Made by a program: the position numbers and the translations under genes. Under the pieces are notes generated by a model. That model had not been told where the DNA came from and ran no database searches. It saw only the letters and a program-made list of their open reading frames with translations. Positions 1 to 64,000 of a DNA stretch of 64,000 nucleotides are shown piece after piece (position 1 is the first letter of the stretch; each line of letters begins with the position of its first letter). This stretch comes from Malus domestica (taxonomy: Eukaryota; Streptophyta; Magnoliopsida; Rosales; Rosaceae): the NCBI RefSeq assembly GCF_042453785.1, contig NC_091675.1:9436501-9500500 (forward strand), written 5' to 3'.

Positions 1-23
1 TTGAAACGGTTGGCTAGAGCAAG

Positions 24-269
24 CTAGATGGTGCATGGGTCCTCCTTAAAGAGGTACTCAGTATGCAGTGCATCATGAATGTGTCTTCGAATGAAGATCA
101 TTGCAGTAACTTTATAAGCTTCATCGACAGGTTTGTCGTCGGTAGGTGCCTTGATGGTTGCTCTAATACCTTTTACAGTAAGATAGAGCTTCACGTCTTG
201 AACCCACTTTAGGTAGTTCCTTCCAGAGACTTCCAGAGCGGTGAAATTGAGCTTGTTCAAGTTCGACAT
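24..269 (-). pseudogene. Ty1/Copia-type retrotransposon gag fragment
   Basis: The minus strand from an ATG at 269 encodes the usual N-terminus of plant Copia gag-like (UBN2-type) proteins: it opens MSNLNKLNFTALEVSGRNYL, continues with a KWVQDVKLYL stretch and a later TAMIFIRRHIHDAL stretch. This matches the retrotransposon gag polyproteins that are abundant in rosaceous genomes (family knowledge). The reading frame ends at 24 right after EDPCTI, where family members run on through a conserved tryptophan region, so the copy is frameshifted or truncated. No protease, integrase or reverse transcriptase can be seen because the window begins here. The element may continue to the left of the window. 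Confidence 0.75.
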
Positions 270-329
270 GTCCCTAAAATGGAGGTACAACAAAACGTGG
301 TTAGTCATATGGTAATTCATAGACATACA

Positions 330-1380
330 TCGTAGAACATTCAGGTTATATAGACATGTATTGGTTTAATTTAAACATGAAAGCTACATGTTTCATGCGG
401 TAAGTTGTGAATGAAAACTTCGGGTTTCAAAGACATTAAATATGAAACTACATGTTCAATTTAGTTTTATGAACGATTAGTCCATAAAGGAGAGGTTCCT
501 GCAAGAACACAGAATGTAATATGCTGATTGAAGTGTAGTGGATTTGAGTTGTTTCGGGAACTCAAGTGTAAGAGCTTCGGGACTACAAAATGATGTCAAC
601 GGTTCAAAGTATAAAAATAAATTATTGAATCGTTAATGTCCAAAAATGATCTTCAGGTCAATAATTTCGGATTAATTATCAGATTAATGGACTGCAATTT
701 ACTTTTAATTAATTAAATAGATCGGGACCAAACTGGTCGATCGTGGAGTCAAAATAATGATAGATGGGTCATATTAGCTTCCATTTGTGATAAACCAAGT
801 GATAATTAAATTATAATTAATTAGCGTAAACCAAAGTACCCCAAAAAATTTGGGCATGATTTATAATGAGGGGATGCCAAAAATTGGCATAGGGTCGAAA
901 AACAAAGCGGGCTCAGCCAAAAGTGGGCTGGCTACGATGTGGGGATAGGCCCTGCAGCACGGCTGCAAGCCATAGGGCCACGGGGAGGACTGCAGGCCTC
1001 AGGCTGTGAGATTTGGGGAGCCCAACAGCAAAAGCTGCTGTTTTTGGCCAGGCATGGGGGAAGCCCAGCCCAAGGCTGGCTTGCGGGTTGGTGCGGGGAA
1101 TTGTAAAATTGTTGTGCAGTCTCTTTTGCTAATGCAAGTGATGTAAAGACGTTTTAAGCGGAATATGGAACACGGAACAAACAAGTTAAAAAAAAAAAAA
1201 AACCACTTACATTGAACCCAACAAACACCTAATTGTTACTCAAAAGTTAAAGCATGAATCTGTAGAATTCTAAACCATATTATGATAGAAATTAAAAGCA
1301 TTTATTCTTGAGTTCATGAACATAATCTGTTAAATCATGAACCGTATAATTGTCTATTAAAATCCCTTTACATGCTACCG
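330..1380. other. Intergenic spacer, possibly Copia leader/LTR remnant
   Basis: I see no gene here. The stretch lies upstream of the gag fragment on the minus strand and could be its leader and degraded LTR, but I could not find a matching second LTR or a primer-binding site. Bases 900-1100 are a GC-rich patch with short CTGCAGGC-like words, and an A13 run ends at about 1201. Sequence after 1380 begins the promoter of the first TPD1-like copy. Confidence 0.4.
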
Positions 1381-1389
1381 TATATAAAT
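1381..1389 (+). promoter_or_regulatory. TATA box of TPD1-like copy A
   Basis: TATATAAAT lies 82 bases before the ATG of copy A. The same box and its downstream leader (ATTAGACCAT then CCATCTAT and TTCCACCAA words) recur before copy C at 4208, and a looser version stands before copy B at 2460. The conservation shows that the promoter was duplicated together with the genes. Confidence 0.5.
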
Positions 1390-1470
1390 TAGACCATGAC
1401 ACAACCTCCATCTATCTTCCACCAAGCACTTCAGTACCAAAGATCTTTAGCACGCACAAGTTTCTCGAAA

Positions 1471-2109
1471 ATGGCTTACCTTGGTCAAATCATTCGTTGT
1501 GATTCTTCTTTTCAGTCTCATTTGCAAAGGTAGAATAGTAGTATAATTGAGCTTATATATTGATTTGTTTTCGCGACTAAACTTTTACAGGAAGTAACAA
1601 ATGCCCTAGCCTATAAGTTTTTCAGGACTCTCTTTACATATATAGAAATTTTTGCATTGCGTACAATGAATATATGTAACGTCATTATTTCCAAAATTAA
1701 CATTACGCCTTTGATGAAGCATTTCTTCCCTTATAGCAGTATCACACTTTTTTTTTTTACTGAACTATTTGATTCATGAAATCTGTATGGTTTTGCTGCT
1801 TGCTCACCGTCTTTCACCGACCTCACTATCGGTACTACACGTAGAGGGAGAGTGGTTGGAGGCAAGCCGGAATGGAATGTGGTGGTGACCAACAACTGCA
1901 AGTGTGATCGTAGGAGCATAATCTTGAATTGCAAAGGGTTTCAGTCTGCGGAACTCGCTGATCCGTCAATCTTCTTGAAGCAAGGTGACGTGTGCCTTCT
2001 CTAAAGGGGCAGTACCTTGGCTCCCGGTGCTCCCGTCAAATTTTCCTATGCTTGGGATCCTTCTTTTGTTATGTTTCCTAAATCTGCTGATATTGTTGGT
2101 GCTTGTTGA
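1471..2109 (+). pseudogene. TPD1-like secreted cysteine-rich protein, dead copy A
   Basis: This is the first of three tandem copies of a two-exon gene for a TAPETUM DETERMINANT1-like protein. Exon 1 (from 1471) would encode the signal peptide but has one extra T after the second codon compared with copy C, which shifts the frame. The intron acceptor that reads TGTAG in copy C reads TGTAT here (about 1790), so the AG is lost. Exon 2 keeps the family motifs GKPEWNVVVTNNC, a cysteine pair, and CKGFQS, but a TAA at 2002-2004 stops it about two thirds through; homology continues in frame to TGA at 2107. Three independent lesions make this a pseudogene. I identify the family from the GKPEW, NNCxC and GFQ motifs typical of TPD1 homologues. 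Confidence 0.8.
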
Positions 2110-2585
2110 GAGATATTGAGGTGGAGGCCTATAGGTTAATTTGAAGCTTTTGAACAAATAATTGTACTTCAACTTGGAATTTTGGCTACAAATTAAATAA
2201 ATGCAGATTTTCTACTGCCCCAATATTTCTCTTTTAATTTTATGAACAATATTGCTTTTTTTTTTTTTTTTTATAATTTTGACAGAGAAATATTTTGTGG
2301 TTTAATTTGCCCTTATCTGTACAAGGGTTTTGGTTTACTTTCATGGCCGTTTAACGCTTTGATGATATAATCAGAAATAATTTTCCCCATCAATGTAGCA
2401 CACATTCAATATGTTTTATTGCTTTTTTTAGTTGTCGATTCGAATGCCCTTCCGAATTTTATATAAATCAGGCCATGTATGTACGCATCCACCGTCTCTC
2501 TTCAACAAAGTATTTCAAAACAAAGTGTCTTCAACCAAGTATTTCAAAACTCATAAAGGGTTTCAGCACACTCACTTTCTCTAAA

Positions 2586-3632
2586 ATGGCTGCCTTGGTC
2601 AAGTCTTTCATTGTGATACTTTTCAGCTTCATTAACGAAGGTAAATACTAGTATATTTGCTTTTATATATTGATTTTACTACAGTAGACTCTCTATCTGT
2701 ATTGTTCGACTACATTTTTGTGTCCAAATAACAAATGAATGTAGTCATTTTTAAATGATTCACACTGTCGATTATTCTTGCATACAACGAATGTATATAG
2801 TAACTCCCTTTTATACACATGTACACATGATTTATACGCTATGTTATTATTCAATAACGATGTGGGTTTAGTGATTCACGAGGAAGCATTTCTGACCCAA
2901 CGAAACTCATCTTTTTTCTTTTTGTACTAATTGATTCATGAAATTTGTAAGGTTTTGTGGTTGCTCTTAGTCTTTGTCCTACCTCAATACCAGTACTTCC
3001 CAATCAGGAGATTGGTCCGAGGCAAGCACAATGGAACTTGGTCATGACCGACCAACAACTGCAAAGTGTCCTTGAGGGTGCGTTTGGTACGCAGACGGAA
3101 CGGAACGGAACGGGACGGGACGGGACGGAACGAAGGTGTAATTTTTGAAAAAGACATGGGGTATATTTGTCTTAAAATGGTAAAACATTGTGTTCCACAG
3201 ACGTGAAACAAACCCGTTCCAGGGGGGGAGGTGGGACGCAAAAACACCCAAAATCTGTCCCGTGGAACAACCCGTTCCACCCATTTTTGGCGCACCAAAC
3301 GCAGGACGGAACGCCTCGTCCCGCTCCGTCCCGTCCCGTCCCACGTACCAAACGCACCCTGAAGAAACATAATCTTGAGTTGCAAAGGGTTTCAGACAGT
3401 AGAGCCTGTTAGTCCATCAATCCTATTGAAGCAAGGTGACGATTTGCTTCCTCATCACGGGCAGTTTCTTGGAGGCCGGTACTTCAGTCAGATTTTCGTA
3501 TATGCTCGGGATCCTCCCTTCCTTCTGTTGCCTAAATCTGCAGCTTTTAGTGATGATTTGAGGAATAATAATTGTAAGGGTGGCCTCGAGCTTAATGTAC
3601 TGGTTATTGGACTTCCAACTTTTGAAATTTAG
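2586..3632 (+). pseudogene. TPD1-like protein, copy B split by a MITE
   Basis: Exon 1 (2586-2640) is intact and encodes a hydrophobic signal peptide, opening MAALVKSFIVILFSF, with a GTAAAT donor at 2641. Exon 2 begins near 2952 after TGTAAG. It lacks one T relative to copy C, and in the original frame carries a TAG a few codons later. It is then interrupted after the first paired cysteine codon by a 284-bp MITE (3076-3359). Homology resumes at about 3363 with the LSCKGFQTVEPV motif and runs to roughly 3560, where the terminal cysteine region is altered and the frame extends to 3632. It cannot encode a normal family member. It was probably already frameshifted before or soon after the MITE insertion; the order cannot be proved here. 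Confidence 0.8.
3076..3359. mobile_element. MITE with 3-bp TGA target duplication (PIF/Harbinger-like)
   Basis: A 284-bp element with terminal inverted repeats GGGTGCGTTTGGTACG and CGTACCAAACGCACCC sits inside exon 2 of TPD1-like copy B, flanked by TGA at 3073-3075 and 3360-3362. Three-base duplications of the T-N-A kind and GGG termini fit Tourist-like elements. Just inside each end are short arrays of GGAAC/GGGAC words (complement CCGTC/CCGCTC), about 3100-3130 and 3305-3340. No coding capacity. The 1.14-kb element at 59.7 kb has related GGGTG(C/T)GTTTG ends. Confidence 0.8.
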
Positions 3633-4207
3633 TTTCAGATGTAATACATGCAGAGTTTATACTGCACAAATAATTCTCAGTTATTTACATGGATGTTTCT
3701 TTTTCTCGACAATGTGATATTCTCTACGAAGAAGGTGATTCGAATTTTGGTGTATGGTTGTGAGCACTTTAGTTACGATATTTTGTTTAGGTATTTTCTC
3801 TGTCTTTTCCATTCAAAACTTGCACCGTTTACCTTATAATTTCTCCTACTATTGAACCATCGGTATATTTTTCTTTGATACTTCAATATTTTTAAACTAA
3901 TGATATAATGAAGATTTTAAAAAAATTAATGTTAATTATTATATTGTAATCCAGTAGTGTTTCTTTCACCTGTTATCATGAGTAGTAGGTTTTAACTTTG
4001 AGTCTCTTGGATGAAGAGGTTAATATCAAATTACCATAGTATGATGTAGCTCAAATATGACAAAAAAAGATAATAAAATAACATATGTTGTTGACTGCTA
4101 TAATTATGTCAATGAAACTCCAACACATCAAAATATTGGAAGATGTAACTTTGGATTTGGTTTTACTGCCTTACCATAGTTGTAGATTTGAGTCCCCTCC
4201 CGTTGAA

Positions 4208-4214
4208 TATAAAT
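4208..4214 (+). promoter_or_regulatory. TATA box of TPD1-like copy C
   Basis: TATAAAT lies 80 bases before the start codon at 4288. Its context (ATTAGACCATA, then CCATCTATATTCCACCAA) is shared with the promoter of copy A, so this is the duplicated core promoter of the one copy that can still make a full protein. Confidence 0.5.
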
Positions 4215-4287
4215 TAGACCATACAAACACCATCTATATTCCACCAAGGATTTCAAAACCAAAAGTTCGCACATAAACTTCTGTAAA

Positions 4288-5291
4288 ATGGCTACCCTGG
4301 TCATGTCCTTCATCGTGATTCTTCTTTTCAGTCTCGCTAGGAATGGTAGCGTGATAGTGCAATGCTTTTATCTATTTGTTTTCTTTGGTAGCCTCTATTC
4401 GCATTTCTCGACTAAAAATTTGCCCGAGTAACAAATGAAGTCAACCTGAGTAGACTCTGTTCTCTATATATAGAGAAAATCTTACATACAACGAATGAAT
4501 AGAACATCCTTGTATCTGATATTAACACAATGCGCTTTTAGACACACTTACACATGATTTACGCAAATCTTATACTCAATGCCACGACACTCCAAATTAT
4601 TTTCTTTTCAACAATTTGATTGATGAAATTTGTAGGCTTTTGTGCTTGTTCTTTGGACAACCTCAACATCGGCACGTACCGGAGTGGGAGAGAGGTAGGA
4701 GGCAAGCCAGAATGGTAACGTGATAGTGCAATGCTTTTATCTATTTGTTTTCTTTGGTAGCCTCTATTCGCATTTCTCGACTAAAAATTTGCCCGAGTAA
4801 CAAATGAAGTCAACCTGAGTAGACTCTATTCTCTATATATAGAGAAAATCTTGCATACAACGAATGAATAGAACATCCTTGTATCTGATATTAACACAAT
4901 GCGCCTTTAGACACACTTACACATGATTTACGCAAATCTTATACTCAATGCCACGACACTCCAAATTATTTTCTTTTCAACAATTTGATTGATGAAATTT
5001 GTAGGCTTTTGTGCTTGTTCTTTGGACAACCTCAACATCGGCACGTACCGGAGTGGGAGAGAGGTAAGAGGCAAGCCAGAATGGAACGTTGTTGTGACGA
5101 ACAACTGCAATTGTGCTCGAAACCACATAGTCTTGAGTTGCCAAGGATTTCAGACTGTGGAACCTGTTGATCCAGCAATCCTAGAAAAGCGAGGGGACGA
5201 GTGCGTCCTCATCAGAGGCGATAGCTTGGCCGCTGGTGCTTGGGATCCTCCTGTGCATATGCTGCCTAAATCTTTTAGCGGTGGATGTTGA
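4288..5291 (+). CDS. TPD1-like small secreted cysteine-rich protein
   Basis: Two exons, 4288-4345 and 5005-5291, give a 114-residue protein. Residues 1-19 form a signal peptide (MATLVMSFIVILLFSLARN); the mature part has FCACS, GKPEWNVVVTNNCNC, SCQGFQTVEPVDP, a GDEC and a terminal GGC, giving seven cysteines. This is the layout of TPD1 and its homologues, secreted ligands that in Arabidopsis act with the EMS1/EXS receptor kinase in anther cell fate; which role this short paralogue has is unknown. The intron contains a duplicated copy of the acceptor and the first 75 bases of exon 2 (4636-4710). Only direct joining of 4345 to 5005 keeps the frame; including the inner copy reads W-stop, or shifts the frame if spliced at its GTAACG donor. 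The start was chosen because it aligns with copies A and B. It is the only copy with an open frame; expression is not shown. Confidence 0.75.
4342..5079 (+). repeat. 369-bp tandem duplication across an exon-intron-exon boundary
   Basis: Units 4342-4710 and 4711-5079 are both 369 bp and differ at about five positions (for example GGTAGC/GGTAAC and GAGGTAGG/GAGGTAAG), so the duplication is recent. Each unit starts with AATGG, which also follows the second unit at 5080, suggesting microhomology at the breakpoints. The unit contains the last bases of exon 1, the whole intron and the first part of exon 2 of the TPD1-like gene. Confidence 0.9.
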
Positions 5292-5701
5292 GAACTAATT
5301 GAGAGGGGGGGCTAGAGGTTTTGATGCTTTAATTTCAACTGTAATACATGCCGAAATAAATAGTCCAACTACGAAAATCTGCCCAACAGTTTGGTTAGAG
5401 AATCGATCTATCGTGTCGGGTATACTACCAACTCAATCAGGTAGGATTTTTTCAGTTGGCAATTATATCTTAACGGGAAATGATTTTAAAAGACGAAACG
5501 CCACTGTGATTTTTATCCATAGAGAGAGAGAGAGAGGGAATTATTAAAGGTGTACAACTAAGAAATCTGATAGCTTAACAAGTACTGTAAAAATTTCTAG
5601 CATATGTGGACCTGCCACCTAAATTACTCAACTCCTACAACCCCAAATTCCCGATAGCTTGAAAAATGCGGCAAGTTCAGAGAAAAAAAAAATAAATAAA
5701 T

Positions 5702-7710
5702 TCATTTTCTCCTCTTAGCAGGTGGCTGAGGAATGTCTTCCTCCTCATCTTCCTCGTCCTCTTCTTCTTCGTCTTCAGTCTCTTCCTCCCCATCATCACC
5801 ATCATCATCGTCGTCATCGTCGTCATCGTCTTCCTCATCTTCTTTCTCATCATCATCACCATCCTCTTCGCTTACACCATCACCATTGGCCTCAGGCTCG
5901 CCTTCTGGATTACCTTTACCCTCATTGTCTTCTCCTGAGGCGTCATCCTCGTTGCCACCATCTTCATCCTGGTCATCACCGGCAGCATCATCATCGTCGT
6001 CATCGTCGTCCTCAGTTTCACTTGCATCTTTGTTCTCAGGACCAGGTGTTTCCACTACATAAAGCTCAGTGATAGGAAACCTGCAAAGAAATTTTGGTTT
6101 CACTAAATTCCCTATCACAAGAATAAAAGATAAAATGGCAAGTCCAAACACTAACCCCGTGACTGCCTCAGGTTCTTTGGGAAAAACATTGATATTGTTT
6201 CGCACAGATCCCATCTGAAAAAACCACAAACATGTGAATGGAGATACAAGTAAAATTAAGTAGTTTCCTTACCAAGTCAGCTGAAAAAGTTCAAGTCAGA
6301 AGCAAAAGGGACAATAATCCAAGAAGGCGAAACTAGATTACAACGACAACGCAGCTTTATAAGAAGTCATGCTACAGACACACAGGGTCAGAAACGACTT
6401 TAGCTTAAATGCTCACTAGGATAGCCTCATTTACTCGATCAGAGGAGTTGGACTTTTATACATTAATGGAAGTATCACTGATGGCTACTTTCATTTTCAG
6501 ATAAGATAAGAGATAGACGATCAAGCCAATAACAAAGGCCTTCAGATTTCAATTTAAAACAGTGTGAAAAAGCGAAGGAAACTTAAAACCTACCCCAGCA
6601 ACACTATCCGTTCAAGACCTGAACTATGGCCTAGAAAGGTAAAATTTGTGTTCCTCTCCACTTGAACAACCTGATTAATAAACTAGGAAGCTAGTCATAC
6701 CTGAAATTTGAAAAAACTAGTTCTATATTTGTAAGCCAACATATAAGTACATGACAATCGTTTTCCTCCCCTCCCCATGGGGACAAATTGAGTGTAGACT
6801 ACATTTTTCTACGACCCTGCGACATATTCGACCTTTATAAGAACAATATTAAAGCAGAAATATACTCTAGTTTCAGCAGAACCATGTGCCAACCACCATG
6901 AAACACAAGGAATTCAAGATAATTTAGGACTAAAGGCTAACGTCGCGCATTATCATTATGGCACAGGAAGTATCTCATCTGGAGGACATCGTAAAGTTAA
7001 AGCGACAAACAAAACATGGATCAGGCCATCATATAATTGAACCCCAAGTTAATTATATTCAGTCTACTTCCAGGTCATACGATTCAAACTTTGACAAAGT
7101 CAAGATCTAGGGAAACGCAAATCAAGTTTGGAAAGAAACAGATTGTGGCACAGATCAAGTTTGAATCCGTACGAAAATACTCGCTAAACAATAAAAAACA
7201 CTAATTAAAACCCCAGCATATCAGAAATCATATAATTATAAAAATGTATGAGAAACAACTATCCTACAAGATTCGGAGAAAAAATCGAAAAATTGGAAAC
7301 CAACAAAGCATCTCAACAAATTCATATAGTCCTTAAGTAGAGCAAAAATCATGAAAACCAAACATCACAGAAATAGAAGCAAAATATATAAATAAAATTC
7401 ACAAAAATCGAATCTTAAGCTACGTATGGAAGAAAATCCTAGTTCTTGAAACAAAAAAAATAACAGAAAACCCCCCAATGCACAAAACACAACAAATTAA
7501 GCAAAAACCATAAAATTGATAAATAAAAACAATTCAGAACAAAAAATTGAGCCAAAATAGTTGTAAAGTAGGAGAGAATACCATCAAGCAGGACAAAGCA
7601 AGAGACTTGGCAGCAGCAGCAATGGCTGCCTCAGCCACCAAAGCCTGCACCACAGAGCAGAGAAAACCGTCCAAAACGAGGCCGTTTGAGCAGAGGCCGT
7701 CCATCTCCAT
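5702..7710 (-). CDS. Acidic, Asp/Glu-tract nuclear-type protein
   Basis: Three coding exons fit: 7582-7710, 6156-6214 and 5702-6080, joined at GT-AG introns in frame, for 188 residues. The N-terminal 43 residues are alanine- and leucine-rich (MEMDGLCSN start, then VAEAAIAAAAKSLALS). The middle exon gives MGSVRNNINVFPKEPEAVTG and the third starts FPITELYVVETPGPE. From about residue 85 the chain is almost only Asp, Glu, Gly and Asn in runs of up to about ten Asp, ending PPAKRRK, a likely nuclear localisation signal. I recognise this as a plant-specific acidic protein of unknown function rather than a named family. The acidic tract suggests binding of histones or other basic partners, which is inference. 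The reading frame without splicing at 6155 would also stay open into the intron, so an intron-retained form is possible. Confidence 0.65.
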
Positions 7711-7749
7711 GCCCAGAAACGAGTTTCTAGAAAGAGAAAATCCCTAATT

Positions 7750-9787
7750 GAGAGAGAATTTGAGGAGAGGGGGAATTTAGGGTTTTGGGAATTGGGTTTT
7801 TTTGCTAGGGTTTTGAGGATTATTGTAAATTGGGAAAGAGATTTTGATGCTACCGTAGCCACTAGGACCTTGGTTTTGGAAGGAGTAACACAAAAGATGG
7901 GGTGACAGTGGACGAAAACGACGGAGAGATATTGACCGTAGGATATGTAGCTAAAGATAAGATCTTGGATGTTAGATGTGATCCGAAGGCTATGGTTTGG
8001 CCGTCGTTGCTTTGATACGAAGGTGCTGTCGGGTTAAGTTTAACTTCATTGACTTTTTTGTGGGATTAATTACGGTTTTAGTCCCTGAAATTTAGGAAGA
8101 TTTTAATGTCGTGTTACTCGTGTAAGCCTTTAGACCGGCTCTGAAATTCCGTCAAAAGAATTGACGGAAGCTAAATTTAAAACACACTCCGCCAACAACA
8201 ATCAGTAGTTATTACCAGAATTTTTTTATTTTATTTATTCAATCCAAAATGTTAGAAAAAAATGATCTTATTTTTTAAGTAAAATTTAGAATTATTTTTG
8301 AACTTGCACTTGAGTTTAGAATTCAACCCTAAACTAAATTTCCGTCAATTAACGCCTCTTTATTTAACTAGGTTTTTACTATTCTTCCTTCTAGATGATG
8401 TAAGTCGGTTTTTCTTTCTAAAATAATCAAGTGCCATGCATATGAGGTATTTTTTTAGGAAAAAGGATCCTCGTCGGATTCACGATCGTTTTTCTGGGGT
8501 TATAAGGATTCCGTAATCATGACCGTTCATCTTACATCGTGCGGTCAGAAATCATTTCAAAATTTAAAATTTAAAATTAAATATAAATAGTAACTAACAA
8601 AAAGTGATCGCACGATGTACGATGAACGGTCACGATCACGGAATCCCTACTATCCCAGGAAAAGCATGCAAGCTATGGTTTAATAAAGGTCTCTGTAAAA
8701 CGTACAAATTGCAGCAAGGTGAAGAAGCATGCAAGCTTAACATAATCGCATTTTAAAATTTCATCCTTTCGATCCTAAACACTCACAGACCCCATTAGAG
8801 AGGAATCATTCACCCTAAGATATTACAAAATCAGAAAAATTAACCAAATAAAGATCCTCCGACGTCGGACGAGATAGAAGCAGCAAGAACGGCAGCCGAT
8901 TAGCGGGAGCAGAAGCAGAAGGTGTAAAGAGAGGGAGGGGCGGAGGTTCTGGAACGAAAATCGAGGCCATGGACGATGGTTTTGGGTCTATACAGTCGAG
9001 TCACCGCTGGTGGAGTTGGAAAATTGTTTTGATTTTCAGTTGCGGCCTGCAATATATATTTCTTTACAGTCTGTTACTACAGTTTTGTTTTTGGTATTAG
9101 GTTTTGTGACTGTTAACTACCGTCTTCTACTAACAGCTTCGGTCCTCTACTGTAAGTGCCCGTGTTGTTGTGCTAGCCAGACTTGTCATCAGAGTTTAAT
9201 TCTCCTCCGTATTCTGGCAGCTTCAGCAGCAAGCAGATCGAGTAATTATCATCTCAGCTGTGTTGCTGGTGTGGTGAAACTCCTTAGTTACCAAGAAATT
9301 TGTGGAGGCCGGTGGAATGATAGATAGATAGAAAGACAGATATACGGCCAGATCAGTTCTTCCTTTACCTCCAGTGCATGAACTATAATATGTCCATGTC
9401 TTTCTTGGGTTTCAAGGCTAAATAAAGCACTGTCTTTTTATCGACAAAAAGCAGTTCGACTCTCCGGCAGCCTTCTAATTTCTCCATAAACCCTGTTTGT
9501 TTTAAGTTGCTTCAACTTCATCTGGCAAACATGTTCTTCAGATACCCATGTTTGATACCCTTCCATAAATTAAAAAGTAATATGGTCTATATATATAAAA
9601 TATCAAAACCAACCGAAATATGATCTAATTCGAATGAGGGTGAACTGAGTCATTGTAGCAAAGCAAAGAAAGTCTGAGACAATTACTACTCTGGGCATAT
9701 TGGACTAGCCCCAGAAATAAAAAGTTCCAGAGTACTATAGAAATGGCCAAAAGAAAAGAAAAATAAATCCAAGTCGGCAAGTCCCAA
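7750..9787. other. Intergenic region with MITE and no convincing gene
   Basis: This spacer separates the acidic-protein gene, which reads leftwards from 7710, from the 3' end of the TOPLESS-related gene. It holds a foldback MITE (8473-8660). On the minus strand a 51-codon ORF (8815-8970, opening MASIFVPEPPPLPLF) and on the plus strand short ORFs around 8969-9327 are present. None shows a recognisable domain, and no splice-linked continuation is obvious. Confidence 0.4.
8473..8660. mobile_element. Foldback MITE, family 1, first copy
   Basis: The two ends can pair over about 58 bp: on the left GGATTCCGTAATCATGACCG then TTCATCTTACATCGTGCG, on the right the complement CGCACGATGTACGATGAACG then GTCACGATCACGGAATCC. 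The centre is AT-rich. A related copy lies at 23640-23830. I could not define the target duplication. Confidence 0.65.
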
Positions 9788-12700
9788 CTAGGCCTTTTCA
9801 GAAGGGAGAAGTTGCCTTCCAATCCCCAAGCTTCCTTCAGTTGCAGTAGTATGGAGGCCGTTGTGGACATGTGGTGGCATACCCCATTTGTCCTCTGATT
9901 CGAGTGGCTCGATTATAACAACTGTTCCATCTGTTAGTCCGATGGCAAACTGGTTTGGCTCTTGGGGATGTGCAGCTATAACTAGAGGATGAGATGCGGA
10001 ACTGCTGCCGAAAAAATATAGAAAAGAAGTTAGTCAATCATGACCGTAACTGTTTGTTAAACTTGGTGTAGGAATAGAAATACAAATTATCAATCGAGAT
10101 GTAGCAAGGGAAAGTTAATCACCTGACATCAGGTGGGAGATAAGCATTGGGGTTAATCTGGCATTGGAGTTGAAGATTTGATGTAAACACGCGCACGGTT
10201 CCATCCATAAAGCTTGCATACACGAGCTGGCTATCACAAGAGAATGTTGCGTGCGAGATTGGTGCTGCAGGTTCTTCTACAATCCACTGAAACATGAAAC
10301 AGAAAACATGTAATAGTTTGAAGGAAAAAACATGTAAACTGGTGTACTTTATCATAACTGTTTCTACATTGTTTCGGCTAGTTAGAGCTAAGTGATTCAC
10401 TGGATAATGTGCGTGCCGCAATAAAAGTACCTGCTTTTCACATTCAAGTTTCAACGAGTCATATAAGGCAAGTTGACTCTCGTGGATTACAAGGATGTGC
10501 ATCAGATCCTTGTGATACTGAAGCTGAGCTTCAACCATTGCTGTAGGAGTCCTTCCAGCCAGAATTCGCAAGAAACAACTGTTCCCCCTTTCCCACTTAT
10601 CAGAGTTCCACACAATAAGCTGGGGAAAGAAAATACAAAAATTATGTTACCCAAACCAAACAAAAATCTTTTTTGTGTAGAATTATTCATAACGACCATA
10701 CTTGTTCTGACATTTTCGATATCTAAGCCATGGTAGGAAAGTGTACATTTTCCAATTCTCTCTTTTCATTAAACTGAAAATCACATCGAGATGCCTACAT
10801 GAGGATGAATTACTAACCTGAGCATCTGCTCCAAGAGAAACAAGTGTATGCTGAACATAGGAGAAGGCAAGACACGTGACTCTTTTTGAGTGACCATTAA
10901 GCTTGATCTTAACCTAACACCAGGAACAAAGTGAGCACCGAGATATATATGTAATTATGTATATAGTAAACATGAATGCAGTAATTCGTGCACTGGGCTT
11001 TACAAAACCACATACCTCATTTATGCGGACATTGTATATGTGAATGGTGGAATCATCCATGCCAACAGCAATTACATTATTGTCATCAGGGTGGAAAGCA
11101 AGACTTGTTGCCACAGGGGGTGGAGACATGAAAGTTGTCATCGTCTGTAGTTAAAGAAATAAACTCGTCACTGATCAAGAGCCCCAACCAATTTCGGGAA
11201 GATAAAATTTCGTGTTTCATGAGATAATATGTGTAAAAGCAGCTGAACCACAACCAAATTATGTTGAGATATAAAAACTTGCCTTGAATGTCATCATGTT
11301 GAACAAAGATACCTTCCCTCCAGAGGTTGACATGACATACGAATCATTCTTAGACAAAGCAAAGCAAGGTAGTGCACAATCAGGTTTAGCACCAGTAAGA
11401 TCATTCGTCATTAGAATGCCTGAAGGTTGTTGAATGAACTGCGGGGTAACCTTGGTCGTTGCCTAGCGACATAAAATTGCATGTAGCCATAATCCTCGCT
11501 TTAGAATACAGGAAGGATACAATCATCAAATTTGAACTATATGTAACAGAATCTAAGAAGATACAGAGTTTATACCTTTGCTCGCAAACTATGGTCATCC
11601 CGTGACCACCTCCAAAGGTGATGGATGGCACTGGATCCCAATGCTAGAATGGCATTACCTGAATAAGTGTATGTCAACCTTGAAATCTGTAACGATGACA
11701 AGAGAAGACAATCAGGAACTTTCTTTTTCTTTACTAGAAAATCAGTGATTAAAAAAGAAAACAAAAGCAGTGTAGTTGTCAAATCACAAGTGCATAGTCA
11801 ATGAGATACCAGAATATCACAGTGAACTACTGCCTAGTTATCGGCAAAATGCATGGGCAATAATTGAGAGTATCTGATGCTAAATGATATACAGTTAAGA
11901 CATCCAACCTTGTCTGTTTTCATTATAGACGAGAGCCTCAAGGTCCGAAGCTGAGAAGTTTCAGTAATCTGAGTGAGTTTCCAGATCCTTGTGTTTGTTT
12001 CTTCAGCTAATCTAGTTGGTTTCACCTCCTCCATGTTTCTGGTGCTACCACTCTGTCAAAACATGCTCGATTTATTGTAGACTAGAACTAAATAGTCAGA
12101 TTACTGAAATTGAAAATTCAGAATTTTAAACGATGAAGCAAAAACGTTGCGCATGACCGCGTGGTACAAAATTGCACAAGGAAAACATGATGCAACCAGC
12201 ATCATTAAATACAGTTGCAATCCTTGAAAGTTTGCACCTTGCACAGAGCTTATCGAAAGAGGTAAAGATTCTTCTATTCATGGCATTAATAGAAATTTTG
12301 ATAAGCTGACCTTTTTTGCAGTCTCAGATCCATTTCTTGTAGCAATAGTCGAGTGATTTTCAATAGTGCGCATCAGCTGAAGACCATCCATTGTAGCTAA
12401 AATTTTGACTTTACAGTCGTTTGCAGAAACAGCCAGTAAAGAGCCCTCCTTGTTGAAGCGAATGCAAGGACTAGCCTTCAAAAGGAAAATGTTCACGTTT
12501 TAGTACAGCCATAACTTCGTCAGAATATAATTCCTGCTCGTTATTCATAGTTTTAAAGGAAACTTACTGGTAGACCACCTTCAGCATCAATAGTAGTCAA
12601 AATATTGATTTTATCCATATCCCAAACTTTGATTGCATAGTCATCGCCAACAGCTAAATACTTATTCTTGCTTGTATCAAACTGAACAACACCCATAGAT

Positions 12701-15700
12701 GGTTTTTGAAATCCTACGTAGTTCCTCCTTATTACACCGTCATTTTCATTCCATTCAACAACATGAGATTCTCCATCTTTGCTTGTCCCGCATGAAAAGA
12801 GCCTGCATTGCGTTTAATGTAAAGATTGAATTTTCTTGTTGCCCAGAATATAGATGTAGGTCGCAATAACATTAGAAGGGAGTGGTATACCAACCTTTTA
12901 CCATCTGCACTATAGGCCATTGTTGTGATTGAGTGACCAGGAGCATCGTAATCCACCCGGTATCCCATATTGTCGTATAGCCATGCTTTTATTTTTCCAT
13001 TTACTGATGTTGAAAAGAAAAACTGAAACACAAGGGCATAAGCTGAATTTCAAAACAGAGTAAATCATTCATAGAAGGCAAATGAAGAGAGACAAATCAA
13101 GGGATTAAAAAAATGATAAGGCAAAGTCCTTACATGGACATTTTCCTTGTTATGAGGGCACACAGAATGCACGGCAGCATCATGACCTTCGAAAGTATAC
13201 AACTTTGACCCAGTAGTTGCATTCCACACCTATAAAACACAAATCGATGTATAAGTTTATCGTGTTTTCCACGACCTATTATATCACCACTTCTTCAAAA
13301 CCAACCTTAATGGCCTTATCATCACCGCAAGTTATGGCACAAAGTTGCTTAGCCGGGTTGCAGAATGCCAAATCATTAACACTACCAGCATGAGCATCGA
13401 TCTAGAAATTGATAAAAGTATTAGAAAAGAGAACAGCAAAATGAAATATACTGAAAAGGTAGAAGATGCAGAACCTACCTCCAAATGCTGGTGAATCTCA
13501 TTCCCACCAAAATAAGCGTATAATTGGATAATGTGTTTAGAATATGCAACTCCTGTTTGAAAGAACAATTGCACTTAAAGTTTTCTAGAAAAAACTACCG
13601 TGGATCGTATTCAAGCTTACCAAATCGAGAACTTACCAAATAGAGTACCATCAGGGCTCCATAATATACGCTTTACTGAGACGCATGGATCCTTGATCAG
13701 AGTTGCCTGAGTGTCATTAGAATCAAATAGGTTAAGATGATTCCAGTGACATAAAATGTAAATGTCATCTGTATGACTCGGTTGATAAGGGAACATACCT
13801 TCAGCATCATTGAACTCGCTCCGATATCCCATACCTGAAAACTTCTCGACAGCAATTTCTCCCTAGAACTAACTTCCCACAAACTTATGTCCCCCGTGTT
13901 AGTTCCAACTGGTACAAAAAAAAAAAAAAAAAAAAAAAAAGCCCCTTGTCAACTTGTTGCTGCTTAAACAAATACCTATAATCTAAGAAGTAGTATTTCT
14001 TCTCTTTTGATTGAAAAAGTAATCGTCCATCATTAAAGGAAACCTCAGAGAAACCAACCCAGAAGTAGTGTATGCTGAACAGGATGGAAGTCCATGCTTG
14101 TGGGAACTGACCCCAGATTCAAGGTCCGAGCAACAGTCTTTGGGAAATCTGCTGCGTTGAACGCACTGCTACTTTGTCCTAGATTGATCCCTTGCATCAT
14201 ACCCTACAGAGTGTATAAATAAGTATGGTCCAAATTCAAATTCTGTGCTCATGTAGACGGACTTTAAGCTTACCCTTTCTGGATCCCCAGTAAATTGCGT
14301 TTTGAACAAATCATCAGAATCCCCAGGACCCCTCACCGATGAAGCTAGACCAGGCAATAGAATTTTAACAGAAATGACAATGCAAGCTTATTCATTCTCT
14401 AAGCCCTGGGGAAAATTACATAGAAATAAAAGAAAGACTACCTGGATTTGTTAGACTACCAAAACCATTACCTCCTCCCGAAGCTGCTGGATGGTTTTGG
14501 GGAATAGATATCCATGTGGATAGAGGAGGTTGAACTGGAGCTAGCGGCTGTTGGAAGGGCTGATAGGTGAAATTCAAGTGATCGTAAAAATAACATAACG
14601 GTCAGAAAAAATCCTTCACTCCAAAGCAAAATTATAAATCAAGTAGTCTGAGGACAGTACCCCATTTGCACTCATAGGAAGAATACCATCAGCTTTTGGT
14701 GCAGAACCCGTCAGCTGACTGTTTGCGGTTAATTGAGCAAATGAATCATTGGAATTCTTACAAGAATGGTCCACAAATAGGGTGTTTATATCAGGATTCA
14801 GTCTAGGATTTGAACAAAGGGAATGCTGCCAATTCAAGCTGCCATATTCATTCCAAAATCAGTTCATTTGCAATATAAAGGTGACTGGTAAAAGATCGAA
14901 AACATCAAACTGGAATAGAACCTTTTTCTTTTTTCTGGCCGTACACAAACCAAATTTCATAAAAAAAATCACAGGAAAAACAATCCCCTAACATGAAGGA
15001 AACACAAATTCTCTTATTTTTCTTATGGCATATTACTGTTGTACCTTTGGTTAATGAGCATCCGCAACCTTGAATGTCTTAACTGAGGGAACTGTGTTTT
15101 GTCACGGAAAATAGGATTGGCCTCGATGAGCTTCTTAAGTTCCATGACCATAATGGCTCTCGCAGTTTTTGTATCTCTGTAACTCGCGAGCTGAGCATTT
15201 TCCCTGCATAACCCCAATCAATTTCATAATGCCAGTTGAGAGAATCATACTACAACCAACTCGAAGCTCGCAAAATTTGTGCATAACACTTACCTGAAAT
15301 TGTTTAATGTGAGGAGCTGAGTGATTTCCTTGAACAATTCTTCATTAAAACCCGCGAACATCTTCAGATCCTTCACTAGGATATCCACTGCTGTGGCTTT
15401 ATCTTGCCTGATGAATTCCAAATGATTAAACCAGATACAATGTCATAACAAATCCAAAACAAAAACAAACAATGCATCTGTTTATAAACAAAGTGCAAAT
15501 CTTGACAAATCAAATGCTTACTTATCCAATGCCTCGAGATACTTCTGTTTACGAATTTCAAAGAAGATCTTCATTGAGTATCGGTTGTCATCTATTTTCG
15601 TGAACCCCAAGAGATACCGCTCGACCTCATCCCACTTCCCTTCGAGCACCAATTCCTCAAAATACTTCATATCGAAGTACAATCCAGATTCTTGCTCAAG

Positions 15701-15886
15701 TCTGTTATCAAAATAAAAAATTTAAAAAAAAATTTAGAGAAAAGCATGAGCTGCAAAAACATGTACAAATATAAAGACACGGTAATTCGGGTCAGAAAAT
15801 TACTTATGACGAGCTTGTTGAAACTTTTCCTCATCAAGTAACTGCATGATCAATAAGATGAGGTCCTTACTGAGAGAGGACGTCAT
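9788..15886 (-). CDS. TOPLESS-related transcriptional corepressor
   Basis: About 24 coding exons run leftwards from ATG at 15886 to TAG at 9788, for a protein of roughly 1,090 residues, the usual size of TOPLESS/TPR proteins. The first four exons are 15804-15886, 15522-15701, 15294-15407 and 15045-15203. They encode the LisH (MTSSLSKDLILLIMQLLDEE), CTLH (GFTKIDDNRYSMKIFFEIRK) and CRA regions, ending ANPIFRDKTQFPQLRHSRL. Next comes LNWQH with NPDINTLFVDHSC, then a proline/serine linker, then two WD40 propellers (for example SMDFHP, LWEVSSREKLLSRSFQVWD, SKDGESHVVEWNENDGV, IKVWDMDK, FHPDDNNVIAVGMDDSTIHIYN, GTVVIIEPLESEDKW). Family knowledge: it binds EAR motifs (LxLxL) of repressors such as Aux/IAA proteins and recruits histone deacetylases in the nucleus. 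It looks closest to the divergent TPR2/TPR4-like group, so I give no symbol. An A-run of about 22 (13918-13940) lies in an intron. Confidence 0.93.
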
Positions 15887-17150
15887 CGTAACGGCTTCTT
15901 CTTCTCTTCAACCTGCAAATAAGCCAATTAATAACAAAGAAAAAAAAAACACATTTTTTATGCAAAAAAAAATGGTACAATTTTCATACCCAAGGAAATA
16001 AAGATTATACATACCAAAAGGAATAAAATTAGAAAAACAGTCATGGTCCATGCTAGATTATAAAAAAAAGGTTCAATCTTTGCAAAAATTCTCCAAGAAA
16101 TTAAGAGTTTGTTTGACACTCTACTTGAATTCAACTTTTTAAACTCATAAACACTTTTTAAGTTGTAGGCTTAAAAAGTTTGTTTGGCATGACCATTTAA
16201 AAAACTGTAGTCAAAACTAAATTAAGAAAATAGTTCATTCTCTAAAAACACTAAAAGTGAGTTTTTGAAGCTTTAAAATTTAAACCGGCTCTTTTCTTTT
16301 CTCTCTCTCCTCTCCTCTCCTCTCACTCCAGATCTATCTTTCTTTTTTCTTCTCTCTCCTCATTCTCTCTTCTTTTTTCTTATTTCTCTCATCCTCTCTC
16401 CTTTGATCCACTCTCTCTTCCTTCTTATTTCTCTCTCCTCCGATCCTCTCTTTCTTTCTTTTCCCATCTCTCATCTTCACCCATTTTCTTCAACCTTTTT
16501 TTTTAGATTTCTTTATCCAGTTTAAGTTTTAAGATTTAAAAATAATTTTAAATTTCATACCAAACAAAATTTTGAACATTAAAGAAAATTGTTTTCAAGA
16601 GATGTACTTAAAAATATTTTGAGACATGATGAAATATTTTGAGTAAGATACAAAACGGGCCTGATATTTCTTGGAAAAGACGAGGCTCCACATCAACCAA
16701 AGTATACTGTAGATGCAACAAAATCACATAGAACTAGAAGCATCAAAATTTCGGGTGAAAAAAAACTTCTTTCTCTAATCAAATCGGGTAAATAGATACG
16801 CTTTCTTTCCATGGCAGCTCAGAAATTATTTTCCATCCAGATTTAAGAACATGCAAAATTTGCAACCCATGAGAGAGAAAAAATCCAGTACAATTCAAGA
16901 GGGTAGAAAGGAGGTGGTGATGGGGGAGAAAGGCAGGCATAAATGAAGCAAAAGACTAACCCTTTTCAGAGGTAAAAGGTAAAATAAAACACAAAGATTT
17001 ACCTGTAAACAGAGAAGAACAGGGCCGGTGATGGGAAGGAGACGACTGAAAACTCTCTCTCTCTCTCTCTAGTCTGTACTTTCTCTCTCTACTTTCTCTA
17101 TGTTTGAGAGCGCTCTTTCCTCATGCTGCTGATAAAATGTGAATGGGACT
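15887..17150 (-). promoter_or_regulatory. 5' leader with intron and promoter region of the TPR gene
   Basis: The start-codon exon begins at 15912 after a TTTGCAG acceptor. The upstream partner is a GTAAAT donor near 17003, so an intron of about 1.1 kb splits the 5' untranslated region, as is usual in this family. The leader exon (about 17004-17100) carries a CT-rich run near 17053-17095. The intron contains a pyrimidine-rich stretch at 16295-16460. Confidence 0.6.
16295..16460. repeat. Polypyrimidine (CT-rich) stretch
   Basis: Imperfect CTCTCT/TTTCTT repeats inside the leader intron of the TOPLESS-related gene. Low-complexity sequence, without a repeated unit long enough to define. Confidence 0.7.
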
Positions 17151-17159
17151 AGTTATATA

Positions 17160-18268
17160 TAACAAGGCGGTACCTACGAGGTATAAGCTGACGGGCATAT
17201 CATATAAGTCGAATGGCTGATCGATAAGCCATGCGAGACAAGTGTCTGTGGGACCCACTCGGTAAAGCCTTTGTTCTGACAGCTGTTTCAGCTTTGTCAA
17301 AAGTGACAGTGATGGTTGAGGTGCTTGTCCGTTTCTCCGCCCATTTTGAGAGAGTGTTCGTCACCCTCTGTCTTTTACTTACAAGCTAAGATTTCCAGAT
17401 AAAATTCTATAAAAAATAAAGAGTATCTTTTTCTTTTTTTCTTTTTTATGAAAGAAATACGATATTCATTAATGAGAAGGAAACATACAAGCAACGAGGA
17501 TAGGATGCTAGTAGTGGGCCTCGATAAAAATCTTGACGGGGCTTTCAACCCGGTTCAAGAGAAAAAGAGCGTCACGCACCTCTAAATTAAATAGTAATAC
17601 TATCCTAAAAAAGCAGATCAGAAATTACATTAGGTGGTTCTTTAAACCATACAATTTGATCATCCAAAGAAGTTAAAAAGTCAACATAAGCAATAACGGA
17701 AAAAAAAAACACTTTTAGTGTTTTTCAACCAAAATATTAATTTTTACGTGGCATGACGTGGATTTATATCAACCTCAAATTTATTTTTAGAGATTAATAA
17801 ATGCTTTTATTATTATCTTTTGTTCCAAAAATACCTATTACAATTATAAAAAATAAATAATAGTTTAAATTTGACATATCAGGTGAAGAACAAAATTTGA
17901 AAAAGAAGAAGATCAAACTATCAAAGTGCTATATAAGCCTACAAATTTCAATTTTATGGTTAAAATTTGACGGTCTAAAAGAATGCTAGTTACTTTCTTG
18001 TTGGATTATTTTTGCTCACCATACTTAAGTGAAAGTGATGCTCACCACTCTATTTATTATCGCTAGGTAAGTATAAATTTTGAGATCTATATGGTGATAG
18101 ACATAAATCTTAAAATTTAAACTCAATTAATGGTACAGTGGTGAGCAAAAATGCACCCTCTCTTCTTGTCTTCCCTATTTGTTTTTTCATTCATTAGTTG
18201 CCATGTGGGTTCTGTTATCAGTTAATTAGGTAATTAATGTATTAAAAATGATTTATTTCATTTCTTAA
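17160..18268. other. Gene-free AT-rich spacer
   Basis: No coding exon seen. The part 17440-17690 (GGGCCTCGATAAAAATCTTGAC and following) resembles the 3' end of a retroelement such as a LINE or LTR remnant, judged by its A-rich, degenerate layout only. The rest is AT-rich single-copy-looking sequence. Confidence 0.35.
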
Positions 18269-18572
18269 TCTCTACTAATTAATGAAATCCTCTTTGTCAA
18301 CCAAAAGATGGTGAAAAGACAATTTAGTCTTCTATCACACAAAAAAAATTATGGGCAATAATGTAATTTCATAGGTTTAAATTTTACTGTTTTTTATTGA
18401 AGTCTCACCTACAGGTGATGTTAAAATACCTTCAACATTAAAAAAAATTTTAAATCAAATAAAATAAAATAATCAAAATAAAAAACCCCCCACGTTCTCT
18501 TTCCCTCCCTCTCTCCTTCTCGTTTAAAAAAAAAATATGTTCATACACACAAAGTGTGTAGGCAAATGCTAG
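18269..18572 (+). mobile_element. Short non-autonomous Helitron
   Basis: The 304-bp element starts TCTCTACTAATTAATG after an A at 18268 and ends in CTAG followed by host T at 18573. Just before the end is a hairpin, ACACACAAAGTGTGT, 10 bases from CTAG. TC start, hairpin, CTRR end and A/T insertion site are the Helitron signatures. A second copy in opposite orientation is at 59356-59645 and a partial one at 59072-59345, which confirms the borders. Confidence 0.85.
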
Positions 18573-20160
18573 TATCTCATTAATCCCGCCAACTTTTTAA
18601 CCCACCATAATTTTTTCTGTTTAGTTATGCCCTGTGTAAAGCGGGAGCCTTATGCACTGGGTACGACAGTTATGCCCTGTGTACTAATGAATAATCAATT
18701 ATAAAAAGGAATGTAAAAAACTCAAGAATTCTTGCCGTTCCTGTTCCCTATCCAATTTCTTCTTCTTTTCTCCTCATGTTCATGTTTTTCAACTACTAAT
18801 TTCAGAAATTAGTATCAAAAAAGAAATTTGCAGAAAACTTGAAGAAGAAGAAAAATACTGAAAACTAATAAGTAAAACATTCACAACGAATATATAGTAA
18901 CTAAAAACAAAAAAGGTAATTTTCTTTTATGGAATTTTATTGGGGAAAAGGTGAGTAGCATAATAAGTGAAAATTCACCACAAAACAAGTAAAAATTCAA
19001 TCATTGGTGTGTTATGACATTCAAAAATATATATAAGGCTTGTTTCATAAACATGTTTGGGAACTCATTTAGTACCTATTGTGAGTATTTAGTTTTTTAA
19101 AATGAAAATAACAAAATGAGAATTTTTTTGACAGTTAGAATATGAGTTTTCAATATTAAAAATAAATAGATGAAAACAAAATAAATATTAGATAAAAATT
19201 GATAAAAACACATAATAAATGAATAATACTTGTATTCCCTTCTTGAGGAATAAGCTCATTCCCATTGCAAATAACGTATCATAACCACATAGATGTTATA
19301 ATCAGAACCTTCAATTTCTTAATCTTTATTTGAAGATCAATGTTGCAAAAAATGATTCGAATTGGAGATTGTTTAATCATTCAAATGTATCAAATAAATC
19401 AACGATGTAGGTATCAGGTAACATATTAATGAGAAACTGTCCATTTTATTATATCCAATTGGTTGACTAAACAATCTTTGTTTTGAATGACTTTCTGTAA
19501 GGATGATCTTCAAATGAGGACTAAAAAACTAAACGGTTTTGATTATGAAATTTTGATTGTTAATGCACAAAACCAAGTTGACTTTGGAATATCGTAAAGT
19601 GTTAATATGTGACCTTTGTTAGGTTGCTTCAGTCACTTAGTGAGGGTAGCATGTATAGAGATAAGAGATAAGGGAAGTAAACGCAAGAGGTACACGGTTC
19701 ACCTATGTTGGGCTATGTCCACATGATGGAGGAGTTCCCATTAATAACGTAAAGTTTATGTACATGATACAAGGGTTTAGATATAATCATCACTTAATGA
19801 GTTCTAATAATAGATTAAGTAGAATAATATCATTAGGGATCAATTGTGGGAAAGTGATCTTCTTTTATACTCAAGGAGAGTCCCATGTTTTGTTTGCAGT
19901 CGATGTGGGACTCTAGAAGTTTTATTTTGATGTTGAAGTACAGTGTACCACCCCTCGTCGGTTGGAGCTGTCACGCGCCGTTTTGGAGCCGACACACGCC
20001 ATTAGTACATTTCGTCAAGTTGATAAAATATTAGTTAAATCTAGCGAAAAGGAAAACAGCGTTAATTGATGCCTTTAGAATATTCAGTTAAGTCTAACAA
20101 GAAACTGCGAGGTTTTTCCAAATTTTCAATGTGGGATTCACATACAACCAAGTGCTAGAT
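18573..20160. other. Gene-free spacer with retroelement-like tracts
   Basis: No exon recognised. About 19620-20000 has phrases common in plant LTR-type repeats (a GTTCACCTATGTTGGGCTATG stretch, then a 20-kb-side segment with AGTCGATGTGGGACTC), so it may be an old solo LTR. Ends cannot be defined. Confidence 0.35.
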
Positions 20161-20600
20161 GTGAAGGTAAAAAAGTTTCACATCGGTAAAAGGAGAAACC
20201 TTGCAAGGGCTTATAATAGGTTGTGCTAATCCTCATATTGTCAATTGGTTATATGGTGGAACATCAACTTTCTTCATAGTAATTGAGTAAGTTGACCCAC
20301 GTGTGAAGCCCAACGCCTCACGTATTTCACGTCATCCAATTTGTGTTACCCATGTATTTGGCTTGAAAATTCATCACACACGATGGGTGTGTGAAGATGT
20401 GAAGGTAAAAAAGTCTCACATCGTTGAAAGGAGAAATAATGTGAAGGTAAAAAAGTCTTACATCGTTGAAGAGAGAAATAATGTGAAGGTAAAAAAGTCT
20501 CACATTGTTTAAAGGAGAAGTCTTTCAAGGGCTTATAAGATGTTTAGCTAATCCTCATATTGCCAATTAGATTTACAGTGAAACCTCAACTTTCTTCACC
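20161..20600 (+). repeat. Tandem 42-bp repeat with USE-like elements and TATA-like boxes
   Basis: Three units start at 20399, 20441 and 20483, each reading GTGAAGGTAAAAAAGTCTCA and then CATCGTTGAA or a close variant; a fourth single unit is at 20161. The word GTCTCACATCG resembles the plant upstream sequence element of snRNA genes (RTCCCACATCG). After the single unit and after the third tandem unit, a TTATAA box follows at a spacing of about 25 bases (20211, 20533). Downstream of both boxes about 60 bases are also shared (CTAATCCTCATATTG). This looks like direct repeats of a small retroelement terminus or a degenerate snRNA-type promoter; I cannot decide which. Confidence 0.6.
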
Positions 20601-20934
20601 ATGGAGAGACCATCTGATATGACAAAGGCTATCAATAATGATCATACGGTGACAAGCTGATATAACACGACATATCTATAAAGATAAAACTCTTGTCAAC
20701 TTAAAATCGCCTATAACAAGAACACGAGAAGCGAAATTAAATAGTACAACTCAATCTGAACTTTTGAACTAATGAATAGAGAACATAATTGGAAAACCTA
20801 TTTAATATGTTCATCAATGATGCATTTTATTAAGCTAGAAACTGTGATTAAAGATCGTATCCAAATAGACTCAAAAGACGTATCAATGAAGATCGTACTT
20901 TTCTTAAAAAATAAAAAGTATTTAATTACCTTTT

Positions 20935-21060
20935 CTTTTCTTTTCTTTTCTTGTTATTTTGTTTAAAGGAGTATTTACCTTTCCGTTCAAGGGTTTTCTT
21001 TTCTTTTCTTTTCTTGTTATTTTGTTTAAAGGAGTATTTACCTTTCCGTTCAAGGGTTTT
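20935..21060 (+). repeat. 63-bp tandem duplication
   Basis: Two nearly identical 63-bp units, each with a TTTTC repeat followed by TTGTTATTTTGTTTAAAGGA and a TTACCTTTCCGTTCAAGGG part. Since 63 is a multiple of three it produces an artificial repeated ORF. No sign of function. Confidence 0.9.
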
Positions 21061-22220
21061 GTTTCCACTCCTCCTTTTCTACAAAGTCAAATGTTGCAAA
21101 GATAAAGAAGATTGGTCCCTTTTTTTCCCACACAACTTTTCACATAAATGACAGTAATGCATGTAACACACATGGCCATGCATTTTATGAACAAGATCTG
21201 GAGTTCTTAATTAGTGGCACAACTTGCAATTTGCCACTAATTTGAACCTAATTAGTGACATGGTTTTACCTTTGTGGTAGCTGAACACAAAGCCAAATTA
21301 AGGGGCTTCACGCGCTAAGGCAGTTTAATTTTTCCTTCCGTTACAGTGTCTACTTGGGGCTTAATCGTATTGCGTTCACACTAATATAAGCTTTTAGAAT
21401 GATAAATTCTTGACATGCAGGTAGCGTATTAGCAACTTGAAGCGTTTTATTGGCAAAGCAAAAAAAAGTATTAGCAGCTACATGTTAAAGGGAGTCACAT
21501 TTTTACCTGCTCACAGAAACTAGTTTGAACTCTATTAATTTATTTTTCCTTATTTTTTGTTTCATCATTTTTTTTCTTATTAAAGCAACATCAAGGGTTA
21601 TTATGGATAAAAGAATATTACATATACAATAAGCTTAGTTGGTTAATTGTTATTTAATTTGTAACTTATGTAATATGTGTCGAATTACTTAATTAGAATA
21701 TAATGTTGAATTTTATTCCAATAAAGAAATTCATTTGTTTTTTTTTCCTTGATAAATAAGCAGTTTTAGGTCTGAAAAATAAGACAACCTTGAAAATACA
21801 AATGCTTTGAAACTGAGCTACTTTGATGACATCATTTAGTAAAAAATTCAATTTTCAAGAAAAGAAAATATAGAATAGATTACAAATTGGCTAAGTATGA
21901 GCTATAGAAAAAAGAATATTCGCCAAGAAAAGAGATCGAAAAACTAATCCGACTGTGTTAGGAACGGAGCCAACTCTTCATCGTGACAGGCCCAAGAGTA
22001 GGCTAACTCGAGATAAAGTATGAAGCCACATAACTAATCAGACATCTCGCCCGGTTGAAAAGCTACAACTCTTACCTGACCATTGAAAAGCTACATTCAG
22101 TATCGGCCCAATAAAAGTTAATACAATACCAATAATTTAACCGATGTTTATCTTTTTAATGTACGTTAGCCCCACTCAACTGTAATTTTTTTTTTTTATG
22201 CCTATGCCAGCCCAACAACT
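21061..22220. other. Gene-free spacer
   Basis: AT-rich sequence without recognisable exons, repeats with borders, or RNA genes. Confidence 0.35.
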
Positions 22221-22222
22221 AA

Positions 22223-23150
22223 GGCCATCTCCAACCGAAGGGTCCAGAGGGCCAGAGGGCCGAAAATAGCCCTAAAACCGTCTCCAACCGAGGGCTAGGC
22301 CAGAGGGCTCTGGAATCTGGGAGGGCCCCACGGGATCGGAGAGGGCTGGAGGGCTGGCTGCTTTCGGCCAGCCAGCCAGCCCCAGGCTGGCTTATTTTTT
22401 TTTTATTGTTTTCTATTGCTGTCGGTTAAAACCGACAACATTAAACAGGTTTTATTTTTTTTTTAATAGTTCTACTATTAGTGTCGGTTATAACCGACAC
22501 TAATAGTTTGAATGTTTTTTAATACAACGGCTACTAGCCGTTGTATTATTAGGCCTTTTTTTTTCCCTTTTTTTTTCCTTTTCATATTAATCAAATTTTG
22601 TTTCATATTTTGTTTCAATTCTATTTTACAAAATTTGTTTCAATTTTTTTTTAAATTCTATTTTTTTCCTATAACTTCTATTTTACAAAAGTTGATTCAT
22701 ATTTTATTTCCTATAACTTCTATTTCACAAAATTTGTTTCATAATTTTTTTCAATTCTATTTTTTTCCTAGGCCATTTATACAACATTAAATTAAATTAA
22801 GTAACATGAAACAACATTAAACAATATGAAATAACATTAAATAACATTAACCAACATAAAAAAACATTTAACAACATGAAACTTAAACAACATTTTTAAA
22901 AACATTTAATAACATTAAATAACATTAACCAACATATAAATTATGTTTGGCCCTATGACCCTTTGGCCCTCGGTTGGAGACGGTTTTTTGTGACAAGGCT
23001 AAAACGAGCCCTCTGGCCCTCTGGCCCTCGGTTGGAGACGGAGGCAAATATGGCCCTGTACTGTTCATTAAAATATTAATATCTTGGAGAATCTTGGAGG
23101 GCCAGAGGGCTAAAACGAGCCCTCTGACCAGCCATCGGTTGGAGATGGCC
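22223..23150. mobile_element. 928-bp PIF/Harbinger-like non-autonomous element
   Basis: Ends are GGCCATCTCCAACCG and CGGTTGGAGATGGCC, flanked by TAA at 22220-22222 and 23151-23153, the classic three-base duplication. Subterminal GAGGGCCAGAGGGC-type words are repeated many times at both ends. Inside are several separate perfect palindromes: GTCGGTTAAAACCGAC (22422), a TTAGTGTCGGTTATAACCGA arm set (22478-22507), and an arm pair ACGGCTACTAGCCGT (22526-22540). No transposase frame. The inner part is a T-rich then ACATTAA-rich simple repeat region. Confidence 0.8.
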
Positions 23151-23639
23151 TAACTACGAACTTGAATTGGCATGCTTACTTGTTCACGATCTCAAGTGTT
23201 TTCCCATATCTTTGTAAATGTTACTTGCGTATTTATGTTGTATTCTTAAACATTGTTTGAACTTGGTCCCTTCACGCGCTACTTAATCGTGAACTTCATG
23301 AGAGACCTAACAATAACACTAAAATGTAAATATTTTCATATTTACTAACATTCAAATGTAAATATTTTGCATAATTAACTATGTGTTATATATTACAAAA
23401 TATGGAGTGCAAGAATTTATTAAGATCTTTTTTAATAGGAATTTCTTAAGTTCATAAAAATTATCACTCGTAATATTCATCTAATTGATAATTCACTTTT
23501 AAATTTATTAAACAAAAATCTATGTTATGACTTCACTTATTAGAAAAATTTTCACTATATTCTAAATATTTGACAACTATATTATAATACATGAGTTTAT
23601 TTTCAACTGAACAAATTGGAATTGGATTCCATTCAGATC

Positions 23640-23830
23640 TATTTTGTGAGGATCCTAGGGATCTCCATATTTTAGCAGTTCATCGTAATCATGCGATCAG
23701 AAATCATTTGATTTTTTATTTAAAATTAAATACAAATAGTATCTGATGAAAATTAGCCGCACGATGTACAATGAACGGCTAGGATGTTGGGATCCCTAAA
23801 ATCCCCACAAAGTGGATCCGAAGAGAATCC
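23640..23830. mobile_element. Foldback MITE, family 1, second copy
   Basis: It is related to the element at 8.5 kb: the arm words ATGCGATCAGAAATCATTT and GCACGATGTACAATGAACGG are shared, and both ends carry GGATCC-containing sequence (GTGAGGATCCTAGGGATC left, GATCCGAAGAGAATCC right). No coding content. Confidence 0.65.
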
Positions 23831-23865
23831 TTTTCCCAAAAGAATTTGTATAATGTCATAAAAAT

Positions 23866-23867
<2 letters not shown>

Positions 23868-23897
<30 letters not shown>
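23868..23897. repeat. (GA)n microsatellite
   Basis: About 14 GA units. Confidence 0.95.
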
Positions 23898-23900
<3 letters not shown>

Positions 23901-24816
23901 ATATTTAGGGCAGATTAAACATTTAATCAATTGGTTATACTAGAAGAGTGCATGAGATGATTGTGAGAACCATAAACTTTTGCCATTTACACATCTGGAG
24001 AGCGTGTTTCACAGACCCCCTCCTGAGTCTGGTGGTCAATAGCCCACAGAGTGCTCAACGAAAATGACCACATAATCCCTGCTACATGTAACCCAAACAA
24101 ACGTATGTTCGCCAATGGTCATGATACCACTCTCCCCTCGCCCTCTCCTATAAATTCAGGCCTCTGCCAAGCCATTTCATGCAGATGCAGTGAATGATAA
24201 TTCGAGCTTAAGAGTAAATTGAGGCAGGCATCAAGCTCAGAGAGTTTAAGAAGTGAGAACCATTTCTCTTCTCTCTTTTTTTTATTTAGAAATGTTTGCT
24301 CTATTTGATGTAGAAAATTAATTATGAGTTTTCTTTCTTAATTACCTTTCCTAATACGATGTATGTCTAGATCTGAACCGTATCCATCATATCTATCTAC
24401 ATTAGTTATTGAATTCATTCTCTTTCCTAAAAGTTAAATTTTTTTTACATGTTTTTAGGATACCAAATCCTACTGGTTTTAATTCAACAGGTGGTTGGTA
24501 AGCTAAACTCTTGTTGTGAATATAGTATAAAGCGCTTCGATACTAGAGAGTAAATTCACACAAATCTTATTTGTTTTAGTTTAATTCTAGGCTTCTAGCT
24601 TCTCTTAAAAAAAAAAAAAAAACTATTGTAGGCTTCTAGCTAGCTTGCAATGCAGATGTTATGGTATATTGTTTGGTGGATGTGATCATTTTACATGCAT
24701 TTTTTGGTTGTCGGTGATTTGATTTTGAATTCTTTTTTGGTGTGGATGACATTATTTACTAACCTTTCACTTATTTTGACATTTAGGAACCAAATCAGAG
24801 CTACTGTATTGACGAC

Positions 24817-26091
24817 ATGGCTGCTATTTCACAAAGAGATGTGATTTACTCCATTCTACAATATCTTGATTTCAACAATTTTGGACAAACAGCTCGAACG
24901 TGAGTTTCTTTCCCATATTAATTTTCTCTCAAGACAAATGCCAAGAACAACTATTGTCTATGCGCGCGAGATGATTGTTAGCCATTTACGTACTTGAGAT
25001 CCCTAGTATAAATCTCACACATAATAATGGCTAGCAACCATCAACGCTTGCGTAGATGTTTGTCACCATTTATGTCTTGGGGTTGAGATTCTTTTACTGG
25101 TCTTTCCTTTTTATTTATGATCATAATAACTACATTATTCTTTATGCATGTAGACTTGAGGGGGAATCCGGCTTGTTCTTCAGCTTGCCATATTTTGAAG
25201 AATGTTTCATTCATGGAGAGTTTGACGAGGCAGAAGAGTACTTCAACGGCTTCACCACAGTGCATGACAACATCTATTCAACGAAGGTCATTTTTGAGCT
25301 TCGTTGGCACAAGTTTTTGGAGGCACTGGACGAGTAATTAACTAAAACCCTATATTTAAAGGAATTAACGAAATATTAGTTCTTTTTAGCAATGTTAATT
25401 ATATTTACTTATAACTTTGTACACATGCAGGAATAACTATGAGGAAGCAAATGAACTTCTCCATGAAGAACTCACAACCTTCCTACCGTACAATCAAAAC
25501 CTGATTGCACAGGCGACCGAGATTATGAACTTACACGACGTTAGGTAAGGAAAACGACGACTTTTGTTATTTTGTATAATCTTAATCGAGCATTTAATGA
25601 GAGATATTAGTTTCACAATGTAAAATTTTGTTTTATTAGAGAGTGATATTTTGAGATGGTACAAATATATATATTTTTTTTAAATGAACAATTTCGATCG
25701 TTGTGATTGCACACACACTAAAGTAGTTACTGCTTTATATGACTGATTTTTTTTATTTTTCATATATCGCGCTTTGCTTCCTGCATGTAGAATCTACCTA
25801 CGACTTCAGGGCTATGGAGACCTCATAGAAGCAAGAACTGCGGCGATGATAGATATAAGGAGATGTTTGGAGGCGAATCCACTGCTGGTTGGGAAAATTC
25901 GATATCGAATTCCCAACCACTACAGTAGCGGCGGCCTTGCCAATCTAGCACTCCCTCCCCCACCCGCAATTCTGCTAATTCGACGAGCATCTATAGCAGC
26001 GTTACAACCTCCAACAACTCCGTTGCTTGTACAAGTCCATTTCAGGCTTATTCCAGGCTTCGGATATTGGGTCGTAATTATATGTAATTAG
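24817..26091 (+). CDS. Mini-TOPLESS: TOPLESS N-terminal domain without WD40 repeats
   Basis: Four exons (24817-24899, 25154-25333, 25431-25544, 25791-26091) give 225 residues. Order: LisH-like start (MAAISQRDVIYSILQYLDF, residues 1-20), CTLH (LEGESGLFFSLPYFEECF; GFTTVHDNIYSTKVIFELR, about 29-87), CRA-like part (about 88-165, ending LEANPLLVGKIRYR). It then has its own tail of about 57 residues (NHYSSGGLANLALPPPP onwards), ending in TAG. Exons 1-3 are 83, 180 and 114 bases, exactly as in the full-length TPR gene at 15.3-15.9 kb, with the same phase-2 introns, so it descends from a TOPLESS-type gene. Compared with Arabidopsis TPL as I recall it, positions matching K71, F74, L111 and L130 of the EAR-binding surface are kept, while those matching R67 and K78 are Ile and Trp. 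The linker and both WD40 propellers are absent. It could join TOPLESS tetramers or bind repressors without recruiting partners; that is inference. All splice sites are GT-AG and the frame is intact. Confidence 0.8.
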
Positions 26092-26960
26092 GAGGCTGCA
26101 GGACATTGTTTGATGTGATGGTGTTTTGCTAATTAGTGTACATTGAACATAAATGTATCTTCTATCAATTAATTCAATTTATAGAAATGGGAGCGATTAT
26201 TTATTAATTTGAATCGGTTGTGCAATACAGTATTGGGCTAAGCTAGAGGATTAAGAGTATGAGTTTGTTAAGAGTTTACATAGTCTATGCAAAATGTCCA
26301 AAATAAAAAGATATGAATACAGCACGTTAAATTTTACTCTTGACAATTGAGAATAACAGTAAAATTATTTGTCAAGAAGGCAGAATAACGTCATAAACCG
26401 CGTGAATAATAACTCCAACTTTTATATTATTTCTCTATTTAACCTTTAGTGCGAAGCTGGTGAAATTTGGAAATTTGGAAATTTTGAAAATTAAAACTTC
26501 TATTTTTTTTGTATTATTTGGTTTATGTGTCTATAAACGATTGAGAGAAAATTAAAATGTATGTGTTCATTTAAATAAAAAGTTAAAGATTTTTTTTATT
26601 AAAAAGTGAAAAGAAACTTAGAAAATTGAAAGCACATCTTGGTTGTAGCGATGAGAAGAGTAAACTGAAGTAGAAAGCAACACAGAATTCCTCTTAGAGA
26701 GATTTTTCAGTGTAATCGGTATATCAGGTGATACATTATGTGTCATTATACAAATAGTAAGATAGGTGTGCTAAAAAGTTAATAACTTAAAAAATAAAAT
26801 TTTCAACCAATCATATTAAAACACGTGATATAACACTTGTGTTCGTACCACAACTAAAAATTTATCTTCCTCCGGAACCTCGGCATGGCAAACAAGCGTG
26901 TACGTTTCTTTCAGCCACCTCTCCAGTCGCACCAACCGCGACCCACCACTTTGGACAGTA
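26092..26960. other. Spacer after the mini-TOPLESS gene
   Basis: Probable 3' flank of the mini-TOPLESS gene, AT-rich. A minus-strand open frame from 27040 to 26816 (74 codons, GTG-initiated, containing KYSTDVSFIQATVQSGG) has a protein-like look, but it lacks an ATG and its counterpart in the duplicated segment at 31.5 kb is broken, so I do not call it a gene. Confidence 0.35.
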
Positions 26961-27587
26961 GCCTGGATAAAGCTGACATCTGTACTGTACTTATATAAGC
27001 CCGTGGTCCTATCAATGTCGCTATCATACTCTCTTCCCACCTAGTTGTTCGAGACTATTGTATAAGTTGAGGAACTTATTATTTCGTACAAATTCGCTAT
27101 GCTTTATTATTAAAATTTAATCACATAAAGTGGTTGTTATTAGCTCTGTAGAGATATTTTTTATTATTATAAATGAAAGGTTTTAAGTTAAGACTTAGAT
27201 AGGTAACAAGTTTGACACCAACTTATTATGATATTATGTAGCTTAATTCAAATTTCTTGAGTGATGCGAGAGGGACAACATTTTGTATACCATATGATGT
27301 GGTAGTTAATAGTTGAACTTCTTCTTTAAATCATTAAAAAAAAAAAGTTCAATCATTAACTGCATATCATGCAATCTACAAAAAATAGTCTAACCATCAA
27401 GCCTATGAGGATTGATCTCCAAATCCGATTGGAATTTACAGGTGGTGGGGTGATAAGCTGGTTTTTTTGTTTAGTCAATTTTATTTTTATTTTTTAATTA
27501 TTACTTGGCAAATTTACTAAAATATTCATGTCACGTCAACAATTTAATGATTTATGTAACCGAGTTAATATTATAGGATAAATTGAG

Positions 27588-28616
27588 GGCTAAATAGCCA
27601 AAATGGTCTCTGAGATTTGCATAACTCATCACTTTGGTCCCTAACATTTCAAATCGATAAAAATGGTCCCTGAGATTGTCCACCATCCATCAATTTGTCC
27701 TTCCGTTAAAAACTTTGTTTAAGTGTCCCGGAGCTCTTGATCAGAAGTTTGGGCAATTTTCAAAGCTTCGTAACTCAATCGTTTCTTAACCAAATTCGAC
27801 CCATAATATATCAAAATGAAGATAGGAAAGTGTAGAATAAGATTATACCTATTTGGAAGCCCAATGGCTGCCGAAGATGGCCGGAAAATAGCCTCAAAGT
27901 TGACTGGTCAGAGGAAAAACTGGAAAACTCGCCGGAAACTAGGTAAACTTTAAACGTTCATAACTTCTTCAATACTCAAGAAAATCTAGTGATTCAAAAA
28001 TGAAAATCATACTTCTCAACGAGACGAAGAGAATGGTATCTTTTTAGATGGCTAACTAGCGGTGGTTTGGCCAGAAAATGGCTCGAAAGTGGCTAACTCG
28101 AGACCAGGACAGCCACTTTCGAGCCGTTTTCCGGCCAAACCACGGTGATTTAGCCACCTAAAAAGGTACCATTCTCTTCTTCGGATTGATAAGTATGATT
28201 TTAGTTTTTGAATCACTTGATTTCGTTGAGTATTGAAGAAGTTATGAACGTTTAAAGTTTACCCAGTTTCCAGTGAGTTTTCCAGTTTTCCTTCGGACCA
28301 GTCAACTTTGAGGCTATTTTCCAGCTATCTCCGGCAACCACTGGGCTTTCAAATGGGATAATCTTATTCTACACTTTCCTATCTTCATTTTGATATATTA
28401 TGGGTCAAATTTGGTTAAGAAACAATTGAGTTACGAAGCTTTGAAAATTGCCCAAACTTCAGTCCACGAGCTCCTAGACACTTAACGGAGTTTTTCACGG
28501 AATGACCAAAATGATGGATGGTGGATAATCTTAAGGACCACTTTTATTGATTTGAAATGTTAGAGACCAAAGTGATGAGTTATACAAATCTCATAGACCA
28601 TTTTGGCTATTTAGCC
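27588..28616. mobile_element. 1,029-bp foldback Mutator-like MITE
   Basis: The ends are GGCTAAATAGCCAAAATGGT and its complement, and the two halves are complementary over several hundred bases (for example ATAACTCATCACTTTGGTCC left, GGACCACTTTTATTGATTTG and ACCAAAGTGATGAGTTAT right), so the whole element can fold on itself. It is flanked by the 9-base duplication TAAATTGAG (27579-27587 and 28617-28625). Segmental unit B has the single uninterrupted TAAATTGAG at 32090-32098, a true empty site. Nine-base duplications are diagnostic of Mutator-like elements. No coding content seen. Confidence 0.88.
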
Positions 28617-29980
28617 TAAATTGAGACACACGAAAATGAGCAAGTAAGGGATAAAGTGAGATTTTGTATAAAGTGCAAGTATCATAGTTAAAAATAAGTC
28701 TTTCTTGATTATAATGCTACGTCAAAAAAATGGTGTTCACAATTATTTCATTTCATTTTGTCGTTCATATATTATATAATATTGGTTGAAAAATAGAGAA
28801 GTGATAAATACACAATATTTTTCTTTTACACACTCATGTTTAATCTTATCTAATATTTTCGTTTGATTTATTTAATTTGAAAGTTAAAAATAAAGAGGTG
28901 TGTAAGAGATAAAAATGATATGTGAAAATCAGTTGTGTGGCTATGCTATAACTTTATTAATTAATTAACACATGACTATTTGTCAAATATTTTTGAAGTT
29001 TAAAAGTTATTTTTGACAAAGTTCAAGTTATGCCATTATTTTTTTTAATTAATAAGCAGAGAATCCACTGCTACAACATATTCCAATACAGTCATATAAG
29101 AAAACATTTAAAACAAAAATAGATAAAGTTCTATCCTTAGTATGTGTATTTGGAATGTTAAGTCCAACGCTTGTGATGGCATCAGCTAAGAATTTATATC
29201 CCTAAAAATATGCTTTCATAAGAAATATATTAAAAAGAATCCGCTAGCCAATAAATAAGAAATTTTCCTTAAGAAAGTTGCTATTTTATGTAGAAATTAT
29301 GAGTGTTCTTTCGTAATTAGTTTTCCAAATATAACGCATGTCTAGATCTACACCGTATTCATTATATTTAATTATATAAGATATCGAATTCATACTCTTT
29401 CCTAAAAACTGGATTTTTTTTATTTTTGTAGAGGATTTACCGAATCCTATTGATTTTAATTCAAGGGGTTGTTGGTGAGTCGAACTTTTGCTGTGAATGT
29501 GGTATAAAACCTTTTGCCACTAGAGCATAAGCTTTCACTACTCCTATTTGTTTGATTTTAATTATAGGCATCTAGCTAGCTCGCATGTAGATATTATGGT
29601 ACATTTTAGTGGATGATATTGTACGTGTTTTGCTTGTGGATGATATGATTTATTTTTTTTTTTGTTGATGATATTATCTTTCATTTAAGATCTACTTAAA
29701 CAGTGTGTAAACTGTTATTCTCCTGGTGTTATTCTTTTGATGATATTATCTTTTTAGTGAATGATATTATTGTATATGTTTGGTTGTGGATGATATGATA
29801 TTTTTTTTTAGATGATATTATCTTTCATTTAAGATCTACCTAAATAGTGTGTAAACTGTTATTTTTCTGGTGTTATATCCTGATTTTTTACTCCTTTTGA
29901 CACTTAGGAACCAAAGCATAACTACTATATGTTATGGTCAAGGTATTGTAGAATGGAGTAAATAATATAGTAGCTACAAT

Positions 29981-30912
29981 ATGGCTGCTATTTCACAAGG
30001 ACATGCGATTTACTCCATTCTACAATACTTTGACCTCAACAGTTGTGGAAAAACAGCTCGCGTGTGAGTTTTATTTTGGGAATTTTATCGAAAAGTTCCT
30101 GGTACTGTTCACTTTAAAGAAAAATCATATTTTTACAAAAAGTTAATCCTAATACTATTCACTTTACCCTTTATTTTGTCCTTATAGTTAAAACTCCAAG
30201 TTTTCAAATCATTTTCATTAGTTTTCCTTTTTAATTTTTAATTTAATTTCACATAAAGCCAAATGCAACATACAATAATCATCATAGTTTATCAATTTTT
30301 GTGAGATTACAATCATTGGTTAACAAAAAGTAACGCTTTTTTTAACCGCATTAATTATTTATATGAGTAGCCTGGAGCGAGAATCTGGTTCAGCTTGCCG
30401 TATTTGGAAGAATATTTCATTCGTGGAGATTTCTATAATGCAGAAGAATACTTGAAGGGCTTCACCACAGTGCTTGACAACATCTACTCAACGAACGTCA
30501 TTTTTGAGCTATGTTGGGGATCAAGATCCCCTCATAAGCGGATGGAGAGGATCCTCTTGACCAGGCCCATCAGGTTATTCAATTTTTATCTAACGATTAT
30601 AATTATTATAACTTTTAAAAGGACCCCATGTTTGTAGCCGTTGGATAAAAATTGAACAGCCCGATGGGCTTGGTTAGGAGGATCCTTTCCATCTGCTCAT
30701 GAGAGGATTCTGATCCCTATGTTGGCACGACTTTCTGGAGGCAGGCACTGGAAGAGTAATTAACTAAAACATTTACATTTGGTGAAATTAATGAATTATT
30801 AGTCCTTTTTTAGAAATATTAATTTGACAAGCACCTCTAGCACCTCCGCTGCGCAGACAAGTTGTATTTCAGGCTTTTTGAACATTGGTTCATAGTCATG
30901 CGTAATCAGTAG
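29981..30912 (+). pseudogene. Decayed mini-TOPLESS copy 2
   Basis: Exon 1 (29981-30063, 83 bases) is intact and encodes MAAISQGHAIYSILQYFDLN. Exon 2 starts after TAG at about 30370 but has a 7-base deletion just after the GAATCTGG word relative to the intact gene, which shifts the frame. It is then interrupted by a 200-bp MITE (30518-30717) and resumes to the donor at 30755. Exon 3 and most of exon 4 are gone; a trace of exon 4 (a TTTCAGGCTTTTTGAACATT word) remains at about 30880-30912. The 7-base deletion is shared with copy 3, so it predates the segmental duplication. Confidence 0.85.
30518..30717. mobile_element. 200-bp hAT-like MITE inside mini-TOPLESS copy 2
   Basis: It is flanked by the 8-base duplication TATGTTGG (30510-30517 and 30718-30725), while copy 3 has the single site. 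The terminal inverted repeats are imperfect (GGATCAAGATCCCCTCATAA against the complement of CATGAGAGGATTCTGATCCC) and contain inner GGATCC sites. The core TAACGATTATAATTATTATA is shared with the elements at 56.1 and 62.3 kb. Confidence 0.85.
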
Positions 30913-31494
30913 GTACGACGTTGTTTCTCACTATCCCACTCTCTTGGTGTAGATAATATCGTTTGTTCAAAAAAATAATAATAAATGAGTTAGTCGTTTC
31001 CCACTTCCCAAATGAAAGCATGAGTTATTTGTTGTGGAAGAACTATTTTCACTTCCTACCGAATGGCAAGGTAGGAAAGAAACCTATATACAAATCTCTC
31101 GATGTCACTCAGTAATAGGGTTTAGCTTCAAATCTTGTGGATGACGAGTTCTTAACTAATTTATGCGATACCTCTCTTTGAAAAGGAACGGTTGGGGCAA
31201 TGTTGTAGTGAGCCATATTAGAGGTTCAGTGTTATGTGTTAGTGTTACATGTCAAATTTAACTGACGACAATTCAGAGCAACCGTAAAAATTATCATAGG
31301 TGAATAATAACACTTTTATTTGTTAATTTTCTATTTAACCCCTTGCCAGAAGATGGAGTGATTTGGAAAGCTCAAAATTTTTTGAAAGAGTTTAAAATTT
31401 TAAGGGCATTTAATCAGAATTTTAAATGAATTCATGAAAGTTCAAGAATATTCAATTACAATTTTAAAAGAATTTATTAAAGAGTTTAAAAAAT

Positions 31495-34400
31495 GAGCTG
31501 ATATCTGTACTGTACTTATATAAGCCCGTGTTTCTATCAGTGTCGTTATCATACTCTCTTCCCACCTACTTGTTCGAGACTATTGTATAAGTTAACCAAC
31601 TTATTATTTCGTTCAAATTCACTATGCTTTATTATTAAACTTTAATCACATAAAGTGGTTGTTATTAGAACTACAATCTAGAGATATTTTTATTATAAAT
31701 GAAAGATTTTAAGTTAGATTCAGATAGGTGATAAGTTTGAAACCAAATTATTATGATATTCTGTAGCTTAATTCAAATCTCTTAGGTGATGCGAGAGGGA
31801 TAATATTTTGTAGACCACATGATGTGGCAGTTAATAGTTGAACTTCTTCTTTAAATCATTAAAAACAAAAAAAATCGTTCAATCATCAACCGTCATATCA
31901 TACAGTCTACAAAAAATGGTCTAACCATCAAGCCTATGAGGATTGATCTCCAAATCCGATTGGAATTTACAGGTGGTGGGGGCAATCAAATTTATTTTTA
32001 TTTTTTAATTATTAATTAGCAAATTTACTAAAATATTCATGTCACGTCAACAATTTAATGGTTTATGTAACCGAGTTAACATCATAGGATAAATTGAGAC
32101 ACACAAAAATGAGCAAGGGATAAAGTGAGATTTTGTATAAGGTGCAAGTATCATAGTTAAAAATAAGTCTTTCTTGATTATAATGCTACGTCAAAAAATG
32201 GTGTTAACAATTATTTCATTTCATTTTGTCGTTCATATATTATATAATATTGGTTAAAAAATAGAGAAGTGATAAATACACAATATTTTTCTTTTACACA
32301 CTCATGTTTAATCTTATCTATTATTTTATTTAATTTGAATGTCAGAAATAAAGAGGTGTGTAAGAAATAAAAATAATGTGTGAAAATCAATTGTGTGGCT
32401 ATGTTATAACTTTATTAATTAACACATGACTCTTCGTCAAATATTTTTGAAGTTTAAAAGTTATTTTTGACAAAGTTCAAGTTATGCCATTATTTTTGTA
32501 ATTAAGTAGAGAATCCACGGCTACAACATGTTCCAATACAGTCATATAAGAAAACATTTCAAACAACAACAGATAAAGTTCTATCCTTAGTATGCGTATT
32601 TGGAATGTAAGTCCAACGCTTGTGATGGCATCAGCTAAGAATTTATATCCCTAAAAATATGCTTTCATAAGAAATATATTAAAAAGAATCCGCTAGCCAA
32701 TAAATAAGAAATTTTCCTTAAGAAAGTTGCTATTTTATGTAGAAATTATGAGTGTTCTTTCGTAATTAGTTTTCCAAATATAATGCATGTCTAGATCTAC
32801 ACCGTATTCATTGTATTTAATTATATAAGATATCGAATTCATACTCTTTCCTAAAAACTGGATTTTTTTTATTTTTGTAGAGGATTTACCGAATCCTATT
32901 GGTTTTAATTAAAAGGGTTGTTGGTGAGTCGGACTTTTGCTGTGAATGTGGTATAAAACCTTTTGCCACTAGAGCATAAGCTTTCACTACTCCTATTTGT
33001 TTGTTTGTTTTTTTTTTTTGGAAGCCACTACTCCTATTTGTTTGATTTTAATTATAGGCATCTAGCTAGCTCGCATGTAGATATTATAGTACATTTTAGT
33101 GGATGATATTATTGTACGTGTTGGTTGTGGATGATATGATTTTTTTTTTTTTTTAGATGATATTATCTTTCATTTAAGATCTACTTAAACAGTGTGTAAA
33201 CTGTTATTCTCGTGTTATTCTTCTGATGATATTATCTTTTTAATGGATGATATTATTGTACATGTTTGGTTGTGGATGATATGATTAATTTTTTTAGATG
33301 ATATTATCTTTCAGTTAAGATCTACCTAAATAGTGTGTAAACTGTTATTTTTCTGGTGTTATATCCTAATTTTTGACTCCTTTTGACGTTTAGGAACCAA
33401 AGCATAAATACTATATGTTATGGTCAAGGTATTGTAGAATGGAGTAAATGATATAGTAGCTACAATATGGCTGCTATTTCACAAGAACATGCAATTTACT
33501 CCATTCTACAATACTTTGACCTCAACATTTATGGAAAAACAGCTCGCGTGTGAGTTTTATTTTGGGAACTTTAACGAAAAACTCTTGGTACTGTTCATTT
33601 TAACGAAAAACCACATTTTACAATAAAAAGTTAATCCTGGTACTATTCACTTTACCCTTTATTTTGTCCTTATCGTTAAAACTCCAAGTTTTAAGTCTTT
33701 TTCATTAGTTTTCCTTTTTATTTTTTAATTTAATTTCACATAAAGCCAAATGCAACATACAATAATCATCATAGTTTATCAATTTTTGTGAGATTACAAT
33801 CATTGGTTAACAAAAAGTAATGATTTTTTTAACTGCATTAATTATTTATATGAGTAGCCTGAAGCGAGAATCTGGTTCAGCTTGCCGTATTTGGAAGAAT
33901 GTTTCATTCGTGGAGAATACATGAAGGGCTTCACCACAGTGCTTGACAACATCTACTCGACGAACGTCATTTTTGAGCTATGTTGGCACGACTTCTGGAG
34001 GCAGGCACTGGAAGAGTAATTAACTAAAACATTTACATGTGGTGAAATTAATGAATTATTAGTCCCTTTTTAGAAATATTAATTGACATGCACCTCTAGC
34101 ACCTCCGCTGCGTAGACAAGTTGCATTTCAGGCTTTTTGAATATTGGTTCATAGTCATGCGTAATCAGTAGGTATGACGTTGTTTCTTACTATCTCACTC
34201 TCTTAATGTAGATAATATCGTTTGTTCAAGAAAAAAAAATGAGTTAGTCGTTTCCCACTTCCCAAATGAAAGTATGAGTTATTTGTTGTGGAAGAACTAT
34301 TTTCACTCCCTACCGAATGGCAAGGTAGGAAAGAAACCTATATACAAATCTCTCGATGTCACTCAGTAATAGGGTTTAGCTTCAAATCTTGTGAATGACA

Positions 34401-34735
34401 AGTTCTTAACTAATTTATGCGACAACTCTCTTTGAAAAAGAACGGTTGGGGCAATGTTGTAGTGAGCCATATTAGAGGTTCAACATTATGTGTTAGTGTT
34501 ACATGTCAAATTTAATTGACGACAATTAAGAGCAACCGTAAAAATTGTCAAGATGTGAATAATAACACATTTATTTGTTAATTTTCTATTAAACATTTTG
34601 CCTGAAGATGAAGTGATGTGGAAATCTTAAAAGATTTTAAAAAGTTTAAAATTTTAAGGGTATTCAGTCAAAATTTTAAATAAATTCATGTAAGTTCAAG
34701 AATATTCAATTAGAATTTTAAAAAAATTTATTAAA
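31495..34735 (+). repeat. Segmental duplication, unit B
   Basis: Second direct copy of the segment described for unit A, joined to it without intervening sequence. It lacks the two transposon insertions of unit A. It has small private changes such as an insertion of about 35 bases with a T-run near 33005-33040. Confidence 0.9.
33467..34166 (+). pseudogene. Decayed mini-TOPLESS copy 3
   Basis: Exon 1 (33467-33549) is open (MAAISQEHAIYSILQYFDLN). Exon 2 (from about 33859) carries the same 7-base deletion as copy 2, plus a private deletion of about 21 bases after TTCATTCGTGGAGA, and ends at the donor GAAGAGTAATT near 34017. Exon 3 is missing and only the last part of exon 4 is recognisable (34100-34166). 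It cannot make a TOPLESS domain, although exon 1 and the promoter region might still be transcribed. Confidence 0.85.
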
Positions 34736-35275
34736 GTACCCTAAAAATCTAAGTGTGAATTCACTCTAAATTCAGTCTCTATAAAAGTATATTAAAACAC
34801 TGTCAAACTCCTTAGATTTATTCGATAACTCTTTTAAAATTCATTAAAATCGCAACTAAATAACCCTCCAAAATGGAAGATCATTAATATAATAAGGATA
34901 ATATTAATTAAACAATAATTTAAAAAACTAAAAATTAAAGTCCCCTTGTTTTCTGCTCCTTTTTCCCTACTTTTCTGGCATTCGCTCTGCAAGCACTTTT
35001 TTTCCATAACTCACCTATATTTATTTGTGTCCTTTGAATTGAAAAACTTATCAAGGGCAGGGACATAAATAAACAGGGTTTGAGAAGGAGAAAAACCGTG
35101 GGCGAATATCGTTTCAATATGAAAAATACTTTGGCTCTTTATATCTAAGGATCATTTCTTTCCCTTTCTCAAAAAGGATCATTTCTTCCTAACCAATTAT
35201 GGTGTTTTCGCTACGTCATTTCAGTTATCTGTCAATTTGTGATTAGTTGGCAAGGATGAATCACTTCCTATCTGT
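34736..35275. other. Gene-free spacer
   Basis: AT-rich, no recognised exon or bordered repeat. Confidence 0.35.
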
Positions 35276-35277
35276 AA

Positions 35278-35890
35278 AGGGTAGGGATAGGCAAAATACC
35301 CATGGGTATGGGTAATCGCGGTTACCCGCCCATTTAAAGTTGATGGTTATGGTTATGGGTAACCGTTTAAACAAATAAACGGTTATGGGTACAACCGTTT
35401 ATCCATGAAATTTAAATGGGTGGTTATGTGTATTATCCGCGGTTATAACGGGTATCCATCGGTTATGGGTAATATTCATGGTTATAACGGGTATCCATTT
35501 ACCCATTTAATTTAATATATGTAAAATTAAAAACCCTCAGAGTTACAACTCTGTCACTCTCTTTCTCCGCCTCTTGACTTTGTCACTCTCTCTCTCCGTC
35601 GCTCTCTCTCTCTCTGTCTCTCTCTCCGTCCGTCACTCTCTCTCTCTGTCTCTCTCTCCGTCGCTCTCTCTTTGCACCTCTCTCTCTTTGTCTCTCTCTC
35701 TGTCGCTCTCTCTTTGCACCTCTCTCTCCGTCGCTCGCTCTCTCCCTCTGGGCCTCTCTCTCTGCGCCTCTCGACTTCGACTCGACCACACCTCGGCGAC
35801 CTCGCTCAGACAACCTCACCACCCTCCTCGACCTCACCTCAAACAACCTCCTCACCTCAGAATCCGGGACATTTGGTAAATTTTGGAATT
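35278..35890 (+). mobile_element. Probable hAT transposon 5' remnant
   Basis: The start TAGGGATAGGCAAAATACCC resembles the TAGGGGTGGGCAAA ends of plant hAT elements. It is followed by about 230 bases of repeated GGGTA/ACCG words (such as TGGGTAACCGTTTAAAC), as found in the subterminal regions of these transposons. Next come a CT-rich leader-like stretch (35571-35775) and a putative donor near 35876 (TTTGGTAAAT). No transposase frame follows within reach, so it is a truncated or internally deleted copy. Moderate certainty. Confidence 0.5.
35571..35775. repeat. CT-rich microsatellite region
   Basis: Interrupted (CTCT)n with CCGTCGCTCT and TTTGCACCTC words repeated. Long Ser-Leu frames on one strand and Arg-Glu frames on the other are only products of the repeat. 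Confidence 0.9.
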
Positions 35891-36690
35891 AATTTAGGGT
35901 TTGAGATTTAGGGTTTGTGAAATTTAAATTAGGGTTTGTGAAATCTAGTCTTGATTAGGCATTGTTCTTGATTTTATTAAAAATTTGCGTTGTTCTTGAT
36001 TTTATTAAAAATTTGCATTGTTCTTGATTTTGGAAATGTACTTGTGTGTTTGGTTCTCCAGTTTGTATCTTTGTTATGTATTACTGAATTTAGTAGAGTA
36101 ATTATGTGCTCACATATCTTTATTTAACTCTTATTACTCTACAGGCTTTTAAATTTTGCCTAGGACTATTTGGTATTGTTTTGTTTGAATGAAATGTAGC
36201 AGTAAGTCGGGGGTTCCAACTTCCTCAGTCCCGATTGTATGTAATGGGGTAGCTCTAAGCTTACCAACACCGTAACTGCCAAACCCAACCGCCACCGTCG
36301 GTTGGCTTCTGCTCAACCAACACCGTAAACCATCAGTTAGGCTTACCAGTTTTGTCCGTTTTCTCGTTGGAGCAACGAGATTCTCACACATCTACAACTA
36401 CAATGGTGGGTGCTTGGTCTGAGGCAGTGGAGGTCGGAGGGTGTCAATATGAACTTGGCTACATTTCAGCCGTATCATTTTTGTCATTAGGAGAAATGAT
36501 GATAACCAAAGACATACTCCGATCCAAACTAAAAATAAGAAATCAAAGAGCGCAATCCATTATTAGTATCAATCTACATGCAGGGGGGGCACGGGAACCC
36601 GATGATTGTTCGTGAATGCATATTTACTTGAGTTGAACATTACAATGAATTCGATGAAAATCAAATTGCTGAATGTCTCAAAGGATACTA
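35890..36690. other. Spacer with a short tandem repeat
   Basis: The phrase TTGTTCTTGATTTTATTAAA with AATTTGC is repeated two and a half times at 35957-36035. The part 36180-36460 has a higher GC content and looks like a degraded element, but I could not name it. The 3' untranslated region of the MEMO1-type gene should lie at the right edge. Confidence 0.35.
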
Positions 36691-36696
36691 CATCTT

Positions 36697-37798
36697 TTAA
36701 GCATCTACCTTTGCTGCCGCAGATGCATAACTTACGCTGCTGTCCCTCGTGGTTTTGCACTGACTTGACTGCTCGTATCGGAGAAAATTGATCTTTATCT
36801 TTGTTGAGCAATTCCTCAGCATCTGAATACATTGAGAAATATAGTCCAAGAAGTTATGAGCAATGATCAATGAAGAAACATTTTGTAGCCCAGGTAAACT
36901 AAGCTCAATTCTTGAAAAAAATGGAATCTCCCTAACATTTTCCCTCTCAACATGATTTTGGTGACTTCAGTATGTCAATATCGAATAGGTAAGTGCTACA
37001 CATAACAGGGATATCTTTAGGTTGCTTTCGTTACAGTATTGTACAATTTGATTACCGAGTTCCTAGCATACCTTTTATTTGTCTCCAGACAAAATGGTAT
37101 AAAGGTCAATGAAACATGAACGACAACGGTACTTCTTAATGATAGGCATAGCTTTTCAAGCTGAAAACAGCAATATAATCCTAAAACAGGTCCCTGTTTC
37201 ATTTGGGGTGCCATATTCTTGTATTGGTTAATGTCCTTTTGAGAAATTTGAGGGAATCTATTTGAACTTGTTCCTCTTCAGAAATTAGAGGGAATAGTTG
37301 AGGTACTTACATGCAGAAAAACACTAATTGGGTGGCGCCCGCAAATGGTGTTATCAAACTCCGAAAGATACTGTTTGAACGCATCTGGATTTCCAGTTTC
37401 TATTATTTCCATTCCCATCCTGTCCAAAGCCTCAATAGATTTGTGTATGGCCCCGTGTTTCTTGTCATAGTGCATGTAATTGAACCTGAGAGAGAATAAC
37501 AAGATTAGGCACGGTAAACAAGTGACAGTCTGGCTTCAATTATATGTACACAAAGCATGGCAAGAGAAGAGAATTAGCAAAACAATCAAATATCATGTAA
37601 CAAAACTAAGGATACCATAACATAGCATCCATGAAGAAACATTTAAATTGAAACCAAGCACTTCTTTATTTTCCTTAGAACAAAGACAAAACAAAATATA
37701 AGCTCTAAAAGTCTCCCTAACTGTCCTACTGTAACAAAAAGTTGTGTTTGTGAATGCAAGTTTGCATGCTCGCGCACCGCTCTGTGTGTGTGTGTGTT

Positions 37799-37840
<42 letters not shown>

Positions 37841-39364
37841 ATAATGCATATTGCAGAAGATGCATGTCTGCATACATGAGTGTAGATATGCACTGACATC
37901 TTGGACAAAAGTAGCAGTCCATTTAGCTAACAATGCCAATACTCGTTCGTATATAGAACTTTGAGTGGAACATACCGAGACCCCCAATGACAAAAATCTG
38001 ATGACACAGAGAAGAAGTTTTGTGGATCATCCACATATTTTGCAAGGAACTGTCCATACATGGCTTCACTTTCAGCTTTAAGAGCACCAACCAATATGGG
38101 CACAACTTTAACTTGGTGCCTGCATCAGTATCGTCAAAAAGTCAGCCACGCCAAAGAGGATTATAAAATAGAACTGTGCTACATGAGAACAACAAATAAA
38201 ACTATAGCGAATAAACATACCCCTCAAACACTTTAGCAAGATAAGGCAAGTGCATTTCCATGCTATGTTCAGCCTCATCAACGCGAATATCCATCAGTTC
38301 AAATTTTCCAGAAGCTTTAAGCTCCTCAATCACTGATAAGTGAAAACAAACTGAATTTTAGAAAACCATCACAAAAGCTAACAGGAAAGTAGTAAATTCC
38401 TGTAAATGAAACATGTGATATTTTCATTGTTATGTTATTAATAGGTAGGTATTGGTTAAAATGGGAAACAGAGAAATCAGCACAAACAATAGACATGATC
38501 CCTACATTTTGCGATCAGGTCATGCTGCTGCATTCACTGCTAAAGGTGTAAACAAGAATCACAGTACCTTCCAAATCAATAGGTAGGTCCCCAATGGGGG
38601 TCTTGTAAACCGTGGCCGTAGAAAGAGCACACTTTGGAGTGTAATGGTGGTGAGATGGACCGAGCAGGAACACCCGCTTACTGAAAAGGCAAGTTGGTCA
38701 GTAATCTCACAATTCGCAGACAGCTCATTTCCCATACCAATCAAGCTTTACAGGTTCGATCATGAGCCAACGCACAATTATCTGAACATAACCAGCTCAT
38801 ATTTTTTACACTACATGATCAAAACAGTATTAGAGAGAACTAATTAAAGACAACCCGAGAAGAACACAACTTACATGTTTGTTGGGTCAATGTTGCCAAA
38901 TGCATAGGCAGCGGCACGACCCGAATAAGAATACCCTGCATGCCTGTAATCCCAGAGCCACCCACAGAAAATAAATTCAACCACAATAAACGTAAATAAA
39001 TAAGTCTAAGTTTTCAACTAATTAGTGCTTAAACAAACAAAAAGGCAGGAACAGCAAAAATATGAACTTACGGAGCAATGACACCTCGAACATCAGGAGA
39101 TTTATTGAGCCCAGATGCTCTCAGCCATCCTTCAATCTCTTCTGATAACTTCTTAGCTGAAAAATCAAAACTTTTAGATTAAAAACTGATTTTTTTTCAC
39201 ACAAATTGATCGGATGAGTTAATTTTCTCAAAAGCTCCAAATCTGGTGACTTTTTAGTTTTACTGCCGACCCAAATCACTAATTCCGCTTCTTGTATTCA
39301 AGGAGGCCAAAAAAATCAATCAGAGGGGCGTTATTTTCTTGGGAACCAAACAGAAAGTGGGGGG

Positions 39365-39404
<40 letters not shown>

Positions 39405-39461
39405 CTGACGATTGTCGGTGTACCAAGAACCGGCGTGCGATGCTCTTCGGACTTTCTCCAT
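36697..39461 (-). CDS. MEMO1 family protein
   Basis: About nine coding exons run from ATG 39461 (exon 1 39410-39461, exon 2 from 39156) to TAA at 36697 (last exon 36697-36822), for a protein of about 295 residues, matching the family. Visible blocks in order: MEKVRRASHAGSWYTDN, GVIAPHAGYSYSGRAAAYAF, GPSHHHYTPKCAL, a VDEAEHSMEMHLPYLAKVFE block, SSDFCHWGSRFNYMHYD, FDNTICGRHPISVFLH, and a tail RYEQSSQCKTTRDSSVSYAS. The histidines in APHAGY and GPSHHHY and the cysteine in CGRHPI correspond to the metal-binding site of human MEMO1. The family is conserved across life with a dioxygenase-like fold; its plant role is not established. The first-exon start was chosen because the family begins at this methionine. 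Confidence 0.9.
37785..37836. repeat. Compound (TG)n(AG)n microsatellite
   Basis: Lies in an intron of the MEMO1-type gene. Confidence 0.95.
39357..39400. repeat. G-run plus (GA)n microsatellite next to a splice donor
   Basis: A G8-10 run followed by about 16 GA units. On the minus strand it is a CT array starting about ten bases inside the first intron of the MEMO1-type gene (donor GTCAGT at 39409). Confidence 0.9.
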
Positions 39462-39499
39462 GGATAGAATTTGAGAGAACAAACGAAACCCTAATCAGG

Positions 39500-41538
39500 T
39501 GCAACGAATGAAGGTAAAACTGAGAGAGTCTGAGAGTGAGAGAGACGGACAGAAATCAGAATCTGAGATGATGCTTCTACAAGTTACCTTTCTTATGGGA
39601 GGAGACAGCTTTTGGGACTTGGACTTTGTAGTGGGTGGGGTGACGTGTACTTCCGTGACGTTCCGTCTTACTTCCGTCTTCGTAGCACTTGCAAGTTTCT
39701 TATTAAATCGAAAGAATTTGTTTCAAAGTATTTTTAAATTAAATAAAAGTAATTTTTGTAAAATGTTTATGAAATCAATTGTAGTTAAAATACAAGCGAA
39801 TTTTTTTAAAAAGGTGTTTAATAGTACTTTGGGAACTTAAAAATATTCTCCAAAAATTCTTTCAATCATTTTAACAGCACTTTTAAACAACTCTTAAATT
39901 ATTCTCGTATGTTAAAGTTCTAGTCATACTCTCTGTAGTTTAAATTAATACGTTGGAAATAATAGTTTACATTAATTTAATGTAAACTATTGCTCAAACC
40001 AGAATTTCAAAACGTAACACGTTCTACGCCATATTATATTACCATGTTATTCTAATCGTTCCTAGAATTTGGAGTAAAACTTTTAAGCGACTAAATTGTT
40101 ACACGATTAAGCACGTTATAAGAGAGATATATACAATTCACAAGAGGCTTAATCAAATTAGGGCCAAAAATTTCAAATTTATAAATCTATATTTCTTATC
40201 ACGTGATTGTGTAGGCTGAGGTACGATGCCGGCTACCAAAATACACCTGAAGTTGTTTTCCCGTTGATAATTCCTCAAGTAGACTGATACTAAGCGTGGG
40301 TTTTCTAGTATGCACATGAGCTTACCATACACCGGAATCCTTGGCCACACATCAAGCACGTTCCTCTGCTGCATGTCATAGACCGAAGCATAGTAAAAAT
40401 CTCCGTATCTCTTGTAAAGGTAAAGGAATAAAATCTTTCACTGCTATTTTATAACAATCACAAAAGCTTACAAAGTTTACAAGACTTGCAACTTACAAAC
40501 GACATGACGACAAACAACAACAAATCTGGCCGAGCAGGCTGAGTGAGTAACAAGCAAAATTATGCTACCAACTTCCCACTTTGCTTATTCTTTGAACCAA
40601 CAAATCCAATCAATCATATACCCTATACCCCAATCTGTGGAAAATTACTCTAATGACTCTTAGAACAAACGAAACCAATGAGATCGGTGACTTTGTGACC
40701 CAATCACCCTCACTCGAATTCAAAAACAACACAAACCTTCTGTTTGCTCCCGTAGCAAACAAGCAGATGAACGAACAGTCCACTGACAGAAAAGAAAAAA
40801 GACCTGCAATCACCAAAAGAAAAGAAACTAGAGAGATTATGTTTCATTCAATCCAGTCGTACTCATATGATTTTGCACTGACCATGAAGATTTGAAGAAT
40901 TATAAAATTATAATAAAAAAACAATCACTTAATGATTGGTAAACTAAGAGCCCTTTTGATAGCCATTTCGTTATTAGTTTTTAGTTTTCACTTTTCTTTC
41001 TTGAGATGAGGAAAGTATATGGAAAAATGGAGAGATGTAAAAGGGTAGTGAGAGAAAGGGGAAGACATAAGATGAATGAACAAAACAATATCTTGAAAGC
41101 TAAAACTTAAAAGCTTTTTGGTTTTAAGTTTCCGTTTGCATATTTCGCTATACACGTCTTTCCTATGTATTCCAATCTCTCTCTAACACAAAAATGAAAA
41201 CTAAAACTAATAACGTCAAACATGCCCTAAAGTACTTGACAAGATAGACCACAATGACTGCATTTAAGTTTTATGAGTCAGGTTAAAAACATGTTTTTGG
41301 TTAAAGAATGGCTTTTCAACATATTTTGCACTCTCTAAAATCCATATCAATCCATCAGAATTCAGCTATTCAAACTGTAATCAAATCAATATTCTAGGTG
41401 TAACAAAGACAATTTTGACATGCTTTAATTCGAAAGGACAAGTTACCTGTGCAACCACGCAATCTGCAAAAGTTGAACTAAGGCAACCTGAGGCATTTGT
41501 GCAAAGCCTCGAAAGGATACCAACTATCCACAAAAATT
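39500..41538. other. Intergenic, promoter of MEMO1-type gene and spacer
   Basis: The left part is the upstream region of the MEMO1-type gene, with GAGAGAG-rich leader. A minus-strand open frame at 40153-40374 (starting MQQRNVLDVWPRIPVYG) looks protein-like but matches nothing I know and has no obvious splice partner. 40900-41230 resembles a degenerate TE fragment. The right end should be the 3' untranslated region of the next gene. Confidence 0.35.
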
Positions 41539-43795
41539 TCAAGCATGCTCCAAGATAGAATGAAGTTTTGGAACTTGCCGACGCAACAATGGCTCAAGCC
41601 GGAAAGAGGGAACGCCAAATTGCCACCTTTTAGCATCATACATTTCATTCCATGCCTGAATTATCTCATCAATTTTGAACCCTAAACCTGCATTTGAATG
41701 AAAATTGATCATATGTCTCAAATTCGAACAGCTCTAAATTCTAAAAGCCGTAAAAAATTTGCATTAACATGTGATACTTACCTTCCAGTGCAGTTTCATT
41801 GGAACAGTGGTTCTTTATCATCACGGCAATATCTGTTGGAGAAGCTCCACAAAGTTCAAACTTTTCAACAGAAACTTCTAAACATTCCTCCCAAGTAGGT
41901 AGCCCTAGCTTATATTCCACAACAGAACGCTCATACAGCAAGGTTCCCCACAAGAGGTATATCTGTGACTTCATATTTGCCGCATGCTCTGCAGCTTCAT
42001 CAGCAGATACCTCTTGAATTAGGCCATCCAAACCCAATTTCTGCAGTTGGGTGTTATATTTTTCTTCTTTGGACAGTCCATTTAGACGCCGCTCTTCCAT
42101 CTCCTCCCACATCAGCATGCCCCTGTCCATGCTGTCCTCAGCCTTGTTATAAAGCTTAAGCACCTCTGAAGAAGGCTCTGTTTCTAGCTCATTCTTGCTT
42201 CCAATAGCATAGTACCAACAAAGCTTTGCTTGGTCAAACTGTTGTTGCCCCAGAGCAAGATAACCTTCATAAAAGTCGGGTTTTATTTTCACAGCCTCTT
42301 CATACCTACCCTCTGCCTTCTTATACTCTTTCTTTGCCCAGTCATAGCCAGCCTTGATCAGTTCAGTAATGGTTTCCCTTGAAGCATTTTCAGGAAAGGA
42401 AACTCGCTTCCTTGCCCTAGACATGTGGACATTTCCCCAATTAAACAATGCCAAAGCCGCCATTTCTTGGAACTTATCTGCAGCAATGTCAAAAAGTTCT
42501 TGAGCATCCTCAAGTGTTACAGTGTCCTCCATTGCCTCGGAGTATAGCTTCACACCAAGCTCATGAAGATCCAAATACGAATCAGAATCGAACCCAACAT
42601 GGTTCTTGAACAATCGTGCAAACTGGATAACCCAGTCCTCAACAGAAGTAGACCTTTTTTCCACTATTCTATCGTTTTCAGTATCCCCATTCTCTACAAC
42701 ATTACTTGGTTTTTTGTCTTCCATACTCACCTCCCCATCACTCAATCCCTCGTAAATTGGTTCTTGATCAGGACTGACTTCTGATATGAATAATCTAAGT
42801 GAGCCCCGCATATCACAGGAAGATTCAACTATCCTCAACTCATCTGTGGTAGTGATTGTAACCAAATCACCCTCTTGATCTCTATACTTAACAAGAACAC
42901 CCTTCAAGCCAGGAAATCGATCCTTAACTATCTCCCTCGCCAACCCCATGCTACAATTCGCTGGCAGTTGTGCCCACCTTATATCCTCTCCAAACACCAG
43001 CTTCACTGGCCTTGCAACTACTTTTTCTTCCTCCACATGTTTTGTAACCAGTTTCTCTTCCTCAGCGTGCTTCGTAACCACTTTATCTTCCTCAACAGTC
43101 TTTGTAACCACTTCTTTATCCTTATCAGCACTCACCTTCTCTTCCACAACGACCTTATCCTCCATCTTCTGCTCAACTTTCTTACCCTTCTTCTTCTTTA
43201 ACTTCTCTTTCACCACCTTATGAAAACGAGCAGCAGCAGGCTTCTGTACATTAGCAATACCAATCTCTTTCTCATCATAAACAATACCCTTTTCATTCAT
43301 CACCCTCTTCACGCTCGCCAAAATCTCCAACGCACTTAGATTATTCGGTTCCATACTCAGCACAGCATTAACATCTCTCAATGCCAAATCCAACCTATTC
43401 AAAGCCTCATAACAATATGCTCTTTTTAACAGCGCTTTACTGTACTTTGGCGATACCTCTAACGCTAAATTACATTCGTTGATAGCTCGAGGATATTCCC
43501 CAATACCCATTTGTATATAGCATGCCGCCATGCTGCTATGCAGATGAGCAACTTCAAAATGATTCTGTGGAAGGAGTTTGAGGGCCTTTTCATACTTCAA
43601 CATCGCACCTTCATGATCGTGCTTCTGATAGAGCTTGTTACCTTCTTCTTTGAGTTCATAGGACATGTTGATGAAGATTGCAGTGTCTTCATCAAAGGCT
43701 TTCGAGTTTCGATCCGAGGACTTGCTGTGCTTACTGCCAGCATTCCCTGGCTTTTGAACCTCATGATCTTTCTTCTTCCCAATTGGCTTTCCCAT
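41539..43795 (-). CDS. PHOX-type TPR-PB1 co-chaperone, CLMP1-like
   Basis: Two exons, 41782-43795 and 41539-41687, joined by a GTAAGT-CAG intron, give 720 residues. Residues 1-40 are basic ([17 protein letters not shown]), about 45-155 hold three TPR repeats ([52 protein letters not shown]), 190-260 are a Lys/Glu/Val-rich linker, about 265-345 a PB1 domain ([31 protein letters not shown]), and 390-720 a C-terminal helical TPR-like part ending [10 protein letters not shown]. This order and the close match to Arabidopsis CLMP1/PHOX2 as I recall it make the assignment firm. In that plant the protein prevents chloroplast clumping and is thought to link Hsp90/Hsp70 to other partners. The linker contains a VTKHVEEEK-type repeat (about four units). 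A leader intron seems to end near 43806 with its donor at 44084. Confidence 0.93.
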
Positions 43796-44868
43796 TTGAT
43801 ATTCCTATAACAATTCACACACCCAAAAAACCAAGGAACATACAATAATCAATCAATTGTATCTGGTAAAACCCAATTCAAATTCATGCATGATGGTGAC
43901 CAAAAACAACTGAATCAAATTAACAGACACAAAAATAAAATTACCCAAAAATTGAAGCTAAAGTAATTTGTACACACAACTTTTCAATCAAAATTCCAGA
44001 AATTAAACACCGAGACCCCAAATTTTAATTCCAGAAATTAACCACAAAAAATAGAGAAAAAAAATTATCACTAACCTGGTAGCTGTTCTAAGAGCTCCGA
44101 ACCAGCAATTGGTGGATGCTAATCCAGATAGAAAGAAAAACCCAAATCAGAATTTGATTGAATTTTAATGACCGGGGTCTGGAATTGTTGGGAGAGAAAC
44201 AGAGAGTGGATATCGGTGGCTGCAGAAGAAAATGCAAATGGAACGACGCATCATTTCCTCCTGCAAAGGGAATTTCTATCTCCCTAGGGTTTCCCGAATC
44301 AAAGTCCACGTTCCAAACTGGCAAGGTCAACCTTCCAAAGTGGCATGGTCATTCCCACCGTTCAGGAGCGCGCGTGTCATTAACCGCCGTATTTCGCTTG
44401 CCCCGCCACCACTTGTGTTTTTGGTTTTTTCCGCACCATATTTATGAAAAACATTTTGTTTGTATATGTTAAACGCTACTATCGAGTATCGAACTCGAAA
44501 TTCATATCCCAAGCAACAAATAGAGAAACGATCCAATTTATTATTGCGTACACAACGTTAATAATTTTAGAAACAACCATTCTGGTGGTCAACGATCCAA
44601 GTACTCAAGTGATCGTTGTTTTAAACAACATCAAACTTCATTTACAGATCCAACAACATCAACCATTTTTACGTCATTTATGTATAAAGTCATTATTAAA
44701 TCAGTAAATTTAAGCAAGAAAATCGTGGAAATCCACATTCTTCTTTTTACTCCTATAACAATTTTCTAATATTATTGGTTTGCAGCATTGTTTTGATGGA
44801 CAGTGATACATGTTCAGTGGCATAGGCATGGATGAATCTTGACCATTGATGAATGCATAATCCACTAC

Positions 44869-44944
44869 AGATCAATAGCGAGAAATCATTCACACGCACA
44901 TGTGTTAGATCAATAGCGAGAAACCATTCACGCGCACATGTGCA
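44869..44944 (+). repeat. 38-bp tandem repeat, two units
   Basis: Units 44869-44906 and 44907-44944 share AGATCAATAGCGAGAAA and CGCACATGTG, with two substitutions between them. Confidence 0.9.
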
Positions 44945-45179
44945 ACTAACTGTAACACGCGGTTATCCTTGTTTTCATAGCAGATAGCATCCTCATGATG
45001 ATTGTGTGTTTGGTTGATTTGCTATTACAGATATTATGTGGGATGTGAAGTGCAGTGATGATTGAGATAAGCTGGCGCCTGGTGGGATGGTGCTGGCATA
45101 CATGTCAGTGGGGATGCTCGAATAATGCAGGTAAAAACGGTGGCAATGTTGACCTACATGTATTGGCAGCTCACATGTA

Positions 45180-45310
45180 GGAGGGGTTCTTGTGTGCGGC
45201 AGCCGGTAGAGGGCATCAGACTAACCCGACCGGGAGCAAATACAGACCGTCCCGCTGTTTTTGTGAGCCTGCCGCATGGCTTATGAGGTCTCGACTGCCG
45301 GACGCAAGAA
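45180..45310. other. GC-rich patch with inverted words, unexplained
   Basis: In an otherwise AT-rich spacer, about 130 bases are GC-rich. TGCGGCAG at about 45195 can pair with CTGCCGCA at about 45269, and inside that GACCGGGAGC lies near ACCGTCCCGC. No long ORF. It may be a small RNA gene, a CpG-island-like promoter remnant or a fragment of a mobile element; I cannot tell. Confidence 0.3.
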
Positions 45311-45798
45311 TTTCTCCATATTTTCCAACACAAAGTTTGGTTTATGAATCACTTTAATTCCACGGGGTGTAATAATTGCTTTAAACGAAACGCAACGTTC
45401 ATAGCTTATTAAAAATAGAAACAAAACGACATTAATTGAAGCAATATGTGAATCGTAATCTTTTCAGTTTCTTTTGTGGAATAACTAGATAATGGAACTT
45501 CAGACTTTTACATTAAACACCAGAGTTTCGGAAATAACTTACGCATCACATGTTGTATGCTCCTCCTCTCTTTATTTCTCTTGGCACGTGATTAGAGAGA
45601 TAGAGGTGTATACGACATGTGAGACACAAGTTTCTGTCAAAGGAGCACTACAACAGTAAACTGTAGTCACCGTTAGAGCTATAATTTAATCTTAGCAACT
45701 TACAGGTTAAGCTTTGCGAATTTACATGAGTACTGAGCCCCCTTGAACTATCAAACCAGTATCATCCTAACGTCAACCACAGGTCCAAGTAGCCAGGT

Positions 45799-48622
45799 TT
45801 AAGAGTCATGAATCATGATTCCCGTCTCCACATGTTGAGCAATGTCCCTTCCTCGCTGCTGTAAAACTCTAACGAACTCATCCAAGCTTAAATTTCCATC
45901 TTGGTTGAAATCAAACAATTGGAAGACGATTTCCACCACGTTATCAGTGAGAGATACGCCACAAACCTGATATTGTACACATCATTCAATCAACATTATT
46001 ACCATAAATAATTTGGATACGACAATCTGTTGCTATGGAGATCAAAGAATTAAACAAATATCAGCATCATACATGAGAAGCAGCACGTTGGAAATCCTCT
46101 CGCGTTAGCATCCCATTGACTTTGCCAAAGCTGAAAAGAGCCAAAGAAAAAGGCTGCAATTTTTTACGGAGCTCGGCAAAACTTTTGAATTCCTCAAATG
46201 TGATGCGCACGTCTCTAAGATGTGGTTTATTGCTCAATTCCTCAACCCGATCAAGCAAATTGCTTAGGTGACTCATATCGGCAGAAGAAACCATGGACAA
46301 AGCAAAGTCCCTTGCTAATATGGTTCCTCGTAGTTTATAGTCATAGTGGGAAAACTCCAACCTCACCATCTACAAAGGCATCACAGTGTGCAAATAAGAA
46401 CAAATTTCTGAGGGAAAAAATGCACTCCATGCATTCCATAATCAAAGCATGGCGGGGTAGCATCATCAACCAGATGGGTATGAAGACAAAGTAAGTTCCG
46501 AAAATCTCGTACTGTTGTAATATAAGGTCAGGCTGAAAAATCAAACCAAAAAACCTAGACTGGAAGAATTCTATGTATATTCTTCTAGATGTATATTAGC
46601 CCTTACAAATATAATTTGAGTGCTTCTATTTAGTCAGTCCCCATAATTTACTCCGTAAGCCCCCTTTCTTTTCGTAAATTGTTCTACACAAATTTGAAAA
46701 CAAATGCACACCAGAAAACGTATATTAGGTCTGTCATGTCTGAAAGTACAATACCAATTTTATGCAATAAAAGCGATCTAGGAAAATTTAACATAAATCA
46801 AACATTCTAAAATTCAAGGGAATGAAAAGGATTGGGAACTTACTTCATCCTGTAAATCTCTCAAAAATTTGACAAATTTATCAAGTTGGAGGGAATCCTT
46901 CCCATCTTTGCCAAAAAAGTACTCCACAAGCCCTCCATCTTCTACGGAACCATGGACTTTTAGCCCAGGCCGAAGTCCCGCCCTGTGGTAAGCGCCCTGT
47001 CTATTGCAGGCTCGCATCAAACCCATCACTTTCTTGAACTCTTCCTTATCAATTTGTCTATGTATCGATATAAAGAGTCAAATCAGATTCACAACCATAG
47101 TGGAAACAAGGAAGAACAATTACGAAACTTAGCTTGAAATTTGTACAAGTACTAACCCACTATCATCGAGGTCAAACATTTTAAAAGCGATACAGAAACT
47201 TGATTCTGGGATGCTGAGTAGTGTTACAAAGAAAATATACCTGTGATGAAGAACATTGTTAGAGGAGGAAAAGATCCAACATCCGCTTACTTCATCAGCC
47301 ATAACACGTAAAAGTAGAACTCACTCTTTAAAAGAAATATGCCCATCATTGTTTACATCAAAAAGCATAAAAAATTCAGAAGGAGAACAGCGCAAATCAC
47401 CAGGATTCCTTTCCCCTCTCAAATATCCATCTCTAACAAGGTTGGACTCAGATGGAGGGAAGACGGGCACAATTGCCCTCATAAGATCTCCCGGTGTCAT
47501 AAGTAACTCTCCATCTGCAGTACTAGAGGATGCAAAGTACTCAAAAACCTTCATGTAAAACAACAGTCATCGGTCAACAGGAAGTTATATCATTAGATAA
47601 TTCTCCTTAGGAAAAGTTTAACTCGAGTTTTCAATCGCATAATTGTTACAAGGAGAAAGAGAACAGATTTAAAAAAACGGAGAGACGGATACATGCTACA
47701 ACATACTGGGTAAATAAAACTAAAAGTGACAATAATTAAGATGGCCATCGTATAGCCTAAACAACAATTAGTAAAACAACATGAAAGGGTACAATACTTA
47801 ACAATAGACGAGATCTAACATACAATGAGCAAAAACAACGAGTGCGCGTCGAATTCAGTATTAGAGGAATGTGTTTAGGAATCGTGACATCTATGCCGTC
47901 GGGCATTGTCAACTAAAGTTCTGTTTTTGTTTGCACCCAGTTCTCGAAACTCCTTTCGATGCCATCAATTATTTCCTAGGCTTAATTAACTTAGTATGCA
48001 ATGATAAAAATTCCAAATTAGACTGTATAAACAATGAGTTATCAGATAATCTGAAATTAATTATGTTCTCATATCTTATTAATATGGTGAGTACCTTCTC
48101 CGGCGGACTCCGCAACCTTATGCGCTTCTCGTAGTTGAAGAAAATCTTTCTCCTATAAGCATCTGCAAGACCCAATTAACAAAATTAAATCAAAAAATAA
48201 AATAAAAATTCCAAACAAAATTGAAATGTTCAGAGTATTCAGAAGCCACTTTACTTGCCTCCGAAGAGAAACCCAGGGCCAATTTCGGGCAAAGACAACT
48301 TCCGTAAAAAGGACCGTGACGGCCGATCCTCCACGGCCAGTCCCGACTCCGCCGTTGACCAGTCAGCGAACGATGACGTTTTGAATAAATCGGAATCGGG
48401 GGAAGACCAGTACAGAAGACCTACTCCCGAGCCCACCGCGAAGCCCGAGATCCATTTGAGGAACGAGCCATGGAAGGGGTTTTGGGGAGGGTTTGACTCG
48501 AAGTTCGACGCGGCGATCAGAGAGAGAGGCGACGACGGTTGTGGTGAGGCGGACAGTTGGCGGACTGGGATGCGTTTGTGGATGGACGGTGTGGATCGAA
48601 TTAGGGATCGTAAGCGGGACAT
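45799..48622 (-). CDS. MICU: Mitochondrial calcium uptake protein MICU
   Basis: About nine exons run from ATG 48622 to TAA 45799, for an estimated 490 residues. Exon 1 (48259-48622) encodes a Ser/Arg-rich mitochondrial presequence (MSRLRSLIRSTPSIHKRIPV) and a glycine-rich hydrophobic segment (WISGFAVGSGVGLLYW). Exon 2 (48095-48162) gives DAYRRKIFFNYEKRIRLRSP. Later blocks include PSEFFMLFDVNNDGHISFKE (EF-hand 1), MFDLDDSGQIDKEEF (EF-hand 2), GGLVEYFFGKDGKDSL, LRDVRITFEEFKSF and FDFNQDGNLSLDEF (EF-hand 3). All three loops keep their acidic calcium ligands. MICU gates the mitochondrial calcium uniporter and sits in the intermembrane space; plant members have this three-EF-hand layout. The first intron fits only a GC donor (G|GCAAGT at 48258), giving FGDAYRRK, as in the Arabidopsis protein; the nearby GT donor leads to an immediate stop. 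Confidence 0.92.
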
Positions 48623-48629
48623 GGGAAAA

Positions 48630-49571
48630 TTTTGCGCAAAATGTTGCAGAGATAGGAAAGGACGGAGACGACGACGTTGTGAAAGTTGGAGAAGGAAACG
48701 ATGATAAGGGAATCTGGGCCGTCAGATTTGTACAAAAAAAAAACCGGGGGCGGGACCGCGCGCACATGGTATGTATGTTGGGTCGGTGAATGTATTATGG
48801 GCCTGTAAAGGCCCAAAAAAGGATTGAACATGGCCCAAATTGTTCCCATTTTATTTTTTTGGTGAATAGCCCAAATTTAGAAAACTAGATGTAAAATGAT
48901 AAACTCGTTTATTAACGATCATGAGATTTGTATGTAAATAGATCAGTTTAACGTGAATCATGATTTTATCACCTCACTATTGAATGACCTTTTGGTATAT
49001 ATACGAAACGTTGGATAGGTACTGAGTGAGTGAATTAACAACTTATAAGTTTACTATGGTTAAATTTAATTCTTTTGAGATATTTGAGAAAACTAAATAT
49101 TGAACTATAATCGAGAACAATAATATATTTTTGACGACCATAAAACAACCTAAATATTACTAGCGTCCACAACCGGCTCAAATTGTATGCAAGTGGCGTC
49201 AATGCACACTGTTCTCGTATTTTGCTAGCCCCAAACTTTTGTTTTCATGTATATATAATATATATATTGTTATGTGCAAAATATTACAAGGCTAACGGTC
49301 ATGTGCTTCCTAGTTTTCACAAGCGTAATGGGTTCGAACCCCATACTTGGCAAAGCCTAGAGTCAAATCATATTTTATTGTTACCTGATGCTCTGCATTG
49401 ATATGGATGGCAACTCCAAAATCACTTGGAGGATCGAAAACTATGAATTACTAATGTGTGTACTTGATAAAAAAGTTAAGATATTGATGCTTTGAAATTT
49501 TTATATCATAATTAATTGGGTTAAAATGTAAACTGAGGAGATGCTTCCGTTGTTTTTTTAGCGACTCAAAG

Positions 49572-49611
<40 letters not shown>

Positions 49612-50478
49612 AAAATAAGATGGGTCATTTCTATTGCCATACAAAAATAAGATATGCCATTTTGTGTTCAAATATTATTTCCAACCCTCAATTCTGGATT
49701 AGTCCACCACTATTTTTTTTGGGATACTTTGAATGCGGTTCTTAATTATCAATATTCTTTGATTGAAACCTTGTTAGTTTTTAGTTTTTTATTGAGGTCC
49801 CTAACATTAATGTAATAACGTAAGTTACTATATTTTTTTAATTAAAAATTAAAAATTGAAATTTTTAATTGTTTATATTAATTAGATTTTAAATAAAACC
49901 CATAATTTATGGGATTAAAAATAATAAAATATAAATTATACTCTCTATTATATTTTGTGTGTGTGTGTATATACACATATATGCATGGGTACAATAACCA
50001 AAATTAACAAAAAAAGTTATTGTACAAAAACATGGATACATTCTCAAATCAACGAAGAAGAATGTACCCATATAAGTTTAAACATGGATTAAAAATTTTG
50101 AAAGGATTTTATATTAAAAAAAAGGGTACATTTTAAATATAACAAATTGATATATTTGAGAATAGGTACATTTAAGATTAAAAAATTGAGAATCTTTATA
50201 AATATATAAAAAAAACTAATAGGTACAAACTTAATTTAATTTAATTTATTATTATTTTGGAAATGTTTGAATTGAAAATTAATTAGAAGTTTAATAGAGG
50301 TGTGAGTATTAAACCCTAAATTAATTACTAATTTTTATATTAAAAATTATATAATAAACATATAAATTCATTATCACATTAATTGCTAAGGACTTGAATC
50401 AAATTTTGAGAACTAATAAGGTCTTAGTCAATGAACAGTAAGAACTAGGGACCGGATACTAATTTTTCCATTTTTTTT
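48630..50478. other. Intergenic spacer
   Basis: The left end is the upstream region of the MICU gene. The remainder is AT-rich with an (AT)n microsatellite and shows no gene. A GGTTCGAACCCC word at 49329 resembles a tRNA B box, but no tRNA fold could be built. Confidence 0.4.
49574..49609. repeat. (AT)n microsatellite
   Basis: About 18 AT units. Confidence 0.95.
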
Positions 50479-51129
50479 CCTTTGTTTCATTTATTTCTAT
50501 TCTCAGTCATCTCTTATCATATCATCCTTCACACATAGTGTGTATACGTGATTATAGATTTCACACAAACTACGTCTCGTGTTCATGTAATTTAGTTTCC
50601 ACTATTTTATCTCGTTTTATCCAAGTGTGTGTGTGTGTGTGTATATATATATTTTTTAATGAAAAGAAAAAAAGTAATGTATAGTTGATTGATAGAATAT
50701 TAAGTAGGAAGTTGTTTTTTCCTTTTTCTACATATCAAGAAGAGTGAAACTGAACTCAAAACATCGAATGTCAAAACATAATTTTGACTAATCAAACTGC
50801 AAGTCTCTTACATTTTGCGGTTCATGCAAGCTTATAAATTATCTCATATTTATAAACAAAATTATGTTGATCTAACGATTTAGACAATTTTGGTGAACTT
50901 AAAGCCCATCAAGCAAAAGATATAAAAGCGTGGGATGAGGTACATGTCCACCTCAAATTATTATCCTTCCTTTCCTTGTTCTTCTGCACACACACACAAG
51001 CAATTCGCTGTAAATATAGAACAAGGAAAGAAAGAATAGTGGACATGGACCTCCCAACAACCACCTCAAATTAAAGTTTGAACTTCGGAGATGCTTCTCC
51101 AAATGTCGGTCAGCTGTCCATCATACAAA

Positions 51130-51506
51130 CTAGCCCGTAAGCACACACTGTGTGTATGTGAACAATTTCATTTTTTTTTTTTGTTTTATTTATTTATTAA
51201 GGAGTGTGATTAGTTTTTAAAATTTTAAAAATAGTATGAAAAAAATGATGATAGAACAATTTATCTCAATAAGTGCATATTTTATCTTAATATTACACAA
51301 TTACTGTTTTGTCCTCCTTATGTAAATATTATGTATCAAAAGTGAGGGTAAAATATGAAAAATAGGAATAAGATTGTCATTTTATCAAAAGATACAAAAT
51401 TACTATTTTGCCCTCCTTATGTAAGTGTTGTGTATCAAAAGTGAGGGTAAAATTGAAAAAAAAAACAAAAATTTGACAAGCAGGGTTCTCTTAATAATAG
51501 TATAGA
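51130..51506 (-). mobile_element. Non-autonomous Helitron in the left duplicate
   Basis: Read on the minus strand it starts TCTATACTATTATTAAGAGA and ends with the hairpin ACACACAGTGTGTG, then CTTACGGGCTAG. Host bases are A before and T after. The right duplicate has no such insertion between CATACAAA and the following sequence at about 56030, an empty site. It contains two copies of a GTCCTCCTTATGTAA segment of about 75 bases. Confidence 0.87.
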
Positions 51507-52302
51507 TGTATGGCCCACTAACTCAATTCCATCCAGCTTAACCATCACGGGTGATTAGTAGTCGAGAATGAATTCCAGGTTCGTATTTCCCATTGTAAAT
51601 CCTGAGTTCGATTCTTATTGCTAGTATTTCCCACCGCAGGTTCTGAGTTTGATTCCAAAATTCCGTTCCATAAGTGTTAATTTTCAAAATTTTCAAAAGT
51701 CCCATAAATATTTTTGTTGTTGTAGTAACTAATCTCCCACGAAAATTATTACCTTCACACCTGCACTAAACCACGAAAGCGACAAGGAACAAAAGTTAGA
51801 AAAAATAAACGAACGAAGAATAATTAGAGAAAAATAAATTAAAGAATAAATCATCAAATAATTCAAAAGAATATACCTTGAACGAAAACAAAAGCAACCC
51901 CGTAAGCCAATACGACGGAGTGAACGGACGGACGCACGTAACGGACAACGCAAACGCCGAGAACAACGCACTGAACGGAACGGTGACGGACGGAGACGGC
52001 AAACATAACGGAACACCCCAAACGTGGCAAACACAAATGGATTGAACTCAACTGTTGTGTCGCTGATGGATTGACCTGCTAGCTTGATAACTCGTCCGAG
52101 TTGGTTGAGGCGACTCATGTGGGCCATCGGAAGGATCTGGTCGGATCGGATTAGCAGCGGCCGCGATGTGCGACTCCGAGTTTGACTCGCCGAGTTCAAA
52201 GATCGGAAAAACAGCGAAATGGCCGAAAATAACCAATATGTGTCTGTTCTGTCACTCTGTAAAACAAAAATCAAAGAGATCGATGTGAATCGTAACTCGC
52301 CG

Positions 52303-52381
52303 CTAGTCGTGGGAGGTCGACATGACGGAGAGCCGGCTCGGCCGTGGCTGAAACCCAGCTCTCCGCCTGCTGGTGAGCGCA
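52303..52381 (-). pseudogene. 3' end fragment of the serine-rich protein gene
   Basis: The minus strand repeats the last 25 or so codons and the stop of the complete gene at 57891-58565 (words CACCAGCAG, GGGTTTCAGCCACGGCCGAG, CACGACTAG), but a 2-base loss in the CAGCGGCGG part shifts the frame and the upstream coding part is missing. It is a by-product of the segmental duplication. Confidence 0.8.
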
Positions 52382-52528
52382 ATGTGAAACCCAGTGAACG
52401 TGGGCCAGATAAACCCACAAGCCCAGGACACAACCTTTTATTCAAATCCAAACCGGATGACCCGACCAACACCTTCTCTTTGCTCCTCTGCCAGATAGAA
52501 AGAATTTTAAACTCGATTCACACAATCA

Positions 52529-54120
52529 ATGGCGGCTGAACCCCCACAGGAACCCGGATCCACAAGCTTCTCCACCGCCGTCAACGGCGGCAAGAAGTTG
52601 GAGGAATGCCAAACCATGATCCAGAGGAGCCTCCGGAGTACGTTCCTACTTTCCCTCGCGTTTTATTTTCCTTTAAACAAATTCATTTCATGAATTCTAA
52701 TGTTTGCTCAGGGTTTAGGGTTTTAGGTCTTCTAGGGTTTATCTTTGAATTCCGTTTGTTATCTGCAACCAAGCATGGTTTCTCAGTCGTTTGTTATCTT
52801 CGACAGCTCCGATGGTGAAATTTCTGTTGAAGCATTTGGAGCAGTCTGGGTGTGGGATTGGGGACAGGTTCATCAAGGCCATTAATTGCAATAAGCAGAT
52901 TGCTGGCGGTTATATTCGCGGCGAAGGGGTACAATTCAATCGCTATTTCTCTTCGTTTCTATTTGTTTAGTTGAAAAGCTCTGATTTTTTCAGATTTCAG
53001 CAAACTTCATTTCGCAATTGGAATTTAGCAAATGCAATAGAATCTGCATATTACTACTTCGAATGAACATTGTGTTTCGAAAGTTTCAATCTTCGAGTGA
53101 ACTGAGTGGCGGAACATAGTTTCTTGCCATTCAGTTATCTCGGCCAATTGATTCTTTGTAGAAGAATTCTGTTACAGTTCGGAATAGTAAATGTTTGTGG
53201 GATGAGCTTGTTCTGAATCTGATATATTTATCTGTTCTCTATGTCTGCATTTGTACTAGATACTGGTGTGTAGTAATCACATGACAATGCAAGACGATGT
53301 CAACCAAGTAGTGATACACGAGCTAATCCACGCTTTTGACGATTGTCGTGCTAAAAACTTGGACTGGGCTAATTGTGCTCATCATGCTTGCAGTGAGGTG
53401 TGCGTTGATATAGCAACTGAATCTTTTTCTTGTACTGGACGTAGTGTAATCTTCAAACCTCAAGTTTATTTATATTTTTCACAAGTATTTACATACCGTC
53501 ATTCTGGAACAGATTCGTGCTGCCCATCTAAGTGGTGACTGCCACTATAAAAGGGAATTGTTGCGGGGTTTTGTAAAGATTCGAGGTCATGAACAAGTGA
53601 GTTATTTGGCTTCAATTTAAATAAAAATTAAAGATATACTCTTCTGGATACTTTCTTTGCGTACAAAGCGAACTAGTCTTTACCTTATTTTGATTTGGAA
53701 AGATGAATGCCAAAGACCTACGGTTGTAGGAAGGGGGAAACAGCCCTTTTCATATATAACAAAGTTTGGATTTGTACCGAATACAAAGTCATTTGATTTC
53801 TCTTGTTCTTTGATTGTCTCACTGTCAATTAAAAAATAGGGGTTTTAATGAATCATGGTAATTGGTTGAAATAAACTGGAGATGCAGAAAATCTCCCATA
53901 TTCTTAGTTGTTTTCCATTTGCTCTAATTTATTGTTTGTAGACTGACTGTATCTTGTCATTGGATTCTTGATTTGACATTGGAAGGATTGTGTGAGACGA
54001 AGAGTTATGAAATCAGTCATTTGTAATCCGCATTGCTCAGAAGCAGCCGCAAAGGATGCCATGGAAGCTGTTTGGGATGTTTGTTACAATGATACCCAGC
54101 CCTTTGACAGAGCTCCTTAA
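52529..54120 (+). CDS. ATP23: Mitochondrial inner membrane protease ATP23
   Basis: Five exons (52529-52637, 52807-52928, 53260-53397, 53513-53596, 53986-54120) give 195 residues, the normal size for the family. The zinc-metalloprotease motif HELIHAFDDCR (HExxH, about residue 93) is intact. Other family blocks are MIQRSLRTPMVKFLLKHLEQ, GGYIRGEGILVCSNHM, NCAHHACSEIRAAHLSGDCH, RGFVKIRGHEQDCVRRRVMK and the cysteine-rich ending (SVICNPHCS, VWDVCYNDTQPFDRAP). ATP23 matures the mitochondrial Atp6 precursor in yeast and helps assemble the ATP synthase; the plant protein is called Ku70-binding in some annotations. All introns are GT-AG. The last acceptor (TTGACATTGGAAG) has a weak pyrimidine tract, so that border is the least certain, though it keeps the frame and the family match. 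Confidence 0.93.
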
Positions 54121-54691
54121 GAAACAGTACTAGGTATTTTCCTGATCGCAACCCAACTGTCAACTCCATGTTTTTCAAAATTTTAGTTTGGCATTGCAGG
54201 AGACTGCCCATTAAGAGAAACAGGGTTGTTCCCTTATTATTATTTTTTTGGTTGCATAAGATATATTCAATTAAAAAAATCATTTTCTTCCTTTACATGG
54301 CTGTATGAAGAAATTTTACTGTATCAGATTGTCATACAAATTGTACACCGATAACAGTTGTTTTTTGTGCTTACATTTCAAAGTAATGCCAACTTATCGT
54401 GTTTATTTTTCCTTCAAATTTGACGAACTACGTGTTGTTTTATTAATACATATCCAAAGTGTGCAACTTGAATGTTGATCATGGGCATTGTAGAAGAGAG
54501 TTTCTATCAGAAAAATACCATGTTCATCGAAAACGACCCCTGCAGTTCTTTGATGTGTATGGTCAGGCCAACAAAACGACCATGTAATTTATTGGTTCTA
54601 CTAAGTAGTAACTAGATGAGCCTGTTCTGCAGACCCCATAATGTTAGAGGCTATTACTCACAGTTCGGGATCTTGGACCATATGGTGATCA

Positions 54692-55015
54692 CATGGATAT
54701 CCCTTTTTCTTTCTGGATTTTGATTCTAATTAGATTTAGAGGGAGCCTTGGCCGAGGCTTGGGGTGTTCGAGCCTCGGCGGGCTTCTGGGAGCTAGAGGT
54801 GAAGGAGAGGGACTAGTCTCAGACTTGGGGGATGCAGCCGGACTGGTGGACTTCTTTCCGGAAGCTGATGAGTCACTCTTGGTCTTGGATGATGGTGAAC
54901 TGGCTGGCGCCGATTGGGGCGTTGATGATGGTGCAGACTTAGGTGAAGAAGATGGAGAGGACGGTGGAGACTTGGCGGATGGCGCTGGTCCAACACCATT
55001 ATGATTCCCAACATC
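54692..55015 (-). pseudogene. Arabinogalactan/proline-serine-rich protein fragment
   Basis: The minus strand has an open frame of about 108 codons with AGP-like glycomodules (SAKSPPSSPSSSPKSAPSST; SPAASPKSETSPSPSPLAP). It has no ATG, signal peptide or GPI-anchor signal in reach, so it is probably the central part of a duplicated arabinogalactan protein gene. The other strand's Gly/Asp/Glu frame is a shadow. It could also be a coding exon of a gene whose other exons I did not recognise. Confidence 0.4.
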
Positions 55016-55059
55016 CAATTAGGATGGTGATCAATTTGGTCCAACACCATTTTTCCTCC

Positions 55060-55200
55060 CTAGCTTACTTACACACCCTTTTTTACTTCTCTCACACCTT
55101 TGGTTTTCGGCCGTTGGATCAGATGAATTAAAGAAGATCGACGGACAAAAATTAATAAGGGTGTGTGAGAAGTAAAAAAGGATGTGTGGATAGCACACCC
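55060..55200. mobile_element. Small palindromic MITE-like element
   Basis: The left CACACCCTTTTTTACTTCTC and right GAGAAGTAAAAAAGGATGTG are complementary; the middle has GTTGGATCAGATGAATTAAA. It is adjacent to the left border of the right segmental copy. The target duplication is not clear. Confidence 0.55.
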
Positions 55201-56065
55201 CTACTTTTATTCTCACCTCTTATCATATCATATTTACACGTATTGTGTGTACGTTATTATAGATTCATCCTCCTAACTTCATAGGATGATTCAGTCAAAG
55301 GGCATGCGAATTACATGTTGTGTTCATGTCAATTTAATTTTTATAATTTTACCTCCTTTTTTTCAAAAAAAAAAATTATGAAAAGAAAAAAAAATTAATA
55401 TATTACTTCGTTTTGATCTTCTTCTCATCAGTTCTTAAACCCCTATAGTCCAAGTGACAAGTGTAGAAGGAATAAGTGGGACAACATGTACATTGCGTGT
55501 TATTATATAGTTGATTGGTAGAATATTGAACTAGGAGGTTTTTTTTTTCCTTTCTTTTAGTAGTGTAAAACATATCGAGATGATTGAAATCGCACTCAAA
55601 ATTTAGATGCTAGAAAACGGTTTTGATTAGCCGAACTGCAAATCTCTTACATCATGCGCTCGATGAAATTTAGAAATAATCTCATATTTATAAGCGAAAT
55701 TATGTTTATCTAACAGTTTAGACAATTTTAGAAGCGTGAAATCCAATGAGCAATGATACAAAGCGTCAGTACACATCCACCTCAAACCTAGACATCAAGA
55801 GAGTGACCCCGCATGCGTTCGATGCAAGAAAACATATCATCATCCTTCCTTTCCTTTCCTTGTTCTTCAAGGACGTTGGATTGTGGATGCCACTTGCACA
55901 CCAAGCAATTCTATGTAAATATGTAACAAGGAAACAAAGAATAATGGACCTCCCAACAACCACCTCGAATTAAAGTTTGAACTTTGGAGATGCTTCTCCA
56001 AAGCTCCGTCAGCTTTCCATCATACAAATTTCTGGTCCACCACCTCCAGGCTCCAACTCAATTCC

Positions 56066-56264
56066 GGAAAGGAATCATCTCCGGATCCCTTTTTCTTTAT
56101 CCATCAAATTAGAAAATCTGTGACATTGAAATTTAATCTAACGGTTGAAGTTATTATAACTTTTAAAGTGAGCTTCTGTTTGTAACCGTTGTATTAAATT
56201 TCAACGACACAGATTTCCTGATTTAGTGAATTAGAAGGAATGGATCCTCTCTTGATCCCTTTCC
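56066..56264. mobile_element. 199-bp MITE in the right duplicate
   Basis: The ends are GGAAAGGAATCA and the complement of TGATCCCTTTCC, with flanking CTCAATTCC at 56057-56065 and 56265-56273; the left duplicate has the single site at 51522-51530. It has a core TAACGGTTGAAGTTATTATA like the elements at 30.5 and 62.3 kb. The target duplication is 8 or 9 bases depending on where the end is placed; the relatives have 8, so I favour hAT. Confidence 0.85.
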
Positions 56265-56454
56265 CTCAATTCCATCTAGCTTTTTCCTTTATTTTTTTTT
56301 CTTTTATTATTGGTCCTTTTATTATTACTATTTTATTTTTTTATTTTTTTAATTCTCCCCATCACGGCACCCATCACGCTTGGCGCCAGATTAAACGTTA
56401 AGGAATATAAATGGGGCCAGGTCACGCTCTTTGGCTTTTACTCCCCTTCTCTTA

Positions 56455-56700
56455 AAGGATTAAAGGAGGTAGATTGTCCGCCCTCCTCCTGTTTGAATTC
56501 ATTTCTCATCCCTTCTTATTCGTGCTCTCATCCCTTTCTATTCGTGCTCTCACGGTTAAATCACGTCAATATTTTATATTTTTATTTCTTTTTATCTTAT
56601 TATTTCTAAAAAAAAAATTAATATAAAATGTTGATATAATTTAACCGTAACTGCACAAAATAGAAGAAGATGAGAAGAGCAGACAATCTACCTCCTCTCT
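56455..56700. mobile_element. Foldback MITE-like element
   Basis: AGGAGGTAGATTGTCCGCCC at the left pairs with GCAGACAATCTACCTCCT at the right; inside are ACGGTTAAATCA and its complement-like TGATATAATTTAACCGT. A similar layout recurs at about 61105-61300. Confidence 0.6.
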
Positions 56701-57890
56701 TAAAACCGACGGTCCAAAATAATTATAATCTAACCCGCCATTCGATCTTAATCCCACAATTCAAAAGATAATACATTGCATTTTTCTAAATAATATTTTG
56801 AGTCTCAGTGACATCATTCTTCGTCTCAATAACCTTCTTCTTCGTCTCAATAACCTTGGTGTTTTGAAATTTAAATAATGTTTCAAGTCTGAATAACACA
56901 GCTTTCTTGGTGTTTTCATGTTAACATTAAACTTATATTTTTCATTCCTTAAATCCAATTATTATCTATTTTTACCTCAATTTTATTTCTTTTTAACTTG
57001 TTTGGTCATAATAATATATTCTTCCCAAGAAGGTTCAATTTGTCAAATGGGAGGCGCCAACTCCAATGTTCAGTTCCAAAAGTCATGTTCAAAATTTTCA
57101 AAAGTCCCACGAATATATATTTATATTTTTTAAACAATCTCCCACGGAAATTATCAGCCAATACCTTCACACCTGCAATAAACCACGAAAGCTAACAGGA
57201 ACAAAAGTCAGAGAAAATAAATTAACGAGTAAATAATTAGAAAAATAAATTATCGAATAAATAATCAAATAGTTCAAAAGAATATACCTTCAACGGACCC
57301 AAACGAAACCTGGTATACCAATACGACGGACTGAACGGACGGAACGCACGTATCGGACAACGCGAACGCACTGAACGGAACGGTGACGGACGGAGACGGC
57401 AAACATAACGGAACACCCCAAACGCCGCAAACACAAACGGATTGAACTCAACCGCGGTGTCACTAATGGTTTGAACTGCTAGTTAATTTGTCCTTAATCA
57501 GATTTTAATTAGGGGGATTAATTGGGGGATTAGATCAGATTGTCCAACAACTGTCCTTCCAATTTTCGATAGCAATCAATTACAAATATGGGGTTTCTCT
57601 TTCACAGGGTTTCTTGACTTGACGTCGGTTCCGTTCCGTGTATCCCCAAAAGTGCAAAACTCGCAGGCTTGACTCGGCGCCGCCGCTTCATAACTCGTCC
57701 GAGTTGGTTGAGGTGACTCATCTGGGCCATCGGATGTATCTGGTCGGATCGGATCACTGTGCGCTCCGAGTTCGACTCGCCGGGTTCAAAGATCGGAAAA
57801 AGAGAGAAATGGCCGAAAATAACCAACCTGTCTGTTCTGTCACTCTGTAAATGAAAAATCAGAGAGATCGATGTGAATCGTAACTCGCCT

Positions 57891-58565
57891 CTAGTCGTGG
57901 GCGGTGGACATGACGGAGAGCCGGCTCGGCCGCGGCTGAAACCCAGCTCTCCGCCGCTGCTGGTGAGCGCAAGGCCGAATCAGGGCGGTCAAGGCACGCT
58001 TCACCCACTCGCCTTCGACTCCACCGATTCGAACCAGCGAGTTCGTCATAGCGGATCTGCGCATATTCAACCTGTTCGACGGGAAAGATCCGGTGTTTTG
58101 ACTCCCTCCCTGGTTCTTGTGGAGGCTGCAGCGAAACGATCCCGGATGCGACGTCGGCGAGCACATACAGGTCTTCTTCGGCATCGAAATCGGGCCGCTT
58201 TTCTTCGAAACGGCGATGGATCGGTTCGAATGATGGTTGGGAGAGATGGATCGGTGGTCGATGGAGAATCGGACGGACGGAGACGGAGAGGAGGAGGTAT
58301 AGAGATTGACACGCGTCGGAGACGCTGATCGGTGGTGGTGGTGGTGGTTATTGTGGATCTGCTGATTGTAGTAGTGGTGGTCCTGGTGGTGTTGGAAGAA
58401 GGTGGAAGCCGGAGACGAGAAGCTGGAGCTTGTCGAAGAAGCGAAACCTGATGCGGATCCATTGGAAGCTGCGTAGAACCTCCCAGAAGGCGAGAGCGAG
58501 CGGAGCACCGGTCCGCTTCCATTGGACCGGGTTCTCGCTCTCGATGAATAGGATGCGGTCGCCAT
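57891..58565 (-). CDS. Serine-rich protein of unknown function
   Basis: A single exon of 224 codons from ATG 58565 to TAG 57891. The chain starts MATASYSSRARTRSNGSGPV, continues LRSLSPSGRFYAAS, a long Ser-rich tract, a histidine-rich tract (residues about 65-80), SPTRVNLYTSSSPSPSVRFS, ISPNHHSNRSIAVSKK, then the conserved KKTCMCSPTSHPGSFRCSLH and NRLNMRRSAMTNSLVRIGG, and ends RPSRLSVMSTAHD. This corresponds to the plant serine-rich protein-related family (as in Arabidopsis At5g11090/At5g25280 as I recall); its biochemical role is unknown. The conserved C-terminal cysteines and RRSAMTNSLVRIGG block are its hallmark. An upstream GAGAGA run is likely leader. An open frame extends upstream to 58682, but the family starts at this ATG. 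The 3' end of this gene was copied to 52.3 kb. Confidence 0.88.
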   Translation of the reverse strand: MATASYSSRARTRSNGSGPVLRSLSPSGRFYAASNGSASGFASSTSSSFSSPASTFFQHHQDHHYYNQQIHNNHHHHHRSASPTRVNLYTSSSPSPSVRFSIDHRSISPNHHSNRSIAVSKKSGPISMPKKTCMCSPTSHPGSFRCSLHKNQGGSQNTGSFPSNRLNMRRSAMTNSLVRIGGVEGEWVKRALTALIRPCAHQQRRRAGFQPRPSRLSVMSTAHD

Positions 58566-58699
58566 TGGAGAGAGTAGAGAGAGAAAGTAAGTGATGAGAG
58601 GAGAGAGAAACGAGAGAGAGAGAGGTCTTTTTTCCCTAAAGGCCCCTAGGGCGTTGGATTTGGCAAACCTATCGAGTTTCAAGGGCCGGTTTTATAGAT

Positions 58700-59071
58700 C
58701 AGGAAGGGGGATGGCGGGTGGTAATTAGGAGGATATCTGGGGGTTATCTGGAAATCCCGGTTTGCAGGATTGGTGGGTTTTCTGACATTGGGAATCTTAT
58801 CCAACGGCTGGAGTGATGGGGACTGGCCGAACAGGACGAAAGTTGGAGCCGCTTGTTCAGCTTCTGCTGTGGGGCCACTCCAGAGCAGGCCACGTACAAA
58901 CTCTATGGAAACGCTTGCGTTTGAAAGGACGAGAGGCCCAGTAATCTTCTCTTAATTACGTATTGCCATTGGCTCGTTCGGCGTGTAATCCCTTATCTAA
59001 CCCCACACTTTTGGGCTTTATTCTCCTAGGTCCCTAGGTTTATTGCTTTTTTACTATTTTATTAATATAAA
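58700..59071. other. Promoter region of the serine-rich gene and spacer
   Basis: Moderately GC-rich upstream sequence without another gene. Confidence 0.35.
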
Positions 59072-59345
59072 CTAGCAGGCACACACAAAGTGTGTGAGAA
59101 AATTTTTTATTTTTGTTTTTGAAATAGAATGAGAGGAAGAGAGTGATAGAAAATGTGGGAGTGAGAAGTTTTATTATTTTTTTTAAATTAGAGATATGTT
59201 ATAATTACATGTAGGTGATGTTTTGAAAAAAAACCAGTAAAATTTGGTTACGTGAAATTACATTTCTACCTCATATTTCTTATTAATGTTCTGTTTTAAT
59301 TAGATGACTAAACTGGTAATTTCATAGAGTTTTGGTTGACAGTAA
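59072..59345 (-). mobile_element. Partial Helitron
   Basis: On the minus strand it ends with the hairpin CACACACTTTGTGTGTG, then CCTGCTAG before T. The word TGTCAACCAAAA near 59340 matches the 5' part of the Helitron at 18.3 kb, but the TC start is missing; the next Helitron begins 11 bases further on. Confidence 0.65.
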
Positions 59346-59355
59346 GTGTTTTATA

Positions 59356-59645
59356 CTAGCATTTGCCTACATATTTTGTGTGTATGAACACATTTTTTTA
59401 GAAAATGAGAAGGATAGAGGGACAGAGAGAAAACGTGGGAGGAGTGAGAGGTTTTTTTTTAGTGTTTTTTTTTTTAATATTGGAGGTATATTAACATCAT
59501 CTGTAGGTGAGGCTTTATTAAAAAATAGTAAAATTTAGACATATGAAATTACATTATTACCCATTATTTTTTTGTATAATAAAAGATTAATTTATCTTTT
59601 CATCATGTTTTTTATTGACAAAGAGGTTTCATTAATCAGTAGAGA
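59356..59645 (-). mobile_element. Non-autonomous Helitron, inverted copy
   Basis: The minus strand starts TCTCTACTGATTAATGAAAC and ends with an ACACAAAATATGT hairpin-like part and GGCAAATGCTAG before T. It is the same family as 18269-18572, 290 bp long. Confidence 0.82.
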
Positions 59646-59657
59646 TTTATACAATTA

Positions 59658-60797
59658 GGGTGTGTTTGTTTGGCTTCACTAACCTTCACTAGACTAGACT
59701 AGACTAAAAGTTAGTGTAGTGTTGTGTTTGTTAATCACAAGGACTAACTTTAGTGGGACTAGGTGGGACTCGTCCCGACTATCGACCTCGCTAGAGGGTC
59801 TCAGATAGTCCCCCCAAAATGAAGCGGACTGCTAAGACCGCTATTTGCTTCGTCTACTTTGTCTACTCGCGTCGCGTTCTCTTCCTACTGGACGACCTCG
59901 CCGTCAAATCCTCCCACTCTCTCCCCACATGGATCTTCCCTTGCTATATCTCTGTGCACCGCCAACCCAAACCACCACCTGAATCCCAAAATCTATTTAC
60001 CACCACCGATGGGTCGGGCTCAATCCGTGGATCAATTAGAAAGGAGAAAGTTTACTTGATATTACGATCAGCTGAGGGCTGGGGTTGACGACCGAAGGCT
60101 AGGTTTGAAAGTTGAGGTTCGAAGACAGAGGTTTGAAGGCAAAAACGGATTGCAAAGATCTGCTAGAGAAATTGGATCAATTTGGGTTTTTCCAAGCACT
60201 ACTCTCTCTTTTGATCTTTGGGATCCAAGCAGTGAACTTGTCATCTGGGATTTTAACAATTTGTCTAGTTTAAAAGATCTGTTGGAAAATTGGATTGTTT
60301 GGGTTTATTTTTAATTGGGTTCAATTGGGTTTTCTGGATTTGAATAATTGGTGATATAGATCGGTTCTTTTGTTTTGGTCATTTTTTGTTTTACATTTAT
60401 TCTTCGAATTTATGTTGTTCTTACATTGAAGATAAAGATTTGGAAATGTTGATTGTGCTGTTCTTCAATGGATATTTTACAAGTTGTTTGGTTGTTGAGA
60501 AAACTGACGAAGAATCGTAATTTTATTTGCCATAGATTGTGGGTTATGGATGCATGTTTGATTCCAACTGTGGTTGCAATGTCTGAAAATTAGTTGAGTT
60601 TCTTTTGACGTTGAGAGCTCAAAAGCCCCCGTTTCTTTCGAACATTGATAACTATTTCATTATCCTTATTTTTAGTCCGACACTGCACCAAACGTTTCAC
60701 TAAGCTAGTCCAGCTTAGCTTAGTCTAGTCTAAGCCAGTCCAGTTTAGTCCCTGCAACTAGTCCAGTCCGAGACAGTCCGGTACAACAAACGCACCC
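59658..60797. mobile_element. 1,140-bp Harbinger-type non-autonomous element
   Basis: The ends are GGGTGTGTTTG and CAAACGCACCC, with TTA at 59655-59657 and 60798-60800. Subterminal CTAGACTAGACTAGACT (left) and TTAGTCTAGTCTAAGCCAGT (right) are arrays of the same words in inverted orientation. The interior (59819-60590) looks like single-copy, gene-like sequence with ordinary codon use, including a frame from 59819 that opens MKRTAKTAICFVYFVYS, so it may be captured host DNA. No transposase domain recognised. Confidence 0.75.
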
Positions 60798-60800
60798 TTA

Positions 60801-62286
60801 TATTGTTTTACCTTTTTAAAATAAGAAGACCGGTAGGTTTGGTTGTTTATCTATTTTTTTCGAATTTTGGTATGGAGGCAAAAAATGGGGCAGGGTGGTT
60901 CAGGATAATAATGATGCAGTTGGTCCCTTTACGTTGAATTTAATCTTTTTAGGCGAGTGGGCACTTGGTTGCTCAAATTAGTGGAATTCTTAATCCACTT
61001 TTTTAACCTTTTTTTTTTTCTTTTTGTTCTTACCTTTGTCTAGGAAAAATGCAAATCTTCGTATTCACTCGAAGAATCAAGAAAGAAATAAAAAACAAAG
61101 TTAAAGAATCTTTTTACATAGGAGAATTATCTTCCTTTCTATTTTCATTCTCTTCTCTTTTTTATTCTTACATATTATTTTTTGTCTTCTTCTTGCTATT
61201 AAAAAATTAACACAAAGCGTCGACATGACTTAACTGTAACCGTTCAAATAGAAGAGAAGAAATGGGAAGAGAATCATACTTCTCCCTTTATATGTCTAGT
61301 GAATTAAGACATACACTAGAGAGAATTTGGACGTGAAGGGAAACATATATTTTATATACAAAAATATATATAAACTGATGTTCATGAATGTCAAACCACA
61401 TGTTGATAGGTATACAAAGAATGAGTAAACTAAGATCTAGTGTATTCTTTTTTATTAGTAAGTAGAATGTTTTAAGTTATATTCTCGTCAAAGGTAAATT
61501 TGAACTAGAATATTCCTAACTCATTGTGAGGCTCAGCACATCCTCTCATCTTTAGTGTAGATAATATCGTTTGTAAAAAAAAAAAACGATTATAATAGTT
61601 TAGGAGTTTGATCAAATTCAAAACTATGAGAATTTGGCCAAATTTGTGGTGTGAGACCAAAGTATCGTTCAATTTTGATGACCGAGTTATTGTTAATTTA
61701 TTCAAACAGTACTTTTCTTACTAGTTGAACATCCATAGGCTTACCGCATCATATGATTCAATTATTTTGTTTGATTCTCATTTGATTTGTTAAATTTAAT
61801 AATTTAATAACGGTTGTTTTACGGATATGAAGTCCATAATCTCGGTTATAAAAACGGTTACACCCACTAGAAGAAGTCCAATTTCCAAGTGAGTACAATA
61901 TATTGAATTCTTAGACGACCAATTCAAATTGATGAATAATTCTTAAGCTTGAAGGAGGGCGCACAAGAAAGAAGAAGATTCGACTACGCACTCTTTTGCC
62001 GATTTCATTGACACGTTTTAAACTTTTAATTGAACTCGCTTGGTTTTATACAAAGATTCAAGTTGAATATGCTTCAAGCTTTCAATTCCTGAAACTTGCA
62101 ACTTGAAGTAACAGCTAGCAAAACGTAAAATTAATGGTAGAAATGAAATCTTCGTCAACTCTTAACACATGCATCTTGAATTCGAAGCTCTTATTTTGTA
62201 TCAATTATTGTAATAATTTTGAATTTTGTGTTTTTCATCTAAAGATAATAAATATTTTTTCTCAATAAATAACTCTTGACGCACTT
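60801..62286. other. Gene-free spacer
   Basis: AT-rich, with a foldback MITE-like segment (about 61105-61300) related in layout to the one at 56455. No exon recognised. Confidence 0.4.
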
Positions 62287-62294
62287 GTAACTTG

Positions 62295-62468
62295 GGGAAT
62301 TGGATCCTCTCTTGAGCTCAAGATGAGGATCCTCCTGAGCAGTCCATTCGGACTGTTGAATTTTGATTCAACGGCTCCAAACAGAGACCCCTCTAAAAGT
62401 TATAATAATTGGAGTCATTGGATCAAGTTTGAATGAGCTGCTCATGAGGATCCCCACCCTGAGTTTCC
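62295..62468. mobile_element. 174-bp hAT-like MITE
   Basis: It is flanked by the 8-base duplication GTAACTTG (62287-62294 and 62469-62476). Inner GGATCC-rich arms and the core TAAAAGTTATAATAATTGGA link it to the elements at 30518 and 56066. Confidence 0.8.
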
Positions 62469-63074
62469 GTAACTTGAGCATGTGCTCAAGATGTGACGTT
62501 CCACCAATTCAGTCACTGCTTCAGCCGTATCCAACCCTAGCTAAAGCATTGGGGACCTGATTTTGCCGCTAAATACTTTTATCCCACTTGCAAGTTAGGC
62601 CATTACACATTGATTTAATATTGAAAGTCCAATTTTCTTTACGCTATGTTTGGATGATAATTTTCAAATTTAAGAGATTTGGGTCATGCTATTAAGAAAT
62701 GAATTACAATATATTAATAGGAGGGATTTAGTAAATCCACTTACATGCACGCCTTTATAAAGCTCGTATTAGGAAAATTTTAATGTCTTATATGAGCATC
62801 TTGTGATGCATTCCTTAGTAGCTTAATCTCAATCTCTTATGACTTGAAAATCTCTCACTAAAACATGACCCTTAAGGATAAAACTAACTCGGGTTAATCT
62901 CAGTTTACCACCCTAAAGTTTCTTAGTTTTCAACATTTAATACATGAAGTTTTTTTTTATCTCAGAGTGGTACATAAATCATAATTTTGGAACATTTTCA
63001 TACATGAAGTTTTTTTTGTTAAACCAGTCGTTAACTGATGACGTGACGCTTATGTGGACAACAATTAACCCTTA

Positions 63075-63885
63075 TTTCAAAAATATCACTTTTTATAAAA
63101 TCTTTCAAATGTATCCAAAATTTCACTTAAATAGACACAAATACCCTCAAATTTCACAATCAAATATAATTAAAGGTATTTTAGCCAAAATGATTCGTGA
63201 CATTGACATAACTCGTTAATCTGGTCCTTAATAATTAATGATAATCAATAGTAGTGTTCTTGAATTTGTTATCATGAATCATTTGTCTTTCTTTGAAGGG
63301 AAAATTTGAAATAGGTCCAATTTTATAAGCCTACCTTTGAAATAGATCCAATTTTTAGTGACTTTTGACTTTTGAAATATGTCTAATTTTTAGTTAATTT
63401 GGACCCATATCAAAAGATCCATTCTTTGAATATGTCCATCGTGATCATTTTAGTTTTTTTTGTGAAAAATCTATCAATTGCTCTGTTAGTGTGATGATGT
63501 GACACCACGTGGGTTTCACAAATACAATTATATAACGACATGTGGATTAACTTTAAAAACTATTTTTTTATATTTAAAACTAAAAATGATATTAGTAAGA
63601 AAAAAGGCGTTGAAGGCATGATTGAAATTCTGCTACTCCCACTTGTGCTAACCGTAGCGGCGCTCAATGTCGGTGATGAGGGGGTCGAAGGGGATAGGGT
63701 TGTTGTGGTGGAGTGTAGAAGCGAAGGTGAAATTGGACCGAAGCTTGAGGCGACAGTAGCTAAAAAGCCTATACTATATATTAATTGTTAAATTTGAGGG
63801 TATTTGTGTTTATTTAAATGAAATTTTGGATATATTTGAAAGTTTTTATAAAAAGTGACATTTTTGAAATTAATTTTTGGCTATA
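63075..63885. mobile_element. Foldback element with unique interior
   Basis: About 90 bases at 63075-63165 (ATCACTTTTTATAAAATCTT, ATTTCACTTAAATAGACACA) are the inverted complement of 63795-63885. Between them is AT-rich sequence plus, at 63605-63770, a GC-richer patch whose minus strand reads protein-like, ending in a TAG. The outer borders and target duplication are not clear, and the patch matches no family I know. Confidence 0.55.
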
Positions 63886-63909
63886 TTTGATAAATACTTG
63901 TCTTTCACT

Positions 63910-64000
63910 GCTACAGAGAATGATGCAGCAGTGGCTGAGGGCCTTGACGTCGCCGATCTTGTTGAAGACTAGGAGGATGAGGGAGTCCGAGAAGCAATCG
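63910..64000 (-). pseudogene. F-box protein fragment at the window edge
   Basis: The minus strand reads in from the right edge as CFSDSLILLVFNKIGDVKAL followed by SHCC. This matches the F-box of the small plant family that includes Arabidopsis At5g46170 and At1g30200 as I recall (PDS-LLLLIFN-IGDVKALGRC). After SHCC the family's VVSRRF part is absent; the frame reads IILCSS and runs into the foldback element. So the gene is broken here, or this is a captured fragment. The rest lies outside the window. Confidence 0.55.

Follow-up and report, generated by a model that had tools for sequence, protein, structure and literature searches.

A stand-alone TOPLESS N-domain gene with two decayed tandem copies in apple: a possible EAR-binding decoy or mini-repressor

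Genes and features of the locus

We analyzed a stretch of 64,000 nucleotides of Malus domestica DNA (NCBI RefSeq assembly GCF_042453785.1, contig NC_091675.1, positions 9,436,501 to 9,500,500 of the forward strand), here referred to as the window, and positions are counted from its first letter. The window contains a full-length TOPLESS-related (TPR) gene, a short gene that encodes only the N-domain of a TOPLESS protein (mini-TOPLESS), and two broken copies of the short gene, which lie downstream of it on the same strand, start at 29981 and 33467, and were missing from the original prediction. The coordinates are collected in Table 1.

Table 1. Coordinates of the TOPLESS-related genes, decayed copies and foldbacks in the window.
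Feature	Position	Strand	Description
Full-length TPR gene	9788–15886	-	24 coding exons, 1083 aa, intact
Putative leader of mini-TOPLESS	24149–24816	+	predicted from the sequence
Intact mini-TOPLESS gene	24817–26091	+	exons 24817–24899 (83), 25154–25333 (180), 25431–25544 (114), 25791–26091 (301 with stop)
Exon 1 stretch pairing with the 5′ arm of both hairpins	24844–24871	+	in the mini-TOPLESS gene
Tail of the mini-TOPLESS protein	25906–26091	+	61 codons and stop, after the helix-8 homology; unconstrained in the present frame
Foldback, copy 2	29936–30035	+	inverted exon 1 copy 5′ of the ATG pairs with exon 1; −52.3 kcal/mol
Decayed copy 2	29981–30930	+	exon 1 29981–30063 with donor; exon 2 30371–30755; tail remnant within 30816–30930
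MITE-like inverted-repeat element in exon 2 of copy 2	30518–30717	.	200 bp; 8-bp target duplication
Foldback, copy 3	33422–33521	+	inverted exon 1 copy 5′ of the ATG; −54.2 kcal/mol
Decayed copy 3	33467–34190	+	exon 1 33467–33549 with donor; exon 2 33858–34015; tail remnant within 34075–34190

Mini-TOPLESS is a structurally intact stand-alone TOPLESS N-domain gene. Its four exons are joined by three GT-AG introns into a coding sequence of 678 nt that is in frame for 225 residues and ends with a stop codon at 26089–26091. The results confirmed the original prediction of a four-exon gene with intact frame and splice sites, whose exons 1–3 have the same lengths as those of the full-length TPR gene (83, 180 and 114 nt in both). 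The three introns of mini-TOPLESS occupy the positions of TPR introns 1–3. Splicing and homology rule out chance and a wrong gene model, and the presence of three introns at the TPR positions rules out a retrocopy or processed pseudogene. Upstream of the ATG at 24817, the sequence suggests a putative leader composed of a TATA-like box at 24149, a 5′ UTR exon and a 5′ UTR intron (donor GT at 24253, acceptor AG ending at 24786). In the TPR gene, the intron after coding exon 19 is of the GC-AG type (11281–11282), and the other introns between its coding exons are GT-AG.

Domains of the mini-TOPLESS protein

The encoded protein has a LisH-CTLH-CRA arrangement which, by sequence comparison, reaches helix 8 of TOPLESS. 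When residues 6–165 were compared with the sequences of TPL/TPR N-domain crystal structures (PDB 5nqs, 4zhe, 5jhp), the five best matches had E-values of 8e-37 to 2e-35, and the alignment with 5nqs, a TOPLESS structure, was without gaps. The Pfam model of the TPL CTLH (PF21889) matched at E 1.8e-31, and the LisH_TPL model (PF17814) gave 22.5 bits, which is under its cut-off of 30.7 bits. Thus, the predicted LisH, CTLH and CRA-like parts were borne out by the structure matches and by PF21889, the TPL-type LisH preceding the CTLH/CRA being below the cut-off of its own model. In TOPLESS, EAR motifs are bound by the CTLH region.

The homology stops with helix 8, and no helix-9 homology was found in mini-TOPLESS. 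The linker and the WD40 propellers of TPL/TPR corepressors are also absent, as had been claimed from the sequence: a search of the window outside the TPR gene with TPR residues 179–1083 gave no match at E ≤ 1, which rules out that the WD40 half lies elsewhere in the window. A cruder search compared 78 open segments taken from around the gene with 16001–64000; apart from N-domain exons, which it recovered in all three copies, it gave a single weak match at 52.2–52.4 kb (E 0.03). Like microProteins, mini-TOPLESS has the interaction domain of a larger protein and lacks the remaining parts.

The protein was also correctly described as strongly diverged from TPR. Over residues 6–88, it is identical to Arabidopsis TPL at 41 of 83 positions, to a second TPR in PDB at 43 and to the window TPR at 41 (about 50%), and the window TPR and TPL share 62 of the 83. 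Descent from the neighboring TPR gene, as read from the exon lengths, is unsupported, since Arabidopsis TPL and the second PDB TPR are equally close (41–43 of 83).

We mapped published functional residues of TPL by alignment. The LisH-dimer residues S5/L8/F15/E19 read Q/V/Y/N in mini-TOPLESS and the CRA-tetramer residues K102/T116/Q117/E122 read T/T/E/H, so that seven of the eight multimerization residues differ and T116 alone is identical. The window TPR, which served as a control, reads S/L/L/E and K/T/Q/N, and retains six of the eight (F15 and E122 differ). The MED21-contact residues V145/E146/K148/K149 of helix 8 read I/D/R/R in mini-TOPLESS and M/E/K/K in the window TPR. These comparisons suggest that the tetramer-joining interfaces are more eroded in mini-TOPLESS than in the window TPR, and that the helix-8 contact surface has been conservatively replaced. 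Among the eight positions that we take to form the EAR groove (R67, K71, F74, K78, F104, L111, L130 and L150), five are kept (K71, F74, F104, L111 and L130), and R67, K78 and L150 read I, W and C.

Decayed tandem copies

Both downstream copies have kept exon 1 with its donor and a remnant of the tail, and have lost all of exon 3 and the greater part of exon 4. A 7-nt deletion in exon 2 is common to them and shifts the frame. Exon 2 of copy 3 carries an additional 18-nt deletion, and the element inserted in exon 2 of copy 2 is flanked by the target duplication TATGTTGG at 30510–30517 and 30718–30725. The two copies match each other over long segments (28617–30517 versus 32090–33986, 91%; 30717–31482 versus 33978–34736, 92%) and are, on sequence comparison, the products of a later tandem duplication.

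Homology of the copies to the upstream region of mini-TOPLESS was detected from 24301 onward, and because it begins there, the copies seem to be without the putative TATA box and leader exon. At the other end, the intact gene and copy 2 have a common flank downstream of the tail (26402–26485 versus 31300–31381). Since the copies hold a tail remnant and this shared flank, the short form probably predates its split from the copies, and the WD40 part would have been absent by then.

Two other observations concern the sequence around the copies. The segment 26971–27587, 3′ of the intact gene, shares 87% identity with the segment 31496–32098, 3′ of copy 2, as compared with about 72% for the 5′ introns of the genes. 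This suggests that the duplication had another boundary or that sequence was exchanged at a later time. Each decayed copy also contains, on its 5′ side (29590–29876; 33080–33362), two tandem units of a direct repeat about 140 bp long, and the second unit was not seen in the mini-TOPLESS gene when the sequences were aligned.

Tests of selection on exons 1–2 and on the tail

A comparison of mini-TOPLESS with the window TPR is unusable for dN/dS, as the synonymous sites are saturated. We therefore calculated dN/dS over exons 1–2 only, between mini-TOPLESS and copies 2 and 3, which share one history. The results showed a dN of 0.128, a dS of 0.319 and an omega of 0.40 against copy 2 (bootstrap 0.19–0.91, 75 codons), and a dN of 0.128, a dS of 0.360 and an omega of 0.35 against copy 3 (bootstrap 0.15–0.76, 68 codons). 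The omega between copies 2 and 3 was 0.80, and exon 1 alone gave 0.74 and 0.59. The differences were distributed over the three codon positions as 9/6/18 against copy 2 (chi-square p 0.029) and as 9/6/16 against copy 3, and nonsynonymous and synonymous changes differed with p 0.020 and 0.014 (uncorrected for several tests).

Per site, the coding sequence had diverged about half as much as the 5′ intron (33 of 225 versus 117 of 432 sites; Fisher p 0.0003, uncorrected for several tests). Low-complexity stretches may have made the alignment overstate the intron value, the best local match being 76% over 302 bases. The synonymous divergence (0.32 and 0.36) was close to that of the 5′ intron (117/432 and 134/471).

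To assign the replacements to branches, we used the window TPR, Arabidopsis TPL and the 4zhe TPR as references. Nine of the 21 differing residues remained unpolarized, 11 had changed on the decayed branch (three of these being visible in copy 2 only) and one on the intact branch (p 0.006). Under strict polarization, where all three references agree, the numbers were seven and one, respectively (p 0.07). Because the rate of replacement is lowered and the WD40 part was likely lost before the copies split, selection probably preserved the N-domain of the truncated protein during some of the period that followed the WD40 loss. Some of this constraint may have acted on the copies while they were still unbroken. 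Taken from sequence comparison, the evidence of past constraint on mini-TOPLESS is moderate.

The tail behaves differently. Together with the 3′ sequence, it differs from copy 2 at 29 of 109 sites (16 of the 109 belonging to the 3′ UTR), which equals the divergence of the intron (117 of 432; p 1.0). In its 93 coding sites, compared with copy 2 only, the differences fall mostly at codon position 1 (14/5/6, with 31 sites each), so the present frame of the tail looks recent. The private tail with a stop of the original prediction thus exists, and its role as a functional part is unsupported, the lack of constraint ruling against it. The +1 frame of the tail reads FPT, a motif that presumably follows helix 8 in known TPL proteins; these three residues only are a hint that the tail may have arisen by frameshift.

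It is quite possible that mini-TOPLESS is a relic on its way out, that is, a truncated duplicate that was once useful or only early constrained, and the last of three copies to be unbroken. Such a fate would agree with the breakage of two of the three copies in the window, with the intron-like divergence and seemingly recent frame of the tail, and with the absent helix-9 homology and eroded multimer residues. It is at odds with the intact frame and splice sites and with the polarized replacements, which favor the intact gene by 11 to 1, or by 7 to 1 when strictly counted.

Foldbacks in the decayed copies

In both decayed copies, the inverted copy of exon 1 forms with exon 1 a near-complete stem of the kind found in plant MIRNA foldbacks, the outer 28 bp consisting of 27 Watson–Crick pairs and one G:U pair in each. 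The 5′ arm also pairs with exon 1 of mini-TOPLESS through 25 Watson–Crick and three G:U pairs with zero mismatches. RNA folding over 141 nt gave −61.4 and −61.0 kcal/mol (z −10.2 and −10.1), with none of 200 shuffles being as good, and the corresponding 111 nt of the mini-TOPLESS gene had a z of −1.1. The window contains the 20-base core five times: each decayed copy has it in both sense and antisense orientation, and the intact exon 1 has it once. If up to three mismatches are allowed, 0.03 occurrences are expected by chance. On sequence grounds, the foldbacks are a candidate nascent small-RNA locus, and their anatomy is that which would be expected under the inverted-duplication model of MIRNA origin. 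As far as the excerpted text of the respective papers goes, MIRNA origin by inverted target duplication (PMC3237417) and the S-locus small-RNA precursors (PMC13128112) likewise involve an inverted, pseudogene-related copy of the target with a near-perfect stem. Unlike these, the foldback described here is present in two tandem decayed copies that adjoin the target.

The locus could accordingly matter mainly as RNA, with small RNAs from the foldbacks of the decayed copies silencing the intact gene or other copies, a reading that we regard as unlikely. Besides the strength of the stems, it is favored by the preference of the 5′ arm, whose 21-, 22- and 24-mers reach −28.5 to −35.8 kcal/mol when paired with exon 1 of mini-TOPLESS and pair only poorly with TPR exon 1 (−10.5 to −16.3 kcal/mol), and by the zero differences between copies 2 and 3 in the 56 stem bases. 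With a p of 0.076, however, this identity is insufficient as proof of selection, and a young neutral repeat fits it as well. Other points against this reading are that neither copy seems to have the putative leader and TATA box that lie 5′ of mini-TOPLESS, and that inverted repeats are not rare in the window, where nine pairs of at least 24 nt within 200 nt were found, two of them being these foldbacks. There was no match in Rfam at gathering cut-offs, six 16-base arm strings were in no paper's main text in the open-licence literature, and TOPLESS was absent from the available portion of the main text of an apple small-RNA paper (PMC3446319). If the foldbacks do make small RNAs, the locus would capture the birth of a regulatory RNA in the neighborhood of the gene that it targets.

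Possible function of mini-TOPLESS

The explanation that we tentatively prefer, at somewhat short of an even chance, is that mini-TOPLESS is a truncated, tandem-duplicated TOPLESS paralogue that was kept for some time under purifying selection and acts as an EAR-binding decoy or mini-repressor; we infer its expression, EAR binding and role. The small LisH-CTLH-CRA protein would work through its CTLH/CRA groove by binding EAR-motif repressors, which would either be held off full-length TOPLESS or repress weakly, without WD40, via helix 8. It would probably be a monomer or weak dimer and not a part of TOPLESS tetramers. TOPLESS is a corepressor common to auxin, jasmonate and other pathways, and an EAR-binding half that is naturally kept alone would be a built-in competitor, showing which half evolution can use alone. 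An extended version, which we consider improbable, treats the three copies as one array, where the decayed sisters would be foldback loci whose small RNAs match the intact exon 1 and control the corepressor decoy. If true, a small-RNA gene would have newly arisen adjacent to the gene that it targets, and would regulate a corepressor decoy.

Published data, as given in excerpts of the papers, are in line with a function as a decoy or mini-repressor. A yeast two-hybrid assay with pear proteins showed binding of the EAR protein PpERF9 by CTLH on its own (PMC10226596), and TPL residues 1–188 are enough to repress in yeast, multimerization being dispensable (PMC13251949, PMC8203292). The loss of helix 9, the unconstrained tail, the three changed positions of the EAR groove and the sharing of only about half of residues 6–88 with TPL argue against such a function.

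According to the original prediction, the product could sequester EAR repressors or, in the manner of a microprotein, poison or tune the tetramers of TOPLESS. Sequestration is plausible. Entry of the product into the tetramers appears less likely, indeed very doubtful: the LisH and CTLH parts are present and the TPL LisH domain is sufficient for dimerization (excerpt of PMC8203292), but all four LisH-dimer and three of the four CRA-tetramer residues differ, and the dominant tpl-1 change N176H sits in helix 9 (same excerpt), for which mini-TOPLESS has no homology. The residue argument is weakened by the little effect that F15Y alone has on repression (PMC8203292, in part) and by the differences of the full-length window TPR at F15 and E122. 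We favor the decoy or mini-repressor over tetramer poisoning because the multimer interfaces are eroded, the helix-8 surface is conservatively replaced and the pear CTLH binds an EAR protein.

Mini-TOPLESS can be compared with several known systems. With TPL/TPR proteins, it has in common the LisH-CTLH-CRA sequence, the lengths of exons 1–3 as in the window TPR and, in conservatively replaced form, the helix-8 MED21 contacts; it differs from them by the absence of helix-9 homology, linker and propellers, and by its divergence and changed multimer residues. MiP1a/b, microProteins linked to TOPLESS (PMC4807768), are another case; they are not known to be TPL-derived. The trans-microProteins, as partly described in PMC5381583, resemble mini-TOPLESS in that they are small and akin to a single portion of some larger protein, although its 225 residues exceed the 140-residue limit set for them by miPFinder. 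Truncated TPL sequences of tomato are likewise incomplete paralogues in a genome with full genes, but the three tomato sequences lack LisH and CTLH, which is the opposite half to that missing here (PMC3935560, in excerpt).

The available text of family surveys indicates that incomplete members were discarded in soybean (PMC13275459) and cotton (PMC12469280), and that only complete TPL members were counted in tomato (PMC3935560). Stand-alone N-domain genes can be overlooked for this reason. No paper on such genes was among the matches listed from the open-licence literature, which is no proof of absence, and a bacterial plasmid collection gave no match, as expected.

Other features of the window

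Between the intact gene and copy 2 lies a large, MITE-like inverted repeat (27848–28357), with arms of 247 nt that are 87% complementary and 16 nt apart. Further inverted repeats with arms of 59–89 nt, perhaps MITEs, were observed at 8489–8663, 19310–19533 and 56066–56264. A single open frame on the minus strand (41741–43804) encodes 687 residues with tetratricopeptide repeats and a PB1 domain.
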